Shown piece after piece: positions 1-41,371 of a DNA stretch of 41,371 bases. Each line of letters begins with the position of its first letter. The first letter of the stretch is position 1. Below the pieces are notes generated by a model. That model had not been told where the DNA came from, made no database searches, and saw only the letters and a list, made by a program, of their open reading frames with translations. The DNA lies in contig CAIOTT010000029.1 of assembly GCA_903861305.1 (NCBI GenBank), positions 1-41,371 on the forward strand, in the 5' to 3' direction. The position numbers and the translations under genes are program-made. This DNA is from Candidatus Omnitrophota bacterium (lineage in GTDB: Bacteria; Omnitrophota; Gorgyraeia; Zapsychrales; Fredricksoniimonadaceae).

Positions 1-140
1 CCCGGATTTTGCACGCTTCTCAAAACAGCGTCGAGAATGCTGTGTACTAATTAGCTTAACAGAACTATTTATTGACCACTTGCGGTTTTCATGATAAAAA
101 TTTGTTTTTAATGTCAAATTGCACAAAATGGAGGAAGGCT

Positions 141-869
141 ATGAACCGGTCATTTAATGTCATTTTCATTGCGGGAATATTTATGTGTATAACCGGGCAA
201 GCCATGGCCTACACTGTTGTTGATACAGGCACACCATCCAATGCTGGCGGCGGTTGGGCATTGGGCAATATCCCGGCTGGTTACAGCGACGGAGCTCCTT
301 ATGACGCCTACTCTCAATCCTTAGCGGCCAAATTCACTTTGGACCAGGCGGCCACGATAACCTCGGTCTTTGGCTGGATCAACAATGGGAATTCAAACAA
401 TGTCTCTGGAATAGTTCCGATCGATTACGCGACGATATCAATTTACGGCGATGCCGCGCCAGGCGCACTAGGCACCTCGGCATCGGTCCCTGATTCAGGG
501 AATATTAAGTTCAGCCAAGACCTTGCTGTCATGAATGCTGACCCGGCCTGGGTAGGATTTTCATCATTGAACTTGGACCTTGCCGCTGGATCTTATTGGG
601 TTGCTTTTGAAGCGCCGCAATTCAGTTCGTTCGCAGGCGGGATGCCGGCCCCTGCACCAAATCCTGTCGGCTCCGAAGCTTTTAACGTCAATAATAGCGG
701 CTGGAATGCCTACAACCTGGGTTTAGGTGTGCAAATATCAGCCCTTCCCTCTAGCACCGTTGTTACCCCGGAGCCCGTGAGCGCGGTGCTTTTCGTGGTT
801 GGAGGCGGCATCATGGCGTTCTCGCGCCGTCGGTGGAACAACAAGCTTAGCAGCACGCTTCACGGATAA
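141..869 (+). CDS. PEP-CTERM sorted secreted protein
   Basis: ORF 72..869; likely start is the internal Met at 141 (GGAGGAAGGCT-ATG RBS). Signal peptide MNRSFNVIFIAGIFMCITGQAMA; C-terminal TPEPVSAVLFVVGGGIMAFSRRR matches PEP-CTERM architecture. Confidence 0.85.
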   Translation: MNRSFNVIFIAGIFMCITGQAMAYTVVDTGTPSNAGGGWALGNIPAGYSDGAPYDAYSQSLAAKFTLDQAATITSVFGWINNGNSNNVSGIVPIDYATISIYGDAAPGALGTSASVPDSGNIKFSQDLAVMNADPAWVGFSSLNLDLAAGSYWVAFEAPQFSSFAGGMPAPAPNPVGSEAFNVNNSGWNAYNLGLGVQISALPSSTVVTPEPVSAVLFVVGGGIMAFSRRRWNNKLSSTLHG

Positions 870-876
870 AAAGGAA

Positions 877-1530
877 TCACACGTTCGTCTTCCAGAACTG
901 TTTGGTGTCCACGTCCATGATCGTCAGGTTGTACCCGTAACCTGCACCGCTGTCCATGGCCCAGACATTGCAGAAATGCCGCGGCCCGCGGCCAGGATCA
1001 AAAGCATCCGGCGTATGCCCGATGTATATCTCATCATACCCGCCGAACTTCCTGTTCGGATCAGCTTTCTGCAGTTGTTCCGCCGACGCGACGAGCCCGC
1101 GGTCCCAGATAAAGATCTCGTTGGGGGTCCCCTTGACGCCGAGGTCCGGATCAAATCCCGCGTGGACGAAAAGCCGGTTGCCGTCTTCAAAATATAAAGG
1201 CGCCTTGGCTAATAGCAGGGTGTGCTCTCTGGGCATGCCGGTGCCTTTATAGGACAGGATGGTTTCAGCGCCGCCCTGCTCCATCCATTCCTTTGCCGGC
1301 TTGCCGTAGATGACCCACTCGAGCGCCCAGGCATCATGGTTGCCCAACAGATAGACCAGATGCCTGATCTTGAGGAGTTCATCGATACACTCTTTGGTGT
1401 GCGGGCCGCGGTCGCAAACATCACCCAGCGCGATGAGGCGGTCCTGGCCATAGTCGAAGTCACACGCCTTAAGGCACGCAACGAGCGCTTTGCAGTGGCC
1501 ATGGATATCACCGATCACGAAGGTTTTCAT
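877..1530 (-). CDS. Metallophosphoesterase, PrpA/PphA-like Ser/Thr phosphatase type
   Basis: GDIHGH, GDVCDRG and GNHD motifs. Confidence 0.85.
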   Translation of the reverse strand: MKTFVIGDIHGHCKALVACLKACDFDYGQDRLIALGDVCDRGPHTKECIDELLKIRHLVYLLGNHDAWALEWVIYGKPAKEWMEQGGAETILSYKGTGMPREHTLLLAKAPLYFEDGNRLFVHAGFDPDLGVKGTPNEIFIWDRGLVASAEQLQKADPNRKFGGYDEIYIGHTPDAFDPGRGPRHFCNVWAMDSGAGYGYNLTIMDVDTKQFWKTNV

Positions 1531-3413
1531 TTTTTCTTGAACACGATCCTTTGCCGGGTTTGATGCGCAAGAGTTGCGTAGTACGCGCGTAGGTCCTTAA
1601 GCGCTTCTTTCTTTAAAGCCACTCTTTTGGTGCACAGGGACTCCTTGACCTTGACCCCCTGCGGTGTGCGCTGGAACACACGTTCAAAACTCATGTGGGG
1701 GCCATCCAATCTCAGGTCCGCGGGGAGATTTAGGATCTCGAAGCCTCGAGGGATGCGATAAACATACTCCATTTCTATGATCCCGTTCGACGAAAAAAAG
1801 AACCCTTCGCGCCGATCCGTCTTTTCAAAAGCTTCATCCCTGTTGATGGCCTCAAGGTCAATGATGATAAAGCCGTCAGCGGAAGGGAATTCATCAGGGC
1901 GGCGGAATAATGTTTTCAAGCGCAAGCGGCCATAGCGCTGGTCAACACCTTCAAGTTGACGTTTAATGACCTCACCGCCCTGCGCCATCATGAAATCAAG
2001 CTGCTGGTACATGTCTTTCTTCTCATCGTCACTCATGGGTCTCAGCGAATCCCTCGCGTTGATGGACGCATCAAGGTCCCAAACCCGGGACATTTCGACA
2101 ACACCCGACCAGTCGTCCTTAATGTCGACGACCTCACTCGTCCGGTCCGCGGCGCGTTCAGCGTCAAATTCAGGGAGACGGCCGAACCGTCCCTTGCCAT
2201 TGGCGATGATGAACGTATACGCCCGCTGATATTCCATAGGATACTGCCCGATGTCATACCCTTTAAGAAGCGGATCCGCATAGAAATCCCCGTCCAGCGG
2301 ATCCTCGACCAAAAGCAATGCGTGATCGAACAAAGTCGGGATCGGAAGGTCATAGGAGGGGTCGTTGATCGCATTTTCATTATTAAAGAGCGCGATGTGC
2401 GCCTTGACACCAACAACAGCGAGCATGGCCCTGGTCAGAAGGGACAGGTCCTTGCAGTCACCGTATTTGTTGGCAAATACGTCCCTGGTGGGATGAGGCT
2501 CAAAGGCGTTCAGTCCAAAGTCCATGGACACGTAACGGAAATTATCCTCAATATATTCAAGGACAGCGCGCACCTTGTCCCGTGTCAGAACGGCTTTACC
2601 CACCGCTTTTCTGGCCGCAGCCGCGATGTCAGGGGACATTATCGTGTTCTTATCGATAAGACGGGAATACCATATCGCGAAATCATCCCAGTTCTTTACG
2701 GACGAGAACTCAAACGCCTCCAAGGGGTCATCGGGCGACGGCGGCGGGACATACTTTTCATCCTGCTTATGGTCATAAAGATCATGCCGGACCCAGCGGT
2801 AGGTCACCCAACCGTCCTTTTCCGTGACCTCAGGCTTTCGGGTCAGGCCGAATTCACGGTAGCTCAGGCCCATTTTGCGGGGAAACGTGACTGAACAACG
2901 GTATTCCTTCACGGGAATACCATAGTTGACGTCTTCCGTCAGCCAAAAGGCATCCTTCATGGGAAGCCCCCTGGATGAAACCGTGTAAGCTGCGTCTATA
3001 ATGACGCCCACTCCGACCGCAGGCATGGACAAAATACGCACCATGGCGTTCGAATACATGGGCTCGCCATCGTAGACAGACATATCCTGGGACTTCATGG
3101 GAGGATGCTTCTTTCCATCCGGCGTCAGGGTAAACACCTGCTGGTCCATGATCCGGTCAAAATCGCGGTTATAATTAATGGGAACCTCGCCTATATCTTT
3201 TGCGTCTTCCTTGAGGATCTTGATCTTGCGGTGGACACGGGTCGTGAACGACCAGTCGGCATTGACCTTGATGTTATTTTCCACAAGAAGGAAAATATAA
3301 GATTTATCGGCGTGGCGCTCTTCAAAAGTCTGGGGCTGGCCTTCGGCAAACGAAAAATGGCTCGAACAACAAACAGCCACTAACAGGAACGATACAAGGT
3401 GCTTACACTTCAT
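1527..3413 (-). CDS. Secreted DUF3857/transglutaminase-like protein
   Basis: Signal peptide, DUF3857-like N-terminal half, transglutaminase-like YGDCKDLSLLTRAML and FDHALLLV. Confidence 0.8.
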   Translation of the reverse strand: MKCKHLVSFLLVAVCCSSHFSFAEGQPQTFEERHADKSYIFLLVENNIKVNADWSFTTRVHRKIKILKEDAKDIGEVPINYNRDFDRIMDQQVFTLTPDGKKHPPMKSQDMSVYDGEPMYSNAMVRILSMPAVGVGVIIDAAYTVSSRGLPMKDAFWLTEDVNYGIPVKEYRCSVTFPRKMGLSYREFGLTRKPEVTEKDGWVTYRWVRHDLYDHKQDEKYVPPPSPDDPLEAFEFSSVKNWDDFAIWYSRLIDKNTIMSPDIAAAARKAVGKAVLTRDKVRAVLEYIEDNFRYVSMDFGLNAFEPHPTRDVFANKYGDCKDLSLLTRAMLAVVGVKAHIALFNNENAINDPSYDLPIPTLFDHALLLVEDPLDGDFYADPLLKGYDIGQYPMEYQRAYTFIIANGKGRFGRLPEFDAERAADRTSEVVDIKDDWSGVVEMSRVWDLDASINARDSLRPMSDDEKKDMYQQLDFMMAQGGEVIKRQLEGVDQRYGRLRLKTLFRRPDEFPSADGFIIIDLEAINRDEAFEKTDRREGFFFSSNGIIEMEYVYRIPRGFEILNLPADLRLDGPHMSFERVFQRTPQGVKVKESLCTKRVALKKEALKDLRAYYATLAHQTRQRIVFKKK

Positions 3414-3441
3414 CTGATCTCCTCGAATTCAGGGATAACGG

Positions 3442-4479
3442 CTAGGAACCCTTGACCGGAGGCTGGGCACGGTATTGTCCCTGCAACGCGATCATCCAGC
3501 CCGGGTATTCGAGGGGCAATTGGCTGACCTCTTCCAGCAGCTTCAATTCATCTTCACTCAGTTTCAGTTGCGTGGAAGCGATATTATCCTGAAGCTGGGC
3601 GACTGTCTTGGCGCCGATAATGACCGAAGAAACAAAAGCCCTGCTGAGAAGCCACGCGAGCGCCACCTGCGCCACGGATGCCTGATGCTTTGCCGCGATC
3701 GGCCGCATCACATCCACGCATTTAAAAGCTTTAGCCTTGTCAACCGGAGGGAAATCAAAATCAGTCCGCCGGGAACCCTCGGGACCTTTGGTATCAGGCT
3801 TATATTTCCCGCTCAACAGCCCTCCGGCCAAAGGGCTCCACACCATGACCCCCATTTTCTGGTCCTGCACCAGCGGCACGATCTCACGTTCCAGATCGCG
3901 CCCGGCGATCGTATAGTACGACTGTACACTTTCAAAGCGGGCCCAGCCGCGTTTATCCGAGATCGCCAGCCCCTTCATGATCTGCCATGCCGCCATATTG
4001 CACAAACCGATGTAACGTACTTTACCGCAACGGACAAGATCGTTCAATGTCGCAAGGGCTTCTTCCAATGGCGTCAAAGGATCGAAACCGTGCAATTGAT
4101 AAAGATCAATATGATCGACCTGCAGGCGCTGCAGGCTGGCGTCAACCTCATTCATCAGATGGTAACGGGATTGCCCCCGCCCGTTGGGAAGCTCGTTCAT
4201 GACCCCGGTGGCCTTGGTGGCGATAACGAGCTCCGCACGGGGGATCCCCAGACTCTTTATCGCCTGACCCGTGAGCAATTCTGATTCACCCAGAGAATAT
4301 ACATTTGCCGTATCGATAAAATTGATGCCGGCGTCGAATGACGTCTTTACAAGGGCCGTTACCTCATCCAATTTAAGACGGCCGATCTTTTCCCAGAACC
4401 CCTTGCCTCCAAAGGTCATGGTCCCCAAACAAAGTTCAGACACATATAAACCCGTCTTGCCCAAGAGATTGTACCGCAT
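3442..4479 (-). CDS. Aldo/keto reductase
   Basis: GTMTFGG, FIDTANVYSLGESE, DHIDLYQLHGFD, WSPLAGGLLSGKY motifs. Confidence 0.93.
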   Translation of the reverse strand: MRYNLLGKTGLYVSELCLGTMTFGGKGFWEKIGRLKLDEVTALVKTSFDAGINFIDTANVYSLGESELLTGQAIKSLGIPRAELVIATKATGVMNELPNGRGQSRYHLMNEVDASLQRLQVDHIDLYQLHGFDPLTPLEEALATLNDLVRCGKVRYIGLCNMAAWQIMKGLAISDKRGWARFESVQSYYTIAGRDLEREIVPLVQDQKMGVMVWSPLAGGLLSGKYKPDTKGPEGSRRTDFDFPPVDKAKAFKCVDVMRPIAAKHQASVAQVALAWLLSRAFVSSVIIGAKTVAQLQDNIASTQLKLSEDELKLLEEVSQLPLEYPGWMIALQGQYRAQPPVKGS

Positions 4480-4482
4480 ACC

Positions 4483-4800
4483 TCATCCCTCCTCTGGAGT
4501 TACGCTGTAAAGCCACCACCGCGCCGTTTTGGGACGACGGGCCTGCCGTTCGAAGTAGATCTTCATGGTGCCGTGCGATAGAGTCGCCACCTCAAACCAA
4601 TGCTTGCGCACATACATCTCGCCGCTTCCATGATGGCACGGGCCGGTCTCATGCCACTTGCGAAGGATGTCGGCAACGACCACCTTCTCGTTGCGCCAGA
4701 AAAATTCACGTGGAAATCCCGGCTCTCCGCCGGACATGGCAAGGGTATCAAAGGACGTTGTGACAGGCTTCAGCGCCTCGCTCACGAACTGCTCGGTCAT
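4483..4800 (-). CDS. Small DUF6504-like protein
   Basis: ORF 4483..4818; likely start MTEQF at 4800. EFFWRNEKVVVADILRKWHETG...HGSGEMYVRKHWFEV pattern. Confidence 0.6.
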   Translation of the reverse strand: MTEQFVSEALKPVTTSFDTLAMSGGEPGFPREFFWRNEKVVVADILRKWHETGPCHHGSGEMYVRKHWFEVATLSHGTMKIYFERQARRPKTARWWLYSVTPEEG

Positions 4801-4818
4801 TATTGAAACCCCCTTCAA

Positions 4819-5205
4819 CTACAAAGCTCCGGGAGTATCCTGATAACCTGGATCAGCGTGATGACAAAACTTCAAAAGCGTATTGGTATCATCTTCAGAT
4901 CCCGGATGATCCGTAATGAACCTTACCCCCGTCTCATAAGCACGGATCACAGGTGTCTCCCTGGACCAGGCTGTCACTGCCGACATACTCAGCTTCTGGG
5001 ACGCTCCAGCGGCAGGAAGAAGGAGATCGATGGCAATAACCTTGCCCCGTTCAATATTTTCCCTGGACATGATCCGGCAGCCGCGATGATTGATATCCAG
5101 CAATACCGCCGCCTCGGAAAGTTCAACAGCGCGCCCTTCATCCCGGTAATCTGCTTCAACAAGCACCTGGACCCTTTCCAATTCCCTGCGTTTATTAGTA
5201 TTCAT
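4819..5205 (-). CDS. PilZ-like domain protein
   Basis: NKRRELERVQVLVEADYR ... LLDINHRGCRIMSRENIERGKVIAIDLLLP; PilZ-like RR and D-x-S/N-x-x-G pattern. Confidence 0.6.
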   Translation of the reverse strand: MNTNKRRELERVQVLVEADYRDEGRAVELSEAAVLLDINHRGCRIMSRENIERGKVIAIDLLLPAAGASQKLSMSAVTAWSRETPVIRAYETGVRFITDHPGSEDDTNTLLKFCHHADPGYQDTPGAL

Positions 5206-5302
5206 AGGATAAACCTCCCTTTTTTGTAATTATGACTTGTTCAAAGTAGATTTACTAGATAAATAATTACATCGAATCGCTCAACGCGCCATGAAGAACA
5301 GG

Positions 5303-8300
5303 TCATTCTGAAGGAATGCCTGTTTCTAACTGATGCAGTGGCGTGATACTGACGATGACCGGTGAAAGGCCGTCGATGCGATATCCAGCCGGACCCGCCC
5401 GGGTGACCGATGGCGCGGGGATGCCATTCCCAGGGCCTTTTATCTTCATGTCGTACAGCTCAGGATTAAGCTGTATCCCGCCGGGAGAACTTTCAGTAAA
5501 GGACATAGACGCATCGCTATTTGATATTTTCAACAACAGCCCTGCTGCTGCATTGGCCTTTGCCTGTTTCTTGGATTTAGCCGGCCTGCCAGTAACACTA
5601 ACAGCCACCCCATCGACATCGATCGCCGCTGTAAAGGCAAACTCCTTGCCTGCGGGGGATTCTGTGAACTCCAAATGGCTCAAACTCTGCTGATCGCCGA
5701 GTACCAACTCATTCAACGCCATCATGTCATTGAAGGTTCCTTCGGGCAATGAACCGAACAGATCCACCGCCTCGAACTCAGGAGAAGTATCTTTCTCCGG
5801 GAGCCTGCTGTATATTTCCATGACCTGTTGTAATAAGGCCGTAGCCGCGTTCGCTTTGGCCTGCGCTTTTTGTGTGGCTGGTTTTCCTGATATATCGATG
5901 GTCTTACCATCGATCTCAACACTTGCCTTACACATAAAAACAAGCTTGACAATTTCCTGCGGTTCGGCGAAATTTAATGCCTTCACCCGGTCAGGGTCTT
6001 TCTGCGACAGCCGATACAGCGCCGATATGTCTTCAGGATCCCCCGTGGCATCGACGTCAAGACCCGGATGGCCCTCTTTGCCCTTGAACACACCTGGAAA
6101 ATCTCCGGACGGATAATTGATCTGATTGATGAATTCTGGCAAAACAGCTTCTTGGGCAACGGGCATTAATGTCCCTTCGAAATCAGACCTGAATCGCTCC
6201 CAGGCATCGCCCTGTTTCAACGCCCGATCCCCTGAAGGACGATACACACGACGGATCGGGATATCTTGCCAATCATTGTCGGCCCGGGACAAGAGAAGGG
6301 TGTTAACTTCTACTGGACGGTCAAGCTGTAATAATTTCTGAAAATATTCGTCCGGTGATGGGATCTCCTTTCCATAAGCCGCTGCGGACTCTGCCACTTT
6401 CTGGTACGCGTTCACCAACCGCCTGACCCAGGCCTTGATCGGCTTACCATCAAGAGGCTCGCTCAACGCCGGGATCTGGATGTAGTCTGCCAAACGTGCC
6501 GCAGTATATATGAACGAATGGACCGCGTTCGTATGCACGACTTCCCTGAATTTAACCGCGTTCAGGTGATCGATCAGTGGAACGGCAGTTTCACGCATCA
6601 GGGTGGCCGCTTTCCCCATATCACTGCCGTGCCGGACAAAATTGGTCAATGTTAACGGTGCCTCAAATACATAAAAAGGAGCCGTCTCTCCCGTCACCGC
6701 TTCCCACTTCTTGCCCAGGTCGTATAGATCTTTTAAATAGCCGGGAATGCCGTCAAAATTGAAAGGATCGTAACGGGAGGAGGTCCCGGATGGGACGACA
6801 AAAATGATCTTCTCAGGAGCAGCTGCGTGGATCTTTCGGATCGCCGTCATTGATAAAGCTAATTCGCCATTCAACCCGATGACATGGCGATCGGCCGTCT
6901 CCAGGACCATGGCATCAAGCTCGTTGTGTGTTATGAACAATGCCTTCCCGCGTACTTCCTTTAAGTTGTTCTCAAGGAACAGAAAGGACCCTGGATCAAA
7001 AACCTTCAGATAATTCCTGCCGGGATCATACATATGGTAAACAAATTTATTTTCCGGTGGAAGCGCATCGGTCTCATGGTCCCGCAGCGCCAGAGGCACA
7101 ACGCGCATGTTGACGATATTGCCGTTTCCATCTTTGTCCGGGATGAGTATCACAGGCCCGCTGAAAGGCGAAACTATTGCCGGTACGGCCCTTTCGTCAA
7201 GTCGGTACAATCCGGATCTTTTAGCAGCCAACAACAGGTGCATGGAATCAAGCCGCGCGGCAAGGTCTTGCCAATCAGCCGGGCGCATCAAGATCAATTG
7301 ATCCTGATCTACCATCGCCGCAGGCAATCCCAGGCTGATCAACATCTTACGTGTCCGCTCCTTGAGCGTAACAAAGTAATACGGATATACCATGTCCAGG
7401 ACCTGCCTGTATTGCTGGACCTGATACGCGTAGGACCCCTGGCGTAAAAACTGGACGATTTGACCCTCCCTTATCTCGCTGGCTGTCAGTGCTGATTTGA
7501 TCACAGCATCCCCATTTTCCCGCAACACCTCCGGCGCTCTTGGATCCCATACCGGCAGTGAAGCCAGAGCCACGACCTTATCACTGCCTTTGCGGAAGAT
7601 CGTGAGTGAAGTCTTTGTTACCTCCTCCACATAGGCGGGATGGACAGAGGCGAATGTAAGGCCATATTCAATATAATATTCATCAGGAGGGAACGTTGAC
7701 TGCAAATACCCTGCCAAAACAATGTGACAAAATTGATCAAGATCTGATGCCTTGAAACTATTTATGTCCGACTGTGGATACAAGACGGAAATCCCCTGGG
7801 CATACCACTTCTCGATGCGCGCATTGGATGATCTTTTCAGGTAAGCATCATTGAGCTGGCTCATCGAAAACATAAGACTGGATGGGGATTTAAATGCCAG
7901 GAGAGACCTGGCAGGAACATCCGAGGTGAAAAAACCCATGAAAAAAATATCACCCTTGAAACACGCCATAGGTACAAGCACATTTTTTGCGGAAAATATG
8001 ACCTTTTTTTCTTCCATGGGGACCGTATCACTGGCGAATATAATACGGTTTTTATAGTATGGCTGCGCGAGCCTCCTCGCACCCGTGAATTTCGTTCTCA
8101 AATATACCTCAAATCCTCTATCAAGGATAGATATCTGCTCAATGACACCCCGGATGAAATTTTTAGGCAATATTTTGCCACCGCGTGCTGCGGACCGGAG
8201 ATACTCCTTGAAAGCCCTCCTTAACATTAAGTACCTGCGATGCAATTCAAGGAATTGCGGGTCAAGATCGATCGATCTCAAATAGGTTCCGATCTCCAAT

Positions 8301-10873
8301 GATCCATCGATCACCGCGGATAAAGATCCCACGCCGTTGGCAAGGATCAAATCGTCCAATCCGACCTTGTCTCCGTCAGCTATATTGGGTAATATGCCGA
8401 TACGTATCTTGGCTTTGGGTAATCCGCGTTCAATAAGGTCCATGGCTATCATCGCCGAAGCACGCTGGCTGTCCGTGATCTTGTCAACACGCATAAGGGC
8501 TTTTCCAACCGGGTCCCGGTCAAGGATAATGATGACGCGTGCCGGTTCAGCGGCAATAATGGCATCCACGATCGTGTTATCGACCTGTGTGATCCCTGGA
8601 ATGCCCACCGTTAAGACATTCCCAACTTTCCAGGTAATCAATGCCTTGAATTCACCCTCCGTGAGGATAAGGTCCCTGCCTTTGGCCTGATCGAGCAACC
8701 ACCCCTGATAGAGCGTGTGCGCGACATCGAACTTCCTGATAACCGACCTGTCCAAAGGCCAGCTCAGGTACTTATGCCCATTATGGGAGGCTTCACCCAA
8801 TACACGCGTCCTCCAGACATCGATCTTCCCTTCAGCATTTAAGTAAGGGATCCTGATCACATTAGAACCACCGCTGTTATACAATGGCTCCCCGTTTGAA
8901 TTAAATTGCAAAGAGAACCACCCTGCGTTCATCATATCTTGTTCAGTAAAACCATTCTCCATGGCCCAACTTTTCATCGGCGTCAATTGAGGATGAAAAT
9001 ATGCGATCTGCGATAGTTCTTCGATATTGATATCGGTGGGCCACTTTCTCGAAGCAACAAATTCATCCAGTTTTGCGCGCGCCTCCGGATGGGATCTTAA
9101 ATACGCGATCACCTTTTCATTGATCGTGGCGATCCGGGCCAACTCTTCGGGGGTCAAAGTCCTGCCGTTAAAATGGCCCTTGAAATTTTGCATGACCTCC
9201 TCGTTATGAAAGCCCATCTCCAGCACATTGCCGCCAGCATCAACTACAACGAACCTGACAGGCCCGACACGCCTGCGTTCCAAAATAAGCTGATAACCAT
9301 ACACAACATCGGTAAGAACAGTACCGGTCCGCTCAGGTATTTCAGCGACGTGGAACAACGTGTCTTTGTAATGGCCGGGGTCAACGGAAATATCGACGGC
9401 CTTTGATCCTTCCTCGGCAAACCCGCTGATAAATAACGGATTTTTCTTATGCTGGTCTGTAGCGCCGGTCAATTCTCTGATATAGGAATACCAATTTGCG
9501 GTCTTTGCAAGTATCCCCCGCGCATAATCGTCAAGCGTGTCGAGTATGACCGTTCCCATATCTTTGTTCACATCAGATCGATGGCCAGTAACCCGGGCCA
9601 ATGAGGATATCCCCTTGTCATCTTCCACAAGAAGGTCATCCTCGTTTACAGGTTCCCCGGCAGATCCCCCTTCGATCTGTGAAAGCTGGACCGATACATT
9701 GAAGGCATCGGCCTTACCGTCCGATACTTTTTCGGCGAAGTCCTTGAACTTTTTACGGGCGCCGCCCGGAAGAAGCGCCGGATCTTTCGCGATGATCGTG
9801 CGTGCTTCAAGGTCGCCTTTATCAGTTATCGTCGAATATCCGCCGGAAGTATATTTCCTGGGGATCGCCTCATCTTGGTAAGGTTCTTTGTCTTCCTTTA
9901 TGTAGTTAAAAACACCTTTCTTTAATGCTTGCAGATATTGCTGGTAGATCTTCTCCTTAAAGCCCCTGTCGGTAATGTCGACGCCTTTGACCTTGCTTTG
10001 GTTTACATATAAGCCCGACAACAAGCTTTCTTTCAGGGTCTTTTTATACCAGACTGCCAGTATGAGAGAATTCTGGATCTGCCTTAAGGCTGCAAAATTC
10101 CTTCCCGTATTTACCTCTTCTTCGATCGCGGGCAATACGATCTCTCTGACAATTTCCGAGAACATATTGCGCTCATTGTTGTGCTGCAGCGGCGGCGTAC
10201 GGGTCACGCCCGTTGCGATGCCGGGATCGTGCTGCAAAGCCCTGTAATCTTCTTCCAGCATGACCTTTAACCGGCTCTGCACAACATAAGCCTTGTCACC
10301 GTCCTGATATACGATCGGGTCATCGGGAACGATCCAGACTTTATTGAACGTATCCAGGGGGACCTGCTCGGTCCCGAATTCTTCTTTGATCTTTTTGTAG
10401 ACCTTGCTCCAGAACTCACGGCCCATGGCCTTTTCGGGATAGATCAGCGAAGCTGTGATTTGCTTGAGAAGATAGTCTTCTGAGAGCAAGACACGACCCA
10501 TATCGGTCTGCCCGAGGCTTGGCGGGATGATCCTCTTATCCTCATAAGGCGAGAGGTTGACCCAAAGGTCTTTTTCAGGGATGGTCAGGCTTGTCAGGAA
10601 GTATTTGACCAGCCTGGTTGATTCCTGTTTTAATTGATCATCGCTGAGATCGCTGTCCCCCTTATCGAGGATAAAATCAAAATGAAAAGGATCGGCATGA
10701 ACCTTGATGCCTTTAAGGACAGGAGGGTTAAAACCAGGGCTTAATTCGACCATCGTTCCTGGTTCAGGCAAAGAAAATTCCTGCGCCCTGGCGGGGATGC
10801 CAGTGCCGTTGAACAGCAATGCAATGACCATGAAGATGGAAATGACCCTTTGTGGATCAAGCTTGAGGGACAT
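5303..10873 (-). CDS. Giant (1856 aa) secreted Omnitrophota-type protein with Toprim/DUF3854-like region and two C-terminal dsRBD-like repeats
   Basis: Signal-like N-terminus; conserved Omnitrophota-type N-terminal region; DLILTEGEFKALITWKVG...VIIILDRD Toprim-like; tandem repeats DGKTIDISGKPATQKAQAKANAATALLQQV and DGVAVSVTGRPAKSKKQAKANAAAGLLLKI. Confidence 0.8.
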   Translation of the reverse strand: MSLKLDPQRVISIFMVIALLFNGTGIPARAQEFSLPEPGTMVELSPGFNPPVLKGIKVHADPFHFDFILDKGDSDLSDDQLKQESTRLVKYFLTSLTIPEKDLWVNLSPYEDKRIIPPSLGQTDMGRVLLSEDYLLKQITASLIYPEKAMGREFWSKVYKKIKEEFGTEQVPLDTFNKVWIVPDDPIVYQDGDKAYVVQSRLKVMLEEDYRALQHDPGIATGVTRTPPLQHNNERNMFSEIVREIVLPAIEEEVNTGRNFAALRQIQNSLILAVWYKKTLKESLLSGLYVNQSKVKGVDITDRGFKEKIYQQYLQALKKGVFNYIKEDKEPYQDEAIPRKYTSGGYSTITDKGDLEARTIIAKDPALLPGGARKKFKDFAEKVSDGKADAFNVSVQLSQIEGGSAGEPVNEDDLLVEDDKGISSLARVTGHRSDVNKDMGTVILDTLDDYARGILAKTANWYSYIRELTGATDQHKKNPLFISGFAEEGSKAVDISVDPGHYKDTLFHVAEIPERTGTVLTDVVYGYQLILERRRVGPVRFVVVDAGGNVLEMGFHNEEVMQNFKGHFNGRTLTPEELARIATINEKVIAYLRSHPEARAKLDEFVASRKWPTDINIEELSQIAYFHPQLTPMKSWAMENGFTEQDMMNAGWFSLQFNSNGEPLYNSGGSNVIRIPYLNAEGKIDVWRTRVLGEASHNGHKYLSWPLDRSVIRKFDVAHTLYQGWLLDQAKGRDLILTEGEFKALITWKVGNVLTVGIPGITQVDNTIVDAIIAAEPARVIIILDRDPVGKALMRVDKITDSQRASAMIAMDLIERGLPKAKIRIGILPNIADGDKVGLDDLILANGVGSLSAVIDGSLEIGTYLRSIDLDPQFLELHRRYLMLRRAFKEYLRSAARGGKILPKNFIRGVIEQISILDRGFEVYLRTKFTGARRLAQPYYKNRIIFASDTVPMEEKKVIFSAKNVLVPMACFKGDIFFMGFFTSDVPARSLLAFKSPSSLMFSMSQLNDAYLKRSSNARIEKWYAQGISVLYPQSDINSFKASDLDQFCHIVLAGYLQSTFPPDEYYIEYGLTFASVHPAYVEEVTKTSLTIFRKGSDKVVALASLPVWDPRAPEVLRENGDAVIKSALTASEIREGQIVQFLRQGSYAYQVQQYRQVLDMVYPYYFVTLKERTRKMLISLGLPAAMVDQDQLILMRPADWQDLAARLDSMHLLLAAKRSGLYRLDERAVPAIVSPFSGPVILIPDKDGNGNIVNMRVVPLALRDHETDALPPENKFVYHMYDPGRNYLKVFDPGSFLFLENNLKEVRGKALFITHNELDAMVLETADRHVIGLNGELALSMTAIRKIHAAAPEKIIFVVPSGTSSRYDPFNFDGIPGYLKDLYDLGKKWEAVTGETAPFYVFEAPLTLTNFVRHGSDMGKAATLMRETAVPLIDHLNAVKFREVVHTNAVHSFIYTAARLADYIQIPALSEPLDGKPIKAWVRRLVNAYQKVAESAAAYGKEIPSPDEYFQKLLQLDRPVEVNTLLLSRADNDWQDIPIRRVYRPSGDRALKQGDAWERFRSDFEGTLMPVAQEAVLPEFINQINYPSGDFPGVFKGKEGHPGLDVDATGDPEDISALYRLSQKDPDRVKALNFAEPQEIVKLVFMCKASVEIDGKTIDISGKPATQKAQAKANAATALLQQVMEIYSRLPEKDTSPEFEAVDLFGSLPEGTFNDMMALNELVLGDQQSLSHLEFTESPAGKEFAFTAAIDVDGVAVSVTGRPAKSKKQAKANAAAGLLLKISNSDASMSFTESSPGGIQLNPELYDMKIKGPGNGIPAPSVTRAGPAGYRIDGLSPVIVSITPLHQLETGIPSE

Positions 10874-10978
10874 GAATTAAGTATATATTATAAATATGGA
10901 GGCTGCCAGCCATGCCCCGCTGCGCAGAATATTGACATACGGTCGATCAGTTAGGTGTGCTGCAGAAAACCGGGCTGA

Positions 10979-11893
10979 TCAACAGCCGACCGATCGTCTT
11001 CTTCGGGTGAATGCCATCACCGCACCGCCGACACTGAAGAGAATTATCGACGCAGGTTCAGGGGTGACAACAGTGTTGGCCAAATAGTCATACCCGGATG
11101 CCGCCGTGAACGTGTAATCATTGATCTTTATGCCGCTGGCATCAAAGAAAGTAAGGTCGGTCACTTTTGCCGTGTTCATAAAATCGACGAAAGACTCCCC
11201 TCCCGGAGCAACGTTATGTGCATAGTCCACGCTGGCTCCACCGGTCAAACTCATGGAGATATTATTGGCAGTGTTCAGAACGAACGGAACGGTCAGGTTG
11301 TAAACTCCTGCAGACACATTGTTCAAATAGTACCCCTGTTGCGTTCGAAAATCATAGAAGTTCAGCCTGAGGTCTGAGGTGTGATCATCCCACGAACCGG
11401 TCCGCGTTCCCTCAAGATCCACGGTTACGGAGAGAGTGCCGATCGTATTTGGCGCCATGCCATTAACATTGACCGACCAAAGATCAGAGAACGACGCATT
11501 AGCGCTTGCCTGGGCGCCATAAGAGAATATGTTCTTAGGCCCCAATTCGTTCCAATCACCGTTTTGAGCCCAGGTATATGACTTGACTCCAAGTGTTCCG
11601 AAATAAGCCCTCGCTGCCGACTGGGCCGAAGCTTCAGGGACATAAACCCCCGTGTTGGACCAGAAAGCTTCTGTTCTGCCAGACAATTCGGAGTAGGAAC
11701 TTTGCCCATAGACTTCTGTATAAAAGGGGGTTGCCGAATAAAATCTCTGCGACGATCCACCGTTGTTGATCGCCTCACCTGCGCTCCCGCTGATCTGGAA
11801 TCCAACGTAAGGTGATGGTTCAGCTGAAAAAGCTGAGGTTCCAGAAAGCAGCCATACGGCACATGCTGTTTTGATAAGATCTCGCATTTTCAT
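10979..11893 (-). CDS. PEP-CTERM sorted secreted protein
   Basis: Signal peptide; C-terminal VVTPEPASIILFSVGGAVMAFTRRRR. Confidence 0.85.
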   Translation of the reverse strand: MKMRDLIKTACAVWLLSGTSAFSAEPSPYVGFQISGSAGEAINNGGSSQRFYSATPFYTEVYGQSSYSELSGRTEAFWSNTGVYVPEASAQSAARAYFGTLGVKSYTWAQNGDWNELGPKNIFSYGAQASANASFSDLWSVNVNGMAPNTIGTLSVTVDLEGTRTGSWDDHTSDLRLNFYDFRTQQGYYLNNVSAGVYNLTVPFVLNTANNISMSLTGGASVDYAHNVAPGGESFVDFMNTAKVTDLTFFDASGIKINDYTFTAASGYDYLANTVVTPEPASIILFSVGGAVMAFTRRRRSVGC

Positions 11894-12052
11894 TATGATG
11901 ATCCTTTTTTAAAATCTATGCATTCAATGGCATAAACATATATTTCTTGCCAGTATCTGAAAATATTCTAAACTTTTCCCATTCAATGTCAATGATCAGA
12001 TATCCATGCAAAATATTTCATCTCATGATAAAAAAGTTCCACCCGGCCTAAC

Positions 12053-12844
12053 TCAGAATTGAAGGTCCGCGGCTGTTTCAGCAGCAAGCATTTTGCGGAA
12101 TTTATTCCAGGGAAAGAGTTTTCCCGGGCATTCTGTATTGGCCTCGGGGACCTGGCCATGCCCCATGATATTCCCTGCAGGGATATCGTAATACTCCATC
12201 AGGTACTTGATCAAACGGACCAACGCCATTAACTGGACCTCAGGGCACTCTTCCAGGCTGAAATTCCCGATCAGGCATATTCCGATGGCCTTCGTGTTCA
12301 TGCCCGACGCCTTGCAATGGGCGCCGTTCTTCTGGGCGATCCAGCGGGGCGTTGCATCAACATGGCCGGCGACAGTGCCTTTTGTGCCGTTATCTATCAG
12401 AAAATCATACCCCGTACTGTCCCACCCCCTGCGCTGATGCAGCGCATAAAGCGATAAGGCATCATCATCTTCCGTCGCACTGTGATGGATGATGATATAT
12501 TTCCATTTTCTTGACGGGAACAGGGGAATAACATCATTCAGTGCTGCGGCACCAGGGACCAATATCTTCTGGCCCATCTTCAGGACATCAGAGGCGCTCA
12601 GCTGATTCCTGGCCATGATATCTTCAAGCTTCACATCGTACATCTTACCCAACCGGAACAGCGTCTCCCCGGGCATGACCGCATGGACAACATCCTTGCG
12701 CAACACCGGCCCCGCCGCGGGGAACCGGGGCACCATGACCGACACAGGCTCCTGCATATTAAAAAATGGCATGACGCATACGCCTGCGATGATCACGGCA
12801 CCTGCAGCACAGCGAAGGATAAGGGACCTCATTCGGATCTTCAT
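12053..12844 (-). CDS. LysM domain N-acetylmuramoyl-L-alanine amidase (PGRP-like)
   Basis: LysM HAVMPGETLFRLGKMYDVKLEDIMARNQL; amidase IIHHSAT, GYDFLIDNGT, GHGQVPEANTECPGKLFPW. Confidence 0.88.
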   Translation of the reverse strand: MKIRMRSLILRCAAGAVIIAGVCVMPFFNMQEPVSVMVPRFPAAGPVLRKDVVHAVMPGETLFRLGKMYDVKLEDIMARNQLSASDVLKMGQKILVPGAAALNDVIPLFPSRKWKYIIIHHSATEDDDALSLYALHQRRGWDSTGYDFLIDNGTKGTVAGHVDATPRWIAQKNGAHCKASGMNTKAIGICLIGNFSLEECPEVQLMALVRLIKYLMEYYDIPAGNIMGHGQVPEANTECPGKLFPWNKFRKMLAAETAADLQF

Positions 12845-12875
12845 ATAACAACGTCTTTTCGATTAAAATTAAGCA

Positions 12876-12905
12876 AAAGCCCGTTCAAATGGATGAACGG
12901 GCTTT
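12876..12905 (-). terminator. Rho-independent-like terminator of the PTS IIA/pyk operon
   Basis: Perfect 12-bp inverted repeat AAAGCCCGTTCA-N6-TGAACGGGCTTT, followed on the minus strand by TGCTTAATTTT. Confidence 0.75.
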
Positions 12906-12928
12906 CGCCAACCAGGACCATGGCTATC

Positions 12929-13420
12929 TCACTGCGTCAAAATGCTCGCAATTTCTGCGGTGCTCCCTGACCTGAAGAGGCATTCTTTCCTGTCGGCATT
13001 CTTGACCGTCTTCAAGATCTTGCCCAGCAGCCCCAGGTAGGCCTTCTGGTCATTGTCCGGCCCGCCGATCAGAAAAACGATCCTGACAGGCTTTTGGTCC
13101 GGCGCATCCCACTCAACGCCGTTACGCATCACCGCGGTCATTACAAAGAACGCGGGAATACCCGGGATCTTGGCATGCGGGATCGCGATCTCATCACCGA
13201 TCGCCGTGGCGCAAAGGGCTTCGCGCGCGTCGATCGCCGACTTGAATACCGGGACATCGGTCACAAGCCCAAGCTCAACAGCTTTGTCGACCAGTATCTC
13301 CAACACATCGCTCTTCTGCCGTTCTTCCAGAAGCAAGACCGTCGTTTCTTTGATCAGGTTGCCGATCTTTATCTCGCAACAATTCTCGACCTTATGTTCG
13401 TTCTGGGATACTGCCATCAT
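12929..13420 (-). CDS. PTS EIIA (fructose/nitrogen type) domain protein
   Basis: REALCATAIGDEIAIPHAKIPGI phosphorylation-site region. Confidence 0.85.
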   Translation of the reverse strand: MMAVSQNEHKVENCCEIKIGNLIKETTVLLLEERQKSDVLEILVDKAVELGLVTDVPVFKSAIDAREALCATAIGDEIAIPHAKIPGIPAFFVMTAVMRNGVEWDAPDQKPVRIVFLIGGPDNDQKAYLGLLGKILKTVKNADRKECLFRSGSTAEIASILTQ

Positions 13421-15161
13421 AGATCACCTTCTCCTGTCCGTCGATAGTTACGATCTGGCCGTCATTGAGGTTCGTCATCGCCTTAAAAGCACCGGCGATC
13501 GCGACCAGTTTTGGGTTCATTGAATAAATATCATGCCAACTCATGGAAGAGAACTCTTCAAGGATATATCCGCCGACCGCCTTGAGGACCGGCTCAAACG
13601 ACATATCAATGTATTTCGTGAGCAGGATCTCTGTCCCGTCGCCGATGATCCGCCGGCCGGCTTCCTCGATGCCGCTCACCTTCACGATCCTGCCGGAGAA
13701 CGTCGCTCCGTAGCCGCGCAAACCTTTCCCGATAACATTGGCAACCATGTGGACACGGATATTGTTCACCATGATCGGAGAATCGATCGGGATCCCGGAA
13801 AGGATAACAAGCTTGTCGAACGGCTTGATCAGCCCCTGCTGCTGTCCGGCCGCGAGAACGCCCTCGAGTACGGCATCCGGATCGCGCGCCATGTCTGCGA
13901 TGATCGGGGTAACACCCCAATACAGCAGCAGTTTTCGGCGAACTTCCTCGTTCGGCGTCACCGCCAGTATGTCCTGCTCCGGGCGGTATTTGCTGATAAG
14001 TTTCGGTGTATTCCCGCGCAATGTCGGCGTCACGATCGCGTCCGCTTTGATGTCACGCGCCACCAGGAACGCTGATCGTGCGACCGTATCGGCAATATTG
14101 ATCTTCTTCGAATCAGTAAAAAGTTCGCGGTCCTGGACATATTCACGGGAACCCTCGACCTCAAGCGCGATCCTGTGCATCATTTCGACAGCCTGGACAG
14201 GATACGCGCCCATGGCCGTCTCGCCGGAAAGCATGATCGCGTCTGTTCCGTCAAAGATCGCGTTGGCCACATCCGTGACCTCCGCCCGGGTCGGCAAAGG
14301 GTTGCGGATCATGGACTCCAGCATCTGTGTCGCCGTGATCACCGGTTTGTTATGCCGGTTGCATTTCTGAATGATCCGTTTCTGCGCCAGCGGGATCTCC
14401 TCGGGACGCAGCTGGACGCCGAGGTCCCCGCGCGCGACCATCACCCCGTTGGAGACACGAATGATCTCGTCAATGTTCTGCAGGCCTTCCTCATCTTCGA
14501 CCTTGGCGATGATGTCCACATTGCTGTCGGCAATGTCGATCGCGGCCCGGATCTCCTTGATGTCCAGCGGCTTTCTGATAAAGGACGCCGCAATGAAATC
14601 AACGCCCTGCGCGATGCCGAACATGATATCGTCCAGGTCCTGCCCGGTCACGGCCGGCAAGGATGTCTTCACGCCGACAACGTTCACGTTCTTGTAACTT
14701 CCGATCTGCCCGCCGTTCCTGATGATGCAGTGGATCCTGTTGCCCTGGACTTTCTCCACTTCCAGGTTCACCTGGCCGTCAGCAATATAGATATGCTTGC
14801 CCGGCGAAACCTCACCGGGAAGCTTCTTGTAGGATATGCTGAGGATCTCGTCCGTCCCCTCGACTGTTTCGGTCGTAAGAACGATCTTCTTTCCCTTGAC
14901 AAGTTCGATCAGCCCTTTGTTCTTGTTCGAACCGGTGCGGATCTCCGGGCCCTTGGTATCAAGGAGCAAGGCAACAGGAATGTCGATCTTGCGGCTTGCG
15001 TCCTTGACCATGTCCATCCGCTCCTTGTGCTCGGCATGGCTCCCGTGCGAAAAATTGAACCGGGCGATATTCATGCCGGCCTGCAGGAGCTTCTTGACCA
15101 ACTCCAGGTCCTGGGTGGCCGGACCCATGGTGCAAATGATCTTTGTCTTACGCATATACAC
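13392..15161 (-). CDS. pyk: Pyruvate kinase
   Basis: KTKIICTMGPATQD, GMNIARFNFSHG, LLDTKGPEIRTG, VMVARGDLGVQL, ITATQMLESMI. Confidence 0.96.
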   Translation of the reverse strand: MYMRKTKIICTMGPATQDLELVKKLLQAGMNIARFNFSHGSHAEHKERMDMVKDASRKIDIPVALLLDTKGPEIRTGSNKNKGLIELVKGKKIVLTTETVEGTDEILSISYKKLPGEVSPGKHIYIADGQVNLEVEKVQGNRIHCIIRNGGQIGSYKNVNVVGVKTSLPAVTGQDLDDIMFGIAQGVDFIAASFIRKPLDIKEIRAAIDIADSNVDIIAKVEDEEGLQNIDEIIRVSNGVMVARGDLGVQLRPEEIPLAQKRIIQKCNRHNKPVITATQMLESMIRNPLPTRAEVTDVANAIFDGTDAIMLSGETAMGAYPVQAVEMMHRIALEVEGSREYVQDRELFTDSKKINIADTVARSAFLVARDIKADAIVTPTLRGNTPKLISKYRPEQDILAVTPNEEVRRKLLLYWGVTPIIADMARDPDAVLEGVLAAGQQQGLIKPFDKLVILSGIPIDSPIMVNNIRVHMVANVIGKGLRGYGATFSGRIVKVSGIEEAGRRIIGDGTEILLTKYIDMSFEPVLKAVGGYILEEFSSMSWHDIYSMNPKLVAIAGAFKAMTNLNDGQIVTIDGQEKVIYDGSIPERT

Positions 15162-15394
15162 TCATTTTATTCATCAGACGTACCGAAAATCTCGGCGGCC
15201 CGATTGAAGATTAAACCCTGAATTAAACCGGATTTTGTGCGCCGTTCCGCTGCCGTTGGTGCAGCTCAACTACCGGCGCTTCGTACAAACCAGATGGGCT
15301 TCAATGCCTTGGATGATTCAATTCTAGTCGTTAAAGTCTGACATTTCAACTGATTTTATTGTCTCTTGATAGCGGCCTATCGGATATTCCTCAC

Positions 15395-15727
15395 CTAGAA
15401 GCCATTTAAAGCTATTTCACGCGTTTCAAAAATATTGAAAAGTTTATGGACCTTTGTGATCTCAAGCACGCCTGTGATCTGCTTATTAACACGGCATAAA
15501 CGCATGTTCCCTTTCACCTTCACCAGGTTCTGGGACAACTCAATGAGGGTCGCTATGCCGGAACTGTCCATAAAGGAAAGTTTTTCAAGATCCACCAGGA
15601 TCTTATGATCCATGCCTTTTAAAATATTCTTAAAAGTATCCCGCAGCAGATTGGAATTATCCATATTCAACTCACCCGCCAGTATCACAAGGACGACATC
15701 ATTGATCTTTTCGGTCTTGATATTCAT
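15395..15727 (-). CDS. STAS domain / anti-sigma factor antagonist
   Basis: ILVDLEKLSFMDSSGIATLIEL. Confidence 0.9.
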   Translation of the reverse strand: MNIKTEKINDVVLVILAGELNMDNSNLLRDTFKNILKGMDHKILVDLEKLSFMDSSGIATLIELSQNLVKVKGNMRLCRVNKQITGVLEITKVHKLFNIFETREIALNGF

Positions 15728-15782
15728 ATTAGATCCCTCTTCGCAGGTCTACCGACCATACTCTGACAATTTTCGGCCGCCT

Positions 15783-16514
15783 CTAATTCTTTTCTTTTGC
15801 CCGGAAGAGCAATTTCCAGGGATTTCTTTTTAGGTCCGCCGACATCTCTTCCAAATTGGTCGAAGCGCCCTCTAAATGGAGTGACATGGCGTTGAAATGG
15901 GTCAAAAGGCCGTTAACGTTGGCCTCATTACCGATAACAAGCTTATCAAGGTGCTGGGTCAGCGACGACATATGCGTCATCGTTACATTCAAATTAGCCA
16001 ACGTGTCATCAATGTTCTTTTCATTGGTCTTGAACCGCTGGTCAATGCTGGAAGCGATAGCATTGGCTTTACCCAGCAATTCATGCCCATCGCTCAAGAG
16101 CTGGTTGAAATCCGTGGGAGCCTGCCCCTGGATCACAGCCCCTTGCTGAAGGTACGCCGCATGCGGATCACCTGGCGTCAGGGCGATATATTTCTCCCCC
16201 ATGAATCCCAGGTTCTTGATGATCGCCTTGGCCCCTTCTTTCAGTTTTGCCGTATTATTAAGCCATAATGTCAGCTCAATGACCGTCTGGTCCGGGTCAT
16301 ATTTGATCTGGATATTCTCCACCACGCCAATCTCAAGCCCATTGAGCATCACCGGTGAATTGCGGCTGACCCCGTCAACATCATTAAACAGGGTCGTGAC
16401 CCTGTAACCATCTTTCTTGAAAGTAAAATTCCCGGCTTTTACGGTGATGCCGAGCAAAATAACAGCCCCCAGGATGACCATCAAACCGATCTTTGTTTCA
16501 TTATTAAGCGGCAT
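15783..16514 (-). CDS. mlaD: MlaD/MCE domain protein
   Basis: N-terminal TM, YRVTTLFNDVDGVSRNSPVMLNGLEIGVVENI and GFMGEKYIALTPG. Confidence 0.9.
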   Translation of the reverse strand: MPLNNETKIGLMVILGAVILLGITVKAGNFTFKKDGYRVTTLFNDVDGVSRNSPVMLNGLEIGVVENIQIKYDPDQTVIELTLWLNNTAKLKEGAKAIIKNLGFMGEKYIALTPGDPHAAYLQQGAVIQGQAPTDFNQLLSDGHELLGKANAIASSIDQRFKTNEKNIDDTLANLNVTMTHMSSLTQHLDKLVIGNEANVNGLLTHFNAMSLHLEGASTNLEEMSADLKRNPWKLLFRAKEKN

Positions 16515-16532
16515 ACCTGTTCCCTTTTCTAA

Positions 16533-17300
16533 TTACGCTATCTGGATTGGCCCCTCGATGTCCCCGCGGATGAATTGCTGGACGATCGGGTTGCTTGTAT
16601 TCTTGATCTCTTCCGCCGTGCCCGCTTCCAGGAGCCGTCCCTGATAAAGCATGGCCACGCGGTCAGCGATACGAAAGACGCTTTCCATATTATGCGTCAC
16701 GACGATCGAGGTGATCTGCAGTTTCCTGGTCAGGTCCAGGATCAGCCGGTCTACGACCGCGCAAACGACAGGGTCCAGTCCCGCTGTCGGCTCATCGTAA
16801 AAGACGATCTGGGGGTCCATCGCGATCGCCCGGGCCAAACCTGCGCGTTTGCGCATGCCTCCGGAAAGCTCGTTCGGCATGAATTTCTCAAATCCCTGCA
16901 GGCCGACCAGGTTTAATTTTGTCTGCGCCATGATACTGATGATATGCGGATCAAGTTTAGTATGTTCCTTGATCGGTAAACTGACATTTTCTTCGACAGT
17001 AAGGTAGTCGAGGAGCGCCGCTGATTGGAAGCTCATCCCGAAGCGCCGGCGCATCTTTTCCCGTTCTTCGCCTTTGACAGCGCTCATATCCTGACCGTTA
17101 AAAAGGATCTGGCCTGAGTCCGGGGCCACGCCGCCGGCCATGATCCTCAACATGGTGCTTTTTCCGCAACCCGACCCACCCATGATGACAAAGACTTCTC
17201 CCCTGCAGATATCAAAGGAAACATTGTCCAGGATCCGGCGTCCATTATATATCTTTCCAATTTGACGGACAGAAAGGATTATATCGGATTTATCGTCCAT
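16533..17300 (-). CDS. mlaF: Mla-type ABC transporter ATPase
   Basis: Walker A GGSGCGKST, signature LSGGMRKRAGLARA, Walker B IVFYDEPTAGLD. Confidence 0.95.
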   Translation of the reverse strand: MDDKSDIILSVRQIGKIYNGRRILDNVSFDICRGEVFVIMGGSGCGKSTMLRIMAGGVAPDSGQILFNGQDMSAVKGEEREKMRRRFGMSFQSAALLDYLTVEENVSLPIKEHTKLDPHIISIMAQTKLNLVGLQGFEKFMPNELSGGMRKRAGLARAIAMDPQIVFYDEPTAGLDPVVCAVVDRLILDLTRKLQITSIVVTHNMESVFRIADRVAMLYQGRLLEAGTAEEIKNTSNPIVQQFIRGDIEGPIQIA

Positions 17301-17301
17301 A

Positions 17302-18135
17302 TCACATCTTCACAAAGAAATAGATCCCGGTCATGAGACAATCAGCCAGGATGATCAGGATAAAACTGACGACCACGCTGATGGTCGTCGCCCGGCCTAC
17401 CTCCACCGCGCCGCCGTTGGTCTTTAAGCCCTGATAAACCCCCACCATCGTGATGATAACGGCAAAGATCAGGCTTTTCGAAAGGCCGGTGTAAATGTCC
17501 TTTATCGTCAGGAATTTGAACGCGGTCTGTATATATAGTCCGGCATTGATCTTCAGGTTATAAACGCCGATCATATAGCCGCCAAACATCCCGGAAGCAT
17601 TCCCCAGGACCGTCAGGATCGGCAACATGAACAATAAAGCAAGGAACTTGGGTACGACCAGGTAGCGGACCGGGTTGATCCCCATGGTGTCAAGCGCTTC
17701 GATCTGCTCGTTGACCTTCATGGAACCGATCTCTGCGGTAATAGAAGCCCCGATGCGCCCGGCGAGGACCAGGGCGGTCAATACCGGGCCGAGTTCCCGG
17801 CACAGTGAGATCGTAACAAGGCTCGCGACATAAATAGTCCCGCCCATTTTGCTTAGCTGATGGGCGGATTGCATCGCTAAAACAATACCTGTAAAAAAAG
17901 TAACGAAAAATACGATCTTGATGGATTCAAAGCCCATGAAGACCATTTGCTGGAAAAGCGCCTTGAGATCGACAGGCTTGCCCCTGAATGGGCCAACAAC
18001 GATCCAATAAAGCGTTTCCAGGAAGAGGCTGGCACTCTCAACGGCAACCTTCCAACCGTTCAGCACAAGGATGCCTATATCTTCCGCTTTCTTTAGAATG
18101 GCGAAATTCTGCTGCATGCTATTATCGGTTTTCAT
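17302..18135 (-). CDS. mlaE: MlaE-type ABC permease
   Basis: Permease with GPVLTALVLAGRIGASITAEIGSMKVNEQIEALDTMGINPVRYLVVPK. Confidence 0.95.
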   Translation of the reverse strand: MKTDNSMQQNFAILKKAEDIGILVLNGWKVAVESASLFLETLYWIVVGPFRGKPVDLKALFQQMVFMGFESIKIVFFVTFFTGIVLAMQSAHQLSKMGGTIYVASLVTISLCRELGPVLTALVLAGRIGASITAEIGSMKVNEQIEALDTMGINPVRYLVVPKFLALLFMLPILTVLGNASGMFGGYMIGVYNLKINAGLYIQTAFKFLTIKDIYTGLSKSLIFAVIITMVGVYQGLKTNGGAVEVGRATTISVVVSFILIILADCLMTGIYFFVKM

Positions 18136-18176
18136 TGTGAATTCGTACTGGTTACACCCGGGATATCCCTCAATTA

Positions 18177-18836
18177 TTATTTCTTGTGCTTGTGTGCTGT
18201 CAACAAAAAGATCGAGAACGAACGCTCGATCCCGTCCTTTCCCATCTTTACCACTTCAGCTGGCGTTACAGAACCACTAACAAGATACCCTGCTTTTCTT
18301 AAAATACCACTCAAAATGTTTTTGTCGAAGCCATAATGGAAAATACCTTCATTGTTATCATGGAACTTGCCGTCCTCAACTTCCAGGTCTGCGATACAAA
18401 GACAGCCTGATGGCTGCAGAGCTGTATAAAACTGGTCCAGAAGTGCTTTGATATCCTTCACATGATGCAGGGTCATGCTGCTGATGATCAAGTGGTATTG
18501 CCCGATAATCCCGATATTCTTTTCTTTGTCAAGAAATCGGGCTTCTACGCCGATACGGTTTTGTTGAAAGATCTTCTTTTTAAAAACATCCAGCATACCC
18601 CGCGAACTGTCATAGCCGACAACAGAACGCACCCAGGGAGACAACTGAAGCGCGATAAGACCTGTCCCGCAGCCAAAATCCATGACATCCATATCCGGGG
18701 TGAGTGGAATATCACGCAATATGCTATGTGAAATATCCCGCGCCAGCTTGACCCTGACCGGATCATCGTCCCATGAAGCCGCTTTCTGGTCAAAACCTTC
18801 CGTTGTACGTGTGTTCATTCTTACCTCCTTGTGCAT
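18177..18836 (-). CDS. Class I SAM-dependent methyltransferase
   Basis: MDFGCGTGLIALQLSPWVRSVVGYD, LIISSMTLHHVKD. Confidence 0.88.
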   Translation of the reverse strand: MHKEVRMNTRTTEGFDQKAASWDDDPVRVKLARDISHSILRDIPLTPDMDVMDFGCGTGLIALQLSPWVRSVVGYDSSRGMLDVFKKKIFQQNRIGVEARFLDKEKNIGIIGQYHLIISSMTLHHVKDIKALLDQFYTALQPSGCLCIADLEVEDGKFHDNNEGIFHYGFDKNILSGILRKAGYLVSGSVTPAEVVKMGKDGIERSFSIFLLTAHKHKK

Positions 18837-18868
18837 CTATCTCACATTCATCCTAATCTATCACAAAC

Positions 18869-18897
18869 TTGACATAAACTGGCAGAGCCGATAGAAT
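18869..18897 (+). promoter_or_regulatory. Sigma70-like promoter for the MerR-type regulator
   Basis: TTGACA-17 bp-TAGAAT, ~50 bp upstream of the start at 18948. Confidence 0.65.
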
Positions 18898-18947
18898 GTA
18901 AAAATTGTTAAACTTGACAAAAACCCAAAGCATCAACATACCAGCGG

Positions 18948-19529
18948 ATGACCATGAAAGATTTCCTTTCCACAACAGAAGCGTCAAAATATTGCCACGT
19001 CAACAGGCTCACGATCATTAACTGGGCCAATAAAGGCGCCATCCCCACCCATAAGACAGCTGGCGGCCATCGACGCATCAACAAGAATGACCTGCTGAAA
19101 TTCATGAAAGATCATGGTATCAAGACCAGTGGATCGGAATTAACATCACCCGAAACAGGTTTTCAGTGGTGCTGGGAACATCATAAGAACGATAAGTGGA
19201 AAAATCATAAGTGCCGCGGATGCCTGGTTTATCTTACAAATGCAAAGAAATGTTTCCTGCTGCGTGAGAAAGGCGGCCATAAAAGGATCTTTTGCAAGTC
19301 TAGCTGCGCCGATTGCTCCTATCAAAAGAATTATCATAACAATGTGCAGTCATGTTGGGAATTCCACCAGGAACGCGGCGCTTCCGGCCACGCCTGCAAC
19401 GCGTGTGTTGTGTTCCAGACAGGGATCAAGAAATGCTACATTCTCCGGGAAGAGACCGAGCACAAAAAGATATTTTGTAAATCAGACTGCAAAGACTGCG
19501 ATTACTACAAACAGGACCATTCCCTGTGA
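18948..19529 (+). CDS. MerR/excisionase-type HTH regulator with two tandem Cys-rich (CW...CxxC) repeats
   Basis: LSTTEASKYCHVNRLTIINWANKGAIPTHKTAGGHRRINKNDLLKFM HTH; repeats CWEHHKNDKWKNHKCRGCLVYLTNAKKCFLLREKGGHKRIFCKSSCADCSY and CWEFHQERGASGHACNACVVFQTGIKKCYILREETEHKKIFCKSDCKDCDY. Confidence 0.85.
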   Translation: MTMKDFLSTTEASKYCHVNRLTIINWANKGAIPTHKTAGGHRRINKNDLLKFMKDHGIKTSGSELTSPETGFQWCWEHHKNDKWKNHKCRGCLVYLTNAKKCFLLREKGGHKRIFCKSSCADCSYQKNYHNNVQSCWEFHQERGASGHACNACVVFQTGIKKCYILREETEHKKIFCKSDCKDCDYYKQDHSL

Positions 19530-19535
19530 ACTTGC

Positions 19536-19568
19536 CGCAGGGGGCCGGCCCTAGACCGATCCCCTGCG
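19536..19568. terminator. Possible terminator hairpin between convergent genes
   Basis: CGCAGGGG ... CCCCTGCG 8-bp inverted repeat between convergent 18948..19529(+) and 19586..19690(-); no strong U tract. Confidence 0.35.
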
Positions 19569-19585
19569 ACAAAGTCACATCGCGA

Positions 19586-19690
19586 CTATTCAGCTTCAGG
19601 CTCCTTCTTGCCTGAAAATGCACCGCTAACGAATGCGACCACACCTCCGATAACAGCAACGGCCCCTACCAACATGAACATCCCACACAT
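19586..19690 (-). CDS. Small (34 aa) single-TM protein MCGMFMLVGAVAVIGGVVAFVSGAFSGKKEPEAE
   Basis: Below the ORF-track cutoff; AGGAGGAG RBS 3-10 nt upstream of ATG; hydrophobic Gly-rich segment. Confidence 0.65.
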   Translation of the reverse strand: MCGMFMLVGAVAVIGGVVAFVSGAFSGKKEPEAE

Positions 19691-19760
19691 GATCTCCTCC
19701 TTTTTTTATGAACAGACTTGTGGAACAACACGAACGCTACGTATTGCGAACTTCGTTAAA

Positions 19761-19779
19761 CCAGTGCCGCCGGCACCGG
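19761..19779. repeat. Copy 1 of 19-nt palindromic element CCAGTGCCGCCGGCACCGG
   Basis: Identical to 26384..26402; both copies lie immediately downstream of a trypsin-like protease gene. Confidence 0.8.
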
Positions 19780-19797
19780 CCATCAGGGTGGCGTCGC

Positions 19798-20709
19798 TCA
19801 GGTTAAAACATAAGGATTCCCGTTATTAAGCGCCACGGGTATGAACCCGTTCGCCGTTCCGACCTGGGTCTGTTTGCTGGAATTGATCAATGCCAGGGCA
19901 CTGTTGATCGGCGTGGCGTAGCCAATGCCCATGTAATTGTTTTGAGCCGATCCCGCTGAATTATTGATGCCAATGACTTCGCTCCTGATATTCACCAGCG
20001 GGCTGCCGCATGATCCAGGATAAATATTAATGTTGGTACGGAACCTGTTAGTGAACTGTTGGCCATTCACGGCATAAGAGAATTTGTTGTCAACGATCAT
20101 GCCGTTAGCCAATAAATTCCCTGTCCCGAAGGCATTACCCGCCGCAAAAACAATATCCCCCCGGTCGACCATATCAGAGTTCCCAAGGATCCCGGTGAAC
20201 TGAAAGGAGGTGTTATTCGTCACCTGCAGAAGGGCAAGGTCGTTGGCTGCGTCACAGCGGAACAGCGCCACGGGATAATCAGGTTGTTCCGACCCGTTAA
20301 TAGCAACGGAAAGTTCGCCGGTAGTTTGAACGATATGCGCGTTGGTCAGGATCAATTGATTCGAAATGATCACGCCGGAGCCTACCAGTTGAGGTTGCGG
20401 CTGCGCAGGGTCCGTACTGTAAATACTCACCGTGATCTTGTTCATGACATCCGCAATTTGATTATAGGTACTTTCCAGGGCGCCTGTATTGGTTCCGATC
20501 GGAACGCCACCCTGCAGCGGCATGGGCGAAGTGGACATGGCACCGCCCTGCCCCGGAACTCCGGCCAGCATCTGACCTCCCTGAGCCGGGATCAAGGGGT
20601 CTTTAGCTGCCATATTATTGCACTTCGCGGCAACACCAATAATACCGACGATCAGGAATATCCCTCCCAACCACAGCCAAAGGATCAATCTCGGATCTTT
20701 CTTGTCCAT
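19798..20709 (-). CDS. Membrane-anchored trypsin-like (DegP/MamE-MamO-like) protease domain with Cys at the nucleophile position
   Basis: N-terminal TM; TNAHIV (His), CDAANDLALLQV (Asp), IYPGSCGSPLVN in place of GNSGGPL. Confidence 0.8.
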   Translation of the reverse strand: MDKKDPRLILWLWLGGIFLIVGIIGVAAKCNNMAAKDPLIPAQGGQMLAGVPGQGGAMSTSPMPLQGGVPIGTNTGALESTYNQIADVMNKITVSIYSTDPAQPQPQLVGSGVIISNQLILTNAHIVQTTGELSVAINGSEQPDYPVALFRCDAANDLALLQVTNNTSFQFTGILGNSDMVDRGDIVFAAGNAFGTGNLLANGMIVDNKFSYAVNGQQFTNRFRTNINIYPGSCGSPLVNIRSEVIGINNSAGSAQNNYMGIGYATPINSALALINSSKQTQVGTANGFIPVALNNGNPYVLT

Positions 20710-20752
20710 ACAAACAGCCTCCCTTATAAAGATCTACACAATTTCATTATGA

Positions 20753-22687
20753 TCACATTGTCCTGCGTAACAACTTGCGCCCTTTTGCCTCCCGGCACGT
20801 GACCCCTTTGGCATCGAACAATTCAAGGATCGGTACCGCTACATTACGCGTCAAGCCCGTCGCGGTGCGAAAATCCGCCAACTCAACGATGTTCTTTTCC
20901 TTAAATAAATCCAGCAGCACGGCAAGGAATTTCTGAACAGCCGTTGTCGCGAGGAGGTAGTGGTCTACGACAGTTACTGCCCCCTCTTCAGATAACAAGC
21001 GTGTCAAAAGCTGCATCTCCTTGTCCGTCGCGCTCAACTGAGCCTGGAGAACGGCCTGCGCCAGCGCCGCGTTCCCGGCCTGCGCCACAGACTTCATCAA
21101 CTGATCCTTCATTCCCTGAAGCTTAGCGCTGATATCCGGCGTAAAATCGCTCAGCCTGTAAACAGCCTTGTTGAGTAAGATGCGCAGGCTATTCGCGAAA
21201 AGCCCCTTTAACCCCTCCTGACACGCCTCCTCCAGTCCCAACGCGGCACACACCTGGGCACCCGGCATGCCCGCAGCTGTTTTATTCTCCTTGTGGAACC
21301 TGGCCAGGATTCCCGCTAGCTTTTCTTCCAGTTCAGGCTTGCGGTCATTGACGATCCAGTGAGCAGGCCCCAGCGGCGTCAGGACCCCTGATCTGACTTG
21401 AGCCGCCAGATGTGTTGTTATCTCTTCACCCGCATTCTGAACAAGCCACGGAAGATCCGTCGCGCTGATAACCACATAACAACCCGCGGACAATTCGCTC
21501 AGGAACGGATCATGGTCCGCGACGGCCTTCCGGGCTTTTTCCAGGCGATCGGACGTAAGGTACAACTTTTTGCGGCGAGGATCGATATGCCGCGTCAAAA
21601 CACTCCCGCCCCCAAGCGTGACGGACGGTGACAAGGAACGCAAAAGGAACCTGTCTCCGGCCGCAACAACCATGGGAAGGGCCGACTCGACCTGCATGAA
21701 CCCATTTTCACCCGGCGCCAGGGAGTTTTTCCCGATCAATAATCCCCACACCACGCGTGTGAATGTGCCGCAACAAAAACGCATTTCCTGGCGGCGCTTG
21801 ATAACGCACGTGTCATGCACGTTCTCAACAGATAAAACAGCAGAAGATGTTGCCTGATAAATTCCCGGCGCGGCAAGAGTCATCCCTCGCTGGACATCCG
21901 TTGCCTTGATATCCCTGATCGTGACAGCACAACAGGTGTGCGCCTGCGCGCTCTTCGACTCATAGCTGTATTTTTGAACGGACCGGCACGCGGTGCGCTG
22001 CGGACCGGGGAACAATTCCAGCCGCTCGCCAACGCAACACTGCCCGCTCGAGGGGATACCGGCAATGACCGTGCCGACCCCTGGCGGCGAGAATGCCCGC
22101 TCGACATGCATGCGAAAGGCTCGCGACGGGAGCACATCCTGCTGGACAAGATGCACCAGGCGCTCAATGGCCTGTTTTACCTCGGCCAGGCCATCCTTTG
22201 TCTTATTAGACATTAAAATGACCGGCGCTCCCGCAAACCCGTTGCTGTCCAGGAACGATACGACAGCCGCCCTTACTTCCTGTTGCCGCGCTGCCGTGAC
22301 AAGATCGATCTTGGTAATGACCGCCAGCACCCGAGGCGTGCCCAACAGGCTGACGATCTTCAAATGCTCAACAGTTTGAGGCATAATGCCATCATCAGCG
22401 GCAATGACCAGGACAAGGACATCGATCGACGACGCCCCGGCCACCATGTTCCTGATAAAATCTTCATGCCCGGGAACGTCGATGATACCGACCATGCGGG
22501 AGCTGGCAAGCTGCAGCGGCGCAAACCCCAGGTCAATGCTCATCCCCCGCTTTTTCTCCTCAGGCAAATGGTCCGTATCGCACCCCGTTAAAAGCTTGAC
22601 CAGAGCTGTTTTCCCATGATCAACATGCCCGGCTGTGCCGACCATGACAGGGACGATCTGAAGTTCCAATGCCGCCGCTATGCTCAT
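20753..22687 (-). CDS. selB: Selenocysteine-specific elongation factor SelB
   Basis: GTAGHVDHGKTALVKLLTGCDTDHLPEEKKRGMSIDLGFA, IDVPGHEDFIRNM, C-terminal winged-helix-like region; adjacent to selA and tRNA-Sec. Confidence 0.95.
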   Translation of the reverse strand: MSIAAALELQIVPVMVGTAGHVDHGKTALVKLLTGCDTDHLPEEKKRGMSIDLGFAPLQLASSRMVGIIDVPGHEDFIRNMVAGASSIDVLVLVIAADDGIMPQTVEHLKIVSLLGTPRVLAVITKIDLVTAARQQEVRAAVVSFLDSNGFAGAPVILMSNKTKDGLAEVKQAIERLVHLVQQDVLPSRAFRMHVERAFSPPGVGTVIAGIPSSGQCCVGERLELFPGPQRTACRSVQKYSYESKSAQAHTCCAVTIRDIKATDVQRGMTLAAPGIYQATSSAVLSVENVHDTCVIKRRQEMRFCCGTFTRVVWGLLIGKNSLAPGENGFMQVESALPMVVAAGDRFLLRSLSPSVTLGGGSVLTRHIDPRRKKLYLTSDRLEKARKAVADHDPFLSELSAGCYVVISATDLPWLVQNAGEEITTHLAAQVRSGVLTPLGPAHWIVNDRKPELEEKLAGILARFHKENKTAAGMPGAQVCAALGLEEACQEGLKGLFANSLRILLNKAVYRLSDFTPDISAKLQGMKDQLMKSVAQAGNAALAQAVLQAQLSATDKEMQLLTRLLSEEGAVTVVDHYLLATTAVQKFLAVLLDLFKEKNIVELADFRTATGLTRNVAVPILELFDAKGVTCREAKGRKLLRRTM

Positions 22688-24087
22688 GAAGACATATCTC
22701 GATGAAGGCGTTGGATGCCCTGCGCAATGAGCGCCTCTTCTCCCTTGAACAGCGTGCGCATGTCAAAATGCAGCGCATCATCGTTAACGCGGCAGAATAT
22801 GGACGGCATGCCCAGGCGCAGGCGTTCTGCGAGATCAGCGATGCTGATCTTTGCAGATAAAGGTTCATCCAGACGCACGCGTACCACGCGTGTCGGAATA
22901 CCCTCATCCGGCAAAGAGCCGCTGCCAACATAGGAAACATCATCCGTGACCGCAACGGCCAGGCCTTCAAGCCCGCAGATCGATTGAAGGATCACATGGG
23001 CGCGCGCTTCAAGTTCTCCGACCTGGATGCCCAGCATCTGGTAGAACGGCAATGCAGCCCTGTAAGTGCCATTCACAAAATGAACAAGCGTGGCTTCCAG
23101 CGCAGCGATCGTAAGTTTGTCGACCCGAAACATCCTGGCAAAAGGGTTCTTCCTGATCCGTTCAATGATCTCTTTCTTGCCGCAGACGATGCCCGCCTGC
23201 GGTCCGCAGATGAGCTTGTCAGCGCTAAAACAGACAACGTCAGTCCCGGCCGCGATCGAATCTGACACGAGGGGCTCATCAGCGACACCAAATCCTGAAA
23301 GCGGCACAAGGGCCCCGCTGCCAATATCATCGATCACAGGCAGGCCCGCCTTGCGCCCCAGTCCGCATAACGCGGTGATATCGGGGACACCCGTGAACCC
23401 GCGCACGCGATAATTTGAGGTATGCACATGGATCAAGGCGCCGGTTTGCTCGTTGATCGCCCGTTCGTAATCATGCAGATGTGTCCGGTTGGTCGTCCCC
23501 ACCTCCTGCATGATGACCGAACTCCTGGCCATCACATCCGGCAAACGGAATTCTCCGCCAATCTCGATCAATTGCCCGCGGCTAATGACCACCTGTTTAC
23601 CTTCCGCCAGAGTGTTAAGGACAAGCATGGTTGCGGCCGCATTGTTATTAACAACAGTCGCGGCTTCGCAGCCTGTCAATTCGATCAGCATCCGTTCGAT
23701 CTTTTCTTCACGCAATGAACGTTTTCCAGAAGCTAATCCGGTCTGCAAGATGGAATACTTACCCATCCCCGCCAAAGCATCCAGCGCTTCCTGGCACAGG
23801 GGTGAGCGGCCAAGCCCGGTATGGAGCAGAATCCCCGCCGCATTAATGGCATAGCGCCCCTCAGGGAAAACAAGCCGGGCAAGGCGGTCATGCAACGCGG
23901 CGCAGATGCCCCGCTTCTCAGGTAAAGCATCGGCCGCCCCGCTACGGACCTTTATGCGCAATCCATCCAACAAGGTGCGCAATTCCATCTTGACGAGAGG
24001 TGCGCCGAAGGTGGCGCACAAAGCCTGCATTTCCGGCCAGCCCAGCATTTCCGAGACCGACGGGATCAGTTTCAGGACTTCTGAAAA
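22684..24087 (-). CDS. selA: L-seryl-tRNA(Sec) selenium transferase SelA (N-terminus uncertain; open frame runs to 24204 through tRNA-Sec)
   Basis: GRSPLCQEALDAL, NNNAAATMLVLNTLAEGKQVVISRGQLIEIGGEFRLPDVM, VCFSADKLICGPQAGIVCGKKE. Confidence 0.93.
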   Translation of the reverse strand, partial: FSEVLKLIPSVSEMLGWPEMQALCATFGAPLVKMELRTLLDGLRIKVRSGAADALPEKRGICAALHDRLARLVFPEGRYAINAAGILLHTGLGRSPLCQEALDALAGMGKYSILQTGLASGKRSLREEKIERMLIELTGCEAATVVNNNAAATMLVLNTLAEGKQVVISRGQLIEIGGEFRLPDVMARSSVIMQEVGTTNRTHLHDYERAINEQTGALIHVHTSNYRVRGFTGVPDITALCGLGRKAGLPVIDDIGSGALVPLSGFGVADEPLVSDSIAAGTDVVCFSADKLICGPQAGIVCGKKEIIERIRKNPFARMFRVDKLTIAALEATLVHFVNGTYRAALPFYQMLGIQVGELEARAHVILQSICGLEGLAVAVTDDVSYVGSGSLPDEGIPTRVVRVRLDEPLSAKISIADLAERLRLGMPSIFCRVNDDALHFDMRTLFKGEEALIAQGIQRLHRDMSS

Positions 24088-24182
24088 TGGCGGAGGTGTA
24101 TGGGAATCGAACCCACCAGGGACTTTATCAGCCCCTCGACAGTTTTGAAGACTGCGAGCATCACCAGACACTGAACACCTCC
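24088..24182 (-). tRNA. selC: tRNA-Sec (anticodon TCA)
   Basis: GGAGGTGT/ACACCTCC 8-bp acceptor stem, GCAGTCTTCAAAACTG anticodon arm, long variable arm, GGTTCGATTCC T-loop, encoded GCCA 3' end. Confidence 0.95.
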
Positions 24183-24210
24183 ACGAAGGATTGATTCCGA
24201 ACAATTAAGA

Positions 24211-24738
24211 TCACAGACCAACCGAATAATTCACGCCGTTGCGTTTATACCTGACCGAATACGCTCCCATTTCCGCGCCACGCCCGATGGCGCGCAGATT
24301 GGTCGTTCACTTGCCGTTTATTCGATTGATCAGGTCCCCTGGCTGTATGCCAGCCCGCTCGGCGGCAGAACCTGGCTCTACCGATACCACGGTGCCCCGG
24401 CCCTCCAGGACAACCCCCATGGCCAGCTTTATCGTGCCTGACTGCAATGCCACAGGCTGCAAGGGGATTACTGACGACGCCATGGGGCATCCTGGCGCTG
24501 CTGGATACATCAAACAATTATTTTGCGGCATCATTTGCGGCGCGTATCCGGGTTGCGCAGGGTACATGCCTGACGGATTACAACCCCGCCCTTGAAGGCA
24601 CATGGCGTTCGCCGAAGCATTGGCCTGCATCCCGGGACCTTTCCTGCTGAAAAAAAGCGCGAACAGGACCAGCATGCCCACAACCACAAAGATCGCTGTC
24701 GTTCGATAACGTTCCAAATGTTCAATAAATACGTGCAT
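24211..24738 (-). CDS. Putative Sec-containing, membrane-anchored PDZ protein (UGA at 24307-24309 read through)
   Basis: ORF track stops at 24307 after ...GDLINRINGK; in-frame continuation TTNLRAIGRGAEMGAYSVRYKRNGVNYSVGL completes the PDZ fold before the next stop (24211-24213). Confidence 0.7.
24274..24294 (-). promoter_or_regulatory. Candidate bacterial SECIS hairpin
   Basis: CGCGCC-AUCGGGCGU-GGCGCG, stem base 12 nt downstream of the in-frame UGA; apical loop contains GGG. Confidence 0.55.
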
Positions 24739-24747
24739 GACGCCTCC

Positions 24748-25215
24748 TCATCGTGTAAAAGACTTTGAAAACCCGGTCGGCCCGGTCGTTGGCATTAACT
24801 GATTGGTGCTATATTTAAAAAGCGCTTCCTGCACACTGTTGGCCAGCCCGGCGTAGACCTTGACCCCCCGGCGCGTCAAATGCTCGAACGGTTCCGGGCC
24901 CACATTCTTGCCGATGACAATGCCCGCCCTTTCCCTGACGATCAGGTGCGCGACATGCAACCCCACCTCATGCGTCCCGTTAACAAAATTGTTAACGACA
25001 TATTTGATCGTATTATGCTTCAGGTCATAAATAATGAAATACGGCGCCCTGGCGAAGACGGGAGAGACCGGCGACGCCAACGAAGCCTGGTCTGCCGGAA
25101 CGGCAACAATATACGGCGAGACATGCGGCTTGAACGAAAGCAGCATGACGGGGCTAAAGAGGATCACCACAATGGGGATCGCCAGGTGATACCAGCTTAC
25201 TTTTATGGTAGCCAT
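24748..25215 (-). CDS. Membrane-anchored NifX/NafY-like (dinitrogenase Fe-Mo cofactor family) domain protein
   Basis: N-terminal TM; APYFIIYDLKHNTIKYVVN...HLIVRERAGIVIGKNVGPEPFEHLTRRGVKVYAG. Confidence 0.75.
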   Translation of the reverse strand: MATIKVSWYHLAIPIVVILFSPVMLLSFKPHVSPYIVAVPADQASLASPVSPVFARAPYFIIYDLKHNTIKYVVNNFVNGTHEVGLHVAHLIVRERAGIVIGKNVGPEPFEHLTRRGVKVYAGLANSVQEALFKYSTNQLMPTTGPTGFSKSFTR

Positions 25216-26078
25216 CAGATATCCTTATCCCTGGTTTTACCCGCATGGCCCGAGCCTATCGGTATCGCGCTCACCAGTTTGACGTGTTTGCAATCCGTGC
25301 ATTCAAGGCACCTGATGCAATCTTTCATATTGGGATCCTCATGGACCTTCATCCCTTCAGGACATTTCTTCTGGCAGGCATTGCACCCGGTGCACCCGTC
25401 ACCTACCTCCAGCTTCATGATGCTGACCTTGTTAAAGAATGACCAAAAGAGTCCCATGGGGCATATGTACTGGCAGAATGGCCGCTTCGATACCACGAAA
25501 AGCCAAAGGACCACCGCCAGGATGACGAGTTTGAGGGCGAACATCCAGCCCACAGCGCCAGGTTCGATCGTCAACGTCCCCGTTGAGGGATTGATCGGGT
25601 TCCATAATACCCAGGGTATCCCCGCCACGACTGTTCCGACCGGACATAACTTCGAGAACCAGTGCTCTGTTGTCATAAAGGGCAGGATAATGATAAAAAC
25701 GATCAACAAGAACCATGGCAGCATCCCCCAGAATCGCGGGATCTCTATCTTGACCGTCTTGATCTTGTAGACGAACTCCTGAAAAAGCCCCACCGGGCAA
25801 ACCCACCCGCAGACCATACGCCCCACCAGAAGCCCGACGATCATGAGGTGCCCGACCAGAAAAAACGGGAACTGGTGTATCGCGGAATAATGCTGCATCA
25901 CTCCCAACGGGCAAGCGAACCCGGCGGTGGGACAGGAGTGACAATAGAGGAACGGCAGGCAAACACTTTTGAACAACCCCTGGTATATCTGGTTCGACGC
26001 GAACACATTCACGTAAATGTTCGTCATGATCACGCCAAACATCTGTGTCGCCCGTCGGAAAGGATGCAATAAATTCAT
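25215..26078 (-). CDS. NapH-like membrane polyferredoxin
   Basis: CHSCPTAGFACPLGVMQH, CGWVCPVGLFQE, CQYICPMG, two CxxCxxCxxxCP-type 4Fe-4S motifs near the C-terminus. Confidence 0.85.
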   Translation of the reverse strand: MNLLHPFRRATQMFGVIMTNIYVNVFASNQIYQGLFKSVCLPFLYCHSCPTAGFACPLGVMQHYSAIHQFPFFLVGHLMIVGLLVGRMVCGWVCPVGLFQEFVYKIKTVKIEIPRFWGMLPWFLLIVFIIILPFMTTEHWFSKLCPVGTVVAGIPWVLWNPINPSTGTLTIEPGAVGWMFALKLVILAVVLWLFVVSKRPFCQYICPMGLFWSFFNKVSIMKLEVGDGCTGCNACQKKCPEGMKVHEDPNMKDCIRCLECTDCKHVKLVSAIPIGSGHAGKTRDKDI

Positions 26079-26177
26079 GGCTGATTCTTTTTGTTATTAT
26101 CCTGCGCCTTCAAATTGTTTAGACCCTGATCAAAACACACGGTTTTGGCCGGATCACTGGATCCCGATGCAGGACAG

Positions 26178-26330
26178 TCAGAGCGTGGATGACGTCTGAT
26201 AATCTTCAAAAGGATTCCCCAGCCAGATACCAATGGCCGTAAGGATAACGGCAACAGCAAGGACCCCCCAGAAAACCCTTTTGTCATCGGCCCTGACGGC
26301 AAGTGGCAACGTTTTTGATTTCTCGACCAT
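26178..26330 (-). CDS. Small (50 aa) single-TM protein MVEKSKTLPLAVRADDKRVFWGVLAVAVILTAIGIWLGNPFEDYQTSSTL
   Basis: GGAGGG-N4-ATG RBS and TM segment. Preferred over the overlapping track ORF 26075..26302. Confidence 0.6.
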   Translation of the reverse strand: MVEKSKTLPLAVRADDKRVFWGVLAVAVILTAIGIWLGNPFEDYQTSSTL

Positions 26331-26383
26331 ATATCCCTCCGGAACTCTTTAAGATAAATATTTCCCGCATCACTTCATTTTTT

Positions 26384-26402
26384 CCAGTGCCGCCGGCACC
26401 GG
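26384..26402. repeat. Copy 2 of 19-nt palindromic element CCAGTGCCGCCGGCACCGG
   Basis: Identical to 19761..19779. Confidence 0.8.
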
Positions 26403-26419
26403 ATCACAGGTTAGACCGC

Positions 26420-27337
26420 TCAGGCGGCCGGCAAAAGAAAGCGGTCATTCGGAAAACCGACGGCCATTCCGCCGCCGGAACTTCCGTTCAGATCAGGGAT
26501 CCCGCTGTTCTTCAACAGGGCCAGCGCCCGGTTGATCGGTATCGCAAAACTGATGCCGGTGAATTTACCGTCGGGATTGTATATGGCTGTATTGATGCCG
26601 ATGATCTCGCCGTTGATATTTGCCAGCGGCCCGCCGCTTGAACCCGGATACGTATAAGACTCTGTGCGGATCATGTTGTTATAGCTCCGGCCTCCGGTCG
26701 AAAATGACTGATCGCGGTCCGCCACCATGCCGGTCGTAAATACGTTGCCGGACCCGAACGCGTTGCCCATGGCAAAGACCATGTCGCCGGGATTAACGGT
26801 ATCTGAATTCCCCAGATCCGCCGACGGTAGGACAGTCTTTGTACTCACCTTGAGTAAAGCCAGGTCATTCGCCGGATCAGCCATGATAATGGCGGCGGGA
26901 TAGGTAGCTTCCGTATTCGCTTGTGTGTATACTGTTACCTGGATTTCAACAGCGTTACCTACCACGTGATAATTCGTCAGCATGTACTGATCACCAATAA
27001 TAACGCCGGACCCATGCACCTGTTCCGGTGCTCCGTTGATGATCATGCCCCCGGTGATCCTCGCGCATACGTGATTCATTCCGTGCGCGATATTGTTGTA
27101 CGTACGTTCCAGGGCCGATGCTGATAACGGCGGCGGCGCATCGGGCGGTGCCGGCGGTTTATAACCGATCCAGTGCTCTGCCATTTCCACCTGGAACATC
27201 CCGTAACCCATATTAAAATTCGCGATCACGGCCACAGGGATAATTATCGCGGTGAGAAAAATGACCCACGTCGTCAAGGCCACATGGCTGTCGATCGTCA
27301 ACCAGGTTGTTTTCTGCTGATGGACAGAGTGTGTCAT
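26420..27337 (-). CDS. Membrane-anchored trypsin-like (DegP/MamE-like) serine protease, no PDZ
   Basis: N-terminal TM; TNYHVV, ADPANDLALLKV, YPGSSGGPLANINGEIIGINTAI: intact His/Asp/Ser triad motifs. Confidence 0.85.
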   Translation of the reverse strand: MTHSVHQQKTTWLTIDSHVALTTWVIFLTAIIIPVAVIANFNMGYGMFQVEMAEHWIGYKPPAPPDAPPPLSASALERTYNNIAHGMNHVCARITGGMIINGAPEQVHGSGVIIGDQYMLTNYHVVGNAVEIQVTVYTQANTEATYPAAIIMADPANDLALLKVSTKTVLPSADLGNSDTVNPGDMVFAMGNAFGSGNVFTTGMVADRDQSFSTGGRSYNNMIRTESYTYPGSSGGPLANINGEIIGINTAIYNPDGKFTGISFAIPINRALALLKNSGIPDLNGSSGGGMAVGFPNDRFLLPAA

Positions 27338-28155
27338 TTACCTACCCCCAATAAACAGTGGTCCAGACCGGCATTGACTTTAGATTTTTGTCCTGCCGCG
27401 ATCAGGGCCGCACCAAAAGCCGCGGTCATCTGCGGGTCCCGGGCGATCTCAACAGGGCACTTCAGCTCCTTCTCCAGGGCCAGGCTCATCCCCGGAATAA
27501 GCGCCACGCCTCCGGCAAACACAACAGGCCCTTCGATCTTCCCGCCGACCATTGACAAGATACGTTTCGCGATGGAATTCTGGACACCGGCAACAATATT
27601 GGCCGGCGAGGCCTCTGAGGCCAGGAGCCCCACGATCTCGGTCTCCGCGAATACAACACACATGCTGCTGATGACCGCCGGATGTTCCGCCATCCGGGTG
27701 ATCTGACCAAGGTCTTGTAATTTCATTTCCAGACGATCAGCGACGATCTCGAGGAACCTCCCGGTCCCTGCCGCGCAACGGTCGTTCATTGCGAAATCAT
27801 GCACGATCCCCTGCTGGTCAAGACGGATCACTTTGCTGTCTTCACCTCCGATATCAATGACCATGCGCACATGGGGCACCTGGTGCCTGACACCATACGC
27901 CTGGCAAGTGATCTCCGTCACTGTCGTATCCGCCCAATCCAAAGCATTCCTGCCATAACCTGTCGCCACAACCCTGGCTATATCATTCCTTTGAAGGCGG
28001 GCCTCACGCAGGACAGACTGGAACAATTCCTCTGCCAGGACCGCCTGGCGTACGCCCTGCGCGCAGAGCCCTGACGCCACAACACGCCTGTCAGCATCAT
28101 GGATCAGGACAACCTTGATCGTGCGGGAACCCGCATCAACTCCGGCGTAGAACAT
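27334..28155 (-). CDS. 2-hydroxyacyl-CoA dehydratase activator-type ATPase (HgdC/BcrAD family)
   Basis: GVDAGSRTIKVVLI, IDIGGEDSKVIRLD, FAMNDRCAAGTGRFLE, FAGGVALIPGM. Confidence 0.93.
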   Translation of the reverse strand: MFYAGVDAGSRTIKVVLIHDADRRVVASGLCAQGVRQAVLAEELFQSVLREARLQRNDIARVVATGYGRNALDWADTTVTEITCQAYGVRHQVPHVRMVIDIGGEDSKVIRLDQQGIVHDFAMNDRCAAGTGRFLEIVADRLEMKLQDLGQITRMAEHPAVISSMCVVFAETEIVGLLASEASPANIVAGVQNSIAKRILSMVGGKIEGPVVFAGGVALIPGMSLALEKELKCPVEIARDPQMTAAFGAALIAAGQKSKVNAGLDHCLLGVGK

Positions 28156-28158
28156 AGG

Positions 28159-29544
28159 TTACTTCCTCTTTCTTTGCCCCTTGGCGATCTCTATCAAAGC
28201 GCTTAATCTCGTCCGCAAGGATGCCTGGAACGTATCGCTCACCGGCGGCACCTCGATCTCGACAACAGGAATATCAAAAATTGAGCGTATCGTTTCTTTA
28301 ATGACCACGCCCTCCAACGCACAATGGCTGGCTCCAGGGATCCTGGAAATAATGACCGCCTCTGACCCGAATCTTTTAATATCAGCGCAGATCCGCCGTG
28401 CCCTGTCCTGGGCCGCCCCTGCCATTGGATCCGCCAATGCCATGCGGGCCAGCGCCTCACGCGGCGGGATATGCGTCGGTATTTGATCAAGCGCATGGGT
28501 GAAAAGGTATTCCGTGCCGCAGATCCTTCCGCCGCATTCCTCGAGCATATTCATGACCCGCAGGTCCGCCACCGGATTGATCCAGAAAACACGGACACTG
28601 TCAGGGCCAAGGTAGCCAACACCCGCGGCAACCCGCTGTTGCACCAGTTCAAGCAATCCTGAAAGCACCACCAACACTTCATCCCTGTCTGAGCAAAAAT
28701 GGATCGCCATCATCTCCGCCACCAGCAATTCAAGCGCAGGTAAAGGCGCAATATCTGCTGTAAATATCGTGAGGCGCAATTCAGCCAAACACGCGCGGAC
28801 CTTGTTGGCTTCAGAAATGCCATGGACGATCATGTCATCTGTCACAGACGCGCCGACCGTATCGGCCATGACCCTTATGATCCGCGTCATTTCATCTTTA
28901 ACAAAATCTATCTGATCCTTCGCAGCGCAGGCCCCGCCAGGCAGCTCAATGCCCGTCTCATCATGTCCCAATGCCCGCCGGTGCGGCAATTCCCACCAGA
29001 GGATCGGATTCCCCAGGCCCTCAACCCGTTGCGCGATCGCGGAAAAATCATCGCACGTAGCGCCAACACTGCAGATCAGCATATCCGGTGCCGGGAAATG
29101 ATCTCCGGTGACAAACGCCGCCAGCATGGCGCGCACCGGACAGAATGTTCCGTCAACACCAAGCTGGTCCGCAACCTCCAAAAGCCGGTCATTTTCATCC
29201 ATGAGGCATGGTATCCACCAGGCCCCGTCAGGATAGAACGCCACAAGACCCGGGTGCGCGTAGACCATGACCGGCAGGGTGCCAAGGTCTTTCATGGTAC
29301 CGATCAACTTCTTTCCCGCTGATCTTGCCTCACGCAAACGCTCTTCTTCTGTTAATAAAAAGTTCCACAAATTCATGGCAACGGCTGAATTATCGAACTT
29401 CAAACGTTCGATGCCCTTGTTCCCGTCCTTGACATGACGGCTCAAACGTCCCCCATACCGCGGCGCCTGCCCGCCATAAGAAAGCCACTGGCCATACGCC
29501 GCGTCGCACTCCTCCAGCGTTATCTGCTGCAGACGGTCCATCAA
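28159..29544 (-). CDS. 2-hydroxyacyl-CoA dehydratase-family (HgdA/HgdB-like) protein
   Basis: HgdB-like fold motifs: MLICSVGATCDDFSAI, GSEAVIISRIPGASHCALEGVVIKETIRSIFDIPVVEIEVPP. Confidence 0.75.
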   Translation of the reverse strand: MMDRLQQITLEECDAAYGQWLSYGGQAPRYGGRLSRHVKDGNKGIERLKFDNSAVAMNLWNFLLTEEERLREARSAGKKLIGTMKDLGTLPVMVYAHPGLVAFYPDGAWWIPCLMDENDRLLEVADQLGVDGTFCPVRAMLAAFVTGDHFPAPDMLICSVGATCDDFSAIAQRVEGLGNPILWWELPHRRALGHDETGIELPGGACAAKDQIDFVKDEMTRIIRVMADTVGASVTDDMIVHGISEANKVRACLAELRLTIFTADIAPLPALELLVAEMMAIHFCSDRDEVLVVLSGLLELVQQRVAAGVGYLGPDSVRVFWINPVADLRVMNMLEECGGRICGTEYLFTHALDQIPTHIPPREALARMALADPMAGAAQDRARRICADIKRFGSEAVIISRIPGASHCALEGVVIKETIRSIFDIPVVEIEVPPVSDTFQASLRTRLSALIEIAKGQRKRK

Positions 29545-30560
29545 CGCAGCCCTTCCATAAAAGCCTGGATACGGTTCCTGGTTCGTTCACCGATCTGCTC
29601 ACCGTCGATCTCTATATCCAGCAAGGGAACTGACAGAGACTCGCGGAAGCGCTGGGCCTCGGCATGCCACTTGTCGCACCACATGTAACGGATAAGAACA
29701 ACTCCCCGCACGTGATGATCCCTGACCCTGTCCTTCATCCACATAAAGATCCTGTTATTAGGACGTTCCCCGATGTCAGGGAACGAACTGAAATAAGACT
29801 CTGCCAAAACGTGCATCGGTTCATCTTTCAGGCGCCTGAGGTCAAACCGTGCCGGTAAGACGCGTTCCCCAGTTTCGGTCGCATTGAACGCAACAGACGC
29901 CCCGTATTCAGAAAAGACATCAAAGAGATCAAAATGATTCCCGGTCAAAGGGCTGCCGATGAACCCGACAGGAATGCATTTTTCACCAGGGACATATTGT
30001 TCGCGGCCATCCGTGACATTCCCGGTCTCGGCAAAACAGGCAAGCTTCTGCGCAAAATCTTTTCCTGACACCATCCCCTGTTGCGCCATCAGCTTTTTGC
30101 GTTTTTCGTCATAAGTACGCATTGTGGCAGCCAGTTCATCGGGTTGCGGCTTAACACCTCCCAGAGAAACAAGGAATTCACCGAGCCGTTCGAGTTCCCT
30201 AAGAAACAGCCTGTTAACGCCTGATGTTTCCCAAGACGCAGGAACATGCATCAGAAAACATGGGATATGTGAATACAAACTGATCAGATCCGCACCACGA
30301 CGCATCTGATCACACGTCGTAGTGAGAATGATCGCCTGGACCCGGGTATCACTCGATGCCTGATTGATAAAACCCCGCATATACGGGCAAACACCAGCCT
30401 CTACATTGACCGGAGCACTTACGAACAAACTGCGATCATAACTAAGGCATGCCATCCGGTTGGGCTCAAGCCCGTGAGCCGCGATCCATTCCGCAGGGAT
30501 ATACGGGCTGCTGTAGATCACCTTTTTCCGGGATCGTTCTGTTGACGGGGCACTAGTCAT
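29541..30560 (-). CDS. 2-hydroxyacyl-CoA dehydratase-family (HgdB-like) protein
   Basis: VIYSSPYIPAEWIAAHGLEPNRM, CPYMRGFIN, TTTCDQMRRGADL, GVVLIRYMWCDKWHAEAQRFRESLSVPLLDIEID. Confidence 0.85.
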   Translation of the reverse strand: MTSAPSTERSRKKVIYSSPYIPAEWIAAHGLEPNRMACLSYDRSLFVSAPVNVEAGVCPYMRGFINQASSDTRVQAIILTTTCDQMRRGADLISLYSHIPCFLMHVPASWETSGVNRLFLRELERLGEFLVSLGGVKPQPDELAATMRTYDEKRKKLMAQQGMVSGKDFAQKLACFAETGNVTDGREQYVPGEKCIPVGFIGSPLTGNHFDLFDVFSEYGASVAFNATETGERVLPARFDLRRLKDEPMHVLAESYFSSFPDIGERPNNRIFMWMKDRVRDHHVRGVVLIRYMWCDKWHAEAQRFRESLSVPLLDIEIDGEQIGERTRNRIQAFMEGLR

Positions 30561-31827
30561 GGCAACAGCCTTTCAAGGAACTTTCCTGTGATGATCCTCT
30601 GGCACTGACTGTTTCAAAAAGAGACTGGACCCGCAGCGCGATACGCGCCGAATCTGACGGAGCGTAATCAGTTTCGATCCGCAGGTACGGGATATTCATC
30701 TCATCTTCCACCAGGCGTTTGACACATGCTGATTCAACATCATATGTAATGCAGGTCCGCCAAACGAGCTCAATAACGCACTGGGCCTGGTATTCACGGG
30801 ACAACTGCAATAAAAGTTCCATGCGTTTGGTATTCGGGGTCATGACCGAGCATGGCAAATGAAAATACTTGGCGGCGATGGCATGAATCATGTCCGGCGC
30901 ATCTTCACTGATATCTTCAAGAACAGGCTTGATCCCCGAGCAATTTTCCTGACACACGACAACCCCGCCATGACCCTCAATGATATCCATGACGCGTTCC
31001 GCACCATGCGGCAGTGGAACACCCGTTAACAAAACACGCACACCCTGTCCTGCCGAAGTATCTTGCACGCGCGTCGGAAGTGTTTTGAGGGCATTTTCAT
31101 ATTGCAGCTGATCCTTGGGCATACACGCCACCAGGCTTTTCATATCGAGCAGATCCCGTCCCGTTAAAGGCGGGACCTCGCATTTCATCAGTTCTGCCAG
31201 GCCCCTTTTGAGCTTTCGCTCACGATTCATAAGGCGAATGGCGTTCCTTAATTTTTCATCCGTTATCACAATTGAAAATCGTTTCTCAAGCGCGATCTTC
31301 AACTTCATGAGCTCTCTGACCCAATGCGCGAAAGCATCCGGGTCATCCGGCTTTTGCGGCAACTCCAGGACATGCATGGGGTATTGTTGGCCCAGCAGCT
31401 CATACATCTTTTTCTTCCCGTCGCAGGTAGTCTCCGCCACGATAAGGTCAGCCATTTCAAGGAAAGGGTTCGACTTCTCAAGGCTGTACCCGAAGGTCGA
31501 CTTGATCAGAGAGCAAAGATTGGACGGCAGGACCCGTTCCGCCGGCTCCACCATCTCACCCGATCCCCCGCAAAGGCAGACCGGAATCCCACCCGCAGCC
31601 ATGATGAGCTCCCGCGGCGTGTATTCGCACATGATACCCACAACCCTGGCCCCATGGCCCTTATGAAGCTTGATATAATCCAAACTGTTGCTGACCTGCG
31701 CTTGAAAATATGCCGCCGGAGAATCACCCCGGACCACACTCCCGTGCGAAGCACACGCCATTTGGGGAGGGCGACAAGGATCAATATTCTTTATATCCGG
31801 AGTTTTTCCTCCGCAACATCCTGCCAT
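30553..31827 (-). CDS. Double-cubane-cluster-protein-like 2-hydroxyacyl-CoA dehydratase family protein
   Basis: VVGIMCEYTPRELIMAAGGIPVCLCGG, VAETTCDGKKKMYELL, CQENCSGIKP, CVIELVWRTCITYDVESACVKRLVEDEMNIPYLRIETDY. Confidence 0.85.
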   Translation of the reverse strand: MAGCCGGKTPDIKNIDPCRPPQMACASHGSVVRGDSPAAYFQAQVSNSLDYIKLHKGHGARVVGIMCEYTPRELIMAAGGIPVCLCGGSGEMVEPAERVLPSNLCSLIKSTFGYSLEKSNPFLEMADLIVAETTCDGKKKMYELLGQQYPMHVLELPQKPDDPDAFAHWVRELMKLKIALEKRFSIVITDEKLRNAIRLMNRERKLKRGLAELMKCEVPPLTGRDLLDMKSLVACMPKDQLQYENALKTLPTRVQDTSAGQGVRVLLTGVPLPHGAERVMDIIEGHGGVVVCQENCSGIKPVLEDISEDAPDMIHAIAAKYFHLPCSVMTPNTKRMELLLQLSREYQAQCVIELVWRTCITYDVESACVKRLVEDEMNIPYLRIETDYAPSDSARIALRVQSLFETVSARGSSQESSLKGCCHD

Positions 31828-31839
31828 GTCAACCCTCTG

Positions 31840-32643
31840 TTATTTCTTCACCGCGACGAACCGGCCCTGGACCAGTTTTCCTTCGTGGGCAAGTTTCTGC
31901 ATGAACATCATCTCACAGGCCAAAGACTGCATCAGGGCCATATCAAAGCCAATGATCTTGAGTGCGTCATAGGTCAACTGTTTCTTGAGCATATCCAGGT
32001 AAAGATCCACGTGAGAGGCAAATTGCGCTGTATCCTCGGCAACGATGACCCTGCACCCATTCTTCTCCAGCAACACCTTGTAATCCTGGACATTCAATAT
32101 GTTGGGGAATTTCATGAAAGTTAAAAGCCTCTTACCTTCGTCAGGCGTCAGGGGAATTTCACCCTCAACCCAGTCCGTAAAGGCAAGAATACCGCCGGCC
32201 TTGACGATCCGTACTGCCTCCCGAATAAGCGAAGCCTTATCCTCGACATAACACCAGGCATCTTCACCCCAGACAAAATCAGCTGCTCCGGCGATTAACC
32301 CGGTATCGCCAACATCTCGATGAACGAACCGGATCTTGTCGGACGAGCCTTCCTGCCGGCACCTGTCCTGGCCGCGCAGGATGACTTTCTCCGTCGCGTC
32401 AACCCCTGTCATTCCCACAACGTTGCAAAAACGCACCAAAAACCGCATTCCCGCGCCGGAACAACAGCACAAGTCAACACCCTTCAACCCTTTCAGGTCA
32501 CCTGCTTTCGCGGACAGCGCCAGGGAAGAAGCCAGCCCGCCGATATGGATCTGTTCTCCCATGATCAATTCCCAAAGATCGCCCTCCGGCCCGCTGTAAA
32601 CCGCCTGCACATTCTCCAATCCAATGCCGTTGATCGATCTCAT
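31840..32643 (-). CDS. SAM-dependent methyltransferase (sarcosine/dimethylglycine methyltransferase-like)
   Basis: VDLCCCSGAGMRFLVRF...GVDATE, DFVWGEDAWCYVEDKASLIREAVRIVKAGGILAFTDW. Confidence 0.75.
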   Translation of the reverse strand: MRSINGIGLENVQAVYSGPEGDLWELIMGEQIHIGGLASSLALSAKAGDLKGLKGVDLCCCSGAGMRFLVRFCNVVGMTGVDATEKVILRGQDRCRQEGSSDKIRFVHRDVGDTGLIAGAADFVWGEDAWCYVEDKASLIREAVRIVKAGGILAFTDWVEGEIPLTPDEGKRLLTFMKFPNILNVQDYKVLLEKNGCRVIVAEDTAQFASHVDLYLDMLKKQLTYDALKIIGFDMALMQSLACEMMFMQKLAHEGKLVQGRFVAVKK

Positions 32644-34226
32644 CAGCTTCTTCCTTCGAGTTTTCGTGAATCAAGATATTTTCCGTACGCCATTTTCACG
32701 GGAGCGCCCCCAATGAGCACGGCACACCAGGCCGCTTCATCAAGCTCTTCTTTGGCAATGCCCATAGCCAGGGACTTTTCATAATGCATATGGATGCAGG
32801 GCTCACAGCGTTGAAGGACCACCAGGGAAAATATGATCATTTCCTTCGTACGTTTATCAACCTTGCCTGTGGCGGTTACTGATGCCAGCAATTCCCCAAA
32901 CGCCTTCATGGACCCAGGGACCGTGCTTTCCACGCCCTCAATAACGTCAGCTTCACTGCCGGAAACACAGGAGCAACAACCAGTCTCATGCCCCCCGGCG
33001 CCTTGATATTTCTTTAATTGCATATTTCCCCCGCTTTTTGTTATAACCAGCTCAATGGCAACTTCTTGCTTCGGCAGGACCTGACCTATAGTAAACGCGC
33101 GGACACCGCGCGCTGCCAGCTCATCGAGAAGCATTTGATGGCGCTCTTGAGGGACCGAGATCATCAAGCCGCCCGATGTTTCAGCGCTGAACCCGAGGTA
33201 TTTATATTCCTCGGCAACACCTTCGCAGGCAACAAGGCTATCCCCGACAAATTCAGAGTTCCTCTCATTAGCGCCAGGGATAACACCGTCGCGTAACAGA
33301 TCCAGCACACCCTCGAACACCGGCAAAGCATGCGCGTATATCCGGGCAGAAACGCCGGATTGACGCAGCATCCGCAGCAAATGCCCGAACAATCCAAACC
33401 CCGTGATATCGGTGCAGGCGGAAACACTGACCTTTACCATCGCGTCAGACGCGTCCTTGTTGAGCTCCATCATCGAAGATATTGCAGCAGCCAGACCTTC
33501 CTGAGGCGCGCGGTTTGTCTGGCCTGCAAAGGTCAGCACCCCGACACCCAGCGGTTTTGTGAGGACCAGGACGTCACCGGCGCTAGCTGTCTCCAACGCA
33601 ATGACCTTGCCGGCATCAATGGTCCCTGTTATGGCAAAACCCAGCTTCACTTCCTTATCCTTGATGCTATGCCCGCCCAAAAGTGAGCACCCGGCCTCAC
33701 TCAGGACCTCCATCGCTCCCTTTAACATGAGATACATGATCTCCCTGTCATGCGTTTCCGATGGGAACGCCAGGATGCTCAGCGCCGTCCGCGGGACAGC
33801 ACCCATCGCATAAATGTCCGACAGGCAGTTGGCGGCACATATCTTCCCAAATACATAAGGGTCATCGACACAAGGCGTGAATACGTCAACCGTCTGCACA
33901 AGCGTTGTTGTCGGGTTCAACCTGTAGACACCGGCGTCATCCGCGGCCGCCAGTCCCGATATCACCGCGGGGTCATCGACCTTTGGCAAACGAACGAGCA
34001 ACCCCTCGAGATCTGCCGCGCCGATCTTGGACGCGCAGCCCGCGCTGGAACTAAGCGCCGTTAACTTGATCTGATCTGAAGCAATGGCAGGGGGACGTTC
34101 ACCGGCGCAAGGGCAAAGATCCTCTTTGATAAAGATCTCGCATGGGCATTGCCGTTTAACGTCACAGATGCAATACCCAAGTTTTCGGGATCGCATCATG
34201 ACCTGAGCGCGCTTGTATGAACTCAC
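32643..34226 (-). CDS. selD: Selenide, water dikinase fused to N-terminal Cys-rich and C-terminal AhpD-like segments
   Basis: SSAGCASKI active-site region, VQTVDVFTPCVDDPYVFGKICAANCLSDIYAMGAVPRTAL, LLGGHSIKDKEVKLGFAITGTI; C-terminal RCEPCIHMHYEKSLAMGIAKEELDEA. Confidence 0.92.
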   Translation of the reverse strand: MSSYKRAQVMMRSRKLGYCICDVKRQCPCEIFIKEDLCPCAGERPPAIASDQIKLTALSSSAGCASKIGAADLEGLLVRLPKVDDPAVISGLAAADDAGVYRLNPTTTLVQTVDVFTPCVDDPYVFGKICAANCLSDIYAMGAVPRTALSILAFPSETHDREIMYLMLKGAMEVLSEAGCSLLGGHSIKDKEVKLGFAITGTIDAGKVIALETASAGDVLVLTKPLGVGVLTFAGQTNRAPQEGLAAAISSMMELNKDASDAMVKVSVSACTDITGFGLFGHLLRMLRQSGVSARIYAHALPVFEGVLDLLRDGVIPGANERNSEFVGDSLVACEGVAEEYKYLGFSAETSGGLMISVPQERHQMLLDELAARGVRAFTIGQVLPKQEVAIELVITKSGGNMQLKKYQGAGGHETGCCSCVSGSEADVIEGVESTVPGSMKAFGELLASVTATGKVDKRTKEMIIFSLVVLQRCEPCIHMHYEKSLAMGIAKEELDEAAWCAVLIGGAPVKMAYGKYLDSRKLEGRS

Positions 34227-34303
34227 TTCAGCACCGTGACATTGGCCATTTGTATTCTTTGTTCAGTGATTGCCCCGGAGAATGGGCTTAAGAGAACAAC
34301 ACC

Positions 34304-34332
34304 TTGACAAGAAAATCCAGCAAATATATGAT
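34304..34332 (+). promoter_or_regulatory. Sigma70-like promoter upstream of the YceI-like gene
   Basis: TTGACA-17 bp-TATGAT. Confidence 0.7.
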
Positions 34333-34474
34333 AATTAACAATACATCGTATTTTAACAATTGTTTATAAATTATACATATCAGATGCTATTGTGCAAGAA
34401 GAATTTAACCCGAATTTTGCTCGCTTCCATAACCTCTTGAACATCAAAATACACAAAAAGAACGGGATCAACCT

Positions 34475-35122
34475 ATGACCCATACACCAGCTGCTGTGCG
34501 ATCAAGGCGCCCTGGCAATAAGCACATAATAACGACCTTTGATCAATCAACAGCTACGTGCCATATCTTTACTTTCAAGGAAGGCCTGCTGTCTTTGGTT
34601 GCCCACGATCTCAAGCTGCAAGTTTTAAAGTTTAAAATATCGGTAGAAGGCAACCCAAGCACGTTACCCGTGTGGAAAGGCGTTCGCGCCACGTTTGACC
34701 CTGCCAGTATCACGACCGTCTGCGCCATGCACGATGGCCAGGAAAAACAGAACAGGTTGAACAAACAGGACTGCCTTGATATCGAAAGGAACATGGCCAA
34801 CGACGTATTGCGGACAAAAGAGCACCCCCGCATTGACTTCTGTTCCAAGGTTGTTTCGGGGAGCCATGACAACTTCGTTGTCAAAGGCCATTTGACCATC
34901 TGCGGCACAACACGTGCGATATCCGTTCCTGTTGAACGGGAGGATAATGCCCATGTCGTAAAAGTTACCATGGATCAACGTGATTTTGGGATAAGGCCAT
35001 TCACTGCCCTGATGGGAACAATGAAGATCAAGCCCGACATACTGATCAGGATCGAGCTGCCTGTTATATCAGTCTCACCACGGCCCAAGCCATCGCACCT
35101 GGGTGCGGCCAAATCCCGTTGA
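34475..35122 (+). CDS. YceI-like family protein
   Basis: LLSLVAHDLKLQVLKFKISVEG, VLRTKEHPRIDFCSKVV, VKGHLTICGTTRAISVPV, DFGIRPFTALMGTMKIKPDILIRIELP. Confidence 0.75.
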   Translation: MTHTPAAVRSRRPGNKHIITTFDQSTATCHIFTFKEGLLSLVAHDLKLQVLKFKISVEGNPSTLPVWKGVRATFDPASITTVCAMHDGQEKQNRLNKQDCLDIERNMANDVLRTKEHPRIDFCSKVVSGSHDNFVVKGHLTICGTTRAISVPVEREDNAHVVKVTMDQRDFGIRPFTALMGTMKIKPDILIRIELPVISVSPRPKPSHLGAAKSR

Positions 35123-36232
35123 AGCGTTAGCTGATGCCGCCAAACGTAAACGCCCTGACTGGAAATCTGACACAGCGCCACTTACAGTTGCGGCATTCTC
35201 GAAATAATATATCCTCACGCCATCGCCTCTCAGCGCCGTGAACATCTTTGGCCCAACCTTCCCCGCCAGGACAGTGCCGATGTTATGGGCATTGACCATA
35301 GCACCCAGGATGCCGCTTTCTTCAACGTTGTAATAACGGCTCTTGTTCATTTTCATCGTTGTTGTACCGTTCTTAAGGTCAACGATACAAAAATATGGCG
35401 CACGGCCGAGAAGGCTGGAAACGGGGCTGTCCAATGTCCCTCCTTCTGAAGGAATAAGAACAACATCCCTGCGGCTGAACGTGCACAGCACCGTCCACGA
35501 AAAGAATACAATAATGCACACTGTCAGCGCACCCAATGCCAACACCATCTGCTTTTTCAATGCCGCCACCTTGGCCTTTTCCTTCTCAAAATATTCAGCA
35601 AAGATCTGAAGCGCCCCATGGATCTGGAAACCACCGATAAAAAGCGCGCCGATCGGGTCAAAATATACAAGCCCCAGGACCGCGAGAAGTATCCCGAAAA
35701 AACCAAAACAGGCCGCGAACAAATTTGTTTTGTTCTGGATCATGAATATGAAGACATTGGCGTTACTTCTATCGCGTTTATGATTGCATAAAGAGATCAG
35801 GTACAAATGCGCATTGACCAGAATCGATACCTTGGCAACGATAAGAGCAAAAAGACCAGGCCGGGAAGGTATCCTGGAGATGATAATGGCAAAATTGTCC
35901 GAACATATCCATACACCTGAAACGAACATGATGATCCCGATGAGAATGCTCTGCATCGGCACAGACACGGTCTTCCCGCGCGCACCAAAATAATTGATCC
36001 CGAATGCAGCGCAATCGGAGAACGAATGGACCGCCTCGGCCACCAGCACCTTACTTCCGGTTATAACCCCGACGACCCCCTTGATCATCGTCATTGCCAT
36101 ATGATAGATCAAGGACCCTGAAATGATCTTTACCTGGCAGTCCAGACAGTCGGCCTCTTTTGTCCGATTGCAAAGGATATAACGCTCGGAGTTACTCATT
36201 TTTCTTGGCCCGCGATGTGTTGGTCGTGTCAT
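35075..36232 (-). CDS. CDF-family (MamB-like N-terminus) transmembrane domain fused to a NifX/NafY-like domain
   Basis: CLDCQVKIISGSLIYHMAMTMIKGVVGVITGSKVLVAEAVHSFSD CDF start; extra TM; APYFCIVDLKNGTTTMKMN...VLAGKVGPKMFTALRGDGVRIYYFE. Confidence 0.75.
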   Translation of the reverse strand: MTRPTHRGPRKMSNSERYILCNRTKEADCLDCQVKIISGSLIYHMAMTMIKGVVGVITGSKVLVAEAVHSFSDCAAFGINYFGARGKTVSVPMQSILIGIIMFVSGVWICSDNFAIIISRIPSRPGLFALIVAKVSILVNAHLYLISLCNHKRDRSNANVFIFMIQNKTNLFAACFGFFGILLAVLGLVYFDPIGALFIGGFQIHGALQIFAEYFEKEKAKVAALKKQMVLALGALTVCIIVFFSWTVLCTFSRRDVVLIPSEGGTLDSPVSSLLGRAPYFCIVDLKNGTTTMKMNKSRYYNVEESGILGAMVNAHNIGTVLAGKVGPKMFTALRGDGVRIYYFENAATVSGAVSDFQSGRLRLAASANASTGFGRTQVRWLGPW

Positions 36233-37185
36233 TTCAACGCCTGTTCTTTAATGTAAACGAAGCATTTTTTGCACTGCTCCTTCTTCCTTGATGCTGTCCC
36301 CTGCATCTGCCCTTCGCACCATGTGTAATCCACTTCCCAGCATTTCTTCCCGTTATTGGGGAACGCCGGGCATTGGACCTGCCGTTCCGGGGGGCAATTC
36401 AGGACATCCCAGCAGGAAGACTTCATAAAATGATCACAATGCCCCCGAAAATCCCTGGTTTGCTTTCTCATGCCCGCGATCAAGGCTTCCCAGTTCGCAT
36501 TGTTTTCAAGTTCCCTGGGCAATGGCTTTTTTTCGATCTTTTGAAAAAACACATCCATTTCCCGACAATAATTTTTTGCCATGTCCAGAAGCTTTTTATT
36601 CCTCACGGCAACCTCTTCATCCGGCATTGCATCACGCCAAACCTCGAATCCCCCCAGGACTCTCCCCCTCTTATCCATAAGAGGGCCGGCGGTAACAATG
36701 ATCGTATGCTCCCGATCGAACTTATCAAGGACCTTGACCCTTTTACCAATGACCGGCTGCTGCGTCGTCATAGCTTGTTTAATGGCGCATTTCTTTTCAC
36801 ACAAATTACTGTTGAATACCCGCGTGCAATTGACCTTGCCCACCACATCATTCAAACTCAATCCGGTAAAATTAAGGCACGCCGGATTCATGAACTGGAT
36901 CTTCATGTTCTTATCAACAATAAAAAAGGGATAACTTGATGCGCGCAGGATGCTGACAGCAAAAGAAGACATGTCTTCAAATTCAGTAAAGACCTGCACC
37001 TTGGTGGAAAGGAACTCCAACAGACTGTTCTTCCCAGCATCCCCCTTGTTTACCTCAACCTTCTTGTGAGATGACGGGGACCTTTCCGCGGCTTCGCTTG
37101 CTGTCAGATCAGCATCTTTTTCACCCTTCGCAGGCTTGATTCCTTTAAGCTCACCCATGATGCGCGCCACACGGACAAAATTCAT
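36229..37185 (-). CDS. PAS domain protein with C-terminal Cys-rich (CW-type) motif
   Basis: SYPFFIVDKNMKIQFMNPACLNFTGLSLNDVVGK PAS; CWDVLNCPPERQVQCPAFPNNGKKCWEVDYTWC...CKKCFVYIK. Confidence 0.8.
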   Translation of the reverse strand: MNFVRVARIMGELKGIKPAKGEKDADLTASEAAERSPSSHKKVEVNKGDAGKNSLLEFLSTKVQVFTEFEDMSSFAVSILRASSYPFFIVDKNMKIQFMNPACLNFTGLSLNDVVGKVNCTRVFNSNLCEKKCAIKQAMTTQQPVIGKRVKVLDKFDREHTIIVTAGPLMDKRGRVLGGFEVWRDAMPDEEVAVRNKKLLDMAKNYCREMDVFFQKIEKKPLPRELENNANWEALIAGMRKQTRDFRGHCDHFMKSSCWDVLNCPPERQVQCPAFPNNGKKCWEVDYTWCEGQMQGTASRKKEQCKKCFVYIKEQALK

Positions 37186-37200
37186 CGCTATCTCCCTGAT

Positions 37201-38103
37201 TTAAACCGTTTCAATAAAGAAATCAATTTCACTTATCTCCGGCAAGGCCGTCATAAGAAGGCGCTGAAGTTCACCCATCAACACATCATTCTCACGGACT
37301 GACGGTGTCACGGGCGATCTGAGGCTGATGCCTACCCACAACTTTTTTCCAACCCTTCTGTATTTCATTGCGGTCATCTGATAGTCAGGCCCCGCATCCA
37401 GGATCACCTTTTCTATGGTCCGCTGGAATCCCGGGCCTGAAACCTGGTCAAGGATGACATGCAAATTCCCCATCCAATGGGACAAAGAATCCTTGATAAT
37501 AATGACACCCACAATTAATGCGGCCAGCTTGTCGAAAACGGCAAACGAAGGCCCAAATTGTGAAACAATGATCGCCACGATGACTGCGCCGGAAGAGAAA
37601 AGATCCGCCCCCGCATGGCACCCGTTCGCCACCATCCCCGCGCTGTCCAGCTTCACGCCGGCGCAAAAGTTATACCTGTAGATCATGTACGTTAATAACG
37701 CTGATACCATAACGACCGGTAAGGCGATAATATCCGGCTGAACAAAATCCCGCCTTAATATCCCAACAACATTCGTCAGCACGATGAACAATCCGATCCC
37801 TATCAGGATGCTGAACGCGGACAGCGCCGCGATAAATTCGATCTTGGCGTAACCGTAAGGAAAACGCTCGTCCGAGCCACGTTGAGAGAACCCAAGGCTT
37901 ACCATAATGAGGATGCTTGTGGCCACGCAAGAAATAGACTGGAACCCGTCCGCCAAAAGCCCGGCGCTATTCGTAAATGTTCCGCCGGCGATCTTCATAC
38001 CTGCCAGGAGCGTATTACCCAATACAGTCCATACCAGGATCTTCTTTGAACACCCCTTGCAATCCTCCAGGTCAGTCGATGGGCACATCGGTCTTTCCGT
38101 CAT
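37201..38103 (-). CDS. MamB-like CDF-family protein
   Basis: EDCKGCSKKILVW N-terminal CxxC as in MamB; GLLADGFQSIS, FPYGYAKIEFI, MIYRYNFCAGV, GMVANGCHAGADLFSSGAVIV. Confidence 0.8.
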   Translation of the reverse strand: MTERPMCPSTDLEDCKGCSKKILVWTVLGNTLLAGMKIAGGTFTNSAGLLADGFQSISCVATSILIMVSLGFSQRGSDERFPYGYAKIEFIAALSAFSILIGIGLFIVLTNVVGILRRDFVQPDIIALPVVMVSALLTYMIYRYNFCAGVKLDSAGMVANGCHAGADLFSSGAVIVAIIVSQFGPSFAVFDKLAALIVGVIIIKDSLSHWMGNLHVILDQVSGPGFQRTIEKVILDAGPDYQMTAMKYRRVGKKLWVGISLRSPVTPSVRENDVLMGELQRLLMTALPEISEIDFFIETV

Positions 38104-38984
38104 TTCTGCTCCGTAACACCTATAAAAAGTTCGTGCGGGCTCGAAAACTTCTTTCGGAACGTTCTCTTAACGTGCTGCGCGATCATGGCCGCTTCACGCA
38201 TGGATATATCCCCGGCCATGCCAAGAACGGCGATGATCTCGATCACATGGCCAGCCTTATTCACCCGAAGCTCTTTTATAGAGGCTCCGGAACGTGCTTT
38301 CCGTAATATTGCCTCAATTGAAGCAACGGTTTTCTTATCACATGAAGCATCCATGAGCCCCTGGAACGACTCTCTCAGGAACTTCACGCTATAAACGATC
38401 AAAAAGAAAGCCGTAAGAATGGCACAGGCATAATCCAGGACCAAGGCACCCGCCCGGGCCAATACAACCGTCACCATCGTCATAACCGACAAAAGGAATG
38501 ATGCGTTAAGGATGAACCCGGTCTCTTTCTCATCGATCTCAGGCAGATCGATGATCTTTTTTCTGGTCCACAATATAAGCCCAAAACTGGCGATCCCGGT
38601 TATCATGGCGACCCAACCCGCCAATAATTCCGGTGGATAAAGCGTATGAAAAAATGCCAAATGACTGATCGATAAAAATAAAACGCTTGTGCTTAACGTA
38701 ATGATCGCCGATGTACCCAAAACAATGATCAGCTCAAGTTTGTCGGGGTTAAAGTACTGATGTATCGCCCCACGCCCCGGATGAGAGCGATGAATGCGCA
38801 GCATGGTCACAACAGCAATAAAAACACCGAAAAGCGAGAACATGCCTGAAACAAGCAAACATTTTGAACCCGTCAACAACCCGAATATTGTGCTGACAAG
38901 AAAGAAGGATAAAAATGAATAGAACAGGACGTACGCGATCTGCTCCTTGTTATCCTTCACTGAATTCCTGGCCATTTTTGTCAT
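38100..38984 (-). CDS. Degenerate CDF-family (MamM-like?) protein
   Basis: ORF 38100..39110; likely start MTKMARN at 38984 because the upstream part overlaps the magnetochrome gene. TM topology and CDF-type C-terminal LFIGVTE end. Confidence 0.65.
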   Translation of the reverse strand: MTKMARNSVKDNKEQIAYVLFYSFLSFFLVSTIFGLLTGSKCLLVSGMFSLFGVFIAVVTMLRIHRSHPGRGAIHQYFNPDKLELIIVLGTSAIITLSTSVLFLSISHLAFFHTLYPPELLAGWVAMITGIASFGLILWTRKKIIDLPEIDEKETGFILNASFLLSVMTMVTVVLARAGALVLDYACAILTAFFLIVYSVKFLRESFQGLMDASCDKKTVASIEAILRKARSGASIKELRVNKAGHVIEIIAVLGMAGDISMREAAMIAQHVKRTFRKKFSSPHELFIGVTEQK

Positions 38985-39000
38985 TGCCCTTCTCCGGAAA

Positions 39001-39747
39001 TCATTTAACGCTCCCGTTAAGGCCGAGAATGGTATGACAATTCGAACAAACCCCTCTGAAAGCGTGCATTTGCGTTGCAGAGGCAGGTATGGCGATATCC
39101 GGCTTGACAATATGGCAATTTTCGCAAACTCCGCGAAATTTATGGATCATAACAGCATCACGGAATATCGGCGGCGGCGCAACAGGTTGGGTTAGCGCAA
39201 CAGGCGCAAGCCCGCCACTATTCACGCCGGGAATCCGTATTTTGAACTGGCAACGGGGACACTGCGTATAACCTCTGCTCTCGGCATATGGATCATTGAA
39301 TATAGAATTACAGCGGGGGCACTTTATACTGACGGTATTCTGACTTAACGCTCTTGACTGGGCCCTCATAGGATAAACGGGCCTGGCCAATGCAACCTGC
39401 TGGGCGCAACCAGGCGTATACGCAGCTGCCTGGGCGCAATTGGGAGCGTACGCGATCTGCTGAGCTCCCGTTGTTGCCGGCGGGAAACATTGCGGTGCCG
39501 AGGGGCACGTCACACAGTTAGGCGGGACAAATGCCGCCTGCCTGCCACCTCCCGACATAATGATCCCTTCCTGTTCCTGATTCTGATTTGGGACAGGTAA
39601 AGACCGCTCTTTGGTCGTGAACATGATGTAACATAAAAATGTTGCTATCACGATCACAGCCCCGCCCAACAACCAGACATGACTGGCCTTTGTAACGGCG
39701 TGAGGGCTCTTTTTAACGTGTGATCCTGTCGTAAAGTCGTCTTCCAT
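39001..39747 (-). CDS. Membrane-anchored double magnetochrome protein with a zinc-ribbon-like segment
   Basis: TM; CPRC-N18-CPRC; MIHKFRGVCENCHIV and QMHAFRGVCSNCHTI, magnetochrome-type HxFRGxCxxCH motifs. Confidence 0.85.
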   Translation of the reverse strand: MEDDFTTGSHVKKSPHAVTKASHVWLLGGAVIVIATFLCYIMFTTKERSLPVPNQNQEQEGIIMSGGGRQAAFVPPNCVTCPSAPQCFPPATTGAQQIAYAPNCAQAAAYTPGCAQQVALARPVYPMRAQSRALSQNTVSIKCPRCNSIFNDPYAESRGYTQCPRCQFKIRIPGVNSGGLAPVALTQPVAPPPIFRDAVMIHKFRGVCENCHIVKPDIAIPASATQMHAFRGVCSNCHTILGLNGSVK

Positions 39748-39773
39748 GCGCAGATCCTTTCATTATTTAAAAC

Positions 39774-40220
39774 TTACATACCACCAGGACGTATCCCGAC
39801 CCGGCCAGAAACACGGGCCTGCTGCCCCTGTCGGTCCACTGTAAAAACGATCGGGACACCGGGATCAGCCGTCTGGATCAGGAATTGGAACTGATCCTGA
39901 TTTATGATGCTGATCCCGTTCCAGCGCTGGATCACGTCTCCCTCCTTGATCCCCGCGATCGAAGCCGGAGAGCCAAGGAACGTTCGTGACACAAGGATCC
40001 CGTTCGAATCCAAAAGATCATACTGTTGTTTTACGGCAGGGGTGAGTTCTATGGTTTCAACACCCAACCATAACCTGGGGTCAACGGTCTTGATCCTGGA
40101 CTCCCCTTTATTGAACAAAATAAGGAGGACGAACACGATCGCGACAAATATCAAGACCCAGACCATATAGGTGATCGAATCGTCTGGCACCTCTTCCCGA
40201 TGACGCCGTCCTTTATCCAT
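39774..40220 (-). CDS. Membrane-anchored PDZ protein (MamP/MamE PDZ-like)
   Basis: N-terminal TM; GILVSRTFLGSPASIAGIKEGDVIQRWNGISIINQDQFQFLIQ. Confidence 0.82.
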   Translation of the reverse strand: MDKGRRHREEVPDDSITYMVWVLIFVAIVFVLLILFNKGESRIKTVDPRLWLGVETIELTPAVKQQYDLLDSNGILVSRTFLGSPASIAGIKEGDVIQRWNGISIINQDQFQFLIQTADPGVPIVFTVDRQGQQARVSGRVGIRPGGM

Positions 40221-40229
40221 AATTCCTTG

Positions 40230-41075
40230 TTAGCTGCCTGTTCCAGTTGACGGATTTCGTTTGCCCAACCGCACCTTAACGCTATCGCACTTCAAACAGC
40301 CAAAACAACGCACGCATGTAGAATTCCCGGGATCGTCGCTGATATTGATATCCACCGGGCAAATATCCCTGCATTTCTGGCAGTCTTTACATTTCTTGGT
40401 ATCAACATCCATCTGCAAAAGGCTGTATTTGTTAAAAAACCCGAATATCGCACCAAGAGGACAAACCAGCCTGCAGAATGGCCGCTTGACCATAACAAAA
40501 AGACCAATAAACAAAACCGCGATCAATATCTTTATGATGAACAATAGACCAAGCGTCTGAACAGAAACAGCCGGCTCGCCGTAGACAGGAATAACTGGAT
40601 TCCAAAGGACCCACGGCATCGCCGCCTGAATGGTGCCCATGGGGCAAACTTTTGAAAACCATGTCTCCTGTGTCACCCAGGGTAAAAGGATGACCAGCAG
40701 CAACAGGACGAGATACCTGAACGACGACAACTTTTCCGGGAGCCTGAACTTGACGCTTTTGATCTTATACAGCATATCCTGAAGCCATCCGAACGGGCAC
40801 ATCCAGCCGCACGCAAGCGCGCCAACCGAGATCCCTATCGCAGAAATATATCCGGCCAAAAGGTAAGGCAATTTATGAATGGTCATAAAATGCTGGATCG
40901 TCCCTATCGGGCAGGAAAAGAATGCCGAAGGACAACTATGGCAATTAAGGACCGGAATACATGCGCTTTTAAGCTCGCCCTGATAGACCTGCCTGGTCTT
41001 CAGGAAGCCAAGATACATGTTCATCAAGATAGCCGAGCATCCTTGCGTCAATAGGCGGATATTCTGCAGATCCAT
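40230..41075 (-). CDS. NapH-like membrane polyferredoxin (paralogue of 25215..26078)
   Basis: CHSCPSAFFSCPIGTIQHF, CGWMCPFGWLQD, CRLVCPLG, CKDCQKCRDICP and CVRCFGCLKC. Confidence 0.85.
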   Translation of the reverse strand: MDLQNIRLLTQGCSAILMNMYLGFLKTRQVYQGELKSACIPVLNCHSCPSAFFSCPIGTIQHFMTIHKLPYLLAGYISAIGISVGALACGWMCPFGWLQDMLYKIKSVKFRLPEKLSSFRYLVLLLLVILLPWVTQETWFSKVCPMGTIQAAMPWVLWNPVIPVYGEPAVSVQTLGLLFIIKILIAVLFIGLFVMVKRPFCRLVCPLGAIFGFFNKYSLLQMDVDTKKCKDCQKCRDICPVDINISDDPGNSTCVRCFGCLKCDSVKVRLGKRNPSTGTGS

Positions 41076-41079
41076 CGCC

Positions 41080-41211
41080 CTACTCCAGTCCTATACACGC
41101 CATGCACATGGTGGCACCGTTATTTTGTATCTCAAGCGCATCGTTCGCGCTATTCCCGATAAAAAACAGGATGAAAGCGAAGAAGAGCACGGTCATCACC
41201 TTCTTTGGCAT
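41080..41211 (-). CDS. Small (43 aa) TM/secreted protein ending in CMAC: MPKKVMTVLFFAFILFFIGNSANDALEIQNNGATMCMACIGLE
   Basis: Below the ORF-track cutoff; hydrophobic N-terminal helix and a CxxC motif, immediately upstream of the NapH-like gene. Confidence 0.6.
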   Translation of the reverse strand: MPKKVMTVLFFAFILFFIGNSANDALEIQNNGATMCMACIGLE

Positions 41212-41230
41212 AAATACCCTTTCAGAAAAA

Positions 41231-41371
41231 CTACTGGGCCTCGATCCAGGTCATCTGTTCCTGGCAGCGCGGGCAGGCCGGGAACCCTGTCTTGCCGCAA
41301 CCAGGACAAACAAACGTGCCGACATACCCGTTCCAGAACATGGCGACCTTGCATACGGGACAAAGCGAAAC
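41231..41371 (-). CDS. Partial zinc-ribbon/double-CxxC protein, runs off the right edge
   Basis: In-frame translation VSLCPVCKVAMFWNGYVGTFVCPGCGKTGFPACPRCQEQMTWIEAQ*. Confidence 0.65.
   Translation of the reverse strand, partial: VSLCPVCKVAMFWNGYVGTFVCPGCGKTGFPACPRCQEQMTWIEAQ

Follow-up and report, generated by a model that had tools for sequence, protein, structure and literature searches.

A minus-strand open reading frame (24738-24307) in the window analyzed here (the whole stretch of DNA, 41,371 nucleotides in length) terminates at ..GDLINRINGK-UGA (24309-24307), and genes for the insertion of selenocysteine (Sec, the 21st amino acid and a rare one) follow downstream. This raises the question of whether the UGA is a true stop or is read as Sec, as the first-pass annotation of this DNA had proposed. 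The features bearing on this question, in which the Sec assignment should be taken as a prediction, are listed below.

24214..24738, minus strand: predicted protein of 175 aa with Sec144 (hereafter Sec-PDZ); read-through translation, PDZ_6 (6e-10), orthologues, AF2 fold
24307..24309, minus strand: in-frame UGA, putatively read as Sec144; kept in five of five genomes
24274..24294, minus strand: putative SECIS hairpin of Sec-PDZ, CGCGCCAU-CGGGC-GUGGCGCG; folds in five of five genomes, MFE -12.8
24088..24182, minus strand: tRNA-Sec gene; ARAGORN, Rfam RF01852 (77.4 bits)
22684..24072, minus strand: selA, with homology from about 24072; PF03841 (2.7e-124), TIGR00474 (3.5e-144 at 22714-24072)
20753..22687, minus strand: selB with SelB winged-helix domain; PF00009, PF09107
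32643..34226, minus strand: SelD with a fused AhpD domain, for selenophosphate supply; TIGR00476 (1.8e-100, above cut-off), CMD domain

An in-frame UGA within a PDZ domain

The annotated frame had been described as ending mid-PDZ, and this is correct, as the Pfam PDZ_6 model scores 39.1 bits (cut-off 27), with the match essentially confined to the first half of the domain. Reading through the UGA gives TTNLRAIGRGAEMGAYSVRYKRNGVNYSVGL, followed by UGA (24213-24211), TCT and TAA; the coordinates first given for the 31 added residues, for their UGA stop and for a UAA two codons on are right, and the tRNA-Sec gene placed 28 nt after the stop is recovered by both ARAGORN and Rfam RF01852. The protein consists of an N-terminal TM segment, a Pro-rich linker and the PDZ domain. 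Modeling of the full-length PDZ, as had been suggested, yielded a complete predicted PDZ fold (AF2), in which a helix (148-155) and two strands (161-166, 169-174) are encoded 3' of the UGA and U144 sits immediately ahead of the helix. The model thus bears out the proposal that the post-UGA residues form the missing half of the domain. The closest solved folds are the PDZ domains of DegQ, DegP and HtrA, and the overall TM-scores are low because of the disordered linker.

With an X placed at the UGA, orthologues were searched for in the window's relatives and 386 phylum genomes. Four were found in independent MAGs, with identities of 66-79%: one in the same genus (G002, 79%), two in the same family (G015 and G029, 72 and 76%) and one in another family of the class (G221, 66%). 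When considering the results below, it should be noted that the comparison comprises five genomes of one phylum, two of which are 64-68% complete (the window MAG is at 68%). Each orthologue contains exactly one in-frame TGA at the identical column (five of five, including the window), the protein is conserved on both flanks of this codon, the downstream frame stops at nearly the same place in all five, and tRNA-Sec lies 100-320 nt downstream of the gene in all four relatives. Past the hairpin (codons 13-31, 19 codons), pN/pS is 0.254, compared with 0.242 for the 48 codons upstream of the UGA. The post-UGA part of Sec-PDZ evolves as protein, and this evidence is independent of the hairpin. Within the SECIS codons (36 nt after the UGA), pS is 0.33, as compared to 0.68 further on; such a lowering of synonymous change in these codons only is expected if they are constrained as RNA and as protein at once.

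Masking the UGA as X had been put forward as a check for either a conserved TGA or a Cys homologue. The former was found in the four orthologues, while no Cys homologue was. Of 52 distant PDZ domains, none has Cys at the Sec column, where varied residues, among them P, K, R, S and A, are seen instead, and there is therefore no Cys/Sec pair. Varied residues lacking a Cys/Sec pattern had been named in the first-pass annotation as speaking against Sec; the distant PDZ domains do vary in this manner, whereas the orthologues never do.

The hairpin takes the form GCGCCAU-CGGGN-NUGGCGC or a wobble variant thereof, with seven of seven pairs kept in all five genomes, and its loop begins 20 nt after the UGA. 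Published bSECIS criteria describe a loop of 3-9 nt with a G in the first two loop positions, a stem of 4-16 bp, a spacing of 16-37 nt and an MFE of at most -7.5 (PMC13188914). The Sec-PDZ hairpin lies within these ranges, with a 5-nt CGGGN loop, a stem of 7-8 bp, a spacing of 20 nt and an MFE of -10.2 to -12.8, and a search of the five genomes with the Sec-PDZ SECIS model returned a single strong match per genome. No two-sided compensatory change was found among the five sequences because the stem is nearly invariant, and the hairpin, taken alone, is thus less telling than its conservation would imply.

The window carries the full Sec machinery (tRNA-Sec, SelA, SelB and SelD). Among 83 genomes of the order, tRNA-Sec is found at 75-77 bits in four, which are exactly those bearing Sec-PDZ, and the remaining genomes score no higher than 48.8 bits with the same model. 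We read the 48.8-bit level as tRNA-Ser, and genuine tRNA-Sec as limited to the four Sec-PDZ genomes of the 83. At the phylum level, selA is above cut-off in 7 of 386 genomes, four of which carry the conserved gene group around Sec-PDZ described below (the cassette). G200, G255 and G306 (L077-L079) have selA but not the cassette, with L079 also having tRNA-Sec, and the Sec traits of these genomes are separate from the cassette. FdhA is the commonest bacterial selenoprotein. As PF00384 (molybdopterin oxidoreductase) is absent from all five carriers, with the same search being positive in 11 genomes as a control, FdhA is missing from the assembled part of these genomes (64-68% complete in two cases). 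This apparent absence and the perfect co-occurrence of tRNA-Sec would point to a reason for the lineage to keep or acquire the Sec trait.

Two details of the machinery can be added. Directly behind tRNA-Sec (24040-24090, minus strand), no ATG, GTG or TTG precedes the conserved N-terminus LIPSVSE of SelA, and it seems that translation must begin at CTG or another rare start codon, or inside the tRNA region. The C-terminal AhpD/carboxymuconolactone decarboxylase domain of SelD-AhpD (32643-34226, minus strand) contains a CxxC motif (RCEPCIHMH) and has a methyltransferase adjoining it; known ArsM-AhpD selenoproteins contain similar parts, whereas the protein here has Cys.

If the UGA were a true stop, a truncated PDZ would be the product and the conserved sequence downstream would be an RNA element only. 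While the 36 nt that follow the UGA are indeed conserved beyond the needs of the protein, the low pN/pS of the 19 codons past the hairpin (0.25), the stop shared at nearly the same place in five of five genomes, the half of the fold that the post-UGA codons are predicted to supply and the co-occurrence of tRNA-Sec with the gene make this reading very improbable. A sequencing error, a nonsense mutation or genome-wide UGA reassignment has a negligible probability. The window does come from a single MAG that is 68% complete, but the identical UGA is found in five MAGs from separate assemblies, which rules out an assembly error or pseudogene, and as UGA terminates 21 of the 34 genes in the window, it is an ordinary stop there and not reassigned. 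Conservation of Sec-PDZ thus renders nonsense mutation, sequencing error and a truncated PDZ very unlikely. The best-supported reading, which the sequence comparisons make highly probable, is that Sec-PDZ is a selenoprotein; the initial proposal has gained the UGA and the hairpin in five of five genomes, selection on the post-UGA protein and exact co-occurrence with tRNA-Sec across 83 genomes.

Further UGA codons with the same hairpin loop

Although its proposal of a selenoprotein is supported, the first-pass annotation overlooked three further genes nearby with a UGA and a SECIS-like hairpin, one of which, encoding 58 aa, is wholly unannotated. Their features are the following.

26157..26330, minus strand: unannotated small predicted selenoprotein of 58 aa with one TM segment, ..LGNPFEDYQTSSTL-U-LSC-IGIQ; UGA at the same column in five of five genomes
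26178..26180, minus strand: in-frame UGA, putatively Sec51 of the 58-aa protein; stop is UGA 26154-26156
26131..26147, minus strand: putative SECIS hairpin of the 58-aa protein, CAAAAC-CGUGU-GUUUUG; compensatory changes at four of six pairs
26420..27337, minus strand: p1, MamE/HtrA-like trypsin-fold protein; Trypsin_2 (4e-30), MamE model (1.8e-41, below cut-off)
26420-26422, minus strand: p1 UGA, probably Sec, then A-V and stop UAA 26411-26413; tails in five genomes
26383..26403, minus strand: p1 SECIS-like hairpin, UCCGGUGC-CGGCG-GCACUGGA; loop 24 nt after UGA
19798..20709, minus strand: p2, MamE/HtrA-like trypsin-fold protein; Trypsin_2 (1.9e-21)
19798-19800, minus strand: p2 UGA, probably Sec, then ATPP and stop UGA 19783-19785; U-ATPP*/U-ATAPV* in four genomes
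19759..19781, minus strand: p2 SECIS-like hairpin; loop CGGCG 25 nt after UGA

All four UGA codons (those of Sec-PDZ, the 58-aa gene, p1 and p2) share the hairpin loop signature CG[G/U]NN. When this was formulated as a rule (a UGA, a spacing of 16-37 nt, at least 6 bp, a CG[G/U]NN loop and an open frame upstream), the only matches in the window were p1, the 58-aa gene and Sec-PDZ, with p2 requiring one more G-U pair. Such a hairpin follows two of the 21 UGA-ended genes in the window, compared with 0.13% of UGAs in simulated DNA, and 125 kb of sequence from elsewhere in these genomes gave no match with an open upstream frame. The rule may be used as a finder for further genes of this kind.

The 58-aa gene, located between p1 and the gene for a NapH-like protein, emerged when the cassettes were translated in six frames, with UGA taken as U, and compared with one another; it encodes MVEKSKTLPLAVRADDKRVFWGVLAVAVILTAIGIWLGNPFEDYQTSSTL-U-LSCIGIQ-stop. 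Automatic UGA-on-UGA alignment produced many antisense and out-of-frame ghosts, and only sense-frame sites with a hairpin were retained. The UGA, the UxxC motif, the ATG start and a purine-rich ribosome-binding site are common to all five genomes, in which the flanks of the UGA are nearly identical; six of the seven codons after the UGA vary, and every change is synonymous. The hairpin lies 3' of the stop of the gene, with a CGUGU or CGGGU loop 36 nt from the UGA, and its extended fold reaches -10.8 kcal/mol in the window and -10.8 to -25.8 kcal/mol overall. An alternative hairpin across the stop codon was dropped, as it was strong in only some of the genomes. A profile search of the 386 phylum genomes detected the protein only in cassette carriers, always with TGA and in no case as a Cys homologue. 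That the 58-aa protein is a selenoprotein can be proposed with almost as much confidence as for Sec-PDZ.

For p1 and p2, nine of nine sequences present a UGA, never UAA or UAG, and then a hairpin 23-25 nt away, of the form CCGGUGC-CG[G/U]NN-GCACUGG or a covarying form thereof, in which four of seven pairs are compensated (the p2 hairpin of G221 has one G-A mismatch). A second stop follows 2-5 codons past the UGA, and the tails in between vary in length and sequence (A-V, ATPI, GAPI, AAPI and AGG in p1; ATPP, ATPP, ATAPV and ATAPV in p2). In matched pairs of tails (ATPP, ATAPV and.PI), which are 2-5 codons long, codon differences are synonymous only.

It is conceivable that only Sec-PDZ and the 58-aa protein are selenoproteins, the UGAs of p1 and p2 being plain stops and their hairpins regulatory or structural RNA; a SelB-binding site that controls an operon is known from the E. 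coli selAB leader. The short and variable tails would fit this explanation, as would a trypsin fold that is complete without them, but the fixed distance from UGA to loop, the exclusive use of UGA in nine of nine sequences and the purely synonymous differences between matched tails argue against it, and we consider it rather unlikely. We take p1 and p2 to be likely selenoproteins, on sequence patterns that make a weaker case than that of the 58-aa protein.

In p2 (19798-20709, minus strand; L062 12111-12995; L065 10182-11060), Cys replaces the catalytic Ser (PGSCGSPL, PGSCGGPL and PGVCGGPL), while its paralogue p1 retains Ser (PGSSGGPL). With Cys at this position, p2 may itself be thiol based.

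The cassette and the magnetosome-type genes around it

The remaining genes of the cassette are as follows.

24748..25215, minus strand: Nitro_FeMo-Co (NifX-like) domain protein with N-terminal TM segment; PF02579 (6e-17)
25215..26078, minus strand: NapH-like membrane 4Fe-4S protein; Fer4_5, NapH family below cut-off
27334..31827, minus strand: double-cubane-cluster reductase, two related HGD-D proteins and ATPase activator; NF040772 above cut-off, PF06050, PF01869, synteny

The gene order kept in the relatives, as far as their contigs extend, is double-cubane reductase/HGD-D, ATPase activator, p1 and the 58-aa gene, after which come the NapH-like and NifX-like genes, Sec-PDZ, tRNA-Sec, selA, selB and p2. 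Close orthologues of the NifX-like protein (58-73%) are found only in cassette genomes, and Sec-PDZ, the 58-aa protein, p1 and p2 each look as if they start with a membrane anchor. A GTDB contig scan gave four loci matching the orthologues, namely MBPbin6, Cal1bin1, nHGRbin18 and nW3bin14. MBPbin6 and Cal1bin1 are magnetotactic, with magnetosome gene clusters (PMC5955933), and nW3_bin14 has been counted among magnetotactic genomes (PMC9160268), such that three of these four relatives belong to the magnetotactic Omnitrophota published so far. In the window's own genome, relatives of mamE, P, M, B, A, Q and N, several of them below curated cut-offs, are found on another contig (C45), and the bacterium is probably magnetotactic, judging by gene content. 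Within the window, a magnetochrome (PF18509) protein and a PDZ protein that is not a Sec candidate are encoded at 39001-40220 (minus strand), and CDF transporters at 35075-39110, all of these being genes of magnetosome type.

Following established SelB/SECIS biology, SelD-AhpD, SelA, tRNA-Sec and SelB would make and deliver Sec within a self-contained cassette, with SelB recognizing CG[G/U]NN-loop hairpins 20-36 nt after the UGA of four genes, i.e., Sec-PDZ, the 58-aa UxxC protein and the two MamE-like proteins with a short Sec tail. Sec insertion would complete the PDZ domain of Sec-PDZ, the second half of which would otherwise not be made. As for function, the NapH-like FeS protein, the NifX-like and MamE-like proteins and the double-cubane reductase may form a redox module of the envelope or magnetosome membrane, from which electrons would reach the selenol/thiol groups of the 58-aa protein and Sec-PDZ, possibly for control of the iron redox state or of the thiol state of magnetosome proteins. 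This proposal, drawn from the neighboring genes, is a tentative one.

The cassette may also be real but serve selenium or other anaerobic redox metabolism, standing near magnetosome genes without a role in the magnetosome. We regard this as possible, if somewhat doubtful: NF040772, the methyltransferase and SelD-AhpD as neighbors speak for it, as does the location of the core mam cluster on a different contig, whereas the cassette itself contains two MamE-like proteins, a NapH-like protein and PDZ proteins, the magnetochrome domain and the CDF transporters share its window, apparent actin-like genes (identified by eye) adjoin it in G221, and the literature lists three of the four named relatives as magnetotactic genomes. 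The position of the cassette next to magnetosome-type genes suggests that selenium has a part in building or running the magnetic organelle of these uncultured bacteria. An improbable extension of a magnetosome role is that selenium gates assembly in a magnetosome island that has expanded the genetic code for its own use, through one cassette holding four selenoproteins together with their Sec machinery. Sec insertion would then both complete the PDZ and add hydrophobic-ended tails (U-ATPI, U-AAPI and U-ATAPV) to the MamE-like proteins, and tails of this sort could be C-termini of the kind bound by PDZ domains. As tails and PDZ would both need Sec, the complex might form only when selenium is available.

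Likeness to known systems

Two described selenoproteins combine Sec with a PDZ domain. In the Trx7/PDZ domain selenoprotein (NF041199), Sec is part of the CxxU of a thioredoxin domain (PMC13188914). Sec-PDZ shares with it the presence of PDZ and Sec in one bacterial protein, yet has neither a thioredoxin domain nor CxxU, with Sec lying inside the PDZ fold, and it is not a member of that family (20.6 bits compared to a cut-off of 300, with only the first half of the PDZ matched). GOS data yielded a putative selenoprotein in which a MucD-type serine protease is fused to PDZ, with Sec in CxxC/U (PMC9402790). The cassette likewise links trypsin-type proteins to PDZ and Sec, although here the genes are separate rather than fused, and Sec would be placed in the PDZ half and at the protease C-termini. 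The selenoprotein reviews and studies searched reported no case of Sec within the PDZ itself.

MamE and MamP offer a second likeness, being membrane-anchored proteins of magnetosome islands with HtrA-like trypsin and PDZ domains. The MamE NCBIfam model scores 142.5 bits for p1 and 73.8 bits for p2, both below the cut-off of 800, and Sec-PDZ, unlike MamP, lacks a CxxCH magnetochrome. We know of no Sec in any Mam protein and of no selenoproteins previously linked to magnetosomes, and none were found in the literature searched, the coverage of which was partial. To our knowledge, the cassette does not occur in magnetotactic bacteria of other phyla, and it is therefore not required for magnetosomes in general.

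Decoding resembles that of E. coli fdhF, sharing SelA, SelB, SelD, tRNA-Sec and a UGA followed by a hairpin with a G[G/U] loop; the setting differs, as no formate dehydrogenase-type protein was detected in the carriers and the machinery is embedded among unusual selenoprotein genes. The predicted proteins would constitute selenoprotein families not described before, in a genomic context that is also new, with decoding in the usual bacterial manner. Among the bacterial selenoproteins known so far, most have a Cys counterpart and a Trx-like or metalloenzyme fold. Here, Sec would lie within a PDZ fold and close to the C-termini of proteases, and no Cys counterpart was found. All four genes are either cut short or overlooked by standard annotation, which leaves the proteins invisible in public records.

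Lastly, an excisionase/MerR-like HTH protein with a Cys-rich tail (CWEHH..CRGC..C) is encoded on the strand opposite to the cassette (18948-19529, plus strand) and lies beside the cassette in three genomes (L062 11278-11859 and L065 11370-11954), and may serve the cassette as a redox or metal sensor. A PAS protein (36229-37185, minus strand) has a similar Cys-rich C-terminal module (SCWDVLNC..CPAF..KCWEV) and is perhaps a second regulator.

Follow-up and report, generated by a model that had tools for sequence, protein, structure and literature searches.

The DNA analyzed here, referred to as the window, is 41,371 nucleotides long and represents the entire contig C29 of a draft Candidatus Omnitrophota genome (1.74 Mb, 68% complete). 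The gene under study had been placed at 39001..39747 by an earlier note that gave no strand. We found it on the minus strand, and its product (the focal protein) and neighbors are described in Table 1. The one transmembrane (TM) segment that had been proposed was observed both as a hydropathy segment (residues ~24–42) and as a helix in the AlphaFold model, and the positive-inside signal of the protein is weak. The linker that follows has a unit, CxTCPxxxQCFP (CxTCP..QCFP), that is present in 0–3 copies per orthologue. The AlphaFold model of the full-length protein had a mean pLDDT of 51.9 and a pTM of 0.24, and was confident for only the TM helix and the zinc-ribbon-like module. A frameshift or assembly artefact was ruled out, as 13 loci, taken from separate assemblies, all have an open reading frame.

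Table 1. Coordinates of the focal gene, its features and neighboring genes in the window
Feature	Position	Strand	Description and basis
NapH-type membrane ferredoxin	40230..41075	minus	NCBIfam NapH 58.6 bits, below cut-off; Mad6-like by domain and context
Membrane-anchored PDZ protein	39774..40220	minus	148 aa; upstream neighbor; Pfam PDZ_2 28.8 bits; position conserved
Focal gene	39747..39001	minus	248 aa, ATG start; TM, Cys/Gln/Pro-rich linker, zinc ribbon, MCR1, MCR2; ORF, Pfam MCR, orthologues
Single TM helix	39616..39687	minus	Residues about 21–44; hydropathy and AlphaFold helix 21–44
Linker repeat NCVTCPSAPQCFPPATTGAQQI	39454..39519	minus	Residues 77–98; orthologue alignment
Zinc-ribbon-like module	39220..39342	minus	Residues 136–176; alignment, AlphaFold, Foldseek, YebS ribbon
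MCR1 IFRDAVMIHKFRGVCENCHIV	39100..39174	minus	Pfam MCR
MCR2 MHAFRGVCSNCHTI	39022..39093	minus	Pfam MCR
MamM-like CDF transporter	38100..38984	minus	NCBIfam MamM 85.9 bits, below cut-off; orthologue starts
MamB-like CDF transporter	37201..38103	minus	NCBIfam MamB 143 bits, below cut-off; Pfam Cation_efflux 117 bits
PAS and two-CW protein	36229..37185	minus	NCBIfam two-CW 36.7 bits, above cut-off; next gene in conserved block

The order NapH-like, PDZ, focal, MamM-like CDF and MamB-like CDF was observed in 11 of the 13 loci, across three phyla. Gaps between the block genes in the window are 9–26 bp, or the genes overlap by 4 bp, and based on this close spacing the block looks like one operon. 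The MamM-like gene likely starts at the ATG at 38984, 16 bp past the focal stop codon; an open reading frame called from the TTG at 39110 was rejected as overlong on the basis of sequence and orthologue starts. For the two other copies (bin-075 and nDJH6bin5 copy 2), the only neighbors kept are the PAS/two-CW gene, which in Omnitrophota usually comes next after the block, and an HTH gene. The two-CW cysteine domain of the PAS protein in the window is C-terminal, and the protein may sense redox state or metals. Where the magnetosome block ends, 35075-36232 (minus) encodes a fusion of a CDF transporter with a NifX-type domain (PF01545 and PF02579). A SelD-like selenide water dikinase fused to a carboxymuconolactone decarboxylase/AhpD-like domain is encoded at 32643-34226 (minus) and adjoins a methyltransferase gene. 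Upstream of the block, where the window contig ends, most relatives also carry one gene for a NifX protein and another for a protein of 118 aa. Beside NapH in relatives' blocks are a TM protein with a double zinc ribbon (117–118 aa) and a TM-NifX-CxxC-pair protein of 236 aa (L033 10516-10869 and 10869-11579).

The focal gene lies in a magnetosome gene cluster, with MamM- and MamB-like CDF genes adjoining it and the main mam cluster of the host on contig C45. That cluster encodes a MamE-like protease, a MamP-like protein (219.9 bits) with a PDZ domain and two magnetochrome (MCR) domains, MamA-like and MamQ-like proteins, a PDZ-MamN fusion and a TauE/MamO-Cter-like protein, all of which scored under the NCBIfam equivalog cut-offs. 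Judged by its genes, the host is a putative magnetosome producer. To our knowledge, magnetochrome domains are confined to bacteria that form magnetic crystals. The MamM/MamB-like pair of the window (37201-38984, minus) is divergent, and a closer MamB/MamM pair is present in the main cluster of nHGRbin18 (MamB 236 bits, MamM 243 bits), which suggests that each organism has two CDF pairs. In nDJH6bin28, a CcsA/CcmC-type cytochrome c assembly gene (L065 10262-10930, G016:C58) is located two genes past the MamP-like gene.

Magnetochrome motifs and the zinc-ribbon-like module

Both of the C-terminal HxFRGxCxxCH motifs that the earlier note had reported are present, the first being IHKFRGVCENCH (ligand histidine H202, CXXCH at residues 208–212) and the second MHAFRGVCSNCH (H228, CXXCH at residues 234–238). 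A domain search had been set as the test of their magnetochrome identity. This search matched Pfam MCR to the C-terminus in two stretches at 38.9 bits (E 6e-10), above the curated cut-off of 30.4 bits, and gave only 10 bits to Cytochrome_C7, in keeping with the identity proposed. An unrelated multihaem cytochrome was ruled out, since MCR is over its cut-off and the matches to Cytochrome_C7 and Nrf are far under theirs. No tandem HX5CXXCH arose in 200,000 shuffles of the focal protein, and a chance origin of the motifs was ruled out by these shuffles together with orthologue conservation. In 13 of 13 proteins, no variation was observed at H202, C208, C211, H212, H228, C234, C237, H238 or the two R-G pairs, and almost all of the invariant positions fall within the MCR tandem. 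AlphaFold confidence over the focal MCRs is low, and their assignment rests on sequence. A point against is that a sequence search of the PDB gave a better match to a multihaem cytochrome c family protein (3ouq, E 1.8e-4) than to MamP (E 1.6).

The MCR has been defined as hydrophobic-X5-9-[P/T/H]H-X5-9-CX2CH-hydrophobic, with the histidine acting as the sixth haem ligand (PMC3971196). Both focal MCRs fit this definition in part, having its ligand histidine and spacing. The P position is occupied by I and M (IH, MH), and is PH in most orthologues; the published pattern catches one of the two focal MCRs, or both when the P/T/H position is relaxed. H202 and H228 are presumed to be the sixth haem ligands. 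Genes for ResB and CcsA (system II haem c assembly) adjoin each other on contig C24 of the host genome, and because they are present there, covalent haem c in the focal protein is possible.

Magnetochromes have been listed in MamE, MamP, MamT, MamX and MamP* only (PMC3971196). The earlier note had set the focal protein apart from the first four, and membership of each failed on domain content and NCBIfam scores. The trypsin-like protease domain that is the hallmark of MamE is absent in the Pfam scan; the MamP and MamT models gave 25.6 bits (cut-off 300) and 20 bits (cut-off 200), with the haem motif alone matched in each case; and MamX gave no match up to E 0.1. MamT resembles the focal protein in having one membrane anchor and an MCR tandem with no protease or PDZ domain, but the focal protein has linker repeats, a zinc ribbon and a different gene neighborhood. 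MamP has the same C-terminal MCR1-MCR2 arrangement, but its PDZ domain is in the chain, whereas there is none in the focal protein, which has a PDZ protein next door; the host also has its separate MamP-like protein. FmpB/MamP* of Desulfovibrio magneticus RS-1 combines MCR1-MCR2-PDZ-NifX on one chain (PMC3971196, PMC4287615), and the focal protein, without PDZ or NifX, is set apart from it by described domain content. The full RS-1 set (two MCRs, PDZ, NifX, and NapH as mad6) is found in the Omnitrophota block, though divided among separate chains.

Preceding the tandem, the CPRC pair described by the earlier note is present, but its spacing had been miscounted as x18; the core, CPRCNSIFNDPYAESRGYTQCPRC (residues 143–166), is CPRC-x16-CPRC. 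When the linker was shuffled 200,000 times, a CPxC-x10-26-CPxC pattern arose 53 times. Zn_ribbon_4 matched at 16.7 bits in the whole protein and 24.2 bits in the excised module, both under the Pfam cut-off of 30.3 bits. Local pLDDT was about 87–95 at the ribbon (residues 141–170) within the full-length model, and the excised module was modeled as two hairpins (pLDDT 82.9). Foldseek searches with the ribbon returned no significant match (best E only 0.14), with the neighbors being mostly zinc ribbons or fingers (HVO_2753, TMEM55B, LysW, HOIP). Among solved structures, the YebS zinc ribbon (9n8w) is the closest relative in sequence along the full length of the module. The CPxC pairs are common to the YebS/PqiA and focal ribbons, but YebS/PqiA is an intermembrane transport protein without haem. 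Overall, the zinc-ribbon call is supported by the sub-threshold Pfam matches, seven orthologues, the likeness to YebS and the locally confident predicted fold. A metal is presumably bound by the module.

Distribution of the family and of the ribbon

Our searches, made among relatives, across the phylum and in named genomes, produced 13 full-length members of the focal family, which is unnamed. These are 11 copies from 10 Omnitrophota genomes and one each from Fibrobacterota (Fibrobacteria nGRbin1) and Planctomycetota (nwagbin3); a fragment in nS315bin20 is a possible extra member outside the 13. The closest named relatives of the focal gene are Candidatus Omnitrophota MAGs. In bin-075 (G004, L039/L050 651-1211), a 94% complete genome, the focal-family copy was the sole MCR protein found, and the cluster there is possibly a remnant.

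The tandem MCR is present in all 13 members, and the ribbon is intact in seven, degenerate (CPVC..CANC) in one and absent from five, so that both features are seen again in orthologues whose genomes and assemblies are separate, with the ribbon missing in some. On a block tree built from the NapH, MamM and MamB neighbors (874 columns), the ribbon-less nDJH6bin28, nDJH6bin5 copy 1 and nDJH15bin6 were scattered among ribbon-bearing lineages, with UFBoot support of 95, 97 and 100 at the relevant nodes and of only 69 and 75 at two deep nodes. Because of this scatter, the simplest account would be at least three losses of the ribbon in Omnitrophota, with the haem sites never lost. In nDJH6bin28, an alignment gap takes out almost exactly the ribbon. 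The ribbon is thus dispensable within the family, and our best reading is that it would be an accessory structural or docking module.

The earlier note had not recognized the pairing of zinc ribbon and magnetochrome from MamE, MamP, MamT or MamX. This pairing is not unique to the focal family, as the host genome encodes a second such protein, TM-NifX-ribbon-ribbon-MCR, of 488 aa (C45 39238-40704; L031 239-1705). Its unnamed family in Omnitrophota has a TM segment, a NifX domain, two or three CPxC pairs and one or two MCRs; ribbons were present in 13 of 16 examples (481–573 aa when ribbon-bearing), and three were without. Like the focal protein, these proteins carry ribbon and MCR, with similar MCRs, on a membrane-anchored chain, but they differ in starting with a NifX domain at the N-terminus, in having two or three ribbons and, in most cases, in having a single MCR. 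CPxC knuckles in Omnitrophota therefore occur fused to MCR (in two families), fused to NifX, and alone behind a membrane anchor. CxxC pairs at the ribbon spacing were present in 2 of 259 background ORFs of the host genome and in ~4 of some 20 genes in the cluster of the most complete relative, an enrichment (Fisher p 0.0003) that is indicative only, as the genomes differ and the gene set was hand-counted. Our literature search, which covered the text of openly available papers, found none joining magnetosome with zinc ribbon. Magnetosome clusters of Omnitrophota have been published, and the focal gene may be drawn in them unnamed or under a mad number (PMC5955933, PMC7602337).

Proposed role and alternatives

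We consider it probable, at about two chances in three, that the focal protein is a dihaem cytochrome of the magnetosome membrane that would connect lumenal iron with the quinone/NapH side, beside the iron importers, with the ribbon as an accessory. A redox role is the default because MamP is a ferroxidase, with MCR proteins being needed for normal magnetite (PMC3971196), and because Desulfovibrio magneticus mutants in mad6 (NapH) and mad1 (CXXCH) have impaired magnetite (PMC4287615). The one-pass anchor would hold a tail facing the lumen or periplasm that consists of the zinc-ribbon knot and a tandem MCR with two covalent c-type haems, attached by ResB/CcsA of the host. The two haems would pass electrons between lumenal iron and a partner in the membrane. 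From gene neighborhood alone, this partner is most likely the adjacent NapH-type ferredoxin, leading on to the quinone pool. Such an exchange could tune the Fe(II)/Fe(III) state of iron imported by the neighboring MamM/MamB-like CDFs during crystal growth. The small upstream PDZ protein may hold the parts together, as a separate-chain counterpart of the PDZ domain inside MamP, and the ribbon would shape the linker, the core redox job not needing it. Haem occupancy, orientation, electron direction and partners are all predicted for the focal protein.

Comparison of 79 MCR segments (22 positions each) placed the focal MCRs with those of the NifX-ribbon proteins, and MamP MCR1 far apart. The mean identity of focal MCR1 was 0.54 to NifX-protein MCRs, 0.47 to MamP MCR2 and 0.17 to MamP MCR1, and that of MamP MCR2 was 0.47–0.51 to the focal MCRs versus 0.21 to MamP MCR1. 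MCR1 and MCR2 of one protein have been found to group together (PMC3971196); the Omnitrophota clade may depart from this, with MamP MCR2 being nearer the MCRs of other proteins than MamP MCR1, although these short segments are suggestive only. The clustering raises the possibility that the focal protein is a descendant or the ancestor of the NifX-ribbon-MCR protein of the main cluster, and is a companion of that protein and not of NapH. Both have an N-terminal TM segment, a low-complexity linker, one or more CPxC ribbons and one or more C-terminal MCRs, and in the two NifX proteins with tandem MCRs (nHGRbin18, nDJH6bin5) MCR1 averages 0.73 identity to focal MCR1. However, BLASTP gave no alignment between the two outside one MCR, their ribbon sequences differ and they are in separate gene blocks, so we regard this relationship as possible but not probable. 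Gene conversion between the two genes in nHGRbin18 was also considered, as their MCR1s are alike, but the focal genes of other genomes match about equally, and shared ancestry would be an equally likely explanation.

It is unlikely that the PDZ protein and the focal protein are separately encoded halves of a MamP-like ferroxidase that has been divided between neighboring genes. The gene order, PDZ and then MCR1-MCR2, is that of the MamP domains (TM-PDZ, MCR1-MCR2), the two genes are adjacent in 11 of 11 intact blocks, and both halves had weak NCBIfam MamP matches (18.9 and 25.6 bits). Yet a complete MamP-like protein (219.9 bits), which has both the PDZ domain and two MCRs, is already encoded by the host, and the focal MCRs group with those of the NifX-ribbon-MCR protein and not with MamP MCRs, in a comparison of 22-residue segments only.

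More doubtful still is the reading of the focal protein as a divergent form of Mad1, a CXXCH protein that is needed for single-domain magnetite in Desulfovibrio magneticus and whose mutants affect crystallization (PMC4287615). Mad1 likewise has haem motifs and is encoded in a magnetosome cluster of deep-branching magnetotactic bacteria, and the Planctomycetota member, alone in the focal family, has three CXXCH, as does Mad1. The focal protein has two, and is set apart from Mad1 (PMC4287615) by motif count alone.

The site of the ribbon, beside haems in an iron-handling organelle, also bears on which metal it binds. Rubredoxin binds iron through two CPxC-type knuckles, and similar knuckles occur in other magnetosome proteins of the group, but we think it quite improbable that CPRC-x16-CPRC binds Fe and not Zn as a rubredoxin-type relay carrying electrons between lumenal iron and the haems, as the ribbon has been lost at least three times and the haem sites never, unlike an essential relay, and the neighbors in sequence and in fold are zinc ribbons or fingers (YebS, HVO_2753, LysW, TMEM55B), with no rubredoxin among the matches listed and no fold match significant. 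The broader idea that the CPxC knuckle is a recurrent module of the Omnitrophota magnetosome lumen that would bind iron, in a mixed Fe(Cys)4/haem relay metering iron into the crystal, is a long shot.

Experimental knowledge of magnetosome redox chemistry comes mostly from MamE, MamP, MamT and MamX of Alphaproteobacteria. The focal family represents an unnamed MCR carrier with a fixed place in the NapH-PDZ-MCR-MamM-MamB block of three phyla that branch deeply, and it makes the 2014 list of MCR carriers (MamE/P/T/X and MamP*) too short. By gene order, a redox protein and a quinone-linked ferredoxin are tied to the iron importers. The block is a compact gene set that could be moved into Magnetospirillum for asking where magnetosome electrons go.
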